From contig NZ_FNFZ01000012.1 of the NCBI RefSeq assembly GCF_900101015.1, forward strand, positions 62,001-126,000: 64,000 nucleotides of DNA, read 5' to 3'. The translations under genes and the position numbers were made by a program. The notes under the pieces were generated by a model. It saw only the letters and a list, made by a program, of their open reading frames with translations. It ran no database searches and was not told the DNA's origin. This DNA is from Sarcina sp. DSM 11001. GTDB taxonomy: Bacteria; Bacillota; Clostridia; Lachnospirales; Lachnospiraceae. Within the stretch, counting starts at the first letter, position 1; every line of letters begins with the position of its first letter. Positions 1-64,000 of the stretch are shown piece after piece.

Positions 1-1
1 C

Positions 2-793
2 TTCCTGTCGGGCTTTTTTGTCGCTTCCTCCAAGGGCGGTACTTATGTGCCTCTGCTGGGGATCGCCCTGATGATCCCCTTTACCGCAAAGAAGCTGCAC
101 AGAGAGAATATTGAACTGCAGTCGGTATGGAAAGGCATTACCGCAGCCCTCCTGGGCAGCTGCGCTGTACTCTTTTTCGGAAAATTCGTAGGCCTTGTTT
201 TTGGCATGCTTATGCGCCAGTCCGGCACAGCAGTTTATGGGGCTGGAGCTTCTGAGAGAACGCTATATTCACTTTCAGACCTCATCAGTTCTCCTGGCAA
301 GCTGATCGACCTGTTTTTGAATACTGTAAACGTCCGGGGTGACGGCCTGATCAGTGAAATGGTCGGCAAAAATCTCTGCCAGAGATGGTACCTGGTCTTT
401 GCCTTCCTGTTTCTGGCCTTTCTCGGGATACTTCATGAGAGAAAAAGCGGGGACGGGATTGAAAGAGAGACTGTGTCAGACCAGAAGTCTCAGCACACTC
501 TCCCCTGCTATATCAACATGGGTGGGAGGGTCTGGCTCCTCTTCCTGGCGGCTTCGAGTACGGCACTTGTCTTTTTGTCCATGCTCGTCGCTTTTACGAC
601 AAAAGGAGCTGCTTATATTGAGGGCATCCAGGGAAGGTATCTCCTGCCGATCATACCTCTGGTGTATCTTGCGGCGGAAAACAGAGTGCTGAGCAGGGAA
701 GGAATCAGGGACGATCATATTCTCTACGCGGAAGCATGTCTGCTCGCCCTGACCTTCAGCCAGATTCTTCTGTATTACTTTGGAGGAATCTGA
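2..793 (+). CDS. DUF2142-family membrane protein, 3' part only
   Basis: The frame is open through the left edge, so the start lies outside the window. Hydrophobic segments alternate with short loops. The motif GGTYVPLLG near the visible start and IQGRYLLPIIPLVYL near the end are typical of DUF2142, a multi-pass family found in polysaccharide clusters and thought to be glycosyltransferase-like; its substrate is unknown. The C-terminal large loop and last membrane segments are present. It precedes rfbB on the same strand, separated by a 75-bp tandem repeat that begins about 30 bases after its stop. Family assignment rests on remembered motif resemblance. Confidence 0.7.
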   Translation, partial: FLSGFFVASSKGGTYVPLLGIALMIPFTAKKLHRENIELQSVWKGITAALLGSCAVLFFGKFVGLVFGMLMRQSGTAVYGAGASERTLYSLSDLISSPGKLIDLFLNTVNVRGDGLISEMVGKNLCQRWYLVFAFLFLAFLGILHERKSGDGIERETVSDQKSQHTLPCYINMGGRVWLLFLAASSTALVFLSMLVAFTTKGAAYIEGIQGRYLLPIIPLVYLAAENRVLSREGIRDDHILYAEACLLALTFSQILLYYFGGI

Positions 794-821
794 TCCTGGA
801 CTCGAAGCCGCTTTATATTTA

Positions 822-990
822 CGGAATCTGTTTTATCTGCTGGAAGCAATGGTATTATTGCTTAACCTGATTTTGCTTAAAGCTGCTTTATTGTTGCGGA
901 ATCTGTTTTATCTGCTGAGAGCAGTGGTATTATTGCTCAACCTGATTTTGCTCAAAGCTGTATTATTTTTGCAGAATCTGATATACTGCA
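822..990 (+). repeat. 75-bp tandem repeat between DUF2142 gene and rfbB
   Basis: Two full units (822-896 and 897-971) begin CGGAATCTGTTTTATCTGCT and differ at only a few positions. A partial third unit follows from 972. Because 75 is a multiple of three, the repeat stays open in one frame and creates a spurious Leu-rich reading frame. Nothing similar was seen elsewhere in the window. Confidence 0.9.
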
Positions 991-1062
991 CAGAGAAAAG
1001 GTGCCTTCAAAAATATTGAAAAAGGTGCCCTTAAATTTAAAAAATCATGGGGTATAGAGAAT

Positions 1063-2082
1063 ATGACGATCATCGTGACCGGCGGAGCCGGATTTATCGG
1101 AAGCAACTTTGTTTTTTATGAGCTAAAAAACCATCCGGAGGACCGCATTGTCTGCATCGACAAGCTGACCTACGCCGGAAACCTCTCGACACTGGCTCCT
1201 GTCATGGAGAAACCGAATTTCCGCTTTGTGCGGATGGACATCTGTGACCGTGAAGGAATCTATAAGCTGTTTGAAGAGGAAAAACCTGACATTGTCGTTA
1301 ATTTCGCGGCGGAATCCCATGTGGACCGTTCGATTGAGGACCCGGAGATCTTTCTGCGGACCAATATTATCGGGACATCTGTCCTGATGGATGCCTGCCG
1401 CAAATACGGGATCACCCGCTATCATCAGGTCTCTACAGATGAAGTGTATGGAGATCTGCCGATCGACCGGCCCGATCTGTTTTTCACAGAGGAGACGCCG
1501 ATTCACACCAGCAGTCCCTACAGCAGTTCCAAGGCTTCTGCGGACCTGCTTGTGCTGGCCTATCACCGGACCTACGGGCTGCCGGTCTCCATCAGCCGCT
1601 GCTCCAATAACTATGGTCCCTATCATTTCCCGGAGAAGCTCATTCCTCTGATGGTCATCAACGCCCTGCACGACAAGCCCCTGCCGGTTTACGGCGAGGG
1701 ACTCAATGTCCGCGACTGGCTCTATGTCGAGGATCATTGCAAGGCGATCGACCTCGTCATGAGGAAGGGCCGTGTCGGTGAGGTCTACAACATCGGCGGT
1801 CACAATGAGATGAAAAATATCGATATCGTCAGACTGATCTGCAAGGAGCTGGGCAAACCGGAGAGCCTGATCACCTATGTGACGGACCGCAAAGGACACG
1901 ACCTGCGCTATGCCATTGACCCGACCAAGATCCACAATGAACTCGGCTGGCTCCCGGAAACCATGTTCAAGGATGGAATCAAAAAGACTATCCGCTGGTA
2001 TCTGGACAATCAGTCCTGGTGGCAGCCGATCATTGACGGCGAATATCAGAATTATTACGAGAAGATGTACGCCAACCGGTGA
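1063..2082 (+). CDS. rfbB: dTDP-glucose 4,6-dehydratase
   Basis: Converts dTDP-glucose to dTDP-4-keto-6-deoxyglucose, the second step of dTDP-L-rhamnose synthesis, in the cytoplasm. The protein has 339 residues, the normal family length. It opens with the NAD-binding motif [10 protein letters not shown] (residues 6-15), has STDEVYGDL in the middle, and the catalytic Tyr-x3-Lys pair is Y153/K157 in [21 protein letters not shown] and [15 protein letters not shown] are diagnostic of RfbB rather than other epimerases. It is followed by rfbD and rfbC; the first pathway gene, rfbA, is not in the window. The ribosome site upstream is weak (GGGG). Confidence 0.95.
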
Positions 2083-2146
2083 TACCTGGTGATACCTGGC
2101 AGGCAGGCTTGGCAGGTTTTTCGCGCATGACAGCAGCAGGCTTGGC
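2078..2146 (+). repeat. Short direct repeats at the rfbB stop codon
   Basis: The decamer GGTGATACCT occurs twice in tandem (from 2078), the first copy containing the rfbB TGA stop. AGGCTTGGC then occurs at 2105 and 2138. The rest of the spacer to rfbD (to 2375) is A-rich with two copies of AAAAAGAATTCT; no gene is visible in it. Confidence 0.6.
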
Positions 2147-2375
2147 GAGTAAGGGCATGCGGAAGTGAGTCGCCGGGTACGGTTTCGGCTGACTCCTTCG
2201 AAAACGGAATCATAAAAAAGAATTCTAAAAAGAAAAATCTTCCACATCTGTTAGTGGCTTTTTCTTCAGGAATCACTAATTCTGGTGAAGATAACTGCAA
2301 AATACTACTATTTGCGGAAGAGCCAAAAAGAATTCTCAAAAAAATCAAAAGAAATTATCAAAAGGAATTATCTAT

Positions 2376-3290
2376 ATGAAAGTACTGGTAACAGGTGTCG
2401 GCGGTCAGCTTGGGCACGATGTCATGAATGAGCTGAGCTGCAGAGGGTATGAGGGAATCGGGAGCGACCTGGCACCGGCATATTCCGGCCTGCAGGATGG
2501 AACTCCTGTCACTTCCATGCCCTATCTGTCTTTGGATATCACGGACAGAGAGGCTGTGATGAGAGAGATCGGCAGACTTCGCCCCGACGCCGTCGTGCAT
2601 TGCGCCGCCTGGACAGCGGTCGATGCCGCCGAGGAAGAAGCTAATCAGGACCTTGTCCGCAGGATCAACGCGGATGGCACCCGCTATATTGCCCAGGCCT
2701 GTTCGGACTGCGGCAGCAAAATGGTCTATCTGAGCACGGACTATGTTTTTGACGGGACAGGGACTGAACCCTGGAAGCCTGACTGCAAGGATTACAGCCC
2801 CCTCAACGTATACGGACAGTCGAAGCTCGAGGGTGAATTTGCTGTATCAGAGACTCTAAAAAAATACTTCATCGTCCGGATCGCATGGGTCTTTGGCATC
2901 AACGGCAAGAACTTTATCAGGACCATGCTTGATATAGGAAAAAAATACGACACGATCCGGGTCGTCAACGATCAGATCGGAACTCCGACCTATACTCTCG
3001 ATCTCGCGAGGCTTCTCGTGGATATGATCGAAACGGAGAAATACGGATATTACCATGCGACCAACGAGGGCGGCTTCATCTCCTGGTATGATCTCGCCTG
3101 CGAAGTGTTCCGGCAGGCCGGCTATCCCACAAAGGTGGTCCCTGTGACAACACAGGAATACGGTCTCTCGAAAGCCGCCAGACCCTTTAACAGCCGCCTG
3201 GACAAGTCAAAGCTTGCGGAAAACGGCTTTACCCCCCTGCCGGACTGGAAAGATGCCGTCCGCAGGTACCTTGAGGCCTGCCTTTCCTGA
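2376..3290 (+). CDS. rfbD: dTDP-4-dehydrorhamnose reductase
   Basis: NADPH-dependent last step of dTDP-L-rhamnose synthesis, reducing dTDP-4-keto-rhamnose. The protein has 304 residues, normal for RmlD. The N-terminus MKVLVTGVGGQLGHDV holds the nucleotide-binding GxxGxxG. STDYVFDGTG and the catalytic Y146/K150 in VYGQSKLEGE follow, and IRTMLDIGKK and NDQIGTPTYTLDLA are typical RfbD motifs. The ribosome site is weak (AAGGAATT upstream of the ATG). Its stop is followed directly by a 17-bp degenerate repeat. Confidence 0.95.
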   Translation: MKVLVTGVGGQLGHDVMNELSCRGYEGIGSDLAPAYSGLQDGTPVTSMPYLSLDITDREAVMREIGRLRPDAVVHCAAWTAVDAAEEEANQDLVRRINADGTRYIAQACSDCGSKMVYLSTDYVFDGTGTEPWKPDCKDYSPLNVYGQSKLEGEFAVSETLKKYFIVRIAWVFGINGKNFIRTMLDIGKKYDTIRVVNDQIGTPTYTLDLARLLVDMIETEKYGYYHATNEGGFISWYDLACEVFRQAGYPTKVVPVTTQEYGLSKAARPFNSRLDKSKLAENGFTPLPDWKDAVRRYLEACLS

Positions 3291-3292
3291 CT

Positions 3293-3420
3293 TTACAGGG
3301 AATCAATCTTTTCCAGGAAATTGATTATTCCAGGAATTGATCCTTTCTGGAAACCAACTTTTTCCAGAAAATTGATCCTTCCAGGAAAACAATCTAATCC
3401 AGGAAATCAATGGAAAACAC
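3293..3420 (+). repeat. About 17-bp degenerate tandem repeat after rfbD
   Basis: About seven imperfect copies of a unit close to TTCCAGGAAATTGATCC start within a few bases of the rfbD stop. Units differ by substitutions and single-base indels. The region continues into unannotated sequence up to the rfbC start at 3659. Confidence 0.75.
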
Positions 3421-3658
3421 AGGAAATATGTGATAAGAAAGCATGATAAGTGAACATGATTTAACAATTTTTCCTTTGTTTTTTCATATTTATCAATTAT
3501 GTTTATCAATTATGATCCTGAGACCAGCCCCCGGATGTACAAACGGACAGATACGGGAAGTTTCTGGAAAGTCATCTATATGCGGCAGATACTGGTGCCA
3601 TAGGTGGGAAATTTCCGGGGCGGAACAGGAGAGTATCATCAGAGAGGACAGACGAAAA

Positions 3659-4267
3659 TTGGGACAGATCACAGTGACAAAAACAGAAATCGACGGCCTT
3701 CTCATCGTAGAACCTCAGGTCCACAAGGACGACCGCGGTTTTTTTATGGAGACCTATAATCAGAAAGATATGCAGGAGGCAGGGTTGGATATGATCTTTG
3801 TCCAGGACAATCACAGTATGTCTGTCCGCGGTGTCCTGCGCGGCCTGCATTTTCAGAAACAGTACCCCCAGGGCAAGCTTGTGAGAGTTATCCGGGGAGA
3901 GGTTTTTGATGTGGCTGTTGATCTGCGCGAAAACAGTCCCACATTCGGAAAATGGCACGGAATCATACTTTCCGAAGAGAATAAAAAGCAGTTTTATATT
4001 TCAGAGGGCTTTGCCCACGGCTTCCTGGTCTTGAGCAAAACCGCCGAGTTTCTTTACAAGGTCACGGATTTTTATCGGCCGGGAGATGAAAGCGGACTGG
4101 CCTGGAACGATCCTGAGATCGGGATTGAATGGCCTCAGGTCACCGGGACCTACAGAGGAAACGCCGACAGCGAAGGATACAGTCTGGAGGACGGCACCCC
4201 TCTCATTCTGAGTGAAAAAGACAAGTACTGGAAAGGGCTGTCAGAGACTTTCCACTTCGGAGTGTAG
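3659..4267 (+). CDS. rfbC: dTDP-4-dehydrorhamnose 3,5-epimerase (TTG start)
   Basis: Epimerises dTDP-4-keto-6-deoxyglucose at C3 and C5 before RfbD. The frame is open further upstream, but homology begins at GQITVTKTEIDGLLIVEP. I therefore place the start at a TTG with AGAGAGG eleven bases upstream, giving 202 residues, the usual RmlC size. The cupin core has GVLRGLHFQ with the catalytic His at H64, YISEGFAHGF, and the tyrosines of FLYKVTDFY (Y133, Y139), candidates for the active-site acid. A normal C-terminus ends in the LSEKD motif region. The upstream in-frame extension (from 3443) has no family character. Confidence 0.92.
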   Translation: MGQITVTKTEIDGLLIVEPQVHKDDRGFFMETYNQKDMQEAGLDMIFVQDNHSMSVRGVLRGLHFQKQYPQGKLVRVIRGEVFDVAVDLRENSPTFGKWHGIILSEENKKQFYISEGFAHGFLVLSKTAEFLYKVTDFYRPGDESGLAWNDPEIGIEWPQVTGTYRGNADSEGYSLEDGTPLILSEKDKYWKGLSETFHFGV

Positions 4268-4347
4268 AAATTTACTTTGTGGTGCAGGAATCTGCCCCGA
4301 ATAAAGAAACTCAATTCGGAGTATAGGAATATACAAAGGAAGAACCT

Positions 4348-5151
4348 ATGAAACAGAAGACACATATTTTTGCAGTCTGCGCTTACGGGGAGAGCCCCTA
4401 TCTGGATGAATGCGTGCGTTCGCTCCTGGCCCAGACCGTAAAATCGGAGATCATTCTGGTGACCTCCACTCCCAATGACCACATTCGCAAGTGTGCGGAC
4501 AGGTATGGTCTCAGAGTTCTGGTCAACCACGGTCAGGGCGGAATCACCCAGGACTGGAATTACGCTTATACCCATTCCCATGCCAGGTATGTCACGATCG
4601 CTCACCAGGATGATTTTTATGAGCCCGATTTTCTGGAAAATGCCCTTAAAAGGCTGGAAAAATCGAGAAAGCCGCTGATCTTTTTCACTGACTATTTTGA
4701 GATCAGGGATGGTGTGCGGGTCTATAAAAACCGCCTGATGTTCATCAAACGGCTGATGCTGCTGCCCATGCTTTTACCGGGGGCGGAGCACTCCAGGTGG
4801 ATCCGCCGCAGGATCCTTTCCTTTGGCACGCCCATCTGCTGTCCTTCTGTCACCTATGTTAAAAAGAACCTGCCTTACGCAGTATTCCAGCATACCTTCC
4901 TGGCCTGTGAGGACTGGGAAGCCTGGGAGATGATCTCCAAGATCAAGGGGGATTTTCTCTACTGCACAGAACCTCTGGTGGGCCACCGCATCCACGAAGA
5001 ATCCGTGACGACCTCTATTATCCGAAGCCACCAGCGCAGCAATGAAGAGATCATCATGTTCCGCAAGTTCTGGCCGGAATGGATCGCCCGTATCCTGAAC
5101 AGGGAGTACGCGAAAGCCCAGAGTTCCAACGAACTGGAAGACGAAGAATGA
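4348..5151 (+). CDS. Family 2 glycosyltransferase
   Basis: Cytoplasmic GT-A fold transferase of 267 residues that would add one sugar to the lipid-linked repeat unit; acceptor and donor are unknown. The N-terminus FAVCAYGESPYLDECVRSLLAQ is a GT2 entry motif, and IAHQDDFYEPDF carries the metal/nucleotide-binding acidic cluster. The His-rich stretch GHRIHEESVT in the C-terminal third is seen in related transferases. AGGAAGAACC precedes the ATG. It follows the rhamnose genes, so a rhamnosyl role is possible but not shown. Confidence 0.85.
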   Translation: MKQKTHIFAVCAYGESPYLDECVRSLLAQTVKSEIILVTSTPNDHIRKCADRYGLRVLVNHGQGGITQDWNYAYTHSHARYVTIAHQDDFYEPDFLENALKRLEKSRKPLIFFTDYFEIRDGVRVYKNRLMFIKRLMLLPMLLPGAEHSRWIRRRILSFGTPICCPSVTYVKKNLPYAVFQHTFLACEDWEAWEMISKIKGDFLYCTEPLVGHRIHEESVTTSIIRSHQRSNEEIIMFRKFWPEWIARILNREYAKAQSSNELEDEE

Positions 5152-5160
5152 CAGAAGAAG

Positions 5161-5214
5161 GACAGAAGAATGACAAGAGGGACGGCTCTTCTGTCACATT
5201 AACAAGTGGCGGAG
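5161..5214. repeat. REP-like palindrome (GGGACGG...CTGTC type)
   Basis: GACAGAAGA (5161-5169) pairs with TCTTCTGTC (5187-5195) around GGGACGGC. The continuing CACATTAACAAGTGG is nearly the reverse complement of the tail of the units at 24550-24627, so these belong to one dispersed family. The sequence just before contains two more GACAGAAGA-like copies beginning at the stop codon of the preceding gene. A terminator role is possible; a T-run follows at about 5224. Confidence 0.7.
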
Positions 5215-5420
5215 AGCGGTCCTTTTTTTAACTCTTTCCAGGAGATATGGCTCAACATCAACATCCTCCCGGGGGACCAGCAGACTGCAGGAACCGTCCT
5301 TCCAACCGCATACCAGGGGATGCAGACATCTATCGCTGCAATTGGACCAAGTAGTTTGCAGGAACCATCCTTTTAACCGTCCTTTCAGCTTTCATTAGTT
5401 CCACATCTGATCGATACGAT

Positions 5421-6848
5421 ATGAATAAACTGTCTAAAAATTATCTGATGACAGGCGGGTATCAGCTCCTGAACATTCTGATCATGCTGATCATCACCCC
5501 CTATTTGACGAGGACGCTGGGGAGCCAGAGCCTGGGAATCGACGCCTATGTCCTGTCGATTGTCCAAATCTGTCAGATCATGGGGTCTCTGGGGAGCACT
5601 GTCTATGCCAACAGGGAGATCGCCTACGTCCGCACAGACAAAAACCGGCTCACCTGCGTGTTCTGGGAGCTCTTTATCCTCAGGATCCTGCTGGGGAGCA
5701 TCGTCACGGTCTTTTATCTGGTGATCGCCTTTCATTCCGCCTACAAGGCTGTTTTTCTGATCCAGCTGATCACTCTGCTCAGCTATTATCTGGATGTCTC
5801 CTGGCTGTATATCGGGACAGAGGACGTCGCTCCCCTCACGCTCTGCAGTGCAGTCGTGAGGCTCTGCACCACGCCCCTGATCTTTCTATTTGTAAAAACA
5901 CCCGCCCACCTGAACCTTTACGTCGCCATTTACGCAATGACCCTTGCCCTGATCTGCGGGATCCTGCTCTTCGGGGCCCGCAAAAGGGTCGGCAGACTGC
6001 CCTTCGGACAGCTGAATCTCGGACGGCACTTAAAACCCGTCATCGCCCTGTTTCTGCCGCAGGCGGCGTCTTCCCTCTATGTCATGTTTGACAAGACGAT
6101 GCTCGGCCTTCTGGCCTCCGATTTTTCCAGAGTCTCGATCTATGAAAAACCGGAACTGATCGTCAAGGCGCCCACGGTCCTGGCAATGGCCCTCACGACC
6201 GTGACCATGCCCCGCATCGCCTTCTGCCATGCCCGCGGCCGCAAAGAAGACATCCGGGACCTGGTCCGCAGCTCGTTGGAGCTGGTTTTCCTGCTCTTTA
6301 TCCCGATCAGCGCAGGAGTCGCGATCGTGGCTCCGATCTTTATCCCGGCTTATCTCGGACCTGCCTATATGGACAGCGTCCGGGTCGTCTGGATCTTGGC
6401 TCCGATCATCCTGGCGATCGCTATGACCAACGTGAGCGGATCCCAGTTCCTGACCGGCTGCAATGAGACAGGATATTTGAGCCTGTCCTATCTGGTGAGC
6501 GCTGTCTTTAACATCGTGGGAAACTTCTTCCTGATCCCCCACTTGGACGAGATCGGGGCTTCCTTTACGACGCTCGGCGCGGAATGGCTGGTCGTTCTCA
6601 TACAGTTCAGTGCCATGTACCGGATCCTTGGCAGGATTGGCATCCGGCAGATTGCCTGTAAAAAGCTGATCGCGGGGGCAGTCATGTCCGCAGTAATCCT
6701 CCCGCTCCCTAAACTCCTCGGCAGTACCCTGCCGGTCATGCTCCTGCAGATTGCCGCCGGGGCAGTAGTCTATTTTATAGCCCTTGTCATCATGAAGGAC
6801 AGCGGCCTGTACCACAGGCTCAATATGCTGCGGAACAGGGAAGGATAG
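5421..6848 (+). CDS. wzx: Wzx-type oligosaccharide flippase
   Basis: Polytopic MOP-superfamily exporter of 475 residues that would flip an undecaprenyl-linked repeat unit across the membrane. The N-terminus YLMTGGYQLLNILIMLIITP followed by LTRTLGSQSLGIDAY is the classic start of Firmicutes Wzx/RfbX proteins. Later motifs include FDKTMLG and FLTGCNETGYL, and hydrophobic segments run along the whole length. No strong ribosome site is visible just before the ATG. A second, unrelated-looking Wzx lies at 28049, consistent with two polysaccharides or two export stages. Confidence 0.93.
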   Translation: MNKLSKNYLMTGGYQLLNILIMLIITPYLTRTLGSQSLGIDAYVLSIVQICQIMGSLGSTVYANREIAYVRTDKNRLTCVFWELFILRILLGSIVTVFYLVIAFHSAYKAVFLIQLITLLSYYLDVSWLYIGTEDVAPLTLCSAVVRLCTTPLIFLFVKTPAHLNLYVAIYAMTLALICGILLFGARKRVGRLPFGQLNLGRHLKPVIALFLPQAASSLYVMFDKTMLGLLASDFSRVSIYEKPELIVKAPTVLAMALTTVTMPRIAFCHARGRKEDIRDLVRSSLELVFLLFIPISAGVAIVAPIFIPAYLGPAYMDSVRVVWILAPIILAIAMTNVSGSQFLTGCNETGYLSLSYLVSAVFNIVGNFFLIPHLDEIGASFTTLGAEWLVVLIQFSAMYRILGRIGIRQIACKKLIAGAVMSAVILPLPKLLGSTLPVMLLQIAAGAVVYFIALVIMKDSGLYHRLNMLRNREG

Positions 6849-6853
6849 CTCCT

Positions 6854-6940
6854 CTGACCGCAATTTGATCAATATAAGGACGGAATTCCTGACTGCGTTT
6901 TGATCATTAAAAGGACAGCATTCCTGACTGCACTTTAGAT
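6854..6940 (+). repeat. 35-bp tandem repeat after wzx
   Basis: Two full units (6854-6888 and 6889-6923) run from CTGACYGC through TTTGATCA to the shared end ATTC, and a partial third follows. The block starts just after the wzx stop and stops about 30 bases before the next ATG. Confidence 0.85.
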
Positions 6941-6971
6941 AACAATCAATATATGGAAAGGCAGAATCACT

Positions 6972-8687
6972 ATGCTGAGTTTACCCTTCAGAAAGTATCC
7001 CATCGGCCTGCAGGATTTTTCAGGGCTGCGCCGGGACGGTTACATTTATATTGATAAGACTTCTTACATATTCCTTCTCGCCCACACCGGCAAGCAGTAT
7101 TTCCTGAGCCGTCCAAGACGGTTTGGGAAAAGCCTTTTTTTATCCACTCTGCGCGCCTATTGGGAAGGTAAAAAAGATTTGTTTGAGGGCCTTTCTGTCG
7201 AGCGCCTGGAAAACAGCAATCCGGAAGCCTGGGAGGCATATCCTGTTTTTTACATTGATTTTAACAGGGACGACTTTGAAAAGCCTCGCGATTTGACTTT
7301 AAAATATTCAAACAAAAACGATAGTATTAAAGGACCAGGAACCACGAAAAACCAGGGAACACCTTCCTGTTCCCCGGAGGGCATTCTGGAAGCTGCCACG
7401 AAAAATCAGGAAACACCTATCTGTTCCCTGGAGGGTATTCTGGAAGCTCATCTGGAGGAATGGGAGGAAGAATACGGATGCCGTAAAAAAGAAGCATCCC
7501 TGGCCGTCCGCTTTCAGAATCTTTTAAAAACAGCTGCTGAAACGCAGGGAAAACGCTGCGTCGTCCTTGTCGATGAATACGACAAGCCCCTTCTGGAGGC
7601 GCTCGGGGACAAGGAGCGTGAAGATCACTACAAAGCAGTGTACAAAGGCTTTTTCAGTGCTCTCAAAAGTTATGAAAAATACCTGCAGTTTGTCTTTATA
7701 ACGGGCGTTACAAAATTCAGCAAAATCAGTATTTTCAGTGATTTGAACCAGCTCGAAGATATCTCCTTTGATGAAGATTACGCAGGCATCTGTGGGATTA
7801 CACAGGAGGAAATGCTGGGGACCTTTGCCTCTGAGATACACAAAATGGCAGAGGGGCTGGAAATGACAGATGATGAATGCCTGAAAAAACTGAAAGAGAC
7901 CTATGATGGATACCGTTTTTCATCCGGTCCGACCAGTGTTTACAACCCTCACAGCCTCTTGAATGCCTTTAAAAAGAGAAAGCTCGGTTTTTACTGGTTT
8001 GAAACCGGCACGCCGACCTTCCTTGTCAGAAAGCTCAGAGAGTTGAACTTCGATGTGCGTAAGCTTTCGGATCTTTCTCTCCAGACGACTGAACGGGTGC
8101 TTTCCGATTACAGGGAGGATAATCCTGACCCGATCCCGCTCCTGTACCAGACTGGATATTTATCGATCCGGGATCATGACCGCGCCGCAAATATTTATAC
8201 CCTGGGCTTCCCGAACAGCGAAGTGGAATATGGCTTTTTGGAGAGCCTGATGCCTGAGTATGTTGCGGATTCAGGAGCCGGTTCCGGCAAAGATATTCTT
8301 TCCATCAAAAGATATCTGGAAACAGGAGACCTGGGCCGCCTGCGGGATGCTCTCACTGCGCTTTTTGCAGGCATACCCTACACAAAACAGGAAGATCCGT
8401 TTGAGAATTATTTTCAGTCTGTCATTTACATTGTATTCACGCTGCTTGGCCAGTATGTCCAATGTGAAGTGCACAGTTTTCAGGGGCGGGCAGACTGCAT
8501 TGTTGAGACAAAAAAGTATGTTTATCTGTTCGAATTTAAACGCGATGCTACTGCAAAAGAAGCTCTGAAACAGATTGAGGACAAAGGCTATGCGCTTGTT
8601 TATCAGGCGGACACCAGAACACTGTATCGTGTCGGAGCCGGATTTGATTCAAAGAACCGTATGCTCACTGATTGGGAAGTGTATTAA
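6972..8687 (+). CDS. AAA-ATPase-like protein with PD-(D/E)XK C-terminal domain
   Basis: A 571-residue protein of the family often annotated AAA-ATPase_like plus PDDEXK_9, abundant in multiple copies in gut Bacteroidetes and Clostridia; its function is unestablished. Seen: LPFRKYPIGLQDFSGLR at the start, a Walker A-like RPRRFGKS (47-54), Walker B VVLVDEYDKPLLEA, ITGVTKFSKISIFSDLNQL, and a C-terminal nuclease core with GRAD then EFKRD. An in-frame 18-residue tandem duplication (residues 124-141 and 142-159) sits between the ATPase motifs. Spacers on both sides are tandem repeats. It has no evident sugar role and may be a passenger in the locus. Confidence 0.88.
   Translation: MLSLPFRKYPIGLQDFSGLRRDGYIYIDKTSYIFLLAHTGKQYFLSRPRRFGKSLFLSTLRAYWEGKKDLFEGLSVERLENSNPEAWEAYPVFYIDFNRDDFEKPRDLTLKYSNKNDSIKGPGTTKNQGTPSCSPEGILEAATKNQETPICSLEGILEAHLEEWEEEYGCRKKEASLAVRFQNLLKTAAETQGKRCVVLVDEYDKPLLEALGDKEREDHYKAVYKGFFSALKSYEKYLQFVFITGVTKFSKISIFSDLNQLEDISFDEDYAGICGITQEEMLGTFASEIHKMAEGLEMTDDECLKKLKETYDGYRFSSGPTSVYNPHSLLNAFKKRKLGFYWFETGTPTFLVRKLRELNFDVRKLSDLSLQTTERVLSDYREDNPDPIPLLYQTGYLSIRDHDRAANIYTLGFPNSEVEYGFLESLMPEYVADSGAGSGKDILSIKRYLETGDLGRLRDALTALFAGIPYTKQEDPFENYFQSVIYIVFTLLGQYVQCEVHSFQGRADCIVETKKYVYLFEFKRDATAKEALKQIEDKGYALVYQADTRTLYRVGAGFDSKNRMLTDWEVY
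7341..7448 (+). repeat. In-frame 54-bp duplication inside the ATPase gene
   Basis: Two adjacent 54-bp units (7341-7394, 7395-7448) encode an 18-residue stretch ending EGILEA twice. Differences are scattered point changes, so the duplication is not recent or has been under relaxed selection. It lies in a variable linker between Walker A and Walker B. Confidence 0.9.
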
Positions 8688-8809
8688 CGATATCAAGTGA
8701 GCTGACGATATCAAGTGAGTTAACGATATCAAGTGAGCTGACGATATCAATTGAGTTAACGACTTCAAGTGAATTAACGGTATCAGGTGAATTAATGTTA
8801 TCAGGGAGA
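8684..8809 (+). repeat. 18-bp tandem repeat, seven copies, filling a spacer
   Basis: Seven contiguous 18-bp units, consensus TTAACGATATCAAGTGAG with CTGACG variants, run from 8684 to 8809. The first unit contains the TAA stop of the ATPase gene and the last has mutated into the AGGGAGA ribosome site of the next gene. The unit is open in one + frame (TISSEL repeats), which artificially extends the downstream reading frame. Confidence 0.95.
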
Positions 8810-8812
8810 AGA

Positions 8813-9808
8813 ATGAGTAAAAAAGCCACAATCATTATTCCTGTCTACAACGGGGAACAGTTCCTTGCGCGGTCAGTCCGCGATATCTTCCGCCAGACTT
8901 ACGAGGATATTGAACTGATTACTATTGATGACGGTTCGGCAGACGGCTCTTTGAAGCTTCTGAATAAGCTTGCCGCGTCTGCCCCGGCACACAACATTTC
9001 CATGCGCGTTTTCACTCAGCCCAACGCGGGCATCTGCGCCACGCGAAACCGCGGCCTTGATCTTGCGACCGGGGACTATATCCTGTTTATGGACCAGGAT
9101 GACCGCATGAAAAAGGACTGTGTGGAATCCCTGGTCACGACACTGGAGCAGGAAAAAGCGGACATGGTGATCGGCGGCCACCTGCTGGTCGATGAAAAGA
9201 ACGGACGTATCCTGGAAAAATGGCAGTATGACACAGGCACACCCTGGCACAAGTACCGCAATTCAGCCCCTTGGGGAAGAGTATACAGAAGAGAGATCAT
9301 TGAGCAGAACAAACTCCGCTTCATGCAGACCCGGATCAGCGAGGATTTCTATTTCAACGTAGTCTATATGAGCTGCTGTACAAAAGTCCACGTCACGCCT
9401 TATATCGGCTACGGATGGACCTACCGGGCCTCCTCGGAATCCCACCATAATATGAGCCGGTACGCTTTGGACAGAAACCCCCTTCCCATGCTCTCTCAGA
9501 CCCTGCAGGACATGAAGCGCCCGAATTCTCTTGAGCCTGACCTGCTGGAATACATGTTTATCAAGCACATTGTCTGGTATCTCCTCTTTACTGCAAAGGG
9601 GACACCGCGAAGCATTCTCCGCGACATGCACGATTCCTGCTTCGCATGGCTGGAAGAAAATTTTCCTGATTATGAAAAAAATCCTCAGCTGATTCGCATG
9701 GGACCCCATGGAGAGACCCTGAAGGTCCGCGGCATCGTCCGGACGGCCGTCACACTTCACAGCGCGGGACTTTTTCTTCCCTTCCTGAAGGCATATTCAA
9801 AACTATAG
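8813..9808 (+). CDS. Family 2 glycosyltransferase
   Basis: A 331-residue GT-A transferase. The start is the ATG of MSKKATIIIPVYN, preceded by AGGGAGA; the in-frame extension upstream is tandem repeat and is excluded. ELITIDDGSADGS gives the nucleotide-binding Asp pair and ILFMDQDDR the DxD-like metal site, while WGRVYRREII and ISEDFYFN are common in GT2 proteins of capsule loci. A strong terminator follows the gene, so it probably ends a transcription unit. Substrate unknown. Confidence 0.88.
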   Translation: MSKKATIIIPVYNGEQFLARSVRDIFRQTYEDIELITIDDGSADGSLKLLNKLAASAPAHNISMRVFTQPNAGICATRNRGLDLATGDYILFMDQDDRMKKDCVESLVTTLEQEKADMVIGGHLLVDEKNGRILEKWQYDTGTPWHKYRNSAPWGRVYRREIIEQNKLRFMQTRISEDFYFNVVYMSCCTKVHVTPYIGYGWTYRASSESHHNMSRYALDRNPLPMLSQTLQDMKRPNSLEPDLLEYMFIKHIVWYLLFTAKGTPRSILRDMHDSCFAWLEENFPDYEKNPQLIRMGPHGETLKVRGIVRTAVTLHSAGLFLPFLKAYSKL

Positions 9809-9809
9809 G

Positions 9810-9863
9810 GGAACCCTGTAAACCCCGATAAACCCCTATAAAACCTGTAAAGACCTATAACCT
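9810..9863 (+). repeat. Short degenerate repeat before the terminator
   Basis: Several imperfect copies of a 12-14 bp unit resembling CCTATAAAACCTGTAAA lie between the glycosyltransferase stop and the terminator hairpin. Copies vary in length. Confidence 0.5.
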
Positions 9864-9864
9864 G

Positions 9865-9909
9865 AAAAATGAACCTCCCGAACACAATCACAGGAAGTTC
9901 ATTTTTTTT
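9865..9909 (+). terminator. Rho-independent terminator
   Basis: AAAAATGAAC (9865-9874) pairs with GTTCATTTTT (9897-9906), with inner CTCC/GGAA complementarity, and the T-run continues to 9909. It is positioned after the glycosyltransferase at 8813-9808 and separates it from the following gene. Confidence 0.85.
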
Positions 9910-9974
9910 CCACAGAATGCCTGATTTTCTGTCCTAAGATACAACATGAAAACTATTGTCATATGATATGATAT

Positions 9975-10100
9975 TAAAATCATTGTCCTGTGAAACAGCC
10001 CTGCGTGCGATATTGTCCTGCGCCACTGGCTTGTGATACAGTCCTGCGGTATTGTCTGCGATATTGTCCTGCAATACTGTCCTGCGATATCATATGACAT
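9975..10100 (+). repeat. Degenerate TATTGTCCTGCGA repeats
   Basis: At least six copies of a variable unit around GATATTGTCCTGC occupy most of the spacer between the terminator and the next gene. Spacing is irregular (about 15-25 bp). No gene or convincing promoter was seen in 9910-10202. Confidence 0.65.
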
Positions 10101-10202
10101 CATCAGAGCATTCAAAAGCCAGCTAATGTGACTGCATTGCTGAAAGCTCTCAGAACAGAGTCTATCTTGCAGGTCTGCAGCTGTGAATATGAAAGAGTAA
10201 AA

Positions 10203-11315
10203 ATGGGAAAAAAAGATCCAGAGCATAAAGCCTTGATTCCCCTGGTCATTCCGGCCTACGAGCCGGATGAGAGAATGACGAAGCTTTTTGAGGAATTCAA
10301 AGAAAAGGGGATCCACGATGTGATCCTGATCGATGACGGAAGCGGAGAAGCTTACCGGGAGGTTTTTCAAAAGGCGGAGGAGATCCTGAAGGAGATTGGA
10401 GGCGAACTCCTTACTCATGAAAAGAATAAAGGAAAAGGGGGGGCAATCAGGACGGCCTTTGCTCACGTACTTGAGAAGTATCCGGAGGCTATCGGTGTGG
10501 TCACGGCAGATTGTGACGGACAGCACCACGTGGAGGACATCCTGGCGATCATGCGCAGGCTGTCGGAAAAGCCGGACTGCCTGATCGCGGGCGTCCGCAG
10601 GTTTGACGGTGAAGACGTACCGTGGAAAAGCGCCTTTGGCAATAAGCTGACCGCGAAAGTCGTAAGTTATATCTCGGGGATCAGGATCAGCGATACCCAG
10701 TGCGGCCTGCGAGGCATTCCGCGGAGCTTCATGAAAGAGCTTCTGAATGTCCCCGGGGACGGTTTTGAATACGATACCAGAATGCTTCTGGAATCAGCCG
10801 GGAAATACCCGATCGAGGAGGTCGGGATCCAGACAATCTATGACTCAAAGGAGAACCACCAGACTCATTTCAGGCCGGTGAGAGATTCCATACGGATCTA
10901 CAGAATCCTGGGAGCAAGATTTATCACCTTTATTTTTGCCTCCCTCTCTTCCAGCGTCGTAGACATTGGGCTGTTTGCCCTGTTCTGTCGGCTTTTCCGG
11001 AGAGGAATCCTGCAAATGCCGGCCATTCTGAGCCGCGTGCCCTATGTCGCCGCCGCGACAGTCCTGGCCAGGATCCTGTCCTGTACATACAACTTTACCG
11101 TCAATTACAAGGTTGTTTTCCAGAGCAGCGAGCATGTCGGCCGCAGCGCCGCAAGATACCTCGCACTGGCTGCTTTCCAGATGAGCCTCAGCGCCCTCCT
11201 CGTGACGGGAGGAGTCCTGCTCCTGCCTGCCCTGCCGGAAGTGCTCATAAAAGTAGTTGTCGACACCTGCCTGTTCCTGATCAGTTATTATATACAAAGA
11301 AAATATGTGTTCTGA
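10203..11315 (+). CDS. Family 2 glycosyltransferase fused to GtrA-like membrane domain
   Basis: A 370-residue two-domain protein. Residues about 1-235 are a DPM1/GtrB-like transferase: LIPLVIPAYEPDE, VILIDDGSGEAY, KGKGGAIRTAF, TADCDGQH and DTQCGLRGI, which would load a sugar on polyprenyl phosphate. From about residue 240 (RFITFIFASLSSSVVDIGLFAL) a four-helix GtrA domain follows, proposed to flip the lipid-linked sugar. The start is the ATG of MGKKDPEHKALIP; an upstream GTG in the same frame lies in repeat-rich sequence. The fusion joins synthesis and flipping of a side-branch sugar donor. Confidence 0.92.
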   Translation: MGKKDPEHKALIPLVIPAYEPDERMTKLFEEFKEKGIHDVILIDDGSGEAYREVFQKAEEILKEIGGELLTHEKNKGKGGAIRTAFAHVLEKYPEAIGVVTADCDGQHHVEDILAIMRRLSEKPDCLIAGVRRFDGEDVPWKSAFGNKLTAKVVSYISGIRISDTQCGLRGIPRSFMKELLNVPGDGFEYDTRMLLESAGKYPIEEVGIQTIYDSKENHQTHFRPVRDSIRIYRILGARFITFIFASLSSSVVDIGLFALFCRLFRRGILQMPAILSRVPYVAAATVLARILSCTYNFTVNYKVVFQSSEHVGRSAARYLALAAFQMSLSALLVTGGVLLLPALPEVLIKVVVDTCLFLISYYIQRKYVF

Positions 11316-11513
11316 TATTATGTACAATGTGTTCTCAAATTAAAAGATTGTACTATGCACCTTGCTTTTGACTTGTAGCAGAATGCGGAAAAGAAAAGCG
11401 ATTTCTCACAGGCAGTAGTTACCTTTCTCCCCTACAGCGGCTATATCGCTTTGCGACATACCGTCTCCGCATGCCCAGAGTCTCTCACTTGGAAGTCTGG
11501 CTCTAATTACAAG

Positions 11514-11539
11514 AAAAATCCGACCGGAGCCGGATTTTT
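11514..11539. terminator. Bidirectional terminator hairpin
   Basis: AAAAATCCG (11514-11522) and CGGATTTTT (11531-11539) form a perfect 9-bp stem with A- and T-runs on both sides. It lies between two convergent genes and can serve both. Nothing else was recognised in 11316-11578. Confidence 0.88.
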
Positions 11540-11578
11540 CCTGATATGTAAGTCAACAGTCCTTGTTCTTTAAGTAAG

Positions 11579-13510
11579 TCAGTGCACTTTTGGGGTAGTC
11601 AGCGCATTTTTAATGAGAATTGCCAGAGCTGCCCAGAAAATGAGGGATTCTGGATTCATATTGAAGAAGAGCTCGTTGTCAAACATGGCGGTGATGGCTC
11701 CGGCCACGACTATCAGCAGGGAAAAGAGAAATTCCAGAGACAGGGATCTGCTCCGCAGGATCTGTTTGAATACAGCATGTGCGCACCGGACAATAAAGAT
11801 AATCAGCAGGGCGAGGCCCAGAAAACCGGTAGCAACGAAAACGCGCAGGTAACCACTGTGCGTGTGGTAGACATACCCTGTTTTGTAGAGGTCCGGCTGG
11901 TGTCTCCTGATGATCCGGCAGATATAGAGCTCAGGATGGATCTTCTGGATGACAAACCCTGCGTTTTCAGGAGAAAACCCGATCAGGCCGATCTCTCCGG
12001 CCATGCTCAGATAATTTGACCAGATATCCCTTCTGCCGTTGGAAAGTTCACCGCCTTTATACCTGCGGTCGAGGAGACCTTCCTCCTGGGTGTTTTCTGT
12101 GTCTTCTGCTTTTTCTCCAGCCGCTTCCTTTTCCTTGTCTTCCTCTTTTTCAGCAAAAATAAACGCAGCAGTTTCACCTTCTTTTAAAGCAATATTTACA
12201 GCAGTTTTTCCAGAAGATTTATCTGTAGAAGGTTTTTTTATTTTTCTGCTGGTATTTGATGTGTGATCAAAGTCCGATGTAAAAGCAGAGTCCGATGCAA
12301 AAGCAGATTCCAATGCAAAAGCAGATTCCGATGCAAAAGCAGAGTCCGATTTAAAAGCGACAGCCGGAGCGAGGGACTCTGCAACCAGCGAATGCATTCC
12401 TGATAAACCGGTCTTAATACCGGAAGCAGGAGAGCCGGAAACCAGACCTTTGATTGCCAGATCATTGGTTGCCAGATCATTGATTAACTGATCCCTGCCC
12501 GGCAAATCGTTGTCTGGCTGGTCATATATTGACTTCCCGGTTGTTATTTCTGCCGTGTCATCACCTCCGGTTCCGGAGAACAGGGGCGGGATATGGGCGG
12601 CGATCAGTCTGGTCCCCATATATAAGACCAGGAAGATGATCACCGAAGCTGCGGCCGCCTGTAGTGAGAAGGGAAGGCTGCGCCGCAAAGCGAGTTCCCG
12701 GTTTTTCCATAAAAAGAGGAGAGTGCCGGTAAAAAGCACAAGGCCAAAGGCAAGAGCGGCGTTTCGGGAGCCGCTGATGACAATGTAGGGGAAAAAGGGC
12801 AGGCTGAACAGGACGATAAAAATCCTGACGAAGCGGCTGCGCAGCCTGATGAAATAATAGGCTCCGATAATGAGGAGCATCAGGCCGGTGACTGATCCGT
12901 ATTCCGGATACCCGAATACACCGAAGAGCCGGTGCCGGGCAAAGCCGACCCCGCCCAGCCAGGGAGTAGTGGCATAGTTGGGACCGTCTTCCCCGATCTG
13001 AAGGACAAACTGGGCCAGAGACAGCCAGCTCGCGACGCTCCAGATGACCAGAAGAATCATATAGGTGACTGTGACAAAAACCAGGAGCCTGCGCCTCTTC
13101 ACCCGGAACAGGGCGCCGTAAAACAGGCAGGACAGGGTCAGCATCCACTCGATCGTGACCAGATTGTTCCTGTAGCCGTACTCCAGCTGAACGAGGGAAG
13201 AGACTGCCGCGATCAGACATATGCCGTACAGGCAGAAAACACCCGGCACCTGGCGCAGCCGGCGGGCCAGAATCAGATTGGCGACCGTCAGAAAGACACC
13301 GATATACCGAAGGTATCTGATCATCTGCCGCAGAGGGGTTTTAGAAACTAAGTTGATAAAGGGCACGATCACATACAGGGAGTACCAGATTATACAGAAG
13401 CCCGTAAAAATTAGGATCGCATATTCAAGAAAAAGAAGAAGCCTTCTGTCTGCTGAGGCGGCCTGCACCGGATCAGCGGAAACAGAGGATTTTTTATAGC
13501 GTTTTACCAT
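11579..13510 (-). CDS. O-antigen ligase/polymerase-like membrane protein with large loop insertion
   Basis: A 643-residue polytopic protein on the reverse strand. The first ~310 residues hold many hydrophobic segments, with the ligase-type GVFGYPEYGSVTGL and SGSRNAALAFGL. The large outside loop ends at NGRRDIWSNYL, then YHTHSGYLRVFVATGFLGL and last helices, the order seen in Wzy/WaaL-like proteins. Between about residues 314 and 489 the loop is swollen by low-complexity sequence, including hexapeptide repeats S-(D/E)-S-A-F-A and an acidic Lys/Glu-rich stretch. It could polymerise repeat units or ligate polymer to an acceptor. It is divergent from the dehydratase operon. Confidence 0.85.
   Translation of the reverse strand: MVKRYKKSSVSADPVQAASADRRLLLFLEYAILIFTGFCIIWYSLYVIVPFINLVSKTPLRQMIRYLRYIGVFLTVANLILARRLRQVPGVFCLYGICLIAAVSSLVQLEYGYRNNLVTIEWMLTLSCLFYGALFRVKRRRLLVFVTVTYMILLVIWSVASWLSLAQFVLQIGEDGPNYATTPWLGGVGFARHRLFGVFGYPEYGSVTGLMLLIIGAYYFIRLRSRFVRIFIVLFSLPFFPYIVISGSRNAALAFGLVLFTGTLLFLWKNRELALRRSLPFSLQAAAASVIIFLVLYMGTRLIAAHIPPLFSGTGGDDTAEITTGKSIYDQPDNDLPGRDQLINDLATNDLAIKGLVSGSPASGIKTGLSGMHSLVAESLAPAVAFKSDSAFASESAFALESAFASDSAFTSDFDHTSNTSRKIKKPSTDKSSGKTAVNIALKEGETAAFIFAEKEEDKEKEAAGEKAEDTENTQEEGLLDRRYKGGELSNGRRDIWSNYLSMAGEIGLIGFSPENAGFVIQKIHPELYICRIIRRHQPDLYKTGYVYHTHSGYLRVFVATGFLGLALLIIFIVRCAHAVFKQILRSRSLSLEFLFSLLIVVAGAITAMFDNELFFNMNPESLIFWAALAILIKNALTTPKVH
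12273..12362 (-). repeat. 18-bp repeats inside the ligase-like gene
   Basis: Five adjacent 18-bp units of the type TCCGATGCAAAAGCAGAG encode a hexapeptide repeat in the outer loop of the membrane protein. A separate 15-bp repeat around GCCAGATCATTGGTT lies nearby (about 12456-12490). The period equals that of the spacer repeat at 8684, but the sequence is unrelated. Confidence 0.85.
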
Positions 13511-13700
13511 GATAACTCCTGAACGGAATACTCCTGACTATCACAGGTCAACCAGGGTCGGATTCTGACTTGTTTTCTAAAAGACAGGTACGACAGGTAC
13601 CTGACCCGGACAAAGCGGAACATTGACCGGGAACGATTGAAAACAGGAATGTACCTCATTTTATGCCAATAATCGTAGCTTTGTCAAACCGCTGCCTGCG

Positions 13701-13729
13701 TTGACAAATACCGGGATTCGTAGTTTAAT
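13701..13729 (+). promoter_or_regulatory. Sigma-A promoter for the dehydratase operon
   Basis: TTGACA (13701-13706), a 17-bp spacer and TTTAAT (13724-13729) match the housekeeping consensus in 11 of 12 bases. The predicted start near 13736 leaves a leader of about 315 nt before the dehydratase gene. It is the best promoter in the divergent intergenic region 13511-14051. Confidence 0.8.
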
Positions 13730-13872
13730 GTTCATATCTGTGCAGACGTAAATAGCGCTGGCTATGGCAGTTTTTTATATTACGGCAGTTAAAAATATGA
13801 TATTTTCATATATTTTTGAATATGGCATAGAATACTGTTTTCCTATAGAATAGTGAGCGAGATGAGAATACA

Positions 13873-14011
13873 GCCGATAGGATAGATGACCCTGTCGGCG
13901 ATTTTGCTATGTCTGCATATTTGTTTTCTATCTATACGGTATTTAATATACGGCAGGCCCGCGGAATGTCGCAGCAGGGATTATTGCGGCGGGTATACCT
14001 GCAGGTATGCA
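13873..14011 (+). other. Structured 5' leader of the dehydratase operon
   Basis: Two hairpins are visible in the long leader. GCCGATAGG (13873-13881) pairs with CCTGTCGGC (13891-13899), followed by ATTTTG. Further down, GGGTATACC pairs with GGTATGCACC around TGCA (about 13988-14008) with a small bulge. The arrangement could be an attenuator or an antiterminator target, as known for other long capsule operons; no recognised riboswitch class was identified. Confidence 0.45.
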
Positions 14012-14051
14012 CCGCGGTATTGTTCCACTTTATGGACAGGGTTAGTAAATT

Positions 14052-16142
14052 ATGAATGATTTAAATGAAAAAAAGAACACACAGGCAGACCCCGGCAGTC
14101 TGGACAGTTTGAGGGAAGAGTTCGGGGCAGACAACAAACATTTCCAGCGCTGGCAGGTGATCAGCCTCCTGCTCATGGTCTACGACGCGGTGGCTGTCAA
14201 TATCGCCTATCTGGCCGCCCTGTGGCTGCGCCACGACTGCCAGTTCAGCGCCATCGAGGCACGTTTTCTGAACCCCTGGAAGGGATTTGCGCCATTCTAT
14301 ACTGTGGCCGCCCTCCTGGTCTTCTGGTTCCTGCGTCTGTACAAGAGTGTCTGGAGATTCGCCAGCTACACAGAGCTGGTCAGGATCTGTATGGCTTCAG
14401 TCATCACGTTCGTCATCCATACTGTGGGAATCACGATGATGTACCGCCGCATGCCGATGACCTACTACTTCTTCGGCGCGATCCTGCAGTTCATCCTGAT
14501 CATAGGAGTGCGGTTCTCCTACCGGTTCGTACTGTTGATGACCAACAGGGACAAAAATACCAGCGAGACAGCCAGGCACCGGATCATGCTGATCGGAGCC
14601 GGTTACGCGGGGCATATGATCCTGAGGGACATCAAGGAATCGCAGGAGATCGGGGAGAAGGTCGTCTGCATCGTCGACGACAGCCCCAATAAGTGGGGAC
14701 GTTTTATTGACGGAATCCCGATCGTCGGAGGCCGCGACTCTATCATGGAAGCGGTCGAGAGATACAGTGTGGACAAGATCTATATCGCGATCCCCAGCGC
14801 CACCGCAGCCCAGCGCCGCGACATCCTGGCCATCTGCCAGGAGACCGGGTGTGAACTCAAAAACCTTCCCGGCATGTACCAGTTGATCCTGGGACAGGTC
14901 AAAGTCTCCGCCATGAAGGACGTCTCGGTCGAGGATCTTCTGGGACGTGAGCCTGTGAAGGCGGACATGAAAGAGGTCTTTTCCTTTATAAATGGAAAAC
15001 GAGTTCTCGTCACCGGTGGCGGCGGATCCATCGGTAGTGAGCTCTGCCGCCAGATCGCAGCCCACGACCCCGCTCAGCTCATCATTTTTGATGTCTACGA
15101 AAACAACGCTTATGAGATCCAGCTTGAACTGCGCGAGAAGTATCCGAATCTCGATCTGGAGGTCCTGATCGGGTCTGTCCGCGACAGCAGGCGGATGTTT
15201 GAACTCTTTGAGCACTACCACCCGCAGATCGTCTACCACGCCGCCGCCCATAAGCATGTCCCGCTGATGGAGGACAGCCCCTGTGAGGCGATCAAAAACA
15301 ACGCCATCGGCACTTACAAGACCGCCTATGCGGCCATGGTCCACGGCTGCGAGCGCTTTGTCCTGATCTCCACCGACAAGGCCGTCAATCCCACTAACAT
15401 CATGGGTGCCAGCAAGCGCCTGTGCGAGATGATCATCCAGAGCTTTGACCACAAGATCAAGGAGGGAAAAGCCTCCGAGATCCCCCAGCTCTTCACCCAT
15501 TACGGCAAGGAAGATGCTGATAAGGACGGCACAGGAAGGGTCTTCAAAGATATAAAGACGGAATTTGTCGCCGTCCGTTTCGGCAACGTGCTGGGCAGCA
15601 ACGGCTCTGTCATCCCGATCTTCAAAAAGCAGATCGAAAAGGGCGGTCCTGTCACCGTGACCCACCCTGATATCATCCGCTATTTCATGACCATTCCCGA
15701 GGCGGTCAGCCTCGTGATGCTCGCGGGTACCTATGCCCATGGCGGTGAGATTTTCGTCCTCGACATGGGAAGCCCGGTCAAGATCGACACCCTGGCCAGA
15801 AACCTGATCAGGCTTTCGGGCTTCAAGCCTGACATCGATATCAAGGTCGAGTACACCGGCCTGCGCCCCGGCGAGAAGCTCTATGAAGAGAAGCTCATGT
15901 CCGAGGAAGGCCTGAAAAAGACGGACAGCGACCTGATCCACATCGGCTGCCCCATCCCCTTTGAGACAGATGATTTCCTGAAACATCTCGGCACCCTGAT
16001 GAATATCGCCTACGCCAACAAAGAGGACATCATCCGTTCCAAGGTGGAAGAGATGGTATCCACCTATCATCCTGAAAAAGCGGACAGCGGAGCTGTCAAG
16101 GATTCCACTTACGAGAAGCTGGTCGAGCAGGATGACAACTGA
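14052..16142 (+). CDS. Membrane-bound UDP-sugar 4,6-dehydratase (WbpM/CapD/PglF type)
   Basis: A 696-residue protein. N-terminal membrane helices (about 35-165) are followed by a CoA-binding-like Rossmann domain (IMLIGAGYAGHMIL) and a C-terminal SDR domain starting TGGGGSIGS (321-329). HAAAHKHVPLMED and STDKAVNPTNIMGASKR identify the FlaA1/WbpM group. The catalytic Tyr of YxxxK is replaced by M451 (MGASK, K455), as normal for this subgroup. It would convert UDP-GlcNAc to a 4-keto-6-deoxy sugar, the entry to bacillosamine, QuiNAc or FucNAc. First gene after the promoter at 13701. A shorter paralogue lacking the SDR domain lies at 47532. Confidence 0.93.
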   Translation: MNDLNEKKNTQADPGSLDSLREEFGADNKHFQRWQVISLLLMVYDAVAVNIAYLAALWLRHDCQFSAIEARFLNPWKGFAPFYTVAALLVFWFLRLYKSVWRFASYTELVRICMASVITFVIHTVGITMMYRRMPMTYYFFGAILQFILIIGVRFSYRFVLLMTNRDKNTSETARHRIMLIGAGYAGHMILRDIKESQEIGEKVVCIVDDSPNKWGRFIDGIPIVGGRDSIMEAVERYSVDKIYIAIPSATAAQRRDILAICQETGCELKNLPGMYQLILGQVKVSAMKDVSVEDLLGREPVKADMKEVFSFINGKRVLVTGGGGSIGSELCRQIAAHDPAQLIIFDVYENNAYEIQLELREKYPNLDLEVLIGSVRDSRRMFELFEHYHPQIVYHAAAHKHVPLMEDSPCEAIKNNAIGTYKTAYAAMVHGCERFVLISTDKAVNPTNIMGASKRLCEMIIQSFDHKIKEGKASEIPQLFTHYGKEDADKDGTGRVFKDIKTEFVAVRFGNVLGSNGSVIPIFKKQIEKGGPVTVTHPDIIRYFMTIPEAVSLVMLAGTYAHGGEIFVLDMGSPVKIDTLARNLIRLSGFKPDIDIKVEYTGLRPGEKLYEEKLMSEEGLKKTDSDLIHIGCPIPFETDDFLKHLGTLMNIAYANKEDIIRSKVEEMVSTYHPEKADSGAVKDSTYEKLVEQDDN

Positions 16143-16186
16143 TGACCTCAGGACATTAAGAGTTCCTGAAACATCAGCATTAATTC

Positions 16187-16353
16187 CTCTCCGGCGGACA
16201 CAAATACTGGACACAAATATTAATCTGATCCCTTCCGGCGGACAAAAAGAGCTGCTATGCTATGGTGCCTCTCCGGCGGACACAAAACATTAATCTGATC
16301 CCTTCCGGCGGACAAAAAGCAACACGGTAATAATTATTCCGGCGGACAAAAAG
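16187..16353 (+). repeat. CCGGCGGACA repeats between dehydratase and PIG-L genes
   Basis: The core TCCGGCGGACAAAAAG or close variants occur five times. A 31-bp version beginning ATTAATCTGATCCCTTCC is duplicated exactly at 16219-16249 and 16289-16319 (70 bp apart). The block fills most of the spacer between the two genes. Confidence 0.85.
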
Positions 16354-16405
16354 AAAACAGAAGCATAATCAGACAAATTACTAATAATCAGTCAGGAGAA
16401 AACAC

Positions 16406-17077
16406 ATGAGAATTCTGTTTGTAGTTGCCCACCCGGACGATGAAGTACTGGGAGCAGGCGCAACGATTCATAAGCTCGCACAGGAAGGACATGAGATTGC
16501 TGTGTGCACGATGGTCAACCACGCAGCAGCAAGGGTCAACCTGTCGGCCACCCTCCAGGATGACCAGGCAAAGGCCTTCGAGATCATCGGCGTTCAGAAA
16601 AGCTATGCGGGCGACTTCCCCAATATCCAGATGAACACCATTCCCCACCTGCAGCTGGTCCAATTCATAGAGGCCGCCATCGGGGACTGGGGGGCAGAAG
16701 TCCTTTACACCCACCATCCGACAGACACCAACAATGATCACGGCATGACCTCCTATGCCTGCCAGGCGGCAGCCCGGCTCTTCCAGAGAAAAGAGCATCT
16801 GCCCGCCCTGAAACAGTTTTCCTATATGGAGGTCCTCACCTCTACAGAATGGTCCTTTGATTCCTCCTCCAACCGCTTCACACCCAATATGTTTGTCGAG
16901 GTTGGGAAAGAAGGCATCGACATCAAACTGAAAGCCCTGGAGGCTTACACAGGCGTGATGCACCCCTATCCCCATCCCAGGTCGGCAGAAGCCCTGACCG
17001 GGCTGGCCGCTTACCGGGGCGCTCAGGCCGGCTGCTGTTACGCAGAGGCTTTCGAGACCGTTTTCTGCCGGATCTAA
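16406..17077 (+). CDS. PIG-L (LmbE-like) family deacetylase
   Basis: Zinc-dependent N-acetylglucosamine-type deacetylase of 223 residues. The signature AHPDDE (HPDDE at 9-13) gives two metal ligands, and HHPTDTNNDHG in the middle supplies the next His. TGVMHPYPHPRS near the C-terminus is typical of the sugar-cluster branch. AGGAGAAAAC lies before the ATG. Placed between the 4,6-dehydratase and the phosphoglycosyl transferase, it may deacetylate a sugar nucleotide or lipid-linked amino sugar. Substrate is inference. Confidence 0.88.
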   Translation: MRILFVVAHPDDEVLGAGATIHKLAQEGHEIAVCTMVNHAAARVNLSATLQDDQAKAFEIIGVQKSYAGDFPNIQMNTIPHLQLVQFIEAAIGDWGAEVLYTHHPTDTNNDHGMTSYACQAAARLFQRKEHLPALKQFSYMEVLTSTEWSFDSSSNRFTPNMFVEVGKEGIDIKLKALEAYTGVMHPYPHPRSAEALTGLAAYRGAQAGCCYAEAFETVFCRI

Positions 17078-17079
17078 TC

Positions 17080-17222
17080 GGTGACTCTGATCAATGGGTT
17101 TAATTGATGATTTGATCAATGAATTTGATCGATGCATCCCATTTATGCAATCTGATCGATGGATCTTCGGCGTATCAGCCGTATCCATTTTGTGCCCAAA
17201 TACCTACTTTGTGCCCAATTGA
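17080..17222 (+). repeat. GATCAATG and TTTGTGCCCAA repeats
   Basis: Four or more copies of TTTGATCRATG or close variants follow the PIG-L stop. Two TTTTGTGCCCAA-type copies then precede the ribosome site of the next gene. Private to this spacer. Confidence 0.6.
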
Positions 17223-17248
17223 CCCCGCAGCCCATGGAGGTAAGGAAC

Positions 17249-18019
17249 ATGAAAAAAAGAGTCAGAAAACCGGGTATAGGCTACCAGGCCATGAAGCGCA
17301 CATTCGATATTGCGGCCTCCGCAGCAGGGCTTGTCCTCACAAGCCCCATTTTTGCTGCCTCCGTCATCGGGATAGAACTCTCCGATCCGGGCCCGGTGTT
17401 TTATTTTGCCAACCGCGCGGGCAAGGACAACAAGACATTCAAAATGTTCAAGTTCCGCTCCATGCGCGTCGACAAAAACGCTGATGAAAAAAGCCTGCGC
17501 CCCGACCAGGACAGAATCTTCCCCTTTGGCCGGATCATGAGATCCACCAAGATCGACGAGCTCCCGCAGTTGCTCAATGTCTTTCTGGGGACAATGGCAG
17601 TCGTGGGTCCCAGGCCTGCCGCTGTTGACCAGATCCCTGTCACCAGGGGAGGAAAGAACGCGATCGTGGCCGCGATCAAGCCTGGTCTGACGACCCCCGC
17701 CGCCCTCTACGACTACCTCTACGGAGACATGATCGAGGACGAAGACGAATACATGGAAAAGGTCGCTCCCACCCGCCTGGCCCTGGACAGATACTATCTG
17801 GAGAAACAGAGTGTCAGCTATGACATGAAGATCATCTGGTACACAGTCCTGTGCATCATGGGCACGATCCTCAAAAAGCCCCCTGTCTTCATTCTGGAAG
17901 AAATGATCGATGCAGTCGACGGCGACCGGAGAGCTCTCGAGGAAGTGAGAGAAATGCTGGTCAAAGAGGGCAGAAAAGAAATGAAAAAAGCCGGCAGAAA
18001 AGTGCCGGAAACAGTCTGA
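17249..18019 (+). CDS. Phosphoglycosyl transferase (bacterial sugar transferase, PglC-like)
   Basis: Transfers a sugar phosphate from a UDP-sugar to undecaprenyl phosphate, starting repeat-unit synthesis at the membrane. The protein has 256 residues. A re-entrant membrane helix follows MKRTFDIAASAAGLVLTSP, then the small PGT catalytic core: FKMFKFRSMR, STKIDELPQLLNV with the catalytic Asp-Glu, and VVGPRPA. The ATG of MKKRVRKPG is chosen because GGAGGTAAGG stands just upstream; an upstream in-frame ATG lies in repeat sequence. The C-terminus is Lys/Arg/Glu-rich. A second enzyme of this type at 50682 belongs to the other module. Confidence 0.92.
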   Translation: MKKRVRKPGIGYQAMKRTFDIAASAAGLVLTSPIFAASVIGIELSDPGPVFYFANRAGKDNKTFKMFKFRSMRVDKNADEKSLRPDQDRIFPFGRIMRSTKIDELPQLLNVFLGTMAVVGPRPAAVDQIPVTRGGKNAIVAAIKPGLTTPAALYDYLYGDMIEDEDEYMEKVAPTRLALDRYYLEKQSVSYDMKIIWYTVLCIMGTILKKPPVFILEEMIDAVDGDRRALEEVREMLVKEGRKEMKKAGRKVPETV

Positions 18020-18059
18020 ATGCGTCATCGGAAAAGTATCCAAAAAGGAATAAGCAAAG

Positions 18060-18905
18060 ATGAAAATACTCGTTACCGGCGCGAAGGGTATGATCGGGTC
18101 GCATCTGGTGACCGCGCTTCTCGCGGAAGGATATGAAGTGGTCGGTGTCGACCGCGCGGGGGAAGACTCCCGCAGCAAAATGCTCAGCTTTTTCAAGGCG
18201 GACCTTGCCGACCGGGAGGGCCTGTGCAGGATCATGGACGAGAACGGTGTTGACCGCGTCATCCACCTCGCTGCCCTGGCTCATACAGACGGGGAACCCG
18301 ACCTGTCCTGGGAGAGATACTACCACATCAACGTCGAGTGCGCGAAGAACGTATTCGAAGCGGCAGGAGACAGGCCGGTGCTCTTTATCAGCACGATCGA
18401 TGTCTACGGCTTCTTTGATGGCAAAAAGCCCGTGACCGGCAAGACCAGGATCCACCCCGTCTCCAACTACGCAAAGAGCAAAGCCCTCGCCGAAAAAGAG
18501 TGCAGGAAGCTCAGCCATTATTCCATCTACAGGCTAAGCCCCGTTTATACGGATGAAGTCAAACGGGATATCCAGAAGCGGTACTATCTGAAATACCCCG
18601 GGATCGCCTATCAGATTGGCAAAGGATCGGAGTACGAGGTCCTCAACGTCCGCAAGGCCGTCGCCGAGATGGTGGACTGGTGCGGGCAGGAGCCCCGCAA
18701 CAACGTCCGTATCATAAAGGACGACCGTCCCATGTGGACTCCGGACTATATAAAAAGCGAAAAAGAGGCCGGAAGGGCACGTATCGTGCTCCACATCCCC
18801 CGCTGGATGGTCAAATGCGGTTATGTCGTCCTCAGACGGGCCCTTGGCCGAAACGAGAAGACTTACCTCCTCAACAAGGCCGTCTATCCCCTTAAAAGCG
18901 AGTGA
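18060..18905 (+). CDS. NAD-dependent epimerase/dehydratase (SDR)
   Basis: Extended SDR of 281 residues, short for the family. ILVTGAKGMIGSHL is the nucleotide site, LAALAHTDGE and STIDVYG follow, and the catalytic pair is in NYAKSKALAEK. It probably modifies a nucleotide sugar, for example as a 4-epimerase or 4-reductase acting on the product of the dehydratase at 14052. Start is supported by AAAAAGGAAT upstream. The exact reaction cannot be read from sequence. Confidence 0.87.
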   Translation: MKILVTGAKGMIGSHLVTALLAEGYEVVGVDRAGEDSRSKMLSFFKADLADREGLCRIMDENGVDRVIHLAALAHTDGEPDLSWERYYHINVECAKNVFEAAGDRPVLFISTIDVYGFFDGKKPVTGKTRIHPVSNYAKSKALAEKECRKLSHYSIYRLSPVYTDEVKRDIQKRYYLKYPGIAYQIGKGSEYEVLNVRKAVAEMVDWCGQEPRNNVRIIKDDRPMWTPDYIKSEKEAGRARIVLHIPRWMVKCGYVVLRRALGRNEKTYLLNKAVYPLKSE

Positions 18906-19003
18906 TGACCGCGGTAACTGCACGGTGATAACATAAAAACAATAAGACATACGACAAAATAACATATAAGCGCCCTTCCTCTTCAGGAAAGACAGGAGAC
19001 ACA

Positions 19004-20002
19004 ATGAGCCAGGAAAAGATTTTGACCATATCTGTCGCCGCATACAATGTTGAGAGCTATATTGCGGAAAACCTCGACTCGATCCTTATTACAGACGTCA
19101 GGGACGAGATCGAAGTCCTCGTCGTGGACGACGGAGGGAATGACGGCACTCTCGAGATCGCCAGAAAATATGAAGAGCAGTATCCCGGTATCATCCGTGC
19201 CGTCCACAAGGAAAACGGCGGATACGGCTCTGTCCAGAATTACAGCATGCAGAACGCGTCCGGGAGATTTTTTAAGATCCTGGACGGGGATGACTGGGTC
19301 GACAGGGAAGGCCTGACAAAGCTCGTGGAATACCTCAGGGACACGAAGGCGGATGCGGTCGTCACGGATTACCTCAAGGGTCCGGACAAAGATTCCCTGA
19401 CCAGAGTCAGGGAATGGCGCAATTACAAAGAAGGCGCCCTGATGAAGCCCGACTCGGTCCACAGCAGGCCCGCAGGCATGTGGTCGCTGACCTACAGGAC
19501 CAGCGTCCTGAGGAAGTCCGGCCTCGTCCTGCCCGAGCACACCCTCTACACAGACCGGATCTACGCGACCATCCCCTTCAGCTATGTCCGCGGCGTTGCC
19601 TATCTCGGCGATCCCGTCTACTGCTACAGGACCGGAAGGGACGGACAGAGCGTCAGCCGGGAATCCCGCATCAAACACATCGACGAATACCTGACGGTGA
19701 CAGAGACCATGTGCCGGCACTACGCTCAGGCTCCTGACAGGAACAAAAACTATGTCCGCAGGAAGTGCTCCGATGCCTACAAGGTCACGATCAGGATCCT
19801 GCTCATGCTGCCCGCATCTGTCGAAAACCTGGACAAGATCGTACAGTACGAGAAAAAAATCAAAGAGATTTCAAAAGAAATCCACAAACGCAGTGCCTCT
19901 CCCAAGACAAGAATGGGCTGTGTCCTCACCTTCCTGAGATCAACAGGATACAAAGGATACTGGATCCTGGCGAACCTCCCGAAAAAGATGGTCGACCTTT
20001 GA
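19004..20002 (+). CDS. Family 2 glycosyltransferase
   Basis: A 332-residue GT-A transferase. ISVAAYNVESYIAENLDSIL and VLVVDDGGNDGT form the N-terminal donor site. ENGGYGSVQNYSMQNASGRF and KILDGDDWVD resemble the branch often found with rhamnan- or galactofuranan-type clusters. AGGAGACAC precedes the ATG. It is flanked by an epimerase and Wzy in an operon-like run. Substrate unknown. Confidence 0.88.
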   Translation: MSQEKILTISVAAYNVESYIAENLDSILITDVRDEIEVLVVDDGGNDGTLEIARKYEEQYPGIIRAVHKENGGYGSVQNYSMQNASGRFFKILDGDDWVDREGLTKLVEYLRDTKADAVVTDYLKGPDKDSLTRVREWRNYKEGALMKPDSVHSRPAGMWSLTYRTSVLRKSGLVLPEHTLYTDRIYATIPFSYVRGVAYLGDPVYCYRTGRDGQSVSRESRIKHIDEYLTVTETMCRHYAQAPDRNKNYVRRKCSDAYKVTIRILLMLPASVENLDKIVQYEKKIKEISKEIHKRSASPKTRMGCVLTFLRSTGYKGYWILANLPKKMVDL

Positions 20003-20031
20003 TATTGTTATAGCGTGAGACGGAGTAAAAA

Positions 20032-21270
20032 ATGAATCGTGGTGAAACAAACAGCCTGCCCCTCCTGAACCAGATGGCAGGACCTGCTCTATTTTTATAT
20101 TTCGTCTCCATTCTGCTGACGTACATTATGACGGCAGGTTTCCGCCAGGGCCTTTTTTACATGACGACAGCCCTGTGCGTTGGCATTTTTATCGTCTGGA
20201 AGGCCCGGAATGAGACACCCGTCGTGAACATGGACATCGTACTTTTTGCCTGCCTCTGCATGGTGACAGGACTCCTGAACTTTGTCCTGATCGGGAATAT
20301 AACGCTCAAAAAGCTGCTCGAATGTGCCTTCCTCAACACAGCCACGGCGGCCATGCTGATCGAGATGAAATTTAACCGCAAGTGGCTCCTGTATTCCGTC
20401 TATATCTACTGCGTCCACTTCGCCATCAAGTTTGTCACGACAGGACTGGATGTGAGGGTGCTGCCCCGCTACAGCAACAACTTTATTTCGCTGATCATCA
20501 TCATGCCGACAGTGATCTACTATGCGGTGAGCGAAGCCTACGGGGACAAGATCTCCTACATCCCCGCCTTTTGCGTATGGGTCATCTGCCTCCTCGCCAA
20601 GGGCAGGAGCGGGATCGGAGCAGCGACGATCCTTTTTGCCCTGATTTTTGTCTATGTGGAGACCAGGAGGGAAAGAAGCGGCTACAAACGCCCCGCAGTC
20701 CTGATCCTCAAAGCCCTTTACAGACTCCTGATCCTGCTGTTCCTTGCGGCTGCGGTCTACCTGGTTTTCAGCAGGTTTTCCGCCGTGATCACCAAGAAAT
20801 TTACTAAGAGCGGCACGGACAACACGGAGCGTGCCATAATCTGGAAAGACTATTTCACTAATATGATCGGCCAGATCCGGTATGTTCTGTTCGGAACCTC
20901 CAAGGAAGGCCTGATCCTGGAAAACCTCTACGAAGGAAACGCGCACAATTCTTTTATCAACATACACATGTACAACGGCCTTCTGGTCATTATTGTCGTG
21001 CTGTATCTGATCAGAGCGGTCATTTTTGCTCTCAGAAAAAAAAGATGGGTGTTCCTGATCTGCATGGCAGCCTACTGCTTCAGGGGCAGCTTTGACAACG
21101 TATTCTGGTGCACAAAGGGAACGACCATGCTGATGTACTTCATGTTCTTCCCCGTCCTGTTTACAGCGGCACAGCCAAAAAAACTACCGGTATCGCGGTC
21201 AGCGCCGCCGTCGAAACCGCGGCAGCTGCCAAGTCCGGCACCGCTCTCGACAGCAGCCCGGAACCACTGA
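20032..21270 (+). CDS. Wzy-like O-antigen/EPS polymerase
   Basis: A 412-residue polytopic protein; hydrophobic helices alternate with short basic loops. KGRSGIGAATILF and the large loop ending NAHNSFINIHMYNGL are characteristic of Wzy/ligase proteins (NSF/HNS motif before a helix). It would polymerise repeat units after flipping. The last ~30 residues (Pro/Ser-rich) are encoded by the start of the adjacent repeat block and may be a recent extension. GGAGTAAAAA precedes the ATG. Confidence 0.85.
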   Translation: MNRGETNSLPLLNQMAGPALFLYFVSILLTYIMTAGFRQGLFYMTTALCVGIFIVWKARNETPVVNMDIVLFACLCMVTGLLNFVLIGNITLKKLLECAFLNTATAAMLIEMKFNRKWLLYSVYIYCVHFAIKFVTTGLDVRVLPRYSNNFISLIIIMPTVIYYAVSEAYGDKISYIPAFCVWVICLLAKGRSGIGAATILFALIFVYVETRRERSGYKRPAVLILKALYRLLILLFLAAAVYLVFSRFSAVITKKFTKSGTDNTERAIIWKDYFTNMIGQIRYVLFGTSKEGLILENLYEGNAHNSFINIHMYNGLLVIIVVLYLIRAVIFALRKKRWVFLICMAAYCFRGSFDNVFWCTKGTTMLMYFMFFPVLFTAAQPKKLPVSRSAPPSKPRQLPSPAPLSTAARNH

Positions 21271-21360
21271 CGGCAACATGTCCGGCGCCGCTCTCGACAG
21301 CAGTCCGGAACCAGTAACATGTTCATCACCGCTCTCAACAGCATCGCGGTGATCCCCAGG
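21232..21360 (+). repeat. CCGGCRCCGCTCTCGACAGCAG repeats
   Basis: Three degenerate units with the core CCGCTCTCGACAGCAG start inside the 3' end of the Wzy gene and continue to the ribosome site (CAGGAGGG) of the next gene. The last unit reads ACCGCTCTCAACAGCA. The unit is about 50 bp and lightly diverged. Confidence 0.8.
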
Positions 21361-21372
21361 AGGGCCAAAAAC

Positions 21373-22506
21373 ATGAGATGTTTATACTACTGCTCGACAC
21401 CCTTTCAGGTGCTCAATGCCCTGAACATGCATTACAACAAGATCCTCGCTCCCTCAGCAGATGACGTTGAGGATTTCAAGGGCGTGATGGTCATTGTGGA
21501 TGTTTTTTCATCCGCCCGCAGGCTCGCGAAAAAGATCAAACAGGAGGGCCTCTTCGAGAAGGTTTTTCTGATCGATGAAGAAGATCACAAGAGCCACAAC
21601 AACAAAGTGAAAAAAGCGTTCGGAATCGCGCGGGACACCTTTTTCCCTGAAAGACTCCTCAGACAGCAGTTCCGCCGCAAGTCCGCGGCCTTCCTCAGGA
21701 ACAGGTTCGACTGCATTGTATCCAGCACATTTTCCCATCCGGTGGCTGCTCTCTGCACCGTCAATCCCGATGCGAAATACGTCATGATGGACGACGGCCT
21801 GGCCAGCTATTTCGGAAACTGGACAAAGCGGCTCCGCTCAGGGCCCTATCTGGCCATGCTCAAAGCCAGAAACCATGGGAAGGACGTCTCTGATCCCGAA
21901 GCCCTGTATGTCATGCGGACGGAGCTCTGCCACACAGAGCTGACCGACAACATCCTCCAGCTCCCCGATTTTTCACAGGGCTTCCTGGAGACCGCCTTCC
22001 GGATCTTTGAGATCCCGGACGACATCCCCGCCTACAGTCAGAGGGTTGTCTGGCTGGGACATGTCTCCGGCAATCCCGAGAAAAAGGCCGGCACCGTAAA
22101 GATGACAGAGGTCTTCAAAAAATATAAGGACGACGTGATCGCCCGCATCCATCCCAGAGAAAAAGAACTCGAACTCTATGAGGGGCTGGCGACCGACACC
22201 GACGGATACATGTGGGAGCTCCAGCTCAGCAAGACCTCCATGGAGGGCCGCCTTCTGGTCACCCTGGGATCTACCGGCGTCTTCACGCCCAAACTCCTCT
22301 ACAACAGCGAGCCGAGACTGCTCTTCATGTATAAGCTGATCCCCCTTCCCAACGGATCAGCCCTTGACGAATTCCTGCAGATCGTCAGCCAGCTGAAAGA
22401 GTCCTATGCCCATCCCGAGCATATCTACGAGCCCGAGACCTGGGAAGAATTTGAAAAATTCATTCAGGAGTACCTGGACGAGACTTCGCCCGGCACCCTG
22501 AAATAA
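21373..22506 (+). CDS. Sialyltransferase-like glycosyltransferase (GT52 or polysialyltransferase-like)
   Basis: A 377-residue protein starting MRCLYYCSTPFQVLNALNM, the (S/T)PFQ opening seen in GT52 and related CMP-sialic acid-using transferases. Later SSTFSHPVAALC, VMMDDGLASYF, ARIHPRE (an HP motif) and TLGSTGVFTPKLL (S/T-rich motif) follow in the order expected for GT-B sialyltransferases. AGGAGGG lies before the chosen ATG. With neuB, neuC and neuA downstream, the likely donor is a CMP-activated nonulosonic acid. Family is inferred from motifs; a ketosyltransferase of another class cannot be excluded. Confidence 0.65.
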   Translation: MRCLYYCSTPFQVLNALNMHYNKILAPSADDVEDFKGVMVIVDVFSSARRLAKKIKQEGLFEKVFLIDEEDHKSHNNKVKKAFGIARDTFFPERLLRQQFRRKSAAFLRNRFDCIVSSTFSHPVAALCTVNPDAKYVMMDDGLASYFGNWTKRLRSGPYLAMLKARNHGKDVSDPEALYVMRTELCHTELTDNILQLPDFSQGFLETAFRIFEIPDDIPAYSQRVVWLGHVSGNPEKKAGTVKMTEVFKKYKDDVIARIHPREKELELYEGLATDTDGYMWELQLSKTSMEGRLLVTLGSTGVFTPKLLYNSEPRLLFMYKLIPLPNGSALDEFLQIVSQLKESYAHPEHIYEPETWEEFEKFIQEYLDETSPGTLK

Positions 22507-22524
22507 ACATACAGGAGACCAACT

Positions 22525-23130
22525 ATGGGATTTTCAATTAAAGGCGGATTCGCCCGCCTGATCGGCCATATCTTCTATGACAAAGCCTACCTCAAAGGCC
22601 GCCACTTTTCCGGCAGCTACAGCAACGGCTGGCGCAACGTCATGAGATATTTCTTTATCCAGAAGATCATCGGCATCAACCGGGGAGTACCCTTCCCGGT
22701 GGATTTCAGGATGCAGGTCGCGAACTGGAAAAACATCATTTTTGACCCGGATGAAATGAATGTCTTTTTCAAGATCGGCAACTACTACCAGGCAATGGAC
22801 GCAAAGATCTATATCGGAAAAGGCGTACAGATCGCCAACGGAGTCGCCATCGTCTCCTCCAACCACGACCTCATGGACATCTCCGTCCACACAGAGGGCA
22901 AAGACGTGGTCATCGGAGACGAATGCTGGATCGCCTCCAACGCGGTCATCCTTCCCGGCGTCCACCTCGGTAAACACACGATCGTGGCGGCGGGAGCCGT
23001 CGTCTCAAAAAGCTTCCCCGAGGGCTGGTGCGTCGTCGGAGGCATCCCCGCCAAGGTCATCAAAAAACTCGATCCTCCCGAAGGAGAGCTGAAAGACCAG
23101 CCGGAAACAAACCAGCCGGTGGCAGAATGA
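22525..23130 (+). CDS. Left-handed beta-helix acetyltransferase
   Basis: A 201-residue CatB/WcaF-type transferase. Hexapeptide repeats begin near residue 90 (IYIGKGVQIANGVAIVSS) with the catalytic His in NHDLMD, then VIGDECWIASNAVILPG, LGKHTIVAAGAVV and VVGGIPAKVIKKL. It would O- or N-acetylate a sugar using acetyl-CoA. Lying between the sialyltransferase-like gene and the nonulosonate genes, it may acetylate that sugar; this is inference. AGGAGACC precedes the ATG. Confidence 0.87.
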   Translation: MGFSIKGGFARLIGHIFYDKAYLKGRHFSGSYSNGWRNVMRYFFIQKIIGINRGVPFPVDFRMQVANWKNIIFDPDEMNVFFKIGNYYQAMDAKIYIGKGVQIANGVAIVSSNHDLMDISVHTEGKDVVIGDECWIASNAVILPGVHLGKHTIVAAGAVVSKSFPEGWCVVGGIPAKVIKKLDPPEGELKDQPETNQPVAE

Positions 23131-23223
23131 CCGTAAGAAGAACAGCAAAAATAAAAGACAAGAGTCGCAGTGAAAGACAGAGATAACAGTATACAGAGCG
23201 CATCAAAGGAGACAGAGAAAACT

Positions 23224-24546
23224 ATGAAGCTATATGAATCACTGATCAATAAAAAAGAAAACCTCAGCGTTGTAGGCCTCGGCTACGTCGGTATGCCCCT
23301 CGCAGTCGCCTTTGCGGGCAAAGGCCTCAATGTTATCGGCTTTGACCTCAATGCCGAGAAGATCGGATTATACAAAGAGGGCAAGGATCCCACCAACGAA
23401 GTGGGAGACGAGGTCATCAAAAATACCACCGTCAACTTCACCTCCGACGAATCCATGCTCAAGACAGCAAAATTCCATGTTGTCGCAGTTCCCACACCCG
23501 TCAACACCGACCACACTCCCGACCTGACGCCCGTCATCGGCGCCTCCCAGATCGTGGGCAGGAATCTGGTACCCGGTTCCGTCGTCGTCTATGAATCCAC
23601 CGTCTATCCCGGCTGCACCGAAGACGTCTGCATCCCGATCCTCGAGAAAGAATCCGGGCTCAAATGCGGCCCCGACTTCAAGGTCGGCTACAGCCCCGAG
23701 AGAATCAACCCCGGCGACAGAGTCCACCGCCTCGAGAACATCCACAAGATCGTCTCCGGCATCGACCAGGAAGCCCTGGAGACCATCAAGGCCGTTTACG
23801 ACCTCGTCATCGAAGTCGGGACCTACCCCGTCTCCAACCTCCGCACCGCCGAGGCAGTCAAAGTCGTCGAGAACAGCCAGCGCGATATCAACATCGCCTT
23901 CATGAACGAACTCGCCATGGTCTTTGACCGCATGGACATCGACACCAACGAAGTTGTCGACGGCATGAACACCAAATGGAACGCCCTCGGCTTCAGACCC
24001 GGACTCGTCGGCGGCCACTGCATCGGCGTAGACCCCTACTATTTCACCTACGAAGCAGAGAAACTCGGCTATCACAGCCAGATCATCCTCAACGGCCGCA
24101 TTGTCAACGACTCCATGGGAACCTACGTCGCTGACGCCGCCGTCAAAAAGATGATCGAAGCCGGCCAGGCTCCCAGAAAGAGCAAAGTCGTCATCCTCGG
24201 CCTCACCTTCAAGGAAAACTGCCCCGATACCAGAAACAGCAAGGTCAATGACATCATCCGCCGCCTTGACACCTACAGCATCGAACCCGTAGTCGTCGAC
24301 CCCTGGGCTTCCGAGAGAGACGCCATGAAAGAATACGGCGTTACCCTCCACAGCATGGACGAGATCAAAGATGCCGACTGCATCATCGTCGCCGTTGCCC
24401 ACAACGAATTCAAAGAACTGACCCTCGACGACCTCAAGAAGCTCTACAAAGCCGGCCCCGACAACGAGAAAGTCCTCATTGACGTCAAAGGCCTCTACAA
24501 GATCAAGGACCTCAAGGACTCCGGCCTCTGCTGGTGGAGACTCTGA
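23224..24546 (+). CDS. UDP-N-acetyl-hexosamine/mannosamine dehydrogenase (TviB/WbpO/WecC type)
   Basis: Oxidises the C6 hydroxyl of a UDP-HexNAc to a uronic acid using two NAD. The chosen start (MKLYESLINKKENLSVVGLG) has AAAGGAGA upstream and gives 440 residues, the family norm. Motifs: VGLGYVGMPLAVAFA (NAD), STVYPGCTED, SPERINPGD, VGGHCIGVDPYY with the catalytic Cys, and GLTFKENCPDTRNSK. These motifs fit the UDP-HexNAc branch better than UDP-glucose dehydrogenase. It implies a HexNAc-uronic acid in the polymer. Confidence 0.92.
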   Translation: MKLYESLINKKENLSVVGLGYVGMPLAVAFAGKGLNVIGFDLNAEKIGLYKEGKDPTNEVGDEVIKNTTVNFTSDESMLKTAKFHVVAVPTPVNTDHTPDLTPVIGASQIVGRNLVPGSVVVYESTVYPGCTEDVCIPILEKESGLKCGPDFKVGYSPERINPGDRVHRLENIHKIVSGIDQEALETIKAVYDLVIEVGTYPVSNLRTAEAVKVVENSQRDINIAFMNELAMVFDRMDIDTNEVVDGMNTKWNALGFRPGLVGGHCIGVDPYYFTYEAEKLGYHSQIILNGRIVNDSMGTYVADAAVKKMIEAGQAPRKSKVVILGLTFKENCPDTRNSKVNDIIRRLDTYSIEPVVVDPWASERDAMKEYGVTLHSMDEIKDADCIIVAVAHNEFKELTLDDLKKLYKAGPDNEKVLIDVKGLYKIKDLKDSGLCWWRL

Positions 24547-24549
24547 TCA

Positions 24550-24627
24550 GGAGACAGGGGGACGGTCCTTCTGTCCACTTGTAAATGTGGAGACAGGGGG
24601 ACGGTCCTTCTGTCCACTTGTAAACAG
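24550..24627. repeat. Two 39-bp REP-like hairpin units
   Basis: Two tandem units (24550-24588, 24589-24627) are identical apart from the last few bases. GACAGGGGGAC pairs with GTCCTTCTGTC and CCAC with GTGG, so each unit folds into a hairpin. The core GGGACGGTCCTTCTGTC is shared with the element at 5161, indicating a dispersed palindrome family. It immediately follows the dehydrogenase stop and may also terminate transcription. Confidence 0.85.
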
Positions 24628-24654
24628 TTGGACCAGAGGATGCTTCCCTATTCC

Positions 24655-24730
24655 ATTAGTCAATACAAAGACTATGGCCAATAAAAAGATTATAGTCAAT
24701 ACAACAGACTGTAGTTAATACAAAGATTAG
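24655..24730 (+). repeat. Degenerate AGTCAATACAAAGACT repeats
   Basis: Three to four imperfect copies of AGTCAATACAAAGACT or GTTAATACAAAGATT, about 22 bp apart, lie upstream of neuB. With the adjacent hairpins they fill most of the spacer 24547-24803; the last part ends in the neuB ribosome site GGCAGGAGG. Confidence 0.7.
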
Positions 24731-24803
24731 TTCTACGTTCTATAGTTTTAGTCTCGAAAAGCAGATTTACGTACATCAGGTATGTTCAGGCAGGAGGTAG
24801 TTC

Positions 24804-25826
24804 ATGGATTGGTATAAAAACAAAGACAACGATGTCCTGGTCATAGGAGAGATCGCACAGGCCCATGACGGAAGCCTGGGAGCGGCGCACGCCTATATCG
24901 ACGCCATCGCTGACGCCGGCGCCGATGTGATCAAGTTCCAGACCCACATCGCCGCTGCGGAGAGCACCAGGCAGGAGCCCTGGCGCGTGAAATTCAGCTA
25001 TGAAGACGACCTCCGCTACGATTATTGGGAGAGAATGCAGTTCACCGAAGAGCAGTGGATCGGCCTCAAGGAGCACGCTGAGAATCGCGGCCTGATCTTC
25101 CTGAGCACCCCCTTCTCCGTCGACGCCGCGAAGATGCTCGACAGAATGGGCATGACCATGTGGAAGATCTCCTCGGGTGAGGTCAGCGACCCCTGGCTTC
25201 TGGAGTACATCCTCTCCACAAAGAAACCCATCATCTTCTCTACGGGCATGAGCACCAGAGAGGAAGTGGACGCGTACGCGAAAAAGCTCGCTTCCCACGG
25301 CGCGGAATACGCCCTTCTTCAGTGCACGACGAACTACCCTGTCGCGCCCGAAAGAGTAGGCCTCAACGTCCTCGACGAATTTATTCAGAAATACCCGGTC
25401 GTCGGCCTGTCCGACCACTCCGGAGAGATGTGGCCTTCCCTCGCTGCCGTCACCATGGGAGCCAAGATCATCGAGGTCCACGTCTGCCTGAGCAAATATG
25501 ATTTCGGCCCGGACGTCCCCGCCTCCCTGACCAATGACAAATTCGCCGAGATGATCCGCGGGATCAGATTCATTTCAAAAATGAAAAACAACCCCGTCAA
25601 CAAGGACGATCTCAGCTCCGAGCTGTCCAGAAACAGCCAGATCTTCGCCAAGAGCGTCTGCGCGAAGGTCCCGATCGCAAAGGGTACCGTCCTGACAAAA
25701 GATATGCTGGCCCTCAAAAAGCCCGCCAACGGCATTCCTGCCAGAGAAGTCAATTCCGTCCTGGGCAAAACCGTCAACAAAGACTTTGCTCCGGATGATT
25801 TCATCCAGTACGGAGATGTAGACTGA
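24804..25826 (+). CDS. neuB: N-acetylneuraminate (nonulosonate) synthase with SAF domain
   Basis: Condenses phosphoenolpyruvate with ManNAc (or a 2,4-diacetamido-trideoxyhexose for legionaminate). The protein has 340 residues. The TIM barrel begins VIGEIAQAHDGSLGAAH, with DVIKFQTH, FLSTPFSVDAA, WKISSGEV, STGMSTREEV and VVGLSDHSGE. The C-terminal ~65 residues are an antifreeze-like SAF domain (VAKVPIAKGTVLT-like region and LKKPANGIPA). GCAGGAGGTAG lies before the ATG. It heads the neuB-neuC-neuA set. Sialic, legionaminic or pseudaminic specificity cannot be decided from motifs alone. Confidence 0.9.
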   Translation: MDWYKNKDNDVLVIGEIAQAHDGSLGAAHAYIDAIADAGADVIKFQTHIAAAESTRQEPWRVKFSYEDDLRYDYWERMQFTEEQWIGLKEHAENRGLIFLSTPFSVDAAKMLDRMGMTMWKISSGEVSDPWLLEYILSTKKPIIFSTGMSTREEVDAYAKKLASHGAEYALLQCTTNYPVAPERVGLNVLDEFIQKYPVVGLSDHSGEMWPSLAAVTMGAKIIEVHVCLSKYDFGPDVPASLTNDKFAEMIRGIRFISKMKNNPVNKDDLSSELSRNSQIFAKSVCAKVPIAKGTVLTKDMLALKKPANGIPAREVNSVLGKTVNKDFAPDDFIQYGDVD

Positions 25827-25854
25827 TATAAAGAAATAAGCCGGGAGCTCAAAT

Positions 25855-25960
25855 AAAAACGGCTGAGAAAAGACCGTCCGAAAAAACGGTACAGAAAAGA
25901 ACGTCTTAAAAAAACGACTTAGAAAAAACCGTTTGAAAAAAGCTGAAAAAGAACTGGTAA
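25855..25960 (+). repeat. A-rich degenerate GAAAAAACGT repeats before neuC
   Basis: Five or more copies of GAAAAAACGGT / GAAAAGAACGTCTTAAAA-like units, about 20 bp apart, occupy the neuB-neuC spacer. They are strongly diverged. Confidence 0.5.
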
Positions 25961-26014
25961 AAGAAACAACAGACGCCGGAGACGGCATTCCACATGAGCA
26001 CGAGGAGAGACCAG

Positions 26015-27160
26015 ATGAGGAAAGTATGCGTAGTGATCACCGCGAGACCGAGTTATTCCAGAATCAAAGGAGCCATGCTCGCCATCAAAAACTCGCCTGA
26101 CATGGAACTGCAGATCGTTGTGGCGGCATCCGCCATGCTCAACCGCTACGGCGACGCTTACAAACAGATCGAAGACGACGGATTCACGATCAACCGCAAG
26201 ATCTTCAGTATTGTAGAGGGTGAAAATCCGGTCGCCATGGTCAAGACCACAGGCCTTGGCATGATCGAGCTCGTGACGGCTTTTGAAGACCTCAAGCCCG
26301 ACGTCGTCGTCACCATCGCCGACCGCTATGAGACCATCGCCACCGCCATCGCGGCCTCCTATTCCAACATCCCCCTGGCCCACATCCAGGGCGGTGAAGT
26401 CACCGGCAACATCGATGAAAAAGTCCGCCACGCCATCACTAAGCTTTCCGACCTCCACCTGGTCGCCAGCGAACTGGCCGCGGAGAGAGTCATCAAGATG
26501 GGCGAAAATCCGAAAAACGTATTTGTCACAGGATGCCCTTCCATCGACCTGGCTAAAAAAGCCATCATGCCCGAGCTCGACTTTGATCCCCTCGAGAGAT
26601 ACGGCGGCAGCGGTGAAAAGAGATTCGCTCCCGAGGATTACTACATCGTCATCCAGCACCCCGTCACCGACGAGAGAGGCCTCGCCCGCAAGCAGGTCAC
26701 CGAGACCCTGGAAGCCATGTACGAACTGGGCAAGCCCACCTACTGGATCTGGCCCAACCCCGACTCCGGTTCCGACGAGACCTCCAAGGGTATCCGTATG
26801 TTCAGAGAAAAATATAAACCTCAGAACATCTGGTTCTTCCGCGACATCCCTTCCAGAGACTTCCTGAAGCTTCTCTACCACAGCAACGGAATCGTCGGCA
26901 ACTCCAGTGTGGCCATCCGCGAATGCTCCTACCTCGGCGTGCCTGCCATCAATGTCGGCAGCCGCCAGTCCGGCCGCGACCGCGCCGAAAACGTGACGGA
27001 CGTCGACTACAACAAGCAGCAGATCCTGGACGCCATCGCGCTCAGAAAGACCCTGCCCCGCGTCCAGAGCACCCTCTACGGAGACGGCAACGCCGGAGTC
27101 AGGATCGCCGAAGTCCTCAGGACCGCCGAACTGACCTATTCCAAGAAGCTCATGTATTAA
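26015..27160 (+). CDS. neuC: UDP-GlcNAc 2-epimerase, hydrolysing (NeuC type)
   Basis: Produces ManNAc (or the 2-epimerised 2,4-diacetamido sugar) plus UDP for the NeuB step. The ATG of MRKVCVVITARPSYSRIKGAM is chosen because AGGAG stands seven bases before it; an ATG 21 bases upstream is in frame. It has 381 residues, a GT-B-like fold. VTIADRYETIATAIAASY, LAHIQGGEVTGNIDEKVRHAITKLSD, VFVTGCPSIDL, QHPVTDE and NSSVAIRECSYLGVPAINVGSRQ are hallmark NeuC motifs. Confidence 0.93.
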   Translation: MRKVCVVITARPSYSRIKGAMLAIKNSPDMELQIVVAASAMLNRYGDAYKQIEDDGFTINRKIFSIVEGENPVAMVKTTGLGMIELVTAFEDLKPDVVVTIADRYETIATAIAASYSNIPLAHIQGGEVTGNIDEKVRHAITKLSDLHLVASELAAERVIKMGENPKNVFVTGCPSIDLAKKAIMPELDFDPLERYGGSGEKRFAPEDYYIVIQHPVTDERGLARKQVTETLEAMYELGKPTYWIWPNPDSGSDETSKGIRMFREKYKPQNIWFFRDIPSRDFLKLLYHSNGIVGNSSVAIRECSYLGVPAINVGSRQSGRDRAENVTDVDYNKQQILDAIALRKTLPRVQSTLYGDGNAGVRIAEVLRTAELTYSKKLMY

Positions 27161-27269
27161 AAACATACAGCAGGCAGAACACCGGTATAAGAGATTCGGT
27201 TATAGGAATACCAGATCCGATTACAGGTGATCCTGTAACGGGAGATAGATATAGGAGACCATACAGAAT

Positions 27270-27977
27270 ATGCGCAAAAAATACCTCGGGGTGATCCCCG
27301 CCCGCGGCGGCTCCAAGGGAGTCCCCAAAAAGAATATCAAAGACATGAACGGGAAGCCCCTGATCGCCTACACGATCGAGGCCGCCCTTAAATCCATGGA
27401 AGACGGAGTCCTCGACCGCCTTGTTGTTTCCACAGACAGCGAAGAGATTGCGGAAATTTCCCGCACCTTCGGAGCTGACGTCCCCTTCATGAGGCCTGAC
27501 TATCTCGGAGCCGACACAGTCAAATCCGTGGACGTCATCCTCCACGCCCTCTCCTTCCTCGAAGAGAGAGGAGAGCACTACGATGCCGTCATCACCCTCC
27601 AGCCCACCTCCCCCATGAGGACCGCTGAGGACCTCACCGGCGGCATCAAAATGTATGACGAGTACGACTGCGATTCCCTTATCGCCGTCTACGAAGACGT
27701 CAAGGCCAACGGCTTCAACTACTACCGCATGGGCGAAAACAACGCCGGCATAGCGGAGCACAGAGAACACAACACAGGCATCCGCCGCCAGGACATGAAG
27801 CCCATGTACATCCGCAACGGCGCCCTCTACATCTCTTCGAACTCCCTGCTCAAAAACAGGAAGCTCATCATCGGCGACATTCCCCTTTTGTATGTCATGC
27901 CCAAAGAGAGATCCGTAGACGTCGACTCCATGCAGGACTTCGAATACGTTGAATGGCTGATGAAAAAGAACAGCTGA
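27270..27977 (+). CDS. neuA: CMP-N-acetylneuraminate (nonulosonate) cytidylyltransferase
   Basis: Activates the nonulosonic acid with CTP. The protein has 235 residues. The CTP-binding loop IPARGGSKGVPKKNI is followed by GKPLIAYTIEAAL, VVSTDSEEIAE and LQPTSPMRTAEDL, and the metal-binding DVDS...DFEYVEWL near the end is typical. AGGAGACC lies upstream. It completes neuB-neuC-neuA; the donor would feed the transferase at 21373. Confidence 0.93.
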   Translation: MRKKYLGVIPARGGSKGVPKKNIKDMNGKPLIAYTIEAALKSMEDGVLDRLVVSTDSEEIAEISRTFGADVPFMRPDYLGADTVKSVDVILHALSFLEERGEHYDAVITLQPTSPMRTAEDLTGGIKMYDEYDCDSLIAVYEDVKANGFNYYRMGENNAGIAEHREHNTGIRRQDMKPMYIRNGALYISSNSLLKNRKLIIGDIPLLYVMPKERSVDVDSMQDFEYVEWLMKKNS

Positions 27978-28075
27978 TATTCAGATCAGGAAAAGCATTG
28001 AATCAGGAAAAATCGCAGAACCAGTAATAATCTCAGAAACAGGAAGAAATGGCAGAATCAGGAAAATCAGTTAAA
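27978..28075 (+). repeat. AATCAGGAAAA repeats at the neuA/wzx junction
   Basis: Four copies of (A/G)ATCAGGAAAA, plus CAGGAAGAAATGG, run from the neuA stop into the first codons of the following flippase gene, so the start region of that protein (ESGKSVKSG) is itself repeat-derived. Confidence 0.65.
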
Positions 28076-29467
28076 TCCGGAGTGGTGATCCGGGCAGGAA
28101 TCTGGTACACAATGAGTTCCTTCATGACAAAGGGAATCTCATTTTTATCGACACCGGTCTTTACCAGGCTGCTGAGCAGCAACGACTACGGTGAATTCAG
28201 TAACTTTGTGGCCTGGGCGGGCATCGTTGTCATCGTGGCGACCATGGACATGCACGCCACAGTCAACAGGGCGAGATACGACTACGAAAACCTGGACGGC
28301 TACCTGTCCTCCGTGGCGATCTGCGGCACGGTCGTGACGACCATCCTCTGGGGGATCGTCCAGCTCTTCCCCGCCTTTTTCACAAAGTTCTTCTCCATGG
28401 AGATGCCCTATATCAACATCCTCTTTATCACCACCATGGTTTCGCCGGCCCTGACCCTGCTCCAGGCCAAAAACAGGATCAACTACAGGTACAAGACCTA
28501 CGTAGCCCTGTCCTTCGGCTCTGCCCTCCTGGCGACCGGCGTCTCTCTCATCCTGGTCCTCCTCATGAAGAACCAGCTGGCGGGCCGCATCATCGGCCAC
28601 TACGGGACGGTTTTCCTGATCGACCTCTGCGTCTACATCTACATCCTGTACAAGGGCAGACAGGTCAGATGGGACCAGTGCAAGTACGCCCTTTTGATCT
28701 GCATCCCCATGATCCCCCACCTGCTGAGCAAATACATCCTCAACCAGTCTGACAGGATCATGATCAAACAGTTCTGCGGAGCCTCCGACACAGCCTTCTA
28801 CAGCCTCGCCTACAGCTGCGCCATGATCCCGATCATGCTCGGCACAGCGACCAACGTCGCCTGGAGCCCCTGGTCGAGCGAACAGATCTACAAGAGCAAA
28901 TTTGAGACCGTCCGCAAGGCGTCCTACTACTACATCCTCGGATTCTACCTCATCGTCCTGGCCATGTTCCTGCTGGGCCCTGAAGTGATCTTTATCATGG
29001 GTGGAAAAAAATACGCCAGCGCTCTCTACGTAATGCCGCCCGTCGTCATGGGCGCCGCCTTCCAGTTCCTCTACAACTTATACGTGGCTCTGGAACAGTT
29101 TGCCAAAAAGACAGTCGGCATGGCCTTCGGCACCGCCGCGGCAGCCCTGATCAACATAGTCCTCAACTTCATCCTCATCCCGAGGTACGGATATATCGCA
29201 GCAGCCTATACCACCCTTTTCGGCTACATGTGCCTGCTCATCATCCACTTCTTCCTCGCCAGGAGGACCGGCTATGTACAGGCCTATGACACCAGATTTG
29301 TCTTTGGTTCCGTCGCGGCCCTGTTCGTCATCATGCTTGCCGTACTCATGATGTATTCGCTCACCCCCCTGATCCGGTACGTGATCGTTGCCGTCCTGGG
29401 AGTTGGCGGCTGCACATTTATTTACAAAAATCTTGATTTTATCAAAAATATCATGAAGAAACGCTGA
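28049..29467 (+). CDS. wzx: Second Wzx-type flippase
   Basis: A 472-residue polytopic MOP-family exporter. VIRAGIWYTMSSFMTKGISFLSTP then FTRLLSSNDYGEFSNFVAW is the canonical start; YILNQSDRIMIKQFCGASD and ISI-like helices continue to the C-terminus. AGGAAG precedes the ATG. It closes the nonulosonate gene run, so it probably exports the repeat unit built there. The flippase at 5421 differs clearly in sequence, so the two likely serve different substrates. Confidence 0.93.
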   Translation: MAESGKSVKSGVVIRAGIWYTMSSFMTKGISFLSTPVFTRLLSSNDYGEFSNFVAWAGIVVIVATMDMHATVNRARYDYENLDGYLSSVAICGTVVTTILWGIVQLFPAFFTKFFSMEMPYINILFITTMVSPALTLLQAKNRINYRYKTYVALSFGSALLATGVSLILVLLMKNQLAGRIIGHYGTVFLIDLCVYIYILYKGRQVRWDQCKYALLICIPMIPHLLSKYILNQSDRIMIKQFCGASDTAFYSLAYSCAMIPIMLGTATNVAWSPWSSEQIYKSKFETVRKASYYYILGFYLIVLAMFLLGPEVIFIMGGKKYASALYVMPPVVMGAAFQFLYNLYVALEQFAKKTVGMAFGTAAAALINIVLNFILIPRYGYIAAAYTTLFGYMCLLIIHFFLARRTGYVQAYDTRFVFGSVAALFVIMLAVLMMYSLTPLIRYVIVAVLGVGGCTFIYKNLDFIKNIMKKR

Positions 29468-29539
29468 TTATTTACTTGAAGACTGATTATGTATTTGAAG
29501 ACTGATTATGTACTTGAAGATTGATTATTTACTTGAAGA
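29464..29539 (+). repeat. 19-bp tandem repeat, four copies, starting at a stop codon
   Basis: Four contiguous 19-bp units of CTGATTATKTACTTGAAGA run 29464-29539. The first unit contains the flippase TGA stop. Units differ at only one to three positions. Confidence 0.95.
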
Positions 29540-29575
29540 AGCTGCTTCAAGGACACGATGTAAGGAGACCAACGC

Positions 29576-30763
29576 ATGAAGTCTGGAAAGACAAGTAGCA
29601 AGTTAAGATATAAAGGCAAAAAAGTCCTCCTGCTCGACGGGTACGGACGGCAGATCCCCAGCCTTCTGCACCAGCTGCATGAGCTCGGCTGTAAAGTCAC
29701 CACCATGTGCGAATCCAGACTGGACGTCGGTTTTACTTCCAGATACCCGTCCAGGAGGATCGTGGTCCACGGGATCCGGGAAGATGTCGACATCTACCGC
29801 CAGGCGATCGAAAAGGAGCTCGAGAACGGCTACGACGTGCTTTTCCCCATCCTGGAGAAATCCACGGATATCTGTACCGACGGGAAGATCAGCGCCCTCT
29901 ACCCTGAGCTCAAGATCATCGCGGCTCCCCGTGAAGCCTTCCTCAAGGCCTACGACAAACAGCAGACCATGACAGCCTGCATGAAGAACGGCATTCCCTG
30001 CCCCATCACCAAAATGGACGATGAGACCATGGACGATTTCCTCTCCAGAGTCTCCTTCCCCCTCGCCGCCAAGCCCAGAAAGGGCAGCGGCTCCGCAGGC
30101 TTTAAAAAGATCCACACCAGGGAGGAGCTGGACCAGTACATCGCCGACGGCGATATCGTCCCGGAGGAATACGTCATCCAGGAGTTCATCCCCCAGGACA
30201 AATACATGTGCAACTGCTATGTCATGATGGACGACCAGCAGAATCCCATGTATTCCCTGGCCCTCAAGACCTACCGCTGGTACCCCGTGGATGGAGGCCC
30301 CGGCTGCTTTGCCAGGACCGTGGACCAGCCCGAAGTGACCGAAAACGCCGTCAAGCTCTTCAAAGCTCTCGGCTGGAGCGGCTTCGGCCAGGTCAGCTTC
30401 ATGATGGATTCCAGGGACAATACTCCCAAGGTCACCGAGATCAACGGACGCATCTCCGCCGGCATCAAGATCATGGAATATGCCGGCTGCACCCCTGTCC
30501 TCTACATGCTCGAGAGAGCCTACGGCCGCAGGATGAAGCCCAAAAAGGACGGCATCCGCCAGGGACTGGGCCTCAGATACTTCCACACCGACATTCTGTG
30601 GCTTCTCAAATCCCCCGACCGCTTCCACGCTGACCCGAACTGGTTCGATTTCAGGAAGAACATTGACTACATCTTCTCCTGGTCCGACCCGCTCCCCTTC
30701 TTCAGCTACGCGATCGAACACGCCGCGACCTACCGCAAGGACATGGCCAAGAGAAAACACTGA
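29576..30763 (+). CDS. ATP-grasp ligase, carbamoyl-phosphate-synthase-like
   Basis: A 395-residue protein with an N-terminal Rossmann-like region (KKVLLLDGYGRQIPSLL) and a central ATP-grasp fold: FPLAAKPRKGSGSAGFKKI, VIQEFIPQDKYMC, and the metal-binding end PKVTEINGRISAGIKIMEYAG. Such enzymes activate a carboxylate as acyl-phosphate and join it to an amine or another nucleophile. AGGAGACC lies before the ATG. As the first gene of the carboxylate module, it is a candidate for attaching an acid to a sugar or amino acid. Substrate unknown. Confidence 0.85.
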   Translation: MKSGKTSSKLRYKGKKVLLLDGYGRQIPSLLHQLHELGCKVTTMCESRLDVGFTSRYPSRRIVVHGIREDVDIYRQAIEKELENGYDVLFPILEKSTDICTDGKISALYPELKIIAAPREAFLKAYDKQQTMTACMKNGIPCPITKMDDETMDDFLSRVSFPLAAKPRKGSGSAGFKKIHTREELDQYIADGDIVPEEYVIQEFIPQDKYMCNCYVMMDDQQNPMYSLALKTYRWYPVDGGPGCFARTVDQPEVTENAVKLFKALGWSGFGQVSFMMDSRDNTPKVTEINGRISAGIKIMEYAGCTPVLYMLERAYGRRMKPKKDGIRQGLGLRYFHTDILWLLKSPDRFHADPNWFDFRKNIDYIFSWSDPLPFFSYAIEHAATYRKDMAKRKH

Positions 30764-30795
30764 TAGAGAATACTCTCAACCCCCGGAGGAATTAA

Positions 30796-32130
30796 GTGAA
30801 TAAATCGATAGAATTTCTGAAAGCAATAGACACAGTCTGGAATACCCCTGTACCCGCAGAGGTCATGGAGAGAGCGAAGAGGAGCCTTCTGGACTATCTG
30901 GCCGTCACCTGTGCCGGCGCGAAGTTCCAGCAGGAAAAACTGGACCGCTATTTCGACTTTGCCATGCCTGAAGGAGGAAAATTCAGGGCGATCGGAACCT
31001 CCAGGGACCTGGTTCTCAAAGAAGCCGTCTTCCTGAACGGCCTCAACGGCCATGCGCTCGACTTCGATGACGGCACCAACAGCGGCATCATCCACCTGGG
31101 AAGCCCCATTTTCTCCCTTCTCATCCCCCTCTCCCAGAGATACGGAATCGGGATGGAAGAGATGCTCAGAGCCGCCATCACGGGCTACGAAGCCTCCTAC
31201 ACGATGGCTGTCTCCATCCAGCCCGGCCACAAGGCCATGGGCTATCACGCCACCGGGACCTGCGGGACCCTGGGCGCCTCCCTGGCAGCCTCCTACATGC
31301 TCGGCTTCTCAGAAGAAGAGAGATTCCAGACCTTTGCCTCCGCCTGCGTCGCAGCAAGCGGCATGCTCAAGGTCCTGGACGACGGGAGCGAACTCAAGCC
31401 CTACAATGTAGCCAAGACTGCGCTTCTCGCCCTCACCGCCCTCCAGCTCGGGAAATCAGGCTTCAAAGGCCATCCCGATCCCCTCGGAGGCCGCGGCTTC
31501 CTCAAGATGATGACCGGCAGAGAAGACATAGAGCTCAAGCCCATCTTCCTGAACGGCACCTACGCCATCATGAAGAGCTACACCAAGCCCTACGCCTCCT
31601 GCCGCTACACCCACCCTTCCGTCGAGGCGGCGATCCACCTCCGCGACAAGGTAAAACCCGAAGAAGTCGAAGCCATCGAGATCAGCACCTATGACCTTGC
31701 TGTCTCCGGCCACGACCACACAGAGATCCCCGGAAGCTATTCCGCTAAGATGAGCATCCCCTACGCCACAGCCGCCGGACTCCTCTATGGAAAGGCGGGA
31801 CTCCAGGAGTTCACAGAGGAAGCCGTCCGCGGAGACCGGATCCTGAACCTCACCGGCAAGATCAAAGTCACCGCCGATGACAGCCTGAGCGAGGTCTTCC
31901 CCGCCATCCAGGCCGCCATCGTCAAGATCCATACACCGGAAGGTGAATTCACGGAGCGCGTGGATTTCCCCAAGGGAGAACCGGAAAATCCCCTTACCGA
32001 AGAGGAATTCAGAGACCGCTACGATGGCCTGATGGCCTATGCCGGCGTGGATCCGTCCGTGAGTGCCGGAATCTACACCACTGTCCACAACGAAAACGCC
32101 ACTGCTGACAGCCTGGTGAAAGACCTGTAA
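30796..32130 (+). CDS. MmgE/PrpD family protein
   Basis: A 444-residue member of the 2-methylcitrate dehydratase / cis-aconitate decarboxylase superfamily. Seen: LLDYLAVTCAGA, FLNGLNGHALDFDDGTNSG, HLGSP, GYHATGTCGTLGASLAASY and KPYASCRYTHPSVEA, all in family order. The start is a GTG with CCGGAGGAA upstream. Members dehydrate or decarboxylate tricarboxylic or 2-hydroxy acids. The neighbouring CitE-like and fumarase-like genes suggest a shared carboxylate pathway. The specific reaction is unknown. Confidence 0.9.
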   Translation: MNKSIEFLKAIDTVWNTPVPAEVMERAKRSLLDYLAVTCAGAKFQQEKLDRYFDFAMPEGGKFRAIGTSRDLVLKEAVFLNGLNGHALDFDDGTNSGIIHLGSPIFSLLIPLSQRYGIGMEEMLRAAITGYEASYTMAVSIQPGHKAMGYHATGTCGTLGASLAASYMLGFSEEERFQTFASACVAASGMLKVLDDGSELKPYNVAKTALLALTALQLGKSGFKGHPDPLGGRGFLKMMTGREDIELKPIFLNGTYAIMKSYTKPYASCRYTHPSVEAAIHLRDKVKPEEVEAIEISTYDLAVSGHDHTEIPGSYSAKMSIPYATAAGLLYGKAGLQEFTEEAVRGDRILNLTGKIKVTADDSLSEVFPAIQAAIVKIHTPEGEFTERVDFPKGEPENPLTEEEFRDRYDGLMAYAGVDPSVSAGIYTTVHNENATADSLVKDL

Positions 32131-32248
32131 GAGTTGCACGGGTGATTTTCTGCCCTCCGTGGCACTCTGTCGCCAGACTTTTCCGCAGCACGGGTGATCC
32201 CCAGTCAATGCTATTGCTATGAAACAGAAAAAATAGAAAGAAGAGACT

Positions 32249-33232
32249 ATGGAAAAAGTAAAACTGATCCTGGGCACCATGACCTTTGGAGAATCCGTCT
32301 TTAACCCTCAGGCAGGAGAATTTATCAACGCTTTTCTGGACGCAGGCTATGAAGAACTGGACACCGCCTATGTCTACAACGACGGTACCTGCGAGCGGCT
32401 CCTCGGGGAAGTGCTTCCCGGTCTCGGGCGCCCCTACAGGATCGCCACCAAGGTCAACCCCCGGATCAGCGGCAGGCTGGACGGCGAAGCAGCCTACAAA
32501 CAGGTGAATGAATCCCTCGAAAGGATGAACCTCCCTTCCGTAGATACTGTCTACCTGCACTTCCCGGACCCCAAAACCCCTGTGGAGAGTGTTCTGGAAG
32601 CCATGGCGGACCTCCACAGACAGGGCAAATATAAAGAATTGGGTCTCTCCAATTTCCCCGCCTGGATGATCACGGACGTCTGGCACATCTGCGACAGCCG
32701 CGGCTGGGTAAAGCCCACCGTCTTCCAGGGCATCTACAACCCCCTGACCCGCAAAGCCGAGACAGAGCTGAACGCCTGCCTCAACCATTTCGGCATGCGC
32801 TTCTACGCCTACAACCCTCTGGCGGGCGGACTTCTCACCGGCCGCTACGGCGCCTTTGAGGACGATCCGACCGACGGCCGCTTTACCCACAGGCCCAACT
32901 ACCAGAAGCGCTACTGGAAGAAGAGCTTCTTTGAAGCCGTGGACCTCATCCGCAAAGCCGGAGAGAAATACGGCATCAACACCATTGAAGCTACCTACCG
33001 CTGGCTCGCCTTCCATTCCATGCTGGATGGAAGCCGCGGCGACGCCATCCTCATCGGCGCCTCAAAGCTCGGTCACTTGCAGCAGAACATGGATACCCTG
33101 AAAGCAGGTCCTCTTCCCGAGGAAATGGTACAGACGTTTGAACAGGCCTGGGCAGTCACAAAGGCGGACAGCCCGGAATACTTTACCCTGTACACAGGTC
33201 AGGTTCCTGCTCCACCGATAAAAATAAAGTAA
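32249..33232 (+). CDS. Aldo/keto reductase (AKR7-like)
   Basis: NADPH-dependent reductase of 327 residues. ILGTMTFGESVFNP and LDTAYVYNDG give the catalytic D38 and Y43; the Lys is in IATKVNP and the His in VYLHFPDP. YNPLTRKAETEL and YNPLAGGLLTGRY match the aflatoxin-aldehyde/succinic-semialdehyde reductase branch. It could reduce the aldehyde made by the decarboxylase encoded next. AGAAGAGAC lies upstream. Aldehyde substrate is inference. Confidence 0.92.
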   Translation: MEKVKLILGTMTFGESVFNPQAGEFINAFLDAGYEELDTAYVYNDGTCERLLGEVLPGLGRPYRIATKVNPRISGRLDGEAAYKQVNESLERMNLPSVDTVYLHFPDPKTPVESVLEAMADLHRQGKYKELGLSNFPAWMITDVWHICDSRGWVKPTVFQGIYNPLTRKAETELNACLNHFGMRFYAYNPLAGGLLTGRYGAFEDDPTDGRFTHRPNYQKRYWKKSFFEAVDLIRKAGEKYGINTIEATYRWLAFHSMLDGSRGDAILIGASKLGHLQQNMDTLKAGPLPEEMVQTFEQAWAVTKADSPEYFTLYTGQVPAPPIKIK

Positions 33233-33321
33233 AATATATACATTATGTATTTAAGCGTCAGGCACGTGATAATACTTCCGAAAAAAGTTATGATCACATT
33301 CGAAAAGGAGATATGTGACTG

Positions 33322-34467
33322 ATGTTAGATCAGAAAAGAGTGTTTGAAATATTAGGCGAAAACGGCATCACCTTCTTCACCGGCGTACCGGATTCCTATC
33401 TGAACGGTTTCTGCAACTACGCCCTTGCCCATAACCCCGACAGGAACATCATCGCCGCCAACGAGGGAAACGCCGTCGGCATCGCCTCCGGCCACTACTT
33501 CGCCACAAAGGAGATTCCGCTTGTCTATATGCAGAACAGCGGCCAGGGAAATACCATCAATCCCCTTGCCTCGCTGGCTGACCCCAATGTCTACGCTGTC
33601 CCCATGCTCCTGCTCATCGGCTGGAGGGGCCAGGGAAATACCGAGCCCAACCACCCCCAGCACAAGCTTCAGGGGGAGATCACTGCGAAGCTCCTGGATG
33701 TGATGCACATCCCTTATTCAATCCTGACTGATGACATTGAGGAGTTCGGACAGGCGATTGAAAAAGCTGTGCGATACTGTGCAGAAAACAGGGCTCCCTA
33801 CGGCCTCATCGCCCCCAAGGGAGTTATGGCGGCCTCCGAAAAAGCCAATGACGTCGATTCCACATTTCCCATGAGCCGGGAAGAGGCGATAGAAGTCATT
33901 CTGGACCACATGCCGGAGGACACTATCTATACCGCGACCACCGGCCGCGCCACACGCGAACTCTTTTTCCTGCGCGAAAAACGCGGGGAGACCAAGGCCC
34001 GGGACTTCCTGAATGTCGGCTCCATGGGTCATGCCTCCTCGGTCGCCCTGGGTATCGCACTTGAAAAGCCTGACAGGCATGTCGTTGCTCTGGACGGGGA
34101 CTCCGCCGCTATCATGCACATGGGCGCCATGACCATGGTCAGCAAGCTGGAGGCACCGAAGTTCATGCACGTCATCCTCAATAACGGCGCCCACGAATCC
34201 GTCGGCGGCCAGCCCTCTGCCGGCTACCTCCTCGAATTCACAAAGATCGCGGAAGCCTGCGGCTACACCACTGTCGGGCATGCCGTGACCACAGAGGAAG
34301 AACTGATCGAGGCCATAGAGCAGCTCAAAAACTGTGGAAAGGCCTCCTTCATCGACTGCCGCATCCACAAGGGCCTGAACAGCAAGCTTCCCCCGATCGT
34401 CTTTGACCACAGGGAAGCCATCGACGCCCTGATCAATGATCTGAATCCCGGTTTAACCCTTGAGTAA
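33322..34467 (+). CDS. ThDP-dependent phosphonopyruvate/sulfopyruvate decarboxylase-like enzyme
   Basis: A 381-residue single-chain enzyme. GVPDSYLNGFCNYA, ANEGNAVGIASGHYFAT (catalytic Glu), VYMQNSGQGNTINPLASLADP and LLLIGWRGQ match AepY-type decarboxylases closely. The ThDP/Mg site is ALDGDSAAIMHMG...NNGAHESVGGQPS. AepY makes phosphonoacetaldehyde, but no PEP mutase, phosphonate transaminase or other phosphonate gene is in the window, so the substrate may be a different 3-substituted pyruvate. AAAAGGAGATATG precedes the start. Confidence 0.88.
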   Translation: MLDQKRVFEILGENGITFFTGVPDSYLNGFCNYALAHNPDRNIIAANEGNAVGIASGHYFATKEIPLVYMQNSGQGNTINPLASLADPNVYAVPMLLLIGWRGQGNTEPNHPQHKLQGEITAKLLDVMHIPYSILTDDIEEFGQAIEKAVRYCAENRAPYGLIAPKGVMAASEKANDVDSTFPMSREEAIEVILDHMPEDTIYTATTGRATRELFFLREKRGETKARDFLNVGSMGHASSVALGIALEKPDRHVVALDGDSAAIMHMGAMTMVSKLEAPKFMHVILNNGAHESVGGQPSAGYLLEFTKIAEACGYTTVGHAVTTEEELIEAIEQLKNCGKASFIDCRIHKGLNSKLPPIVFDHREAIDALINDLNPGLTLE

Positions 34468-34592
34468 CCATTGCCCTGACAGATTGTAAGGAAGATTCAG
34501 CCAAAGTCCGGAAAGAGTTCCCCGGGTGGAATCCAGAATGAGGATCCAGAACGTGATCCCGGAATCAGAATCATAGAACAGAGAGATTGCAG

Positions 34593-36197
34593 ATGAAAGT
34601 ATTTAATACAACGGCAGTGTGTATACCGGAAAAGCATTATATGGTTGATCTCTCCGAACGGGTAAAAGAAATCAAAAAAATGGTGGATGCCGGAAAGTAT
34701 TTTACGATCAACCGGGCCAGACAGTATGGAAAGACAACGACACTCAGCGCGTTGGATTTGGCGTTATCGCCTCAATACGACGTAATCAACATTGATTTTC
34801 AGGATATTACGGATGCAGACTTTGAGAATGAAAACGAGTTCACAAAAGGTCTGTCTCAGATGCTGTGTGATACGAGAGACAGCATTGAGATTCCTGTTCC
34901 TGACAAGTACTATGAGCAACTTCAGGAGCTTGCCGGCAGAAATGAAAAGGTAAAATTAAATGATATTTTCAGGATCTTTGACAAATGGTGTAAAGAGAAC
35001 AGGAAACCAATTGTTTTAATGATAGATGAGGTGGATACAGCCACAAACAATCAGGTATTTCTGGATTTTCTTGGCAAATTGAGATCCGGTTATTTGAAAC
35101 GTGAGAAGAGCACAAAATATAAGACCTTTCAGTCCGTCATCCTTGCCGGAGTGACTGACGTCAAGCATTTAAAAAGCAAGATTCGGCCTGATGGTGAACA
35201 TAAAGAGAACAGTCCCTGGAACATAGCTGCCGATTTTACGATCGATATGAGCCTTTCTGAAACGGGAATTGAGGGCATGCTGAGGGAATACGAAGCAGAT
35301 CATCATACAGGGATGGACACTGCAGCCATTGCCGGACAGATCAGGGAATACACAAACGGCTATCCGTTCCTGGTCAGCAGAATCTGCCAGCTTCTTGATG
35401 AGAGGATGGTGCCGGACACTTTCGCGAGTCTTCGGGAAGCATGGACACAAGACGGCATTGAAGCGGCTGTCAAGATGATCCTCAGTGAAGAAAACACACT
35501 CTTTGATTCGCTTATGGGAAAGCTTCGGACGATGCCCCATTTGCGTGGCCAACTAAAGGAAATCCTTTTCCGGGGGGAAACAATCCCAAGCCTTCCTGAT
35601 AACGACGAGCAGAAGCAGCTCCGGATGTTCGGCTTCATTGTGAACAACCACAATACGGTTGCGATCGCGAACAGGATTTTCGAGATGAGGCTCTATAATT
35701 ATTTCATTGGAGAGAGTCATTTTGCACAGGAGCTTCGCGGCAATGCGCTGGATCATAAGCCGGAATTCATAAAGGGCGGACAATTAAATGTTCCCCTGAT
35801 TATGGACCGCTTTATTGAGACGCAAAAATACATCCGGAATATTGACGATGAAAAGGCCGAGAAAAGGTTTCTTGAGGAACAGGGCCGGGAAAAGTTCCTG
35901 ACCTATCTGTCGCCAATTATTAACGGCGTCGGAACCTTCAGCGTTGAAGAACAGACCAGAGACAGAAAAAGAACCGATGTGATTATTCATTATCGTGGCA
36001 AACGATATATTATTGAGATGAAAATCTGGCATGGAGAGAGCCGAAATAAGGACGGCGAAAAGCAGATCATAGGTTATTTGGATCGCTTCGGATTAAAAAC
36101 AGGTTATATGCTAAGCTTCAGTTTCAACAAGAACAAAGAACCGGGTGTTCATGAAGTCCGCATCGGAGACAAACTTCTGTATGAAGGACTTGTGTGA
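34593..36197 (+). CDS. AAA-like ATPase with C-terminal PD-(D/E)XK domain
   Basis: A 534-residue protein of a family different from the one at 6972 but with the same layout. MKVFNTTAVCIPEKHYMVDLSER starts it, a Walker A-like INRARQYGKTTT follows (about 39-50), then IVLMIDEVDTATN (Walker B) and NGYPFLVSRICQLLDE. The C-terminal nuclease-like core has RKRTDV and YIIEMKIWHG. The ATG is preferred to a TTG two codons upstream. It interrupts the carboxylate module and its codon choice is more A/T-rich than its neighbours, suggesting later entry. Confidence 0.87.
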   Translation: MKVFNTTAVCIPEKHYMVDLSERVKEIKKMVDAGKYFTINRARQYGKTTTLSALDLALSPQYDVINIDFQDITDADFENENEFTKGLSQMLCDTRDSIEIPVPDKYYEQLQELAGRNEKVKLNDIFRIFDKWCKENRKPIVLMIDEVDTATNNQVFLDFLGKLRSGYLKREKSTKYKTFQSVILAGVTDVKHLKSKIRPDGEHKENSPWNIAADFTIDMSLSETGIEGMLREYEADHHTGMDTAAIAGQIREYTNGYPFLVSRICQLLDERMVPDTFASLREAWTQDGIEAAVKMILSEENTLFDSLMGKLRTMPHLRGQLKEILFRGETIPSLPDNDEQKQLRMFGFIVNNHNTVAIANRIFEMRLYNYFIGESHFAQELRGNALDHKPEFIKGGQLNVPLIMDRFIETQKYIRNIDDEKAEKRFLEEQGREKFLTYLSPIINGVGTFSVEEQTRDRKRTDVIIHYRGKRYIIEMKIWHGESRNKDGEKQIIGYLDRFGLKTGYMLSFSFNKNKEPGVHEVRIGDKLLYEGLV

Positions 36198-36329
36198 TCA
36201 GCAGAAAACAGCCTGAATGGCAAACTAAACAAAGAGATTAAAAAAGAAAAACCAAAAAGAAAAATAAAAAAGAAACGCATCAGAAAACACCACTAGAAAG
36301 AACCACAAGAAAGAAAAAGAGGAAAAACG

Positions 36330-37232
36330 ATGAACAGTATGGACAAAACCAGAGAATTCCTGAAAAAGGCCGGTCTTCCCGGCGGCGACGCCTATGACCT
36401 GCCCGATTCCCGGAAGCGCTTTAAAGACGGCGGCCAGTACCGCTTTGAGGTTCCCGGCATCCAGGGCCCCAAGGTCATGCGCGCCCTCCTCGAGGCCATG
36501 GACAGCTATGGACTCTATCTCCATCGCGTCACCCAGACCCAGGGCATCATGCGCCTGACCGACGCCGAGATCAGCAAGATGGTTGAGCTTGCCCACGAGT
36601 GGCAGACCGACCTGATCCTCGCCATCGGACCCAGGGCGACGACCGACACCTCCGCCTCCGTCCACACCGAAGAGGGCGTCAGGATGGGTTATCGTCTGCG
36701 CGGCCAGGAACAGGTCGTCAGGGCTGTCGAAGATGTCAAGCGCGCCGCCAGGCTCGGCTGCAGAGGCTTCCTTGTTTATGACGAGGGCTGCCTGTGGATC
36801 CTGAATGAGATGCGCAAAGCGGGCGAGATCCCGGAGGACTGCCATTTCAAGATTTCCGCCCATGCCGGACACGGCAACCCCTGCTCCGCAAAGGTGCTCG
36901 AGATGCTCGGCGCGGACTCCATCAACCCTGTCCGCGATATCCAGCTTCAGATGCTGGCCTCCATGCGCCAGGCAGTGGACTGCCCCATCGATATCCACAC
37001 AGAGAACCCCAAATCCACCGGTGGTTTCATCCGTCATTACGAAGTGCCTGAGATGATTAGGATCGCAGCTCCCATCTACCTCAAGACCGGCGGCTCCGTA
37101 GCCCAGACCCACAGCTGGGACAGCACCGAGGACGACGCCCGCAAACGCGCCAAACAGTGCAGCCTCGTCAAGAGAATGATCGACGAGTACTATCCCGAAG
37201 CGATCTGGTCTCCCAGAGGCAGCCTCGTATAA
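36330..37232 (+). CDS. TIM-barrel protein of uncertain family (U32-peptidase-like)
   Basis: A 300-residue soluble protein. The sequence reads as an alpha/beta barrel: VMRALLEAMDSYGLYLHRVT, DLILAIGPRATTD, VRMGYRLRGQEQVVRAVED, ARLGCRGFLVYDEGCLW, HFKISAHAGHGNPCSAKVLEMLGADSI and PIDIHTENPKSTGG. Conserved-looking Arg, His, Asp and Glu sit at strand ends. It resembles proteins annotated as U32 peptidases, but a lyase or isomerase role would fit the module better. Preceded by a purine-rich spacer with AGAGGAAAAACG. Confidence 0.6.
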   Translation: MNSMDKTREFLKKAGLPGGDAYDLPDSRKRFKDGGQYRFEVPGIQGPKVMRALLEAMDSYGLYLHRVTQTQGIMRLTDAEISKMVELAHEWQTDLILAIGPRATTDTSASVHTEEGVRMGYRLRGQEQVVRAVEDVKRAARLGCRGFLVYDEGCLWILNEMRKAGEIPEDCHFKISAHAGHGNPCSAKVLEMLGADSINPVRDIQLQMLASMRQAVDCPIDIHTENPKSTGGFIRHYEVPEMIRIAAPIYLKTGGSVAQTHSWDSTEDDARKRAKQCSLVKRMIDEYYPEAIWSPRGSLV

Positions 37233-37244
37233 ATAATCGTGCAG

Positions 37245-37384
37245 TCATGCGTCATTTCACGTATCATAATGAAAAGTCATTTATGAAACATTATTTGCGG
37301 AACGTCATTTATAAAACGTCATTTATAAAACGTCATTTATAAAACATCATTTATGAAATACCTTTTATGAAACATCACTTAGGA
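37245..37384 (+). repeat. 14-bp tandem repeat ending in a ribosome site
   Basis: About nine consecutive 14-bp units; the best copies (37301-37342) read AACGTCATTTATAA three times without change. Earlier and later copies are diverged, and the last one (AACATCACTTAGGA) becomes the AGGAGG ribosome site of the next gene. The block spans nearly the whole spacer after the TIM-barrel gene. Confidence 0.95.
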
Positions 37385-37399
37385 GGAAACTAATTCACC

Positions 37400-38545
37400 A
37401 TGAGACATCAGCGCTATAATCCTGATTTTTCTTTTGTTGTCGAACCTGAACATTTCAATAAATATACAGACAGGGATCTCCTGCAGTATTGCCTGGGCGC
37501 GACCATGTATATGCCCGGCTACAAGGATTTCCTTGAAAAGATTCTGGATAATTCCATGCCCGGCCTGACTACGATGGTCCTGGACTTTGAGGACGCCTGC
37601 CCCGAGGAGCGCGTACCGGAAGCCATGGAAAACGTTCACACCCTGCTCGCCGCAGTGACCGACGCCGTTGACAGCGGCAGACTGGACGCAGACCTCGTCC
37701 CCCTGATCTTTGTCAGGATCCGCGACCTCGCCCAGTTCAAAGCCTTTGGCAGCAAGCTGACCAAAAAAGAGGCCAGATCCCTCTGCGGCATCAACTTCCC
37801 CAAGTTCAACGCTGAGAACGGCTACGAGTACTTCGCCTATCTGCTGGATCTCAACGAGCAGCTCGACGAAGTTCTCTACGGCATGCCCATCATCGAGGAT
37901 CCCGAGGTCGCCTACAAAGAGACCCGCATCAGTGAGCTGATCGGGATCCGCAAGATCCTTGATAAATATCACCGTCTGGTCCTGCAGGTCCGTGTCGGCG
38001 GAACAGACTTCAGCTCCGTCTTCGGCGTCCGCAGAGGCGTCGACTACTCCCTGTACGACATCATGGTCGTCCGCGAGTGCCTTTCCGACATCATCAATGT
38101 CTGCGCCAGAAACAACGACTACGTGGTCTCCGGCCCCGTCTGGGAATATTTCCGTGCCCCTAAAGAGCTCATGTTCGAGGAGCTTCCCAAGCACGGCCTC
38201 GAGGACTACCTCATGCGCCGCAAACCCATGGTCAACAACGAGATCGACGGTCTGCTCCGCGAAGTCATCCTGGACAAGGCCAACGGCTTCATCGGTCGCA
38301 CCGTTATCCATCCCACCCACGTCAAGTTCGTCAACGCCCTCATGGCAGTGACCAAAGAGCAGTATGACGACGCCCGTCAGATCCTCGGAACCGGCGGCGG
38401 AGTGGTCAAGGGCTCCGGCGGCAACAAGATGAACGAGATCCGCCCCCACACCAACTGGGCAAACAAGATCTACAACCGCGGCAGAGCCTTCGGTGTCATC
38501 GAAAACGAAGCCGCCTACATCAAGCTGTTTGCTGTAAATGAATAA
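37400..38545 (+). CDS. HpcH/HpaI aldolase / CitE-like lyase
   Basis: A 381-residue protein, longer than typical CitE (about 290). GLTTMVLDFEDACPEERVPEA carries the metal-binding Asp/Glu, LIFVRIRD a substrate Arg, GMPIIEDPEVAYKE and VRVGGTDFSSVFGVRRG follow, and GFIGRTVIHPTHVKFVNALM is the typical C-terminal IHP motif. The family makes or breaks C-C bonds of 2-keto or hydroxy acids, often with CoA esters. AGGAGGAAAC precedes the ATG. It is directly upstream of the fumarase-like genes, so lyase and hydratase probably act in sequence. Confidence 0.85.
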   Translation: MRHQRYNPDFSFVVEPEHFNKYTDRDLLQYCLGATMYMPGYKDFLEKILDNSMPGLTTMVLDFEDACPEERVPEAMENVHTLLAAVTDAVDSGRLDADLVPLIFVRIRDLAQFKAFGSKLTKKEARSLCGINFPKFNAENGYEYFAYLLDLNEQLDEVLYGMPIIEDPEVAYKETRISELIGIRKILDKYHRLVLQVRVGGTDFSSVFGVRRGVDYSLYDIMVVRECLSDIINVCARNNDYVVSGPVWEYFRAPKELMFEELPKHGLEDYLMRRKPMVNNEIDGLLREVILDKANGFIGRTVIHPTHVKFVNALMAVTKEQYDDARQILGTGGGVVKGSGGNKMNEIRPHTNWANKIYNRGRAFGVIENEAAYIKLFAVNE

Positions 38546-38628
38546 CACGGCTCCTGCTCCACTGATCTGTCTTCTGGAACGGAACATGTTGATGCTATCG
38601 AATAACACGTGACTGGAGATATAATTAT

Positions 38629-39138
38629 ATGCCAAAACAGATAACAACACCGATCAGTGAGGAGACCGCGGCCGGCCTCATGGTGGGAGATGAGATCGAG
38701 CTCAGCGGAGTCATCCTCTGCGGCCGCGACGCCGTCCTCCCCAAAGTCCTAAGGCTCATCGAAGAGGGCAGGGTGCAGGAGCTGGGCGTCGACCTGCACG
38801 GGCAGGTCATCTTCCATACCGCGGTGAGCCCCGCCGGCGTAGGCCCCACTTCCTCCAACAAGCTGGAGATCGAGAGCAGCATCGCCCCCTTGTCAGCGGC
38901 CGGCGTCAAGCTTCATCTCGGCAAAGGAAAACTCAAACAGGAGACGGTGGATGCTCTCGAGGCAAACAATGCGGTCTATGCCGTGATCCCGCCTGTGACC
39001 GCCCTCCTGGAAGCCCGCACCCTTGAAAAAAAGGTCCTTGCCTTCCCCGAGCTGGGAATGGAGGCCCTGCACCTGATCCGCGTCGACAGATATCCGGCCA
39101 TCATCGGAGCCGCCCACGGGAGGAGCATCTATGAATAA
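38629..39138 (+). CDS. Class I fumarase / tartrate dehydratase-like beta subunit
   Basis: A 169-residue FumA C-terminal-domain protein. KQITTPISEETAAGLMVGDEIELSG, VDLHGQVIFHTAVSP and VGPTSSNKLE occur in family order, and the Lys-Gly loop GKGKLKQETVDAL follows. The usual GPTTSxRM motif is diverged here (SSNKLE), hinting at a non-fumarate substrate. It overlaps the alpha-subunit start by eight bases, so the two are translated together. Confidence 0.9.
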   Translation: MPKQITTPISEETAAGLMVGDEIELSGVILCGRDAVLPKVLRLIEEGRVQELGVDLHGQVIFHTAVSPAGVGPTSSNKLEIESSIAPLSAAGVKLHLGKGKLKQETVDALEANNAVYAVIPPVTALLEARTLEKKVLAFPELGMEALHLIRVDRYPAIIGAAHGRSIYE

Positions 39139-40078
39139 GGCCTGCTGTGAAAAAAACACTAAAAATAACATCAGTAAAAATAAAATCAATAATAACAACA
39201 GAGATAATACTAACAGTCTCTGTGAAGAGATCTCCGCCCTGGTGAGTGAGACTCTGGTCACCGCCGGATCCACCTTCCGGGAGGACAAGAAGGACGCCTA
39301 CCGCCGCGCCATCGCGGCGGAGCATAATCCCAAGGCCAAATGGGTCCTGGAGACCATCCTGGAGAACGCGGAGGCCGCGGAGACCAACCGCAGTCCCCTC
39401 TGCGATGACACCGGGATTCCCCACCTCCTGCTTGAGGTGGGACCGGACTGCGCCGTCTCCGGCAGAATGCTGGACGCCATCCGGGAGGGAGTGGAGAGAG
39501 GCCTCAGGGCTCTCCCCGGCCGCCCCATGGGAATCATGGGCAGCGACAGCCAGCGTATTGACCAGAGCGGCGGACTCGACCCCGACAGTGCCGGCGTAAA
39601 GCCGGCCCCCATCCTGCTCCGCCCCTGCGAAGAAAACGTCCTCCGCCTTCACATCCTCATGTTTGGCGGCGGCCCCGCCATCCGGGGCAAGACCTACCGC
39701 GTCTTCCATAAGCACAGCGTTGATGTCGTCCTGGACGAGATCATCAGCTGGGCAAAGGACAGCGTAGCCCAGCTCGGCTGCTCACCCTGCACCCTCGCGG
39801 TCGGCATCGGAAGGAGCCACTTCGAAGCGGCTTCCATGATGCTGCAGGCCCAGGCCGACGGCAGGTACGATGTTCAGAGCGAAATGGAACAGGAGATCAC
39901 CAGACGGGTCAATGAAGCTGACATCGGTCCTTTGGGACTGCACGGAGATACCTCCGTCCTGGCGACCTTCCTCAAGATCGGCCCCCAGAGAGCCTCCGGC
40001 GTCCGCGTCGTCTGCCTGCGCCCGGCCTGCTGCTTCGAACCCCGAATCGCTACGGTGGACCTGCCCTGTATCGGCTGA
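39131..40078 (+). CDS. Class I fumarase / tartrate dehydratase-like alpha subunit
   Basis: A 315-residue FumA N-terminal-domain protein that would hold the [4Fe-4S] cluster. Cysteines are at SPLCDDTGIPH, LGCSPCTLAVGIG and RPACCFEP, matching the three ligand positions of class I hydratases. The N-terminus (about residues 6-35) is an Asn/Lys-rich low-complexity stretch not seen in the family, encoded by AAAAATAA-type repeats. GGGAGGAG precedes the ATG inside the beta gene. Hydrates or dehydrates a dicarboxylic acid. Confidence 0.9.
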   Translation: MNKACCEKNTKNNISKNKINNNNRDNTNSLCEEISALVSETLVTAGSTFREDKKDAYRRAIAAEHNPKAKWVLETILENAEAAETNRSPLCDDTGIPHLLLEVGPDCAVSGRMLDAIREGVERGLRALPGRPMGIMGSDSQRIDQSGGLDPDSAGVKPAPILLRPCEENVLRLHILMFGGGPAIRGKTYRVFHKHSVDVVLDEIISWAKDSVAQLGCSPCTLAVGIGRSHFEAASMMLQAQADGRYDVQSEMEQEITRRVNEADIGPLGLHGDTSVLATFLKIGPQRASGVRVVCLRPACCFEPRIATVDLPCIG

Positions 40079-40213
40079 CAGATTCGTACAGGAGCGGGAT
40101 CAACATCAGCCAACTCGAAAGAAAACTGAATGGCCGGTTTTGCCTGCACGCTTTGAGGTACATCAAGATCAACAGCAATCCAACACTGAAACAAACCCCA
40201 ACCCGGGAGGACC

Positions 40214-41770
40214 ATGAAAATGAACGAAACAAACGTCAATACAGAGCAGAATATAGCCCTGATCGACTGCCTGCTCCTCTTTCTCGAGAAGTGGCGCTGC
40301 TGGGTCGCCGTCGGCATCCTTTTCGCCGTCCTGGTATCCGGCTTAAAATACTCCCTGGATATGAGGGAATACCAGAACCTGAAGAACCATGTCGATGAAG
40401 TCAAGTTCGAGACAGAACTGATGAGCCAGTCCGAGACCCCTTTTTATCAGGCGCTGACCCAGTACAGCCGCTGGATGGACAGGAGAAGCTATTTTAATAA
40501 TTCCTTCATTATGAAAGTGGACGCCGCCCGGGAACACCGCCTCGTCCTCCGCTATTATGTCAAAGCAAAAAAGGGTTCGGACACGGATGTCAACACCATC
40601 GGGAATTACTACACGACCCTGACCTCGGACAATGTCTTCCTCAAAAAGATGGCGGATGCCATGGCGATCAGCGGAGAGAACCAGTATATCCGGGAGCTGA
40701 TCTCCATCAACCCCCTGCAGCAGGAAGTCGCGGCCGCGGATACGAAAGGCACCGCCTTCACAGTCCTCACCATCCTCGTCAATGACGCGGACCGGACCAG
40801 GATCCGGAACACCGTCACCGAATACCTCTACTCTGTCCGGGACAAGCTGAGCAAAGTCATGGGCGACTTCACCATCGAACTGATCTCCACCGAGGAGGCG
40901 GTCGTGGACAACCAGGCCCGCATCAATTCCCAGATGGAAGCTTACACAGCGATGCTCAGGTCTGAGAATGCCTTCTTTGAGCAATACAATGCCATGACCA
41001 ATACAGAGCGCGAAGAGCTCAACCAGATCCTCATGGGCGGCGAAGTCGAAAAATGGCTGGAGAACGCCAGACTGACGACAGGAGATGCCGAGACGGTCAG
41101 CGACACCACCGAAGACCATGAAAACGAGGACGGGATCGTCGAGGAAATGGATCCCCTGACCGCCTCCGGTACGAAGGCGCCAAAGCCTTCCTTCAAAATC
41201 CTCTTTGCGGTCCTGGGCTTCTTCGTCGGCATCTTCCTCTATGCCGCCGCCTTCCTCTTCCGCCTTCTGACGGATACCCGCATCAGAAATGAAAAAGAGA
41301 TCCAGATGCTGACAGGGGTCCGCTCCTACGGCGGTATCTACGAATACCCCTACAAGAGCCTCCCCGCCAGATTTGCCCACTGCAGGATGGTCTATAACCT
41401 GCGGCACAAGAAGGCAGGCCGTCCCGAGATGGACGCCAAAAAGACCGCTCTTGCCATCGCTGCCAGGGCCGGCCATATCAAGGCAGAAGGAGTTTCCCTG
41501 ATCACCCTCGGCAAATCCGGGATCTGGGAGGAGAGGATCCTCTCCAGACAGAAAAAAATTCTCTCCGAAGAGAGAAATCTGGAAGTCCGCAGGATCCGCG
41601 CGGACCAGGGCGTGTCCTCCATCAACGAGGACGATTTCAGGACCATGCCCCCCGCAGTCATCGTACTGCTCTCCGGCATCACGACGCCGGCTATGGTATC
41701 GAACCTGCTCCTGCGCCTGGAGGAATACGATATTCCTGTGGTCGGAACGGAGTTCCTGGAAGGCGCCTGA
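40214..41770 (+). CDS. Wzz-like chain-length/polysaccharide co-polymerase
   Basis: A 518-residue membrane protein. One helix lies near residues 28-48, a long outside coiled region follows, and a second helix is at about 327-349 (FKILFAVLGFFVGIFLYAAAF). The cytoplasmic C-terminal domain has a Rossmann-like outline (VSLITLGKSGI, PAVIVLLSGI) but no Walker A, so it looks like a degenerate kinase-like domain. GGGAGGACC precedes the ATG. It probably sets chain length for the first polymer. A duplicated fragment of its 3' end lies after the stop. Confidence 0.75.
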   Translation: MKMNETNVNTEQNIALIDCLLLFLEKWRCWVAVGILFAVLVSGLKYSLDMREYQNLKNHVDEVKFETELMSQSETPFYQALTQYSRWMDRRSYFNNSFIMKVDAAREHRLVLRYYVKAKKGSDTDVNTIGNYYTTLTSDNVFLKKMADAMAISGENQYIRELISINPLQQEVAAADTKGTAFTVLTILVNDADRTRIRNTVTEYLYSVRDKLSKVMGDFTIELISTEEAVVDNQARINSQMEAYTAMLRSENAFFEQYNAMTNTEREELNQILMGGEVEKWLENARLTTGDAETVSDTTEDHENEDGIVEEMDPLTASGTKAPKPSFKILFAVLGFFVGIFLYAAAFLFRLLTDTRIRNEKEIQMLTGVRSYGGIYEYPYKSLPARFAHCRMVYNLRHKKAGRPEMDAKKTALAIAARAGHIKAEGVSLITLGKSGIWEERILSRQKKILSEERNLEVRRIRADQGVSSINEDDFRTMPPAVIVLLSGITTPAMVSNLLLRLEEYDIPVVGTEFLEGA

Positions 41771-41835
41771 ACAGCCTGTTCCTCCGCTTCAAAGAATACG
41801 ATATTTCAGTGATCGCTATCTGGTTCAGGAATGTG
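41699..41835 (+). repeat. Partial duplication of the wzz-like gene's 3' end
   Basis: The last coding bases (from about 41700) recur 71 bp later, overlapping the stop codon. GAATACGATATT occurs at 41723 and 41794, and the shifted copy would read LFLRFKEYDISVIAI beside the original LLLRLEEYDIPVVGT. The copy is out of frame with the gene and is not translated. Confidence 0.85.
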
Positions 41836-41930
41836 ACGGAGCTCTGCTTCAAGAGCATTTTCCTGTCCGGATGGCGTTTTCGCCAAAACCATCGCCCTGC
41901 AGGTATGGTTTTACGTGCAGTTTTAAGGAC

Positions 41931-41959
41931 TTGACTATTCAACATATCCGCTTTATAAT
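41931..41959 (+). promoter_or_regulatory. Near-consensus sigma-A promoter of the phospho-regulatory cassette
   Basis: TTGACT (41931-41936), 17 bp, then TATAAT (41954-41959): 11 of 12 consensus bases. The predicted start near 41966 gives a leader of about 150 nt before cpsB. It would drive cpsB, the LCP gene, cpsC and cpsD separately from the upstream genes. Confidence 0.85.
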
Positions 41960-42058
41960 CACCCTACGAATAGCTGTAATTTAATGTTTTGTTAATAAAC
42001 TCAGGCCTCATCTCTTTCTAAAAAACGGTAATATTGACATTTACAGAGACCGGAGTAA

Positions 42059-42091
42059 GCAGCTTATGCTGTATGAACTGCATAAGTCTGC
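42059..42091 (+). other. Leader hairpin upstream of cpsB
   Basis: GCAGCTTATGC (42059-42069) pairs with GCATAAGTCTGC (42080-42091), 11 bp with one bulged T and a 10-base loop. It ends about 25 bases before the cpsB start. It could influence translation or act in attenuation. Confidence 0.5.
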
Positions 42092-42115
42092 GGAAAATGA
42101 GGCTGCAGAGGTACT

Positions 42116-42850
42116 ATGAATTTAGTCGATTTTCATACGCACATCCTACCGGGAATCGATGACGGCAGTCAGGATGAGAGCATGACGCGAGACATGCTTT
42201 TTGAGGAGAAACGGCAGGGAGTAGTAGATATTGTAGCTACTCCTCATTTTTATGCCAATCAGATGTCTGTGGACGGATTCCTGGAAAACCGCAGTGCCGC
42301 CCTGAAAAAGGCGGAGCAGATCCGCCGGGAGGCGGACGAATCCCTCCCTTCAATCATTACAGGCGCGGAGGTCTATTATTTCTCAGGGATCGGCCGCGCG
42401 GAGGAGATCCCCAGGCTTTGCATCGGAGACACCCGGGTGCTCCTGCTCGAGATGCCCTTCGAACAGTGGACCGATGACGTCCTGAGGGATGTGAAGGACC
42501 TCATCAGGAAGCAGAAGCTCACCATCGTTCTGGCCCACATCGAGCGCTATTACCGCTTCCAGAAGGACATGGATATCTGGGACTGTATCATGGACCTTCC
42601 CCTCCACACCCAGATCAACGCGGGCAGCTTTGTCAACAAGGGACGCTTCCTCAGACCGGACCGCAGATGGCAGTTCTGCATCGACTTCCTGAATGACCAT
42701 CCCGATACCCTCCACATGGGGAGCGACTGCCACAACATGGTGAACCGCCCGCCCAATCTGGAAAAGGGAAGAGAAGGAATCAAAGCCAAACTGGGGCAGG
42801 AAGCCCTTGACTGCATCGATGCCTCCACCGCGAAGCTACTGGGACTGTGA
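42116..42850 (+). CDS. cpsB: PHP-type protein-tyrosine phosphatase, CpsB/CapC/YwqE
   Basis: Manganese-dependent phosphatase that dephosphorylates the CpsD kinase. The protein has 244 residues. The opening DFHTHILPGIDDGSQDESMTRDM holds the HxH metal site, ATPHFYAN and GAEVYYFSG follow, VLAHIERYYRF gives the next His, and MGSDCHNMVNRPPN closes the site. First gene after the promoter at 41931, followed by the LCP gene, cpsC and cpsD: the standard bacterial tyrosine-kinase circuit controlling polymer length. Confidence 0.95.
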   Translation: MNLVDFHTHILPGIDDGSQDESMTRDMLFEEKRQGVVDIVATPHFYANQMSVDGFLENRSAALKKAEQIRREADESLPSIITGAEVYYFSGIGRAEEIPRLCIGDTRVLLLEMPFEQWTDDVLRDVKDLIRKQKLTIVLAHIERYYRFQKDMDIWDCIMDLPLHTQINAGSFVNKGRFLRPDRRWQFCIDFLNDHPDTLHMGSDCHNMVNRPPNLEKGREGIKAKLGQEALDCIDASTAKLLGL

Positions 42851-42879
42851 GGCGGTAACGCCATAGAATCCTATAAAAT

Positions 42880-43917
42880 ATGAAGAGAAGAACTGAAAAA
42901 TGGAAGATCGCTGCGGGCGTGGCGATACTGATCCTCCTTGCGACGGCCATAGCCGTCGGCAGCAGAATAATAGAAAAAAGGGAGAAAAAGGTCAAAAAGA
43001 ACAGCGACTATGACGAGGAGACTTCCGTGCAGTGGACAGAGGAAAATACCCTCTACTTCAATGGTACTCTGTACGGCTATGACCACAGGATTGAGAGCTT
43101 CCTCTTTATGGGAACTGACAACAGCGGGAACGAAGAGGGAACCGGCGAGGACTACCACGGCGCCATGGCCGACTACCTGCTCCTGATGGTCCTCGACCAC
43201 ACGGACAGGTCCTGGGGCTGCATCCAGATCGACCGTAACGCCATCACCTCCGTCAATGTCCTGGAGGAGGACGGGAGCCTGCGCACGATCCGCGAACAGC
43301 AGATCTGTACCGCTCACTGGTACGGCTCCAACAAGGAGATGAGCGCAGAGAATCAGGTGGACTCGGTCAAATTCCTCCTCGGCGAGCTCGGAACCATTGA
43401 CGGCTACTATGTTCTCAATATGAAGGACATCAGCACCCTGAACAGTCTGGTGAACGGTGTGGAGGTCACCTTCGAGGAAGATATGACGGACGTCGATCCC
43501 GTATTTGTAAAAGGCACCACCCTCACCCTGACCGACGAACAGGCGGAAGAATTCGTCCGATCCCGTATGAGACTCAAAGACCCGACCAACGCCGCCCGTA
43601 TGACCCGGCAGAAGCAGTACATGGACGGCTTCTTCCAGAAAGTAAAAAAGCGTGTCGCGACGGACGCGAAGTTTGCCCAGACCTTCTGGACGACCTTCCG
43701 CAAGACCGCCGTCACGGATATGAACGGCAATGCCCTGTCCAGGATCGCTCAGATGATCCTGAAGGGGGAGGACAAGGGAATCCTCCGCCTGGACGGAAAA
43801 ACGAAGATAGGCAAAGTCCTGGACGACGGCCTGGAACACGAAGAGTTTTATCCGTCCAAGGATTCGATCTATGAAACCGTGGACCGGCTATATTCGCTGG
43901 TACCCGTAGAGGAGTAA
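42880..43917 (+). CDS. LytR-CpsA-Psr (LCP) family protein
   Basis: Membrane-anchored phosphotransferase family that attaches polysaccharides or teichoic acids to peptidoglycan. The protein has 345 residues. A single N-terminal helix (IAAGVAILILLATAIAV) is followed by the outside LCP domain: FLFMGTDN, MADYLLLMVLDH, IQIDRNAI and MRLKDPTNAARMTRQKQYM with the Arg residues that bind pyrophosphate-lipid. It lies between cpsB and cpsC, implying that the polymer is wall-linked. No strong ribosome site precedes the ATG. Confidence 0.92.
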   Translation: MKRRTEKWKIAAGVAILILLATAIAVGSRIIEKREKKVKKNSDYDEETSVQWTEENTLYFNGTLYGYDHRIESFLFMGTDNSGNEEGTGEDYHGAMADYLLLMVLDHTDRSWGCIQIDRNAITSVNVLEEDGSLRTIREQQICTAHWYGSNKEMSAENQVDSVKFLLGELGTIDGYYVLNMKDISTLNSLVNGVEVTFEEDMTDVDPVFVKGTTLTLTDEQAEEFVRSRMRLKDPTNAARMTRQKQYMDGFFQKVKKRVATDAKFAQTFWTTFRKTAVTDMNGNALSRIAQMILKGEDKGILRLDGKTKIGKVLDDGLEHEEFYPSKDSIYETVDRLYSLVPVEE

Positions 43918-43920
43918 TTG

Positions 43921-45582
43921 ATGAAACAACAACCGGAGACGCTGGGAGAAGCTTTATCCCAGGGCCTGAAGAGCCAGATGAAGCAGGTGAGACGCCTGAG
44001 CCGGCAGCTGCAGAGACAGCAGGCCCAGCAGGCAAAACACAGAAGCCAGGCCCGCCAGACCGCTCATCCTGCCCAGCATCAGTCTGCTCAGCCGACACAG
44101 CCGCAACAGTACCAGCAGGCCGAGCCTCAGCAGGTGCAGCCACAGTCGTTGCAACAGCCGCAGTACCAGCAGGTACCGCCTCAGCCGGCACAGCCACAGC
44201 AGTACCAGCAGGTACCACCTCAGCCTGTTCAGCCCCAACAATATCAACAGGAACAGTACCAGCCGGTGCAGTCACAGCCATTGCAACAGCCGCAGTACCA
44301 AGAGGTACCACCTCAGCCGGTACAGTACCAGCAGGTACCACCTCAGCCTGTTCAGTCACAACAATATCAGCAGGAACAGTACCAGCCGGCACAGCAACAG
44401 CCGTTGCAACAGCCACAGCAGTTCCAATCTGCGGAGACGTTAGACCACGTTGAAGAACCGGCGGGCGAAGGGCAGTTCTCCTTTGACAGGTTCTGGAGCA
44501 GCCCGGAACCCGGCCTGACAGACCAGCCTTACCAGACACAGATGTCTGAAAATCCGGCTCAGCCGGCTTATGAGGACGCGCAGATGAGGGAAGGGCCTTC
44601 ACCTTCCTATAGCGAACAGGAATACACACGCATGGAAGCAAACCCGGAGCAGAATACAGAGTATCAGGATACAGATAAAGAAATGCAGCAGGAAGAGAAC
44701 AGAGAATCTGTTCTCCAGCCTCCTGTCCACCGCAGCCAGGACGGGTCCTTTGGCCCAAGAGGCGGAGGCGGCGGTTCCTACAGCAGTATGGAGCAGCCGA
44801 CCCAGAGAAGCAGCATTCAGCAGACCGAGGAGATCGACCTCATTGATCTGTTCGGCTATTATATGAGCAGACTGCCCCTTCTTATCGCGGCGGTCGTTAT
44901 TGGCGCCATGGTTTCGGGCCTGTTTACTCACTACTTCATCCCGAACCGTTATACAGCCGTTTCCCGTATGTACATGATTTCTGCTTCCTCGGATTCCGTC
45001 CTAAATCTTTCGGATCTCAATCTGGGCGCATCGCTTTCCAACGACTACGTGGAGCTTATGAAGAGCCGTCCCGTCGTGGAAGAGGTCATCGACACCCTCG
45101 GGCTGGAATACACTTATGAACAGGTCTTGGGCATGATCGGCCTCAGTGTGGTGAACAACACGCGAATCGTCAAGATCTCCGCGACCAGCACCGACCCCTA
45201 CGAGGCCATGCAGATATCCAATGAAATGGCGAGGGTCTCCAAGATCCAGTTGCCAAAGGTTATGGACGCTCCGGCCCCGACCATTGTGGAAGAGGCTGTC
45301 CTGCCCGCCTATAAGAGCTCGCCTTCTCTTAGCCGAAATGTAATGATGGGAGCCATGCTCCTGCTCGTCCTGGTCCTCGGCGTGCTCACTGTCCTTTATC
45401 TCATGGATGATACCATCAAGACCTCCGAAGATGTCGAGAGAGAATTCGGCATCATGCCGCTGACCGTCATTCCGGAGGGTAACATCGAAGGCCTGAAAAA
45501 ATCAGAGGAATCCAAATCCGAACGGCGCATGCGCTACTGGAAGAAGACGAGAAAGAAAAAGAAAAAGAAAAAGAAAAAATAG
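43921..45582 (+). CDS. CpsC/CapA-like co-polymerase with Gln/Pro-rich cytoplasmic extension
   Basis: A 553-residue protein. Only the second half is a normal CpsC/YveK: EEIDLIDLFGYYMSRLPLL, a helix at about 315-337, an outside Wzz domain (SSDSVLNLSDLNLGASLSNDYVEL, RPVVEEVI) and a second helix at 474-495 with the DDTIKTSEDVE tail. The first ~300 residues are new: basic coil, then about 150 residues of Gln/Pro/Tyr repeats (QYQQVPPQP), then an acidic linker. The C-terminus ends in a run of nine lysines from a GAAAAA repeat. AGAGGAG precedes the ATG. It activates the CpsD kinase. Confidence 0.88.
   Translation: MKQQPETLGEALSQGLKSQMKQVRRLSRQLQRQQAQQAKHRSQARQTAHPAQHQSAQPTQPQQYQQAEPQQVQPQSLQQPQYQQVPPQPAQPQQYQQVPPQPVQPQQYQQEQYQPVQSQPLQQPQYQEVPPQPVQYQQVPPQPVQSQQYQQEQYQPAQQQPLQQPQQFQSAETLDHVEEPAGEGQFSFDRFWSSPEPGLTDQPYQTQMSENPAQPAYEDAQMREGPSPSYSEQEYTRMEANPEQNTEYQDTDKEMQQEENRESVLQPPVHRSQDGSFGPRGGGGGSYSSMEQPTQRSSIQQTEEIDLIDLFGYYMSRLPLLIAAVVIGAMVSGLFTHYFIPNRYTAVSRMYMISASSDSVLNLSDLNLGASLSNDYVELMKSRPVVEEVIDTLGLEYTYEQVLGMIGLSVVNNTRIVKISATSTDPYEAMQISNEMARVSKIQLPKVMDAPAPTIVEEAVLPAYKSSPSLSRNVMMGAMLLLVLVLGVLTVLYLMDDTIKTSEDVEREFGIMPLTVIPEGNIEGLKKSEESKSERRMRYWKKTRKKKKKKKKK
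44100..44430 (+). repeat. Gln/Pro/Tyr-coding repeat array in the cpsC-like gene
   Basis: Repeated blocks of CAGTACCAGCAGGTACC and CCTCAGCCGGTACAG encode variants of QQYQQVPPQPVQ and QYQPVQSQPLQQPQ. A larger unit of about 110-130 bp appears to be duplicated (compare QQEQYQPVQSQPLQQPQ with QQEQYQPAQQQPLQQPQ). Copy number is probably variable between strains. Confidence 0.9.
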
Positions 45583-45612
45583 TCGGTATCGAGAGAGAAG
45601 GAGTAGACATTT

Positions 45613-46338
45613 ATGAATACGAAAGCGATCATCGGAGTGAATCCCAAACTCCCGTACGCGATCGAGGAGGCCATCAACCGTCTCAGGATCAATGTGAGCT
45701 TTTTCGGGACCGACATCCGTAAGATCATGATCGTCAGTTCCGAACCCAATGAAGGCAAGAGCTTCATCGCGATGAGCCTGTGGAAACAGATGGCGCTCGC
45801 CGGTGAAAAGACGATCTTTGTCGACTGTGACATGCGCAAGTCTGTCCTGGTCGAGCAGTACCAGATTGAACGCGAGGACGGCAAGGACCTGTGGGGACTC
45901 AGTCATTATCTCTCCGACAACAAGAAGCTGGAGGACTGCATCCTCACCACAGACCTTCCCGACGGGGACATCCTCCCCAACGCCAACAACATCGTAAACC
46001 CGTCCATGCTCCTTGAGAGCAGGCGCTTCAGCGAACTTCTGGATATCCTCGCTGAGAGATACCGCTACGTCTTTATGGATGTGCCGCCCCTCGGCCTCGT
46101 CTCTGACGCGGAGCGGGTCGGCTACTTCTGCGACGGCGCGATCCTGACCGTTCGCAGCGGCGAGACTCCCAGGAGCATCATCCGCAGCTCCATCTCCCAG
46201 CTTGAGCGCGCGGGCTGCCCGATCCTGGGCATCGCCCTCAACCGGGTCGGAGCCAGCTCCGGCAAGTACTACGGGGGATACTACGGCCGCCATTACGGCA
46301 GCAAGTATTATACGGATAAATACTATACTTCCAAATAA
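45613..46338 (+). CDS. cpsD: CpsD/CapB bacterial tyrosine kinase
   Basis: Cytoplasmic BY-kinase of 241 residues. Walker A is SSEPNEGKSF, Walker A' TIFVDCDMRKSV, Walker B YRYVFMDVPPLG. The last ~25 residues form the autophosphorylated tyrosine cluster (KYYGGYYGRHYGSKYYTDKYY, truncated here to the core YYGGYYGRHYG). It pairs with the CpsC-like activator and CpsB phosphatase upstream. GAGAAGGAG lies before the ATG. Confidence 0.95.
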   Translation: MNTKAIIGVNPKLPYAIEEAINRLRINVSFFGTDIRKIMIVSSEPNEGKSFIAMSLWKQMALAGEKTIFVDCDMRKSVLVEQYQIEREDGKDLWGLSHYLSDNKKLEDCILTTDLPDGDILPNANNIVNPSMLLESRRFSELLDILAERYRYVFMDVPPLGLVSDAERVGYFCDGAILTVRSGETPRSIIRSSISQLERAGCPILGIALNRVGASSGKYYGGYYGRHYGSKYYTDKYYTSK

Positions 46339-46529
46339 TTGCCAATAGCAGCATTTTTCTCGTGAAGATCGTGGATTTTTCCATGACATCGGGTTACAAT
46401 GCTGACAGCGGCGTCCGGATCCTGTACAGGAACCGGGAAACAGCCGCCATTCATCTGTTACCGGTAGGTTCCCGTCGACCGCGGGTTCTCTATAATAAAA
46501 CCATTCTATGAAAGGAGGTAAGTGTCATT

Positions 46530-47225
46530 ATGTGCATGAAAAAGAAACTGTTGTCTGTCGTCCTGACCGCGCTTATGATCCTGAGCATGGGTGTTTCCGT
46601 CTTTGCAACGGCGGTATCAAGCCCCACAAAACCTGATGACAATAAGCCGAAGAACCCCGGTTATGTCAAGTCCAGTGACTTCGACGTTAACTCCCAGGAT
46701 CATATCCACAACGTCGTCAAGACCAAGATCGGCCAGAAAACCATTGTTGTCAGGGCTGTCACATCTCTGAATGGCGATGCCAAGTCTGAGCTTCATCTCA
46801 GAACTGCGAGGAACATCGACAATAAGCGTGTACCGATTACCCACCTCGGTAACGGCACCACAGGTATCTTCGACACCAAGACAGGATCTTTCGTAAAGTA
46901 TCTTGCAATCAGATCTGAGAAAAAGGTCACCCTTCGCGCGAACGCGTTCCTGAATGCTCATGTCGAGAGACTGTATCTGAGCAGTTCCTTCTTCACACTG
47001 CAGAAGGATTGCTTTAAAGGCACAAAGAAGTCGAATATGATCATCACCCTTGACGGCGATACCAAGTATTCCGGCCGTATGGTGTTTGAAGATGGCTGCT
47101 TCAATGGACTGACCAGTGGCGCGAAAATCTATGTCAGCAGCAAATGCTGCACGCCGGTCACATTCAACAGGATTAAAAAGAATGCCATCGCAGCAGGCTT
47201 CAAGGGTCAGATCATCTACAAGTGA
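46530..47225 (+). CDS. Small secreted protein with LRR5/BspA-like tail
   Basis: A 231-residue protein with a clear signal peptide: KKK, a hydrophobic core LLSVVLTALMILSMGVSVFA, cleavage near ATA. A Pro/Lys/Asp linker follows, then a beta-rich body. RANAFLNAHVERLYLSSSFFTLQKDCFKG resembles BspA-type leucine-rich repeats (LRR_5). AGGAGGT stands ten bases before the first ATG, and TATAAT is at 46491 without a clear -35. It may coat or bind the cell-surface polymer; function unknown. Confidence 0.8.
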   Translation: MCMKKKLLSVVLTALMILSMGVSVFATAVSSPTKPDDNKPKNPGYVKSSDFDVNSQDHIHNVVKTKIGQKTIVVRAVTSLNGDAKSELHLRTARNIDNKRVPITHLGNGTTGIFDTKTGSFVKYLAIRSEKKVTLRANAFLNAHVERLYLSSSFFTLQKDCFKGTKKSNMIITLDGDTKYSGRMVFEDGCFNGLTSGAKIYVSSKCCTPVTFNRIKKNAIAAGFKGQIIYK

Positions 47226-47265
47226 TCTATACCTGAACATTCCTGTAGGAAATGATGACACATAA

Positions 47266-47313
47266 CAGGAAAAGGAAATCGAGAATGGAGTCTGACCGGT
47301 TTCCTTTCTCCTG
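47266..47313 (+). terminator. Probable terminator after the secreted protein gene
   Basis: CAGGAAAAGGAAA (47266-47278) pairs with TTTCCTTTCTCCTG (47300-47313) with one bulged base. No long T-run follows, so termination strength is uncertain. The rest of 47314-47531 is A+T-rich with no gene seen; it may hold the promoter of the next gene. Confidence 0.6.
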
Positions 47314-47531
47314 TCTGTGTCTCAAAGATGCCTGTGGGATCATACTTTGAAGAATACTCTTTATAGTTTCTAAATACTTATTATAGACGGCAGCACAGAG
47401 GATATTGACCAGCTATCCTTTTCTATCTCGCAGACGGATATTACTTGAATGATCTTCAGTCTTAGCCGGTTACAAACCTGGAGGACTGGAGTTTTTTACA
47501 CTTAATGACCACTCTACAGAGAGGAGTCTGA

Positions 47532-48575
47532 ATGCAGAACGAACAGAAGACAAATCAGAACCTGATAAAATGGGTCTTCCGGATTGGCTTGATCCTGGTT
47601 GATATCTTTATTGTCAACTTTTCCTATTATCTGGCGCTGTTGCTGCGGTTTTATGTAAACCATCAATTTAATCCCGAGGCTGTTCCCTATATCCCCCTGT
47701 TTTATCGTTTTGCGCCGGGATATACGGTATGCTGTATCATTGTATTTGCTTTCTTCAAACTCTACCACGGTATATGGCGCTTTGCGGGGATCAACGACGC
47801 CAACCGGATCATAAAAGCAAACATAATAACCTGTGTTATTCAGATCGCAGGGACACTCATGACAGTTGGAAGAATGCCCAGGACCTACTATGCCCTCGGC
47901 GCAATGATCCAGTTTATGCTGATGATGGCAGTCAGATTCTCCTATCGGATCCTCAAGGGCGAATACATCCGATTGACCAGAAATAAAAACATCGGGTCAG
48001 TGAACGTCATGATCATCGGTGCGGGAGAGACCTCGCGGATTTTTCTCCAGCAGATTTATAGTGATAAAGATAACGCTGCTCATCCTGTCTGCGTCATTGA
48101 CGGCCGCAATCAGGAGAAGGGCATTGTTTTCTATGGTCTTCCTGTTGTAGGCGGTCTCGATGACATCCCTGCTGCTGCAGCTAAATATAATGTCCGTACT
48201 GCTATTATCGCGGATTCTCTCATGTCTGCGGAACAAAGAGAAACAGCGCGCAAAATATGCAAAAACCTGGAAATAGGTGTACAGGACTTCTCCGGTTACA
48301 ATCAGGTTACCTCAGCGATCGGATTCAATCAGCTGATGACCATTACGGACGGTCCTGTCCAGATCAGATACAAGGGAAAGACTCAGGACTATGAGAACGG
48401 TGAGCAGGCTGCCATGGCCTGGCCGGGGGGATACGTTGTTAAAGAGATTTCTTCTACAGCCAAAGGCGTTCTTAGGGTGAGAATTGAAGAGGACCTTGTC
48501 AAGCTGAATAATGTCAATGAAGCCTGGGTCCAGTCTTATGAGAAGGAAACAGGGGAGAAGATTAGCTTCTTTTAA
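47532..48575 (+). CDS. CapD-like membrane protein lacking the dehydratase domain
   Basis: A 347-residue paralogue of the N-terminal half of the protein at 14052. It has the same membrane block (VNFSYYLALLLRFYVNHQFNP, FYRFAPGYTVCCIIVFAFFKLYHGIWRFAG) and the CoA-binding-like domain (VNVMIIGAGETSRIF, VVGGLDDIPAAAAKYNVRTAII). After that comes about 80 residues with no SDR motifs, so there is no dehydratase site. It is not a frameshift: it ends with its own unrelated C-terminus. It may be a regulatory or scaffolding relative. GAGAGGAG precedes the ATG. Confidence 0.85.
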   Translation: MQNEQKTNQNLIKWVFRIGLILVDIFIVNFSYYLALLLRFYVNHQFNPEAVPYIPLFYRFAPGYTVCCIIVFAFFKLYHGIWRFAGINDANRIIKANIITCVIQIAGTLMTVGRMPRTYYALGAMIQFMLMMAVRFSYRILKGEYIRLTRNKNIGSVNVMIIGAGETSRIFLQQIYSDKDNAAHPVCVIDGRNQEKGIVFYGLPVVGGLDDIPAAAAKYNVRTAIIADSLMSAEQRETARKICKNLEIGVQDFSGYNQVTSAIGFNQLMTITDGPVQIRYKGKTQDYENGEQAAMAWPGGYVVKEISSTAKGVLRVRIEEDLVKLNNVNEAWVQSYEKETGEKISFF

Positions 48576-48705
48576 ACCCCGGGTAATACCCTTAAGGATA
48601 ATCAGGAAAGACCTCACTTACAGTAGACGGAAAGCGGAGGGAAAGAGCAGGGTAAAACTAATCTGCTATCCTTCTAAGGCATCTGAAAAGTACTGCGTTT
48701 GAGGG

Positions 48706-48741
48706 CTCAAAAAGCAGGATCCGAAGACCCTGCTTTTTGAG
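48706..48741. terminator. Strong hairpin terminator
   Basis: CTCAAAAAGCAGG (48706-48718) and CCTGCTTTTTGAG (48729-48741) form a perfect 13-bp stem with a 10-base loop. It separates the CapD-like gene from the aminotransferase, close to the point where base composition shifts to A+T-rich. Confidence 0.85.
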
Positions 48742-48849
48742 AATTCAAGCGCGTTATTTTTCTTTAGCGGTACCAGTGGATTGTACATGAAGAAATGATT
48801 GAAGTATAGATACGGATTTACAGGGGATTAGAAGATTACAAGGGAGTAA

Positions 48850-50160
48850 ATGATGGATTTTTTGAATGATCCGCGTTTTAAAGGAATTGAAAAGCTCGAA
48901 TCCAAAATCTGGCTCTCGTCTCCGACTATGCACGGTGATGAGCGACGGTGGGTCGACGAAGCAATCCAGACCAACTGGGTTTCTACAGTCGGCGCGAATA
49001 TTAATGAAGTAGAAAAGCAGATGGCTGAGTATCTGGGATGCAGGTACGCAGTTGGACTGAGTTGCGGTACGGCTGCCCTTCATCTGGCAACGAAATTGGC
49101 CGGTGAGAGACTGTATGGACAGGCGAGGCCTAATCACGGAACGTTGGAAGGGAAAAAAGTATTCTGTTCTGATATGACTTTCGATGCGAGTATAAATCCT
49201 GTGGCTTATGAAGATGGTGAAGCCGTGTTTATTGATACAGAGCCCGATACCTGGAATATGTCCCCGGAAGCATTGAAGAGGGCTTTTGAGCTATATCCGG
49301 ATGTCAGGCTGATTGTGGTAGCCCATCTCTATGGTACTCCCGCGAAGATGGAGGAGATAAAGAGAATAGCCGATGCGCATGGGGCATTGATAGTAGAGGA
49401 CGCAGCAGAGAGTCTGGGTGCCAGGTATAAGCTTGGAAATGAATGGGTAGAGACCGGCATACTGGGCGATTACAACGCGATCAGTTTTAATGGAAATAAA
49501 ATCATCACGGGATCAGCCGGAGGGTTGTTCCTGACTGATTCCAAGGATGATGCTGACAAAGTCCGGAAATGGAGCACGCAGAGTAGAGAAGCGGCTTCCT
49601 GGTATCAGCATGAGGAGATCGGCTATAACTACCGGATGAGTAATATCATCGCGGGTGTGATCAGGGGCCAGATTCCCTATCTGGAGGAACATATAGAACA
49701 GAAGAGGAGGATATACGAGCGGTATAAGGAAGGTTTGAGGGATTTGCCGGTGAGTATGAATCCTTTTGACCCATATACAACGCAACCTAATTACTGGCTG
49801 TCGTGTATGTTGATAGAGGAAGGGGCTATGGCACCTTTTGTTCGAGGCGAGCAGGATGAGTTATGGACACACGAAGCTGGGAAGTCAAGCCCCGGTGAGA
49901 TTTTAGCTGCTATAGCGGCGTTTGGTGCTGAAGGAAGGCCAATTTGGAAGCCCATGCATATGCAGCCGATATATAGGACGAATCCCTTTATAACAGCTTC
50001 CGGAAACGGTCGAGGGCGTACAAATGCTTATATTTCAGGCACTTTTGAGGACGTTGGGGCCGATATTTTCCGCAGAGGGTTGTGCTTACCTTCGGATAAC
50101 AAGATGACTCCGGAGCAGCAGGACGTGATTATTGAGATCATTCATAGGTGTTTTCGGTGA
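48850..50160 (+). CDS. DegT/DnrJ/EryC1/StrS-type sugar aminotransferase
   Basis: PLP-dependent aminotransferase of 436 residues acting on a 4-keto (or 3-keto) nucleotide sugar. Seen: STVGANINEVEKQMAEYLGCRYAVGLSCGTAALHLA, EDAAESLGARY, and the PLP lysine K217 in ISFNGNKIITGSAGG. GYNYRMSNIIAGVIRGQ follows. It resembles PglE-type enzymes that aminate the 4-keto product of a PglF/WbpM dehydratase. The only complete dehydratase of that kind in the window is at 14052, in the other module. AAGGGAG precedes the ATG; the protein has an extra ~30 residues around 345-385. Confidence 0.9.
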   Translation: MMDFLNDPRFKGIEKLESKIWLSSPTMHGDERRWVDEAIQTNWVSTVGANINEVEKQMAEYLGCRYAVGLSCGTAALHLATKLAGERLYGQARPNHGTLEGKKVFCSDMTFDASINPVAYEDGEAVFIDTEPDTWNMSPEALKRAFELYPDVRLIVVAHLYGTPAKMEEIKRIADAHGALIVEDAAESLGARYKLGNEWVETGILGDYNAISFNGNKIITGSAGGLFLTDSKDDADKVRKWSTQSREAASWYQHEEIGYNYRMSNIIAGVIRGQIPYLEEHIEQKRRIYERYKEGLRDLPVSMNPFDPYTTQPNYWLSCMLIEEGAMAPFVRGEQDELWTHEAGKSSPGEILAAIAAFGAEGRPIWKPMHMQPIYRTNPFITASGNGRGRTNAYISGTFEDVGADIFRRGLCLPSDNKMTPEQQDVIIEIIHRCFR

Positions 50161-50189
50161 TGTCAGGCCGTGTCGGCTGGATGTGCATA

Positions 50190-50420
50190 AGGCGATCAGA
50201 TAGCAAGAAAACGCATCGGCTGAGCATCAATCAGGCGGTTACAGTGAATCTGCCGCATATGCATGAGGGGTCATATCGACATCTGCTGGATATGCATGAG
50301 GATTGTACAGAGAAAAAGTAGCATCTGCCGCATATGCATCAGGTGGTCAGATAGAGAATAAGGCATCGACTGCATATAAATGAGGAAGTCATATGTACAT
50401 CTGCTGAGTATGACTGGGGT
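50190..50420 (+). repeat. Degenerate CATCTGCCGCATATGCAT repeats
   Basis: At least five copies of CATCTGCYGNATATGCATSAGG or variants are spaced about 45-60 bp apart, alternating with GGTCAGATAG/GGTCATAT. They fill the spacer between the aminotransferase and the small gene at 50428. This is the only such repeat block in the A+T-rich module. Confidence 0.75.
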
Positions 50421-50427
50421 ATTCACA

Positions 50428-50646
50428 ATGAGCTGTTTCATAAGCCGTAAGAAAGACAAGATTTCCGCCGTATTTGAAGCGGTCGGAACAGATGCTGATG
50501 AGGAAAGCTTTATCGCTACCTTCAAACAGATGTATCCCAATGACTGGACACTGATTAGCGAAAGATGGCGGCTCGAAGAAGAAAATACTCTGCCCAGTAA
50601 AAAGCACTCCCTGCAGCATCCCGATGTGTACATGAAGGAAATGTAG
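50428..50646 (+). CDS. Small conserved-looking protein, 72 residues
   Basis: MSCFISRKKDKISAVFEAVG begins it, and FKQMYPNDWTLISERWRLEE forms a central amphipathic segment before a Lys/His/Pro tail ending YMKEM. The composition (Tyr-Pro-x-Asp-Trp, charged, no membrane segment) looks like a real cytoplasmic protein rather than noise. I have an impression of similar short proteins near sugar transferases in Lachnospiraceae. The frame is open further upstream, but that part is repeat. Ribosome site weak (GGGGT). Function unknown. Confidence 0.55.
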   Translation: MSCFISRKKDKISAVFEAVGTDADEESFIATFKQMYPNDWTLISERWRLEEENTLPSKKHSLQHPDVYMKEM

Positions 50647-50681
50647 AGAAATCATAGGCCAATAGATGAGGAAGTAAGTTG

Positions 50682-51434
50682 ATGATAATTCTAAAAATAA
50701 TAATCGCCATTATTCTGTTAGCGGCGTGTGTAGGATTTATTGCCCTGGTAATGGAGCTATTTACTAAATCATACAATCATAAACCTTACGGACTTTATGA
50801 GCGCTTATTTAAACGGTTTCTTGATGCATTCCTCTCGTCGGGTGCACTCATCGTGCTTTCACCTGTTCTGCTTGTAACTGCAATCCTTGTGAGAGTTAAA
50901 CTGGGCTCTCCTGTGCTTTTCACACAAGACCGTCCTGGAAAGGATGAGAAGATATTCAAGCTCTATAAGTTCCGCTCTATGACAAATCAGCGAGATGAGA
51001 ATGGAAAGTTGCTACCGGACGATGTTCGCCTCACGAAGTTTGGCCGTGTTCTTCGCTCAACTTCTTTAGATGAGCTTCCAGAGCTTCTGAACATTATCAA
51101 GGGCGATATGTCAGTAGTGGGTCCAAGACCGTTACTGGTTGAGTACTTACCGTACTACACAGATGAAGAACACCATCGTCACGATGTGAGACCGGGCTTG
51201 ACCGGCTTGGCCCAGGTTAACGGACGCAATGCAATTAGCTGGGACACTAAATTATCTTATGACGTCCAATATGTCTCGAAAATCACCTTTTTCGGCGACG
51301 CAAAAATAGTAAAAGAGACATTTATAAAAACAGTGAAACGATCAGACATTCAAGTTGGATCAGAGTTCAAAGCGGGAAAGTTTATTGATCAAAGAAAAGA
51401 GAGAATGGAGAAGGCTAATGCAAAAATCAATTGA
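50682..51434 (+). CDS. Phosphoglycosyl transferase, PglC-like
   Basis: A 250-residue initiating enzyme of the second module. An N-terminal hydrophobic helix (IILKIIIAIILLAACVGFIAL) precedes the PGT core: RFLDAFLSSGALIVLSPVLL, FTQDRPGKDEKIF, YKFRSMT, RSTSLDELPELLNIIKGDMS with the catalytic Asp-Glu, and VVGPRPLL. The ATG is preferred to a TTG one codon earlier; GAGGAAG lies upstream. It overlaps the following acetyltransferase gene by 17 bases. Substrate may be a UDP-diamino or other HexNAc sugar made by the neighbouring aminotransferase and GNAT. Confidence 0.93.
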   Translation: MIILKIIIAIILLAACVGFIALVMELFTKSYNHKPYGLYERLFKRFLDAFLSSGALIVLSPVLLVTAILVRVKLGSPVLFTQDRPGKDEKIFKLYKFRSMTNQRDENGKLLPDDVRLTKFGRVLRSTSLDELPELLNIIKGDMSVVGPRPLLVEYLPYYTDEEHHRHDVRPGLTGLAQVNGRNAISWDTKLSYDVQYVSKITFFGDAKIVKETFIKTVKRSDIQVGSEFKAGKFIDQRKERMEKANAKIN

Positions 51435-51951
51435 TTCAGTCTCACTCCGAGATTTTGCAGAAGAAGATATCAGACTAAAAGTCGAGTGGATAAATAATCC
51501 TGAAAACAATCAATATCTTCATTACGATATTCCTATTGAGTATGGGAAAACGCTGCGTTGGTTTCATCAGAAGGACAATGCTCATAGAGTGGATTGCACC
51601 ATCGAATATGACGGACAACCTGTAGGAGTCATAGGATTGCTGGCTATAGACAAAGTGAATCAAAAAGCGGAGTACTACATAACGGTAGGGAATACTTCAT
51701 ATCAAAGAAGAGGAATTGCAACAAAGGCGACAATGCTCATATTAGAATATGCTTTTTTAGATTTAGGGCTAAACAAAGTATATCTCACAGTAGATGCTGA
51801 TAATGAGAAGGCGTGTGGCCTTTATGAGCATGTTGGAATGACTTGTGAAGGCTTGTTTCGTGAAGATCTTTTACATCATGGGAAACTAATTGATCGCAAA
51901 AGATATGCAATTCTGAAAGAGAACTGGAGTTGTGGGTGGCGTGATGAATAA
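51418..51951 (+). CDS. GNAT acetyltransferase (RimJ/RimL-like)
   Basis: A 177-residue N-acetyltransferase. VSLRDFAEEDIRLKVEWINN starts it; the acetyl-CoA loop is YQRRGIATKATMLIL, followed by LNKVYLTVDADNEKACGLYEHVGM. The start overlaps the PGT gene with GGAG upstream. Placed after an aminotransferase and a PGT, it may acetylate the new amino group of a UDP-amino sugar, the role that a hexapeptide enzyme (PglD) has elsewhere. Confidence 0.88.
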   Translation: MQKSIDSVSLRDFAEEDIRLKVEWINNPENNQYLHYDIPIEYGKTLRWFHQKDNAHRVDCTIEYDGQPVGVIGLLAIDKVNQKAEYYITVGNTSYQRRGIATKATMLILEYAFLDLGLNKVYLTVDADNEKACGLYEHVGMTCEGLFREDLLHHGKLIDRKRYAILKENWSCGWRDE

Positions 51952-52912
51952 AAATATTCTAATCCTTGCCGCTGGAACGCGGAATAAAATCGTACAGTAT
52001 TTTAAGAGGACTTTTGACGGCGTCGGAACCGTTGTAGCTACGGATGCGAGCACTTTAAGTCCTGCCATCTATGACGCTGATAAATATTTCATTGTTCCTC
52101 CAATCACAGAAGAAGGTTACATAGACAAGATTCTTGAGATTTGTAAGAAAGAACAGATTAGCGGCGTTCTTAGCCTTATCGATCCGGAGCTAAGCTTGCT
52201 TGCAGCCAATGAAGAGAAGTTTAAGGCGGTTGGTACAACGATTATCGGCTCATCCTACGACCTCTGTGAAATGGCTCTGGACAAGATGCAGATGTACGAG
52301 TGGCTGAAGGCTCACGGGTATAACTGCGCTCGTTCCTGGATGGACAAGGATGAGTTCTACAGGGCTGTAGATGCTGGCGAGGTTTCGTATCCCGTCTTTG
52401 TGAAGCCGTATCGAGGGAGTGCAAGTATAAGCATCTCAAAAGTCTATGACAAGGAAACCGTTGATCTTCTCTTTGCCCACGAGGATGACCTGATGATTCA
52501 GGAGTTCCTTGATGGTCAAGAGATCGGCGCGGATGTGTACATCGATCTTATCAGCGGAGAAGTAGTATCCATTTTCACAAAGGAAAAGATTAAAATGCGT
52601 GCCGGTGAGACGGACAAGGCGGTCAGCTTTAAGGATCCAGAGTTATTTGCGCTGATTGAGAAGTTCGTGAATGAAGCTGGATACCGGGGACAGATTGACA
52701 TTGATATCTTTGAGATTGAGGGTCAGTATTACATCAGCGAAGTGAATCCTCGATTTGGTGGAGGGTATCCGCACGCATATGAGTCTGGCTGCGATCATAT
52801 GAAGCTGATTCTGAACAATCTGCAGGGCATAGTAAACGAGAAAAATATCGGTGCCTACGAAGAAGGCATCTACATGATGAAATATAACGAAGTGAAAATC
52901 GTAAAGATGTGA
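51944..52912 (+). CDS. ATP-grasp ligase (carbamoyl-phosphate-synthase-like)
   Basis: A 322-residue protein. NILILAAGTRNKIVQYFKRT is the N-terminal region, YPVFVKPYRGSASISI the ATP-binding lysine loop, MIQEFLDGQEIGADVYIDLIS the middle and YYISEVNPRFGGGYPHAYESG the metal-binding end. It overlaps the GNAT gene by eight bases. Relatives in polysaccharide clusters are thought to add an amino acid or other carboxylate to a sugar; substrate unknown. Confidence 0.88.
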   Translation: MNKNILILAAGTRNKIVQYFKRTFDGVGTVVATDASTLSPAIYDADKYFIVPPITEEGYIDKILEICKKEQISGVLSLIDPELSLLAANEEKFKAVGTTIIGSSYDLCEMALDKMQMYEWLKAHGYNCARSWMDKDEFYRAVDAGEVSYPVFVKPYRGSASISISKVYDKETVDLLFAHEDDLMIQEFLDGQEIGADVYIDLISGEVVSIFTKEKIKMRAGETDKAVSFKDPELFALIEKFVNEAGYRGQIDIDIFEIEGQYYISEVNPRFGGGYPHAYESGCDHMKLILNNLQGIVNEKNIGAYEEGIYMMKYNEVKIVKM

Positions 52913-52923
52913 GGTTAGACCTG

Positions 52924-54018
52924 ATGCGGGAAAAGATTCTAATTGTGAGTAATGTGACTGGTGGGCTTGCAAGCTTCAGAAGCGAATTAATTGCGACATT
53001 ATCAAAAGATTATGATGTCATAATTCTCGCATCAGACAACGGGAGAGAAGAAGTACTTGAAGCTGCAGGCGCAAAAGTGATTCTGATGAATTTGGATCGG
53101 CATGGAACCAATCCTCTGAAGGAAATGAAGCTTGTTTCTTATTATAAGAAACAAATGCAGGAGATAAAACCCAAGATTGTTCTTACCTATACCATTAAGC
53201 CCAATGTTTATGCCGGAATAGCGGCTGCTTCATTAGGAATACCGTATATAGCTAACATTACTGGTTTGGGCCCAGCAATTGAGAATGGTGGGCTTCTTCA
53301 GAAGATAACAATTCCTCTTTATAGATATGGCCTTCGCAAGGCACAAAAAGTTTTCTTCCAGAACACATCTAATCGAGATTTTATGATTGAACGAAGAATG
53401 GTCAAAAATTATGATCTTCTTCCTGGATCCGGTGTTAATCTTGAAAAGTTTACAGTACAGCCGTATCCGCAGGGAGATACTGTAGACTTTGTTTTTATAT
53501 CACGCGTCGTGAAGGAGAAAGGCATAGATCAGTATCTTAATGCTGCGAGAGAAATAAGATCAAGATACCCGGAAACAAGATTCCATGTCTGTGGTGCGTG
53601 CGAAGATGCTTACGAAAGTGTTTTACATGAATTAGCTAATGATGAAACGATCATTTATCATGGCAAAATTGAGGATGTTATTGGAATGCATAGGCTGTGT
53701 AGTTGCACAGTCCATCCCTCCTTCTATCCGGAGGGGATGAGTAACGTACTATTAGAGTCTTGCGCATGTGGCCGTCCTATCATCACTACTGATCGCCCTG
53801 GATGTCGAGAGATTGTGGATGATGGTGTAAATGGCTTTGTAGTAAAGCAGCGTGACAATCAGGATCTGATTGAGAAGATCGAAAAGTTCTTGAAGCTCAG
53901 CTGGGAAGAGAAGAAGGCCATGGGATTGGCTGGTAGGGCTAAGGTTGAACGAGAATTTGACAGGAATATTGTCGTTCGGAAGTACCTGGAAGAAGTCAGA
54001 AAGGCAAATATACGATGA
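52924..54018 (+). CDS. Family 4 glycosyltransferase (PglA-like)
   Basis: GT-B transferase of 364 residues. ILIVSNVTGGLASFRSELI opens it; ANITGLGPAIENGG and LPGSGVNLEKF follow, and the donor site is HPSFYPEGMSNVLLESCACGRPIITTDRPG with the E-x7-E motif. The ATG is chosen over an upstream GTG that overlaps the previous gene. It ends in an ATGA overlap with the next gene. Likely adds the second sugar after the PGT. Confidence 0.93.
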   Translation: MREKILIVSNVTGGLASFRSELIATLSKDYDVIILASDNGREEVLEAAGAKVILMNLDRHGTNPLKEMKLVSYYKKQMQEIKPKIVLTYTIKPNVYAGIAAASLGIPYIANITGLGPAIENGGLLQKITIPLYRYGLRKAQKVFFQNTSNRDFMIERRMVKNYDLLPGSGVNLEKFTVQPYPQGDTVDFVFISRVVKEKGIDQYLNAAREIRSRYPETRFHVCGACEDAYESVLHELANDETIIYHGKIEDVIGMHRLCSCTVHPSFYPEGMSNVLLESCACGRPIITTDRPGCREIVDDGVNGFVVKQRDNQDLIEKIEKFLKLSWEEKKAMGLAGRAKVEREFDRNIVVRKYLEEVRKANIR

Positions 54019-54911
54019 ATTACAAGAAGTTTTTGAAGACACCTGCAATGAGAGCGGCTGCGCTTAAAATGCTGAGTTTCTTGCCGGATGCTCCAATGTT
54101 GAAATTGCAATATAGAATTAAGTTGGGAAGAAAGCTGAATCTGGATAATCCAGTCAGGTTTTCTGAAAAACTCCAATGGTACAAGATCAATTACAGAAAT
54201 CCAGTCATGCATCAGTGCGTGGATAAGTATAAGGTTCGGGAATATGTGAAGGCAAAGGGGTTAGAAAATATACTCGTTCCACTTTATGCGCATTACGATT
54301 CAATTGAGCAAGTCGAGTGGGATAAACTGCCCGACCAGTTTGTTGTTAAAACACAAAATGGCGGTGGCGGGCTTAATGTAGTTGTATGCCCGGATAAGTC
54401 GAAGCTTAATATTCCAGAAATCAATCAGAAACTTCAGTGCAAGAAGAAGAAGTCCAATTATGGTGGCCGTGAATGGGCGTACTATGGTTCGGAACCCGGT
54501 ATTGTCGTAGAAGAATTATTAGTCAATAGAGATAAGCCGGAAGCCGGTGTGAACGACTATAAGATCTTCTGTTATTCGGGCAAGCCGGAATTCATTATCG
54601 TTGACGTTGATCGCTATATCGGCCATAAGCGAAACTTTTATGATACCGAATGGAACAACCTTCATGTAACGAGTGACTGCCCCGCATCCGACAGGGAAAT
54701 TGAAAGACCGGATAACCTTGAGGAGATGCTTCGTGTTGCCTCGAAACTCTCGGGAGATTTTCCTTATGTAAGAGTAGATTTGTACAGTGTCGACGGCAAG
54801 GTGTATTTCGGGGAGCTTACTTTCTATCCTTGGAGTGGATATGTTCAGTATACACCTGATGAGGCGGATTTCTGGTTTGGAAAAGATTTTGAATTGATAA
54901 CTATGAAATAG
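54015..54911 (+). CDS. TupA-like ATP-grasp family protein
   Basis: A 298-residue protein of the ATPgrasp_TupA family, often annotated as glycosyltransferase. LDNPVRFSEKLQWYKINYRNP, KYKVREYVKAKGLE, FVVKTQNGGGGLNVVV, EELLVNRDKPEAGVNDYKIFCY and GELTFYPWSGYVQYTPDE appear in the standard order. TupA proteins take part in teichuronopeptide or decorated-polymer synthesis, joining amino acids to a sugar acid. It starts within the stop of the GT4 gene. Confidence 0.9.
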   Translation: MNYKKFLKTPAMRAAALKMLSFLPDAPMLKLQYRIKLGRKLNLDNPVRFSEKLQWYKINYRNPVMHQCVDKYKVREYVKAKGLENILVPLYAHYDSIEQVEWDKLPDQFVVKTQNGGGGLNVVVCPDKSKLNIPEINQKLQCKKKKSNYGGREWAYYGSEPGIVVEELLVNRDKPEAGVNDYKIFCYSGKPEFIIVDVDRYIGHKRNFYDTEWNNLHVTSDCPASDREIERPDNLEEMLRVASKLSGDFPYVRVDLYSVDGKVYFGELTFYPWSGYVQYTPDEADFWFGKDFELITMK

Positions 54912-54933
54912 CTTTGGGACGCTTGGGGTTGTG

Positions 54934-56118
54934 ATGATGAATCAACGTATTAAGATTCGGCAGTGGGATTGGCTTTTGGTTATTGGAGCTACTCTTGCAC
55001 CTATGACCGGACTGCGCATTGCCAAAGTCGGGCCAGCTGAACTGCTGTGCTTTATATGGGCATTAAGATATATAAATTTTAAAAGGATTGAATTAGATGA
55101 GCTGAGGAAATTCTTTATACCTTATCTAATAAGTATGTTTATAGGAACTCTGATATGTATAGCGGTTTCTCCAGCAGAATTAACGGTAAGTGGTTGGGCA
55201 ACATGGTTATATCTGGCATTTATAGCATGTACAGTATATAGAAGAATTCAAGTCAATTCAGTCGCTTATAACGAGTTTGTTTTTGATAAGATGTGTATAT
55301 TTTCTGCCTGCTGGTATGGTTTTTTATATGTGTTCTCACGTACTGTTAGCCGCTCATTTCTAGGTGCTCCCCTGTGGTATTATGCTAGATATAGTGGTGG
55401 AGGGACAAACCCGCACCAAGTTGCTGTTTTGCTATGTGTCATTGCTTTCTGGTTCGTGAGACAGATTTTCTCTGGGGAAAAGACATTTAAATATGCAGTT
55501 TTGTTTATTCTAGCGGTATTTCTTGAAACTGAGTCAAAATCATCGACAGGTTTAGCTTCAATTTTCTTGGGACTATTTACTCTGGCTATTATTTTGACTG
55601 TGTTAAATATTAATAATTCAAAAGCTCGGACTGCAATCATTTTTATTGAAGTTACTCTTGGACTGTTAATTGCTGTGATATTCCGTAATATTATATATAA
55701 CATGGTTTATGAGTGGGTTGCGTCTGACGCAAATGGCCTAGGACGTTTTTATATATGGTCTTCATTTAAGCAGATGTTCGTGAAAAGCCCTATATTTGGA
55801 CTTGGTCCGGGAATGCATGCCATATCCTATTCTGGAATGAAAGAGTTTCATAACAGTTATCTTGAAATATATGCTGCATCTGGAATTGTTGGATTCATTA
55901 CACTTTTATTATTTAGTGGAAGATTAATAGCTAAAATTATTAAAGGAAACATTCTTTTATTGCCAATTATGGTGAGCGTTTATGTCTATAGTATGGCTGG
56001 ATTCGCTTTTAGAAGATTAGCGTTTTGGATCCCAATTGCTTTCATTGCCGTAATAGCTAAACAGCGGAGTGAAGAGCTATCTAACGGTGGAGGTGAGATC
56101 AATGTTCAAAAAACTTAA
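54934..56118 (+). CDS. Wzy/O-antigen ligase-like membrane protein
   Basis: A polytopic protein of about 394 residues; the exact start (GTG, ATG or ATG within seven bases) is uncertain. IGATLAPMTGLRIAKVGPAELL opens it, GGTNPHQVAVLLCVIAFW is in the middle, and the large loop ends FGLGPGMHAISYSGMKEFHNSYLEIYAASGIVGF with the conserved HNSY typical of these polymerases. It would polymerise the second module's repeat unit. It overlaps the acyltransferase gene by 17 bases. Confidence 0.9.
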   Translation: MMNQRIKIRQWDWLLVIGATLAPMTGLRIAKVGPAELLCFIWALRYINFKRIELDELRKFFIPYLISMFIGTLICIAVSPAELTVSGWATWLYLAFIACTVYRRIQVNSVAYNEFVFDKMCIFSACWYGFLYVFSRTVSRSFLGAPLWYYARYSGGGTNPHQVAVLLCVIAFWFVRQIFSGEKTFKYAVLFILAVFLETESKSSTGLASIFLGLFTLAIILTVLNINNSKARTAIIFIEVTLGLLIAVIFRNIIYNMVYEWVASDANGLGRFYIWSSFKQMFVKSPIFGLGPGMHAISYSGMKEFHNSYLEIYAASGIVGFITLLLFSGRLIAKIIKGNILLLPIMVSVYVYSMAGFAFRRLAFWIPIAFIAVIAKQRSEELSNGGGEINVQKT

Positions 56119-56656
56119 AAACATCATATCAGTTCTGTGGTCGCTGATAAAGTTCTGTTTGATCAAACTGATCCGGTGGAAGGAGTTCTCTTTCTGTCCC
56201 ATTGAACGATTCTCGCCTTCAACAATGATCAATATTCACAAGGGCGGCAAGATGGTGCTCGGGAATAAACTCCGGGTGCATTCTGGTTCCCGCCTAAGTG
56301 TTACCCCTGGTGGAGTCCTTACTATTGGTGATAATACAGCCATTAATTATAACTGCATTTTTGTTGCCAGGAAGAGCGTTTCAATCGGGAAAGACTGCAC
56401 ATTTGGCCCTAATGTTATTATCTTTGATCACGACCACGATTTTAGAGGGTCTGATGTAATGAACGGTGATGCCTTTAAGGAGAAAGAAGTGGTTATCGGT
56501 AATAATGTCTGGATCGGGGCAAATGCTGTTATCCTTAAAGGCGCGATTATTGGTGATAACGCAGTTATTGCGGCAGGCACAGTAGTAATGGGTGAAGTTC
56601 CTGCTAATTCCATCGGATATAACAAGAAAGAGCTTGCTACTAAGCAGTATAAGTAA
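56102..56656 (+). CDS. Left-handed beta-helix acyltransferase
   Basis: A 184-residue WcaF/MaT-type enzyme. GGAGGTGAG precedes the chosen ATG (MFKKLKNIIS); an upstream in-frame ATG lies inside the wzy gene. Hexapeptide turns start near residue 55 (INIHKGGKMVLGNKLRVHSG), with IIFDHDHDF carrying the catalytic His and VVIGNNVWIGANAVILKG, IGDNAVIAAGTVV completing the helix. Likely acetylates a sugar of the second polymer. Confidence 0.9.
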   Translation: MFKKLKNIISVLWSLIKFCLIKLIRWKEFSFCPIERFSPSTMINIHKGGKMVLGNKLRVHSGSRLSVTPGGVLTIGDNTAINYNCIFVARKSVSIGKDCTFGPNVIIFDHDHDFRGSDVMNGDAFKEKEVVIGNNVWIGANAVILKGAIIGDNAVIAAGTVVMGEVPANSIGYNKKELATKQYK

Positions 56657-56680
56657 AGGATCGGGGAAGGACAAACCGAT

Positions 56681-57898
56681 ATGAGTGTAAAGTCATTTGT
56701 CAAAAAAAACAAGTTGCTTGCAGCATTAGCGTATAGAGCAAGGGAACAAAGAAACATAGCATCAATGAAGAAGTACGGAAAGTTTCCGTTAGAGCCAGAT
56801 AAAGTTGTTTTCTATCGGTCTGGAGGAGGTTATGGGGATAATCCTCGTGCTATAGCAGAATATATACATAAACGTTATCCTGATATAAAACTTGTATGGG
56901 CATATGGTTCTCCCGATGATAAAAATTCTATCCCAGAATATATTCATCCTGTTGTTTTTGAATCAGATGAATATTTACGTGAAATGGCTACTGCTGCAGC
57001 TTGGATTTGTAGTACCACACTTCCTAACGGGACACTAAAAAGAAAAGGCCAACTATATATACAGACATGGCATGGAGATAAGGGATTTAAAAAGTTTGGC
57101 AAAGATGCTGTTGACTTGGATATTATAAAGAAAAGCACAAGCGGCCGCCAACTAATTGAATCTGAAATATGCGATTTTTTTCTTACCGGAGCGAAATGGT
57201 TTATACCTAAAATCCGTTCGGCGATAGGCTATAACGGTGAAATCATCGCTCATGGACTTCCGAGAAATGACTGCTTAGTAATTCCCGATCCCCAAGCTGC
57301 GTTAGCTATTAAGAGAAAACTTGGAATCTCTGAAGATACAAAAGTACTGATTTATGCTCCTACATTTAGGGACCATGAGGGAACACATGAAGTGGTTGCT
57401 TCTGACATCGATCTTTCTGCTATTCTCAGCGCGGTAGAGAAGAAAACGGGTGAACAGTGGATATGTCTTTTGAAAGCACATGCTGGTCGTGAATTAAAAA
57501 TGACAGTAAACGTGGACGAGAAGAAATTCATAGATGTTACTGCTTGCCCTGATATTGCTGATTTACTTATGATATCAGATATGATGATAACTGACTACTC
57601 CTCTTGCGCTGGGGATTTTGCTTTAACTAACCATTTTATTCTTCTTTATCAGGATGACATCGATTCATACACAACAAAGGATAGAACCCTTTATTTTGAT
57701 ATGAAGGATACTCCTTATTATGTTGCACACAACCTTGATGAAGCTGTAAAGATAATAAATGAAGTAGATACAGACTCAATAGAAAAAAACTGTGCTGCGA
57801 TTCGGGAATTTTATGGAGTTTGTGAGACTGGACGAGCCAGTGAAGAGGTTGTCAGCATAATTATGAAAAACAAAGCACGATTGGAGCAAGAAGAATGA
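56681..57898 (+). CDS. CDP-glycerol/CDP-ribitol glycerophosphotransferase-like (TagB/TagF family)
   Basis: A 405-residue membrane-associated transferase that moves a polyol phosphate from its CDP donor. The C-terminal half shows YIQTWHGDKGFKKFGKD, LIYAPTFRDHEGTHEV, ISDMMITDYSSCAGDFAL and LLYQDDIDSY, the signature TagF motifs with the catalytic His residues. The next gene encodes a TarI-like cytidylyltransferase, so the donor is probably CDP-ribitol or a related polyol. Stop and next start overlap (ATGA). Confidence 0.92.
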   Translation: MSVKSFVKKNKLLAALAYRAREQRNIASMKKYGKFPLEPDKVVFYRSGGGYGDNPRAIAEYIHKRYPDIKLVWAYGSPDDKNSIPEYIHPVVFESDEYLREMATAAAWICSTTLPNGTLKRKGQLYIQTWHGDKGFKKFGKDAVDLDIIKKSTSGRQLIESEICDFFLTGAKWFIPKIRSAIGYNGEIIAHGLPRNDCLVIPDPQAALAIKRKLGISEDTKVLIYAPTFRDHEGTHEVVASDIDLSAILSAVEKKTGEQWICLLKAHAGRELKMTVNVDEKKFIDVTACPDIADLLMISDMMITDYSSCAGDFALTNHFILLYQDDIDSYTTKDRTLYFDMKDTPYYVAHNLDEAVKIINEVDTDSIEKNCAAIREFYGVCETGRASEEVVSIIMKNKARLEQEE

Positions 57899-58611
57899 CG
57901 ACAGCAATTATTATAGCCGGAGGATCCGGTAGCAGAATGGGGCAGGATATCCCTAAGCAGTTTATTAATGTATACGATAAACCCATTCTGATTTATACAC
58001 TCGAAGGTTTTCAAAAGCATCCTCAGATCGATGCTATAGAAGTTGTGTGCATTGATGGCTGGCACGATGTGGTTTGGGCATATGCAAAACAATTCAATAT
58101 TACAAAACTAAAGTGGATTGTCTCAGGCGGAAAGACGGGACAAGAATCGATCCGAAACGGAGTTTATAATCTTGAGGGTAAAGTCTCCGACGACGACATC
58201 ATCATCATTCATGATGGAATAAGACCTCTTGTTGATGAAACCGTTTTAACTGACGTAATTGTTAAAGCGAAACAATATGGAAATGCTGTTACATCTCTCC
58301 CTTATAATGAGCAGATATTCCTGGTTGACGATGAGATTAGTACAACGAAGTTTATTCCAAGAGAAACTCTCCGTAGAGTATCTACACCCCAAGCTTATCG
58401 GTTTGATTTGCTTGATTCCAAGTATCAGGAAGCTTATGAGAAAGAGATAGGCATTTACGGTTCTCATTATACAAACACCATGATGGTTGAGTTAGGAGTA
58501 AGGCTGTTCTTTGCAGCCGGTTCAGATAAAAATATCAAGTTGACAACTAAAGACGATTTAGAGATGTTTAAGGCATATCTCAAATCAGATAAAGATAATT
58601 GGCTGAAATAA
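57895..58611 (+). CDS. TarI/IspD-like polyol-phosphate cytidylyltransferase
   Basis: A 238-residue CTP-dependent transferase. IIIAGGSGSRMGQDIPKQF is the CTP loop, GGKTGQESIRNGVYNL and IHDGIRPLVDETVL follow, and RVSTPQAYRFDLL and KLTTKDDLEMF complete the family pattern. Sequence and context fit TarI (ribitol-5-phosphate) better than IspD. No TarJ reductase follows; instead an SDR does. AGCAAGAAG lies upstream. Confidence 0.9.
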   Translation: MTTAIIIAGGSGSRMGQDIPKQFINVYDKPILIYTLEGFQKHPQIDAIEVVCIDGWHDVVWAYAKQFNITKLKWIVSGGKTGQESIRNGVYNLEGKVSDDDIIIIHDGIRPLVDETVLTDVIVKAKQYGNAVTSLPYNEQIFLVDDEISTTKFIPRETLRRVSTPQAYRFDLLDSKYQEAYEKEIGIYGSHYTNTMMVELGVRLFFAAGSDKNIKLTTKDDLEMFKAYLKSDKDNWLK

Positions 58612-58621
58612 GGGGTTATTC

Positions 58622-59683
58622 ATGAATCTATATAATAATGGACTGTACATGGAAGATATCCACTATGTAGGATCATTACCTCTTCCTTGGGAAAAGCTCA
58701 AAGGCAAAAGCATCATGCTTTCCGGTGCTACGGGAATGATTGGCAGTTTTCTTGTTGATGTCCTTCTCGAAAAGAATATTGCCGATGGTTTAAATTGTAC
58801 CGTATATGCTCTAGGTCGCAATGAAGAAAAAGCAAAGACACGGTTCAGCAAGTATGCAGATGATTCACATTTCATCTTTATTCCTTATGATGTGAAGTTG
58901 CCGTTTGAACGGAGTGACCTGGGTACAGTTGATTATATCCTTCATCTTGCATCTAATACTCACCCCATGCAGTATTCAACCGATCCTATCGGTACGATAA
59001 CTACGAATATTATCGGTGTTCAGAATCTTCTTGATTTTGCCGTAAAGCATTATGCTACCCGTTTTGCATTTGCATCTTCAAACGAAATATATGGCGAAAA
59101 CCGTGGGGACGTGGAGTTCTTTGACGAGAACTATTGTGGCTATATAAATTCCAACACAATGAGAGCTGGATATCCGGAAAGTAAGCGTTGCGGTGAGGCT
59201 CTATGTCAGGCATATAAAGCTCAGAAAGGTTTGGATGTTGTTATACCGAGGCCTACCCGTTCTTATGGTCCAACAATGCTAATGTCCGATACGAAGGCAA
59301 TAAGTCAGTTTATAAAAAAGGGGATTTCTGGTGAGAACATCGTTTTGAAATCAGCTGGAACGCAGTTATATAGCTATACATATGTTGCTGATGCCGTTGC
59401 TGGTCTCCTGACTATTTTGCTAAAGGGGGAGAATGGAGAAGCTTATAACATCGCAGAAGAGCATAGTGACATTATGCTTAAAGATCTTGCAACGATCATC
59501 GCAGGGATTAGTGGCAAAAAAGTGATGTTTGAAATCCCTGATGCAGTTGAAGCTGCCGGTTATAGCACCGCTACTAAAGCACGGTTAGATGGTCACAAGC
59601 TTCAGACACTTGGTTGGAAGCCCAAATATGATATTAATTTAGGAATGGAAAGAACGATACGTATTCTTAAGGACATATTATGA
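58622..59683 (+). CDS. NAD-dependent epimerase/dehydratase (extended SDR)
   Basis: A 353-residue SDR. IMLSGATGMIGSFLVDVLLEKN binds NAD, LHLASNTHPMQYSTDPIGTI and ASSNEIYGENRG follow, and AGYPESKRCGEALCQAY contains the catalytic Tyr-x3-Lys. It resembles UDP-glucuronate decarboxylase or dTDP-sugar dehydratase relatives found beside TarI-like genes. The stop codon TGA is formed at the junction with the inserted IS (T from host, GA from the element); without the insertion it would end TAG after the same last residue. Confidence 0.9.
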   Translation: MNLYNNGLYMEDIHYVGSLPLPWEKLKGKSIMLSGATGMIGSFLVDVLLEKNIADGLNCTVYALGRNEEKAKTRFSKYADDSHFIFIPYDVKLPFERSDLGTVDYILHLASNTHPMQYSTDPIGTITTNIIGVQNLLDFAVKHYATRFAFASSNEIYGENRGDVEFFDENYCGYINSNTMRAGYPESKRCGEALCQAYKAQKGLDVVIPRPTRSYGPTMLMSDTKAISQFIKKGISGENIVLKSAGTQLYSYTYVADAVAGLLTILLKGENGEAYNIAEEHSDIMLKDLATIIAGISGKKVMFEIPDAVEAAGYSTATKARLDGHKLQTLGWKPKYDINLGMERTIRILKDIL

Positions 59684-59703
59684 TGTAAGGGTCAAAACCC
59701 TCA

Positions 59704-59722
59704 GGCGTGAAACGCCTTTTTT
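59704..59722 (+). terminator. Rho-independent terminator inside the IS end
   Basis: GGCGT (59704-59708), loop GAA, ACGCC (59712-59716), then six T. It lies inside the left end of the element, so it would stop read-through from the epimerase gene and insulate the transposase. Confidence 0.8.
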
Positions 59723-59825
59723 CCAAAAACCTTGAAAACTGAATATAGATCGCGTATGGATTCGCATGTAGAAATGAAAATGGATGTGTTTCCCACTGGA
59801 TGGTCAGGATATCTCCTACCTTTAT

Positions 59826-61427
59826 TCAGACAAGCAGCGGGTTTTGGCCATAGTGACCCGTCCCCTGCCGGAACCGGAGGAGTTTTCTGAAGTTCAGTGC
59901 CGCTATCTTGCTTCCGAAGAAGTGCTTACAGGGGATCTTCCCCCGGACAGGCATGTGGTTAACATCGTAGATATTCTTCAACGCTGAAGGAACTGTTTCC
60001 ACGCCATTCCTGATCCTGGCAAGGAGCTTAAACTGTTCGGTATTCATTCTGGCCTGCGCATGTGCACGGTTCACCATCTTGCGGGAAACAGTAAGTTTGC
60101 TTACCCTTTTAAAGATCTTCGGCCTGCAGTGCATTGCAAACGGACAGTCCGCACATTTATCTCTTTCGAATGAAACATTGATAATACCGGTCGCCTTATT
60201 GTACCAGTTGGATTTTGGCTCATACCCTCTTGGGCAGTGAAGGACTCTGGTACCGTCTTCATTAAGTTCGAATGCACCCATGACCGGATCTACATCTTTT
60301 CCGGTCAGGTCTGTTGTCACCAGATCGATATTGTTTTTGGCGGCAAGACTGGTGTTTTCTTCACCACTGTATGCTCCATCTGTTGAAATGATGGTTTTCT
60401 CTTCCTGAGGCCCGATCTTTTCAATGTGCTCCTGGAAAAATCCGCTGTCGCTCTTGTTGTTTGAATCAAACTGATAGTCTGTGACAACAGAACCGTTTTT
60501 CCCGACAGATTCCTCAACATTTGCTGCATAGCCCCGATGCTTTTTCCCTGCTTTCTCCCGGTATGTTGCATCGGGATCAGACGGGTTCTGCATGATCGAG
60601 GAATTCATTCCGCCATCTTCTTTTGTACGGAGGCGCCTTTTCCCGGCTTCCACGATCGTCTGCTCGCTCAGGCAGCGGACAAAAAGCTGATATTCAGTGA
60701 TCTCTTCGAAGTCATTGCCGCATTTTTCCAGAAGGAGGTCCGCATCCTTGAGAAGGACGGCGATCCTTTTGTCGACATCAGTGCTGCGGCTGTGGTAGAT
60801 GACACGGTTGAGATCATTGGGATCATAGTAATGTTCCATATACCCGATCATGTCATCATGACCGTTCTTATGAAGGTAACGGATCAGTTTGGCGATACAG
60901 GTATAGATTAGTTCCATGCGGCTCAGCTTCCGGATGTTGGCTTCCACCATGAGGGAATCCATCCGGCGGATCCGCTTGTCTATACCCATCATCCGTGCAC
61001 TTGCTTCGGCAAGGCCGGTCACACAATCATGATACAGGTCAACTCCATGGGTCTGTTCGTAGTCATAACACCTGCGACGGAACCTGGAAAGGCTTTTGTC
61101 ACTGAGTGGCTGTTCTTCAAAACTTGTGGTATGGAGTGCCAGCTGAAATCGGGGATCAAGCATCAGGTTATCGACCATTTCGTCATCCGAATAATCAAAA
61201 AGCATTTTGATGATCTCGGCTCCAACGATCACATTGACCGGCGTGTTCGGTCTGGATCCCTTATCGGAATAAAGGATTGAGAAACGTTCCTCGTCAATGT
61301 ATGGAAAGACGTCTTCTGAAAATACTTTCGCCCAGCTTCTTTCAAGTGCTTTTTTCTCACGCTCTGTGAGGTTATATGTACTGTCAAAAAGAGACATCTG
61401 CTGGGCTGGATTCTTGCGGAATGACAT
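59826..61427 (-). CDS. IS1182-family transposase
   Basis: A 533-residue DDE transposase, apparently intact. The ATG of MSFRKNPAQQMSLFDS has GAGGTAAG upstream on the minus strand. FEEQPLSDKSLSRFRRR, IISTDGAYSGEENTSLAAKNN (catalytic Asp), and CPRGYEPK with a Cys-rich patch CADCPFAMHCRPK are family features; the Lys/Arg-rich C-terminus ends in GKIPCKHFF. Length equals full-size IS1182 transposases, so the element may be active. Confidence 0.93.
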   Translation of the reverse strand: MSFRKNPAQQMSLFDSTYNLTEREKKALERSWAKVFSEDVFPYIDEERFSILYSDKGSRPNTPVNVIVGAEIIKMLFDYSDDEMVDNLMLDPRFQLALHTTSFEEQPLSDKSLSRFRRRCYDYEQTHGVDLYHDCVTGLAEASARMMGIDKRIRRMDSLMVEANIRKLSRMELIYTCIAKLIRYLHKNGHDDMIGYMEHYYDPNDLNRVIYHSRSTDVDKRIAVLLKDADLLLEKCGNDFEEITEYQLFVRCLSEQTIVEAGKRRLRTKEDGGMNSSIMQNPSDPDATYREKAGKKHRGYAANVEESVGKNGSVVTDYQFDSNNKSDSGFFQEHIEKIGPQEEKTIISTDGAYSGEENTSLAAKNNIDLVTTDLTGKDVDPVMGAFELNEDGTRVLHCPRGYEPKSNWYNKATGIINVSFERDKCADCPFAMHCRPKIFKRVSKLTVSRKMVNRAHAQARMNTEQFKLLARIRNGVETVPSALKNIYDVNHMPVRGKIPCKHFFGSKIAALNFRKLLRFRQGTGHYGQNPLLV

Positions 61428-61521
61428 AGTGCTTACCTCGCTTCGTTGATACTTACAGTATACCACGAAGACGGTTTTATACATAATCTATATTCAGTTT
61501 TCAAGGTGGTTGCTAATAGCC

Positions 61522-61540
61522 GCTTAGCAATGTGCTAAGC
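61522..61540. other. Perfect hairpin at the IS right end
   Basis: GCTTAGCA (61522-61529) and TGCTAAGC (61533-61540) form an 8-bp stem with a 3-base loop, and the adjacent GTTGCT/AGCAAC can extend an alternative fold. Located between the inner and outer inverted repeats of the IS. Confidence 0.6.
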
Positions 61541-61578
61541 AACAAAACTGGGGGCTTTTGACCCCAACATCATATTAT

Positions 61579-62284
61579 AGACTGGATAGAAAGAGACCAA
61601 TTATGAAAAATCAATTGGAAAGAAAGTGTTCCGAAGAATGATCACAGTTGTCATTGTTGGAATACTAGAAAAATTACATCCTCTGTTCTCAGTTTACTGA
61701 TCTTGGATGGACAAGTAACTAATATAATAACAGCGGATGCATCCGTGATCGCTCTGCGGTGATTCACACAAGATCATCGTTTCTTTTGATAATTCTTTGC
61801 TCAAAAGAAAGAGAACAATTCAGTAGAGGCACCTTTGGCTCACTGTGCTCTGCCCAGCCCCGGGGTTTTCTGCTTTGTGTATTCCATAGGAAAGTACTGT
61901 TTTGAATGAGAATAAAAAAAGAGACACCCACTGGCATCACTTTCCTTTGTAAATTCTGCATTGGTATTCGGGGCGGCCTCCACCGTTGCCCTATTCTCCA
62001 GTGCATAGAAAAGCAAGATTTGGATACCATTTCATTTGTTCAGTTGTCAATGTACAATCATCCTGCAATGGGAGGCCAATTTCGATGGAATCACTGATAA
62101 ATTCATGCGGAGTAAGTGACCAACTTCATCGGTTTCAGTGGTTTTTCGAAATGGAATATTCACAGGCTATAGTAAAGCGACTAAAGCTTTACTGGATGGA
62201 ACCCTTCAATAACTATAACAGAAGGGCTTAATAAAATAATGGATGTACAAAAAAAGTGTAACCGTGACAGAAAGGAAACTTGCA
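61579..62284. other. About 700 bp without a recognised gene between IS and glycosyltransferase
   Basis: This stretch has only short frames on both strands. ATG at 61603 opens a 12-codon frame right after the former TAG stop of the epimerase, perhaps the vestige of a gene start. The stretch around 61770-62030 (containing CTCAAAAGAAAGAGAACAAT and CCCAGCCCCGGGG) has the look of a dispersed repeat or decayed element rather than host intergenic DNA. No motif in either translation could be assigned. Confidence 0.5.
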
Positions 62285-63283
62285 ATGATATCGGTGATTG
62301 TGCCAGTATATAATGTTGAAAAATACTTGCCTCGATGCATAGAAAGCATTCTAGGTCAAACATATACAGATATTGAACTCATTTTAATAGATGACGGGTC
62401 AGTAGATAAATCTGGCGTAATTTGCGATATGTTCGCATCTAAAGATAAACGCATTCTAGTCATTCATAAAGCAAATGGTGGAGTATCTTCTGCGAGGAAC
62501 GAAGGGTTAAAAAAATGTTCAGGCGAATATATTTCCTTTGTAGACGCCGATGATTGGATTGAACCAAATATGTTTGAGAAGATTCTATGTTTCCTTGAAG
62601 AATCAGGTTCTGATTTTGCTGTTTTTAATGAGAAACGCGTTTATTTGGATGGCGATAAGGTTGCCCATATAGAAGAAGTGAATAATTGGAAAGCATTGTC
62701 CAATGGTACGGTTCTATATGGGAAAGATATTTTCTACAAGATATTTTCTAAAAGTGGAGTTCTTTGGAACAAAATATTCAAAAGAGATGTATTAGTTGAT
62801 ATTTTTTTCCATGAAAATTTGGTTTACGGAGAAGATACCGTCTATTTGCTAGAAGCTCTGAAAAAATGTCAGTCTGCAGTTGTTGTTGTAGATAATTACT
62901 ATAATTATGTCATTAATAGAGTGGGAAATGTAGTCTCAGGTGATATAAATGAAAAATGCTTAGATTTATTAAATAACAATATTTATATTTATCATAGAAT
63001 AAAAAGCACTTTCCCGGAGGTGGGTGTAAAAAGAATTAAAGTTGCTATCACACAGGTGATAAAGAAAATAGAAGAAAGTTCAGCAAATATCAACGTTAAA
63101 AGACAGTATATTCAAAAATGCAAAGAAGCAGCATGTGCAGTGGATAGAGAAGATTGCATTTCATATTATAAGAGCGCCCTAGATTCTTGTGGTGGAAAGA
63201 TGGAGTTTATCATATGCCGATATAATCCAAATTTGATTGTTCATATTAAATCCATTCTTAACTTGTGTAGAAAAAAACAATGA
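62285..63283 (+). CDS. Family 2 glycosyltransferase
   Basis: A 332-residue GT-A transferase. The ATG of MISVIVPVYNVEKYLPRCIE is chosen with AAAGGAAA upstream. ILIDDGSVDKSG, KANGGVSSARNEGLKKCSGEY and SFVDADDWIEPN are the standard motifs, then WNKIFKRDVL and YGEDTVYLLEAL. Strongly A+T-rich. It is isolated between the IS1182-type element and the IS4-type element, and may be a cargo or leftover of the second module. Confidence 0.92.
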   Translation: MISVIVPVYNVEKYLPRCIESILGQTYTDIELILIDDGSVDKSGVICDMFASKDKRILVIHKANGGVSSARNEGLKKCSGEYISFVDADDWIEPNMFEKILCFLEESGSDFAVFNEKRVYLDGDKVAHIEEVNNWKALSNGTVLYGKDIFYKIFSKSGVLWNKIFKRDVLVDIFFHENLVYGEDTVYLLEALKKCQSAVVVVDNYYNYVINRVGNVVSGDINEKCLDLLNNNIYIYHRIKSTFPEVGVKRIKVAITQVIKKIEESSANINVKRQYIQKCKEAACAVDREDCISYYKSALDSCGGKMEFIICRYNPNLIVHIKSILNLCRKKQ

Positions 63284-63332
63284 TTTGAAACTGTAATGAG
63301 TGGTTTTGGAGTGCTATTAGTAACTCATACTT

Positions 63333-63372
63333 CGCAGTCTGAGACTGCGCTCAAACCCTTATAAATAAAGGG
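63333..63372. other. Hairpins downstream of the last glycosyltransferase
   Basis: CGCAGTCT (63333-63340), one G, then AGACTGCG (63342-63349) is a near-perfect palindrome, followed by CCCTTATAAATAAAGGG (63356-63372), a second inverted repeat. They may be terminators or part of the left end of the following IS. The terminal inverted repeat of that IS cannot be defined because its right end is outside the window. Confidence 0.55.
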
Positions 63373-63460
63373 AATACTTACAACAAAAAAGGTGCAAGCC
63401 GTAGCGGTATGCTAAAATGGTAATAACGACAAAACCATGCATATCCAAGAGGCTTACACC

Positions 63461-64000
63461 ATGAATAGCATAGCAGAAATCTTTGATAATAGCAAACAGC
63501 TGTTGGACGGCATCAACGGTTTTATCAACAAGTACATAGACTGCGACCTCCTTCGCAGATGCAGTATCCGTAAGATAGTCGATTCTTTCACCGAGAAGAG
63601 AGATTACGAGTACGCCGATAACCCCATTCTTCGTCTGATCGGGGATGTCGAAACTTCAAAAGTGCTTCCCAGGTGTGTCAGTGCTAAAAAGCTTCTTACC
63701 GATAAGATCCTTGCCTGCTTTCATACTGCGGCAAGCCCTTATCTCATGTTCAAGACAGGTACATTCTTCAGTGATTACAGCAAAGACACGTTCTATCGCT
63801 TTGACCTTAATAAGAAGGCTAACTGGGAACGCCTCCAGCTTGAGACAGCAAAGAATGTTATCCTGGATATCGAATCACGGACCGGCAAAGATCACGTGAA
63901 CAGCCTGATCTTTGATGATTCCCTGTACCGCCGCACAGGCGGTAAAGGAACGGATCTGTGCGCAAAAGTCTTCGATCATAACGACAATAAAATGAGGCTC
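63461..64000 (+). CDS. IS4-type transposase, 5' part only
   Basis: The frame from ATG (MNSIAEIFDNSKQLLDGING) stays open for 180 codons to the window edge. CFHTAASPYLMFKTGTFFSDYSK-like N-terminal region and LIFDDSLYRRTGGKGTDLCAKVFDH match IS4-family (DDE) transposases, where the first catalytic Asp lies in the IDDS-type motif. GAGGCTTACACC stands before the ATG. The right end and remaining catalytic residues are outside the window. Confidence 0.85.
   Translation, partial: MNSIAEIFDNSKQLLDGINGFINKYIDCDLLRRCSIRKIVDSFTEKRDYEYADNPILRLIGDVETSKVLPRCVSAKKLLTDKILACFHTAASPYLMFKTGTFFSDYSKDTFYRFDLNKKANWERLQLETAKNVILDIESRTGKDHVNSLIFDDSLYRRTGGKGTDLCAKVFDHNDNKMRL

Follow-up and report, generated by a model that had tools for sequence, protein, structure and literature searches.

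The window analysed here, a stretch of 64,000 nucleotides from Sarcina sp. DSM 11001, contains nine genes between positions 29576 and 40078, every one of them on the + strand, which are embedded in a polysaccharide locus between a flippase gene and genes for chain-length and export control (Table 1). Profile searches and, for the TIM barrel, a predicted structure recovered at these positions all families that a first-pass annotation had listed, and the profiles added the AAA-ATPase gene within the set that this list had missed. The Wzz-like gene at 40214-41770 is a weak match (20.6 bits, cut-off 296). The nonulosonate genes of the same locus suggest a possible acceptor sugar.

Table 1. Genes of the carboxylate set and their neighbours, with positions in the window.
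Feature	Position	Strand	Basis
NeuB, NeuC-type epimerase, NeuA (nonulosonate sugar genes, same locus)	24804..27977	+	Pfam
Wzx-type flippase (upstream of the set)	28049..29467	+	Pfam
ATP-grasp ligase (ATP-grasp_3 / PRK12767-like)	29576..30763	+	Pfam, NCBIfam
MmgE/PrpD-family enzyme	30796..32130	+	Pfam
Aldo-keto reductase (AKR)	32249..33232	+	Pfam
ThDP decarboxylase, sulfo/phosphonopyruvate decarboxylase family	33322..34467	+	TIGR03297, 403.5 bits
AAA_35/AAA-ATPase_like gene	34587..36197	+	Pfam; probable insertion
TIM-barrel protein, unannotated family	36330..37232	+	Predicted structure
CitE/HpcH-like C-C_Bond_Lyase, PF15617	37400..38545	+	Pfam, 362.7 bits
FumB, class I fumarase/tartrate dehydratase-type hydratase, beta part	38629..39138	+	Fumerase_C, PF05683
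FumA, class I fumarase-type hydratase, alpha part, with candidate Fe-S cysteines	39131..40078	+	Fumerase, PF05681; 7xky
Wzz-like (weak), CpsB, LCP, Wzz, Wze-like (chain-length/export control, downstream)	40214..46338	+	Profile matches

Enzymes of the set

The presumed catalytic residues are almost invariant across the loci in our residue-conservation alignments, in which two loci were read twice (L010 = L074; L012 = L073). In the MmgE/PrpD-family enzyme, whose nearest solved relatives are B. subtilis IRG1 and iminodisuccinate epimerase, H86, H100, H151, K201 and K264 are kept in 80 of 80 rows and H273 in 79, and the aldo-keto reductase retains D38, Y43, K68 and H104 in 60 of 60. The ThDP enzyme has its alpha and beta parts fused in one chain, E48, G259, D260, N287 and N288 are present in 65 of 65 rows, and its best-scoring solved relative is RhiEF (9iz3). 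E64, R106, K135, E166, R198, D203 and H304 of the lyase are found in all 79 rows, and a PDB sequence search with the lyase profile gave no match at E 0.01. FumA keeps C91, C217, C300 and C301 in 76 of 76 rows and C220 in 75. As to substrates, the family evidence favours none of mesaconate/citramalate, 3-methylmalate, tartrate and aconitate.

The TIM-barrel protein has no Pfam match at E 0.001. Its AlphaFold2 model (pLDDT 91.9, pTM 0.90) matches the TIM barrels of CutC, RuBisCO-like proteins, class II aldolase and U32, which lie close together in Z; these matches come from a second model and replace those of a poor first one (pLDDT 69.0). Peptidase U32 (PF01136), listed at E values up to 5 in 21 of 32 family members (best 2.1e-7), did not exceed its curated cut-off, and the family is perhaps distant kin of U32. 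PDB sequence searches with the TIM profiles yielded weak matches, the best at E 0.042 and 0.053, which we take as chance.

The AAA-ATPase gene was considered as a pathway member and rejected, as relatives of it occur at four further sites of its own genome, one of them broken, and as most other loci with both the ThDP and the TIM gene have them side by side. It is probably an intruder.

Recurrence of the set and its surroundings

A genome scan yielded 341 stretches carrying the TIM protein, and the 80 that were best by likeness of this protein were kept; because the loci were picked in this way, the high TIM identity among them is partly a matter of choice. The lyase recurs in 72 of these best 80 of 341 loci, FumA and FumB in 70 each, MmgE in 67, the ThDP enzyme in 62 and the reductase in 61; the loci are interdependent, and near-copies such as L064 and L069 occur. 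The order MmgE-AKR-ThDP-TIM-lyase-FumB-FumA is mostly fixed between loci, and the set is a conserved operon. Carriers are many Clostridia, together with single records named Spirochaetales, Kiritimatiellae and Victivallales. Nearer to the window the genes are accessory, with the lyase carried by 2 of 25 genus members, many of these genomes being incomplete, and the TIM protein by 8 of 299 family genomes. One flank-ORF step took in 89 of 100 flank ORFs.

For the surroundings we considered the 55 larger loci, i.e. those with at least 8 flanking ORFs (42 of the ThDP type and 13 without ThDP), and a convenience sample of 33 control stretches from carrier genomes, left from 40 fetched after removal of one that overlapped a test locus and 6 that were shorter than 15 kb. 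We rely on a marker test with queries from the window alone, as the profiles of an earlier test had partly been built from the tested loci. At least one window-derived glycan marker was found at 42 of the 55 larger loci versus 5 of the 33 controls, and at least two at 30 versus 2; counted by ORF, markers made up 102 of 631 at the loci and 8 of 550 in the controls. The set thus lies near glycan genes well above the carrier-genome control, and chance neighbourhood as the cause of the gene grouping is rejected, since the set recurs over loci and the markers exceed the control. Both controls with at least two markers (L192, L194) share a contig with test loci (L023, L054).

ATP-grasp genes were near the set in 32 of the 55 larger loci versus 3 of the 33 controls, by profiles partly made from the tested loci, and fall into three groups, with sugar-transfer ligases (PF14397) in some loci. 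The window's own ligase as query found a relative in 6 of 55 loci and 1 of 33 controls, and these few relatives therefore indicate ligases of several groups.

There is a second version of the locus, in which the TIM protein, the lyase and FumAB are kept and the ThDP enzyme and reductase are absent; about half of such loci have a 2-hydroxyacid dehydrogenase instead. Among the 13 larger loci without ThDP, a glycan marker is present in 13 (wider profiles), an ATP-grasp gene in 10 and the DctM permease in none. FumA was found in 12 of them (identity 74-82%) and MmgE in 11 (36-42%), and the lyase closely resembles the window's in 2 (82 and 84%), shows 55-57% identity in another 9 and was not seen in 2.

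A proposed hydroxy-acid pathway and its alternatives

The finding that these genes, whose enzymes probably make an unusual small acid, stay linked in many gut bacteria, usually near surface-sugar genes, points to an undescribed coat decoration. We consider it about an even call that the set is a biosynthetic cassette, spread by horizontal transfer, from which glycan loci obtain a single small hydroxy acid, and that an ATP-grasp ligase couples this acid to a glycan amine. In such a pathway, the TIM enzyme, the C-C lyase, FumAB and MmgE would convert central metabolites into a 2-oxo dicarboxylate. The family of the ThDP enzyme decarboxylates 2-oxo acids that bear a second acidic group, and the window's member would yield a semialdehyde, which the aldo-keto reductase, judged by its family, would convert to an omega-hydroxy acid. 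The ligase could then join the remaining carboxyl to the amine of a sugar such as a nonulosonate or another amino sugar; attachment by ATP-grasp needs a dicarboxylate 2-oxo acid as starting point because a carboxyl must remain after decarboxylation. The loci without ThDP and reductase, given that about half of them have the 2-hydroxyacid dehydrogenase, would attach the 2-hydroxy acid itself. The first-pass annotation had proposed an aldehyde from the decarboxylase, an alcohol from the reductase and attachment by the ligase, and this order is consistent but hypothetical. A broader reading, to which we give somewhat less credence than to the cassette, is that many bacteria of the gut and rumen make one and the same carboxylate by an undescribed pathway built round the new TIM-barrel family. 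ATP-grasp enzymes would attach this carboxylate to surface glycans in some carriers, a dedicated TRAP-type permease would carry it through the membrane in others, and these front ends would be exchangeable.

The main alternative starts from the permease. The set could serve to take up and ferment a carboxylate of plant or host origin. LysR would sense the substrate, a TRAP-type permease would bring it in, the hydratases and the lyase would cleave it, and the ThDP enzyme and reductase would turn a 2-oxo acid into an alcohol; insertion into variable regions would then account for the operon in glycan loci. Indeed, a minority of loci have LysR and/or a TRAP-type permease upstream of MmgE and lack a ligase, some of them without a glycan marker nearby, and in 4 loci a small membrane protein stands between DctM and MmgE. 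The L009 permease scores above the Pfam DctM cut-off (168.7 bits), and that of L020 reaches 129.5 bits with TRAP_fused, below the cut-off of 320.65. DctM is upstream in 11 of the 42 larger ThDP-type loci, and as 10 of these 11 have no ATP-grasp ligase, part of what the first-pass annotation had named as speaking against its own reading (genes scattered or in a known catabolic operon in close relatives) does exist. Distant TIM relatives adjoin malic enzyme, Ldh_2, PanB, Iso_dh and TRAP genes in catabolic-looking operons, with a glycan marker in only 1 of 18 loci, and the DctM-type rows cluster on a tree (6 changes at minimum, against a mean of 9.8 after shuffling), which was made by a quick method with 32 of 54 rows labelled by hand, L061 (ATP-grasp gene and DctM) being set as ATP-grasp and L083 (both) left out. 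Where DctM or LysR is present and an ATP-grasp gene absent (11 loci), at least one window-derived marker was found in 6 loci and at least two in only 2, which tells against the cassette. However, the set taken over all loci has an excess of glycan genes around it, and ATP-grasp genes accompany 22 of the 42 larger ThDP-type loci, in 21 cases without DctM. The permease-type loci L031 and L049 carry 4 and 5 window-derived glycan markers. Moreover, on well-supported branches of the tree the front end changed at least 4 times while the enzymes were kept. We regard the uptake operon as rather unlikely. Of the first-pass interpretation, the conserved unit, the glycan vicinity and the nearby ATP-grasp genes are supported, and the permease operons without ligase and the catabolic-looking distant kin speak against it.

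Two further alternatives derive from the family of the ThDP enzyme. In a sulfonate route, FumAB would hydrate a sulfo-acrylate, Ldh_2 or a D-hydroxyacid dehydrogenase would give sulfopyruvate, the ThDP enzyme sulfoacetaldehyde and the reductase isethionate. The ThDP enzyme matches the sulfopyruvate decarboxylase subunits (108.1 and 88.3 bits) and the best match of the L018 Ldh_2 is to L-sulfolactate dehydrogenase (271.9 bits), but all three scores are under the curated cut-offs (221.5, 147.95 and 500), the window has no Ldh_2, MmgE and the lyase would have no role, and the end product would offer no carboxyl to the ATP-grasp ligase, which makes this route improbable. More improbable still is a phosphonate decoration as in 2-aminoethylphosphonate polymers, although the ThDP enzyme exceeds the phosphonopyruvate decarboxylase cut-off (403.5 versus 312.5 bits). 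PEP mutase (PF13714) went unmatched in the genome of the window, which is 98.57% complete, and was matched in 11 of 14 control genomes, so that the usual phosphonate route is unlikely here; among 47 carrier genomes PEP_mutase is over the cut-off in 8, with a match at E 0.001 in 14, and in 39 none is over it. In addition, L054 encodes an additional phosphonopyruvate decarboxylase that scores higher (449.2 bits), shares about 41% identity with the window's enzyme and adjoins an apparent iron-type alcohol dehydrogenase (by eye). With no PEP mutase match in the genome and none over the cut-off in most carrier genomes, we reject this route.

Relation to known systems

Non-sugar groups decide how phages, enzymes and immune systems see surface glycans, and to our knowledge few pathways for such groups are known. 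If the hydroxy-acid cassette is real, it would be a genomic marker for a new decoration and would add an enzyme family without known reaction, and exchangeable front ends would make it possible to test how one pathway can direct its product to either ligation or transport. None of the open PMC papers that our searches listed describes the gene set in its title or the start of its abstract; the set may be published elsewhere.

The enzymes for tetronate in Vibrio cholerae O1 are of the CoA-ligase, carrier and reductase types. According to the tetronate passages of PMC3441752, this hydroxy acid acylates a sugar amino group and is made from the O-antigen locus (VC0248-VC0252), and the likeness lies in a polysaccharide locus with its own small hydroxy-acid pathway, such as is proposed for the window; those passages name no MmgE, fumarase-type hydratase, CitE-like lyase or ThDP decarboxylase. 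The AepY, RhiEF and ComDE decarboxylases share the ThDP family with the window's enzyme (for RhiEF, PMC12141560). The window's set differs from theirs in the missing PEP mutase match and in its operon partners. The 2-methylcitrate cycle and itaconate degradation use an MmgE/PrpD enzyme or a CitE-like lyase with hydratases, as the set does, but scores were far below the cut-offs for the PrpD equivalogs (25.1 and 21.3 versus 950 and 575 bits) and for the RipC lyase equivalog (24.1 versus 375), and no synthase or CoA transferase was among the ten proteins scanned. PF15617 lyases are linked to Ter operons. The window's lyase reaches 362.7 bits with PF15617. No Ter family was found by Pfam among the window proteins scanned, and the window's ligase matches ATPgrasp_Ter below the cut-off (19.6 versus 29.1 bits).

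The gene set and its setting

Judged from gene content and gene order across genomes, the cassette of the window is a real, conserved and glycan-linked unit. The genes that the first-pass annotation had assigned to this region were confirmed there by ORF and profile searches and all lie on a single strand, but an AAA-ATPase_like gene within the span had been missed. As relatives of this gene (45-59% identity, one of them broken) occur at four further sites in the window's genome, and as most of the other loci with both a ThDP and a TIM gene have the two side by side, we read the AAA-ATPase_like gene as an insertion in the operon. Farther 5' of the cassette, profile searches found PIG-L, a sugar transferase, an epimerase, a GT2, a hexapeptide transferase, a UDP-sugar dehydrogenase, NeuB, a NeuC-type epimerase and NeuA, as well as a Wzy-like gene scoring under its Pfam cut-off. 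Given these sugar genes, the three Neu-type genes included, the polymer of the window probably contains a nonulosonate.

Features of the window (plain coordinates) and of loci with the TIM protein or its relatives from other genomes (L-numbers)
Feature	Position	Setting	Basis
Weak polysialyltransferase match PF07388 (19.9 bits, cut-off 23.3)	21319-22506	near NeuB/NeuC/NeuA	
Wzx-type flippase	28049-29467	5' of cassette	profile search
Short imperfect direct repeats	29468-29560	gap 5' of ATP-grasp gene	by eye
Gene set	29576-40078		ORF and profile searches
AAA-ATPase_like gene	34587-36197	inside gene set	
TIM protein, outside all Pfam families	36330-37232	inside gene set	
Lyase (CCL); D62, Cys in 79/79 relatives	37400-38545	D62 close to conserved E64 of CitE-like motif	
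Wzz-like (weak), CpsB, LCP, Wzz, Wze-like genes	40214-46338	3' of cassette	profile search
G+C drop from about 0.54 to 0.37-0.47; GC skew mostly positive	48000-64000	3' of locus	
855-residue ORF without Pfam match	L016:8928-11495	between MmgE and TIM	
Small protein, perhaps small TRAP subunit	L042:1487-1819, L049:6028-6426	between DctM-like permease and MmgE	membrane protein by eye
Second phosphonopyruvate decarboxylase, higher-scoring (449.2 bits)	L054:18105-20489	same record as cassette; adjoins iron-type alcohol dehydrogenase	adjoining gene by eye
Distant TIM relatives	L131, L132, L148	adjoin malic enzyme, Ldh_2, another FumAB	
Distant TIM relative	L133	adjoins malic enzyme and D-glutamate cyclase-like gene	
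Distant TIM relatives	L138, L143	adjoin PanB, ketopantoate hydroxymethyltransferase-like	
Distant TIM relative	L135	adjoins isocitrate/isopropylmalate-type dehydrogenase	

Conservation and association with glycan genes

A TIM-based scan of a named genome collection yielded 341 confirmed TIM stretches, of which the best 80 were kept. The gene set is conserved in these best 80 of 341 loci, many of which are cut by contig ends, with the lyase in 72, FumA and FumB in 70 each, MmgE in 67, the ThDP enzyme in 62 and the AKR in 61, and with MmgE-AKR-ThDP-TIM-CCL-FumB-FumA as the prevailing order. The names of these 80 assembled-genome records, unverified and taken as recorded, are mostly Clostridia, Oscillospiraceae, Ruminococcaceae and Lachnospiraceae, more rarely Spirochaetales, Kiritimatiellae and Victivallales (single records) or Erysipelotrichaceae (two), and many carrier records come from rumen or gut. 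TIM was found in 8/299 genomes of the window's family, and TIM-type proteins in 32/398 genomes of the phylum with a profile reaching distant kin. Since the lyase is carried by 2/25 genomes of the window's genus, many of the 25 being incomplete, the cassette looks accessory within the genus. Open-access titles and abstracts, together with passages of PMC12141560, yielded no description of the gene set.

Glycan genes are enriched around the cassette. When 20 glycan genes of the window were used as queries, at least one match was obtained in the flanks of 42/55 loci with at least 8 flanking ORFs versus 5/33 control stretches, each 15-20 kb long and taken from the genomes of carriers (Fisher p 1.8e-8), and at least two matches in 30/55 versus 2/33, the control being a convenience sample and the loci partly interdependent; per ORF, 102/631 matched in flanks and 8/550 in controls. 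Wider profiles, partly built from the tested loci, gave 45/55 versus 6/33, and with such profiles ATP-grasp genes were found near the cassette in 32/55 versus 3/33; the window's own ligase as query matched in 6/55 and 1/33. In one record named Lachnospiraceae (L039), CpsB follows FumA. Because the flanking sugar genes differ between loci, with NeuB/NeuA in some and nucleotidyltransferase-dehydratase-aminotransferase sets in others, the cassette is, as judged from its neighbors, not bound to a single sugar.

Operon types and the catabolic alternative

Thirteen larger loci lack the ThDP gene and also the AKR, and 7/13 have a D-2-hydroxyacid dehydrogenase. Their TIM proteins are 87-93% identical to that of the window, the loci having been selected by TIM, and identities are 74-82% for FumA (found in 12/13) and 36-42% for MmgE (11/13). 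The lyase is 55-57% identical in nine of them, 82% in L087 and 84% in L070, and was not seen in L065 and L089. In more distant loci of the family, MmgE and lyase identities agree, and FumA and FumB are at 57-82%. MmgE forms three groups by identity to the window's (44 rows above 60%, 18 at 34-58% and 18 at 34% or less), the last of which occurs in ThDP-type loci too. We infer an early substrate common to FumAB and TIM, with MmgE and the lyase varying according to the product.

Could the cassette be a catabolic operon instead of serving glycan decoration? The strongest evidence for this is the permease version: among the 42 larger loci of ThDP type, an ATP-grasp gene is present in 22, a TRAP-type permease in 11 and both in 1 (p 0.0012). 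Where DctM or LysR occurs and an ATP-grasp gene is absent (11 loci), at least one window-derived marker was present in 6 and at least two in 2 (7 and 3 with wider profiles). On a tree built by a quick method from five concatenated proteins, the front end (ATP-grasp gene or permease) changes at least four times on well-supported branches; the fewest changes on this tree are 6, and 2 to 4 of 500 shuffles were as low. On the side of glycan decoration, the 13 loci without ThDP have a glycan marker in 13/13 (wider profiles), an ATP-grasp gene in 10/13 and DctM in 0/13.

Enzymes and a proposed route to an acyl group

In the enzyme alignments, which include two loci read twice, the residues to which we ascribe catalysis or cofactor binding in these families are kept in FumA (C91, C217, C300 and C301 in 76/76 rows, C220 in 75/76), the ThDP enzyme (E48, G259, D260, N287 and N288, 65/65), the AKR (D38, Y43, K68 and H104, 60/60), MmgE (H86, H100, H151, K201 and K264 in 80/80, H273 in 79/80) and the lyase (E64, R106, K135, E166, R198, D203 and H304, 79/79). 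The best solved relatives of MmgE are B. subtilis IRG1 (3.9e-25) and iminodisuccinate epimerase (2.7e-22), with a weaker match to 2-methylcitrate dehydratase (6.1e-6). For the ThDP enzyme it is 9iz3, which is RhiEF (PMC12141560). The best solved relative of FumA is a fumarate hydratase, and that of the ATP-grasp ligase, a weak match, is a D-Ala-D-Ala ligase.

The TIM structure model (pLDDT 91.9) is a TIM barrel, and no single best relative stood out in a fold search with it. The listing of PF01136 in 21/32 TIM relatives (best 2.1e-7) hints at a distant kinship to family U32. The enzyme family around TIM is unannotated and turns up in several kinds of operon, and the genes beside its distant relatives point to malate-kind hydroxy- or oxo-acids as candidate substrates.

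The substrates of ThDP enzymes in the sulfo/phosphonopyruvate decarboxylase family are 2-oxo acids that bear a second acidic group. A phosphonate is unlikely to be this group, since PEP_mutase had no match in the window's genome and none over the cut-off in 39/47 carrier genomes. The earlier scheme, in which decarboxylase and reductase make a product that the ATP-grasp enzyme attaches to the polymer, is retained as a proposal, with the added condition that the second group is a carboxylate: decarboxylation and reduction would then give a hydroxy acid whose single carboxyl group the ligase could join to an amine. A precedent for this kind of pathway is the polysaccharide locus of V. cholerae O1, where tetronate genes serve perosamine acylation (PMC3441752).
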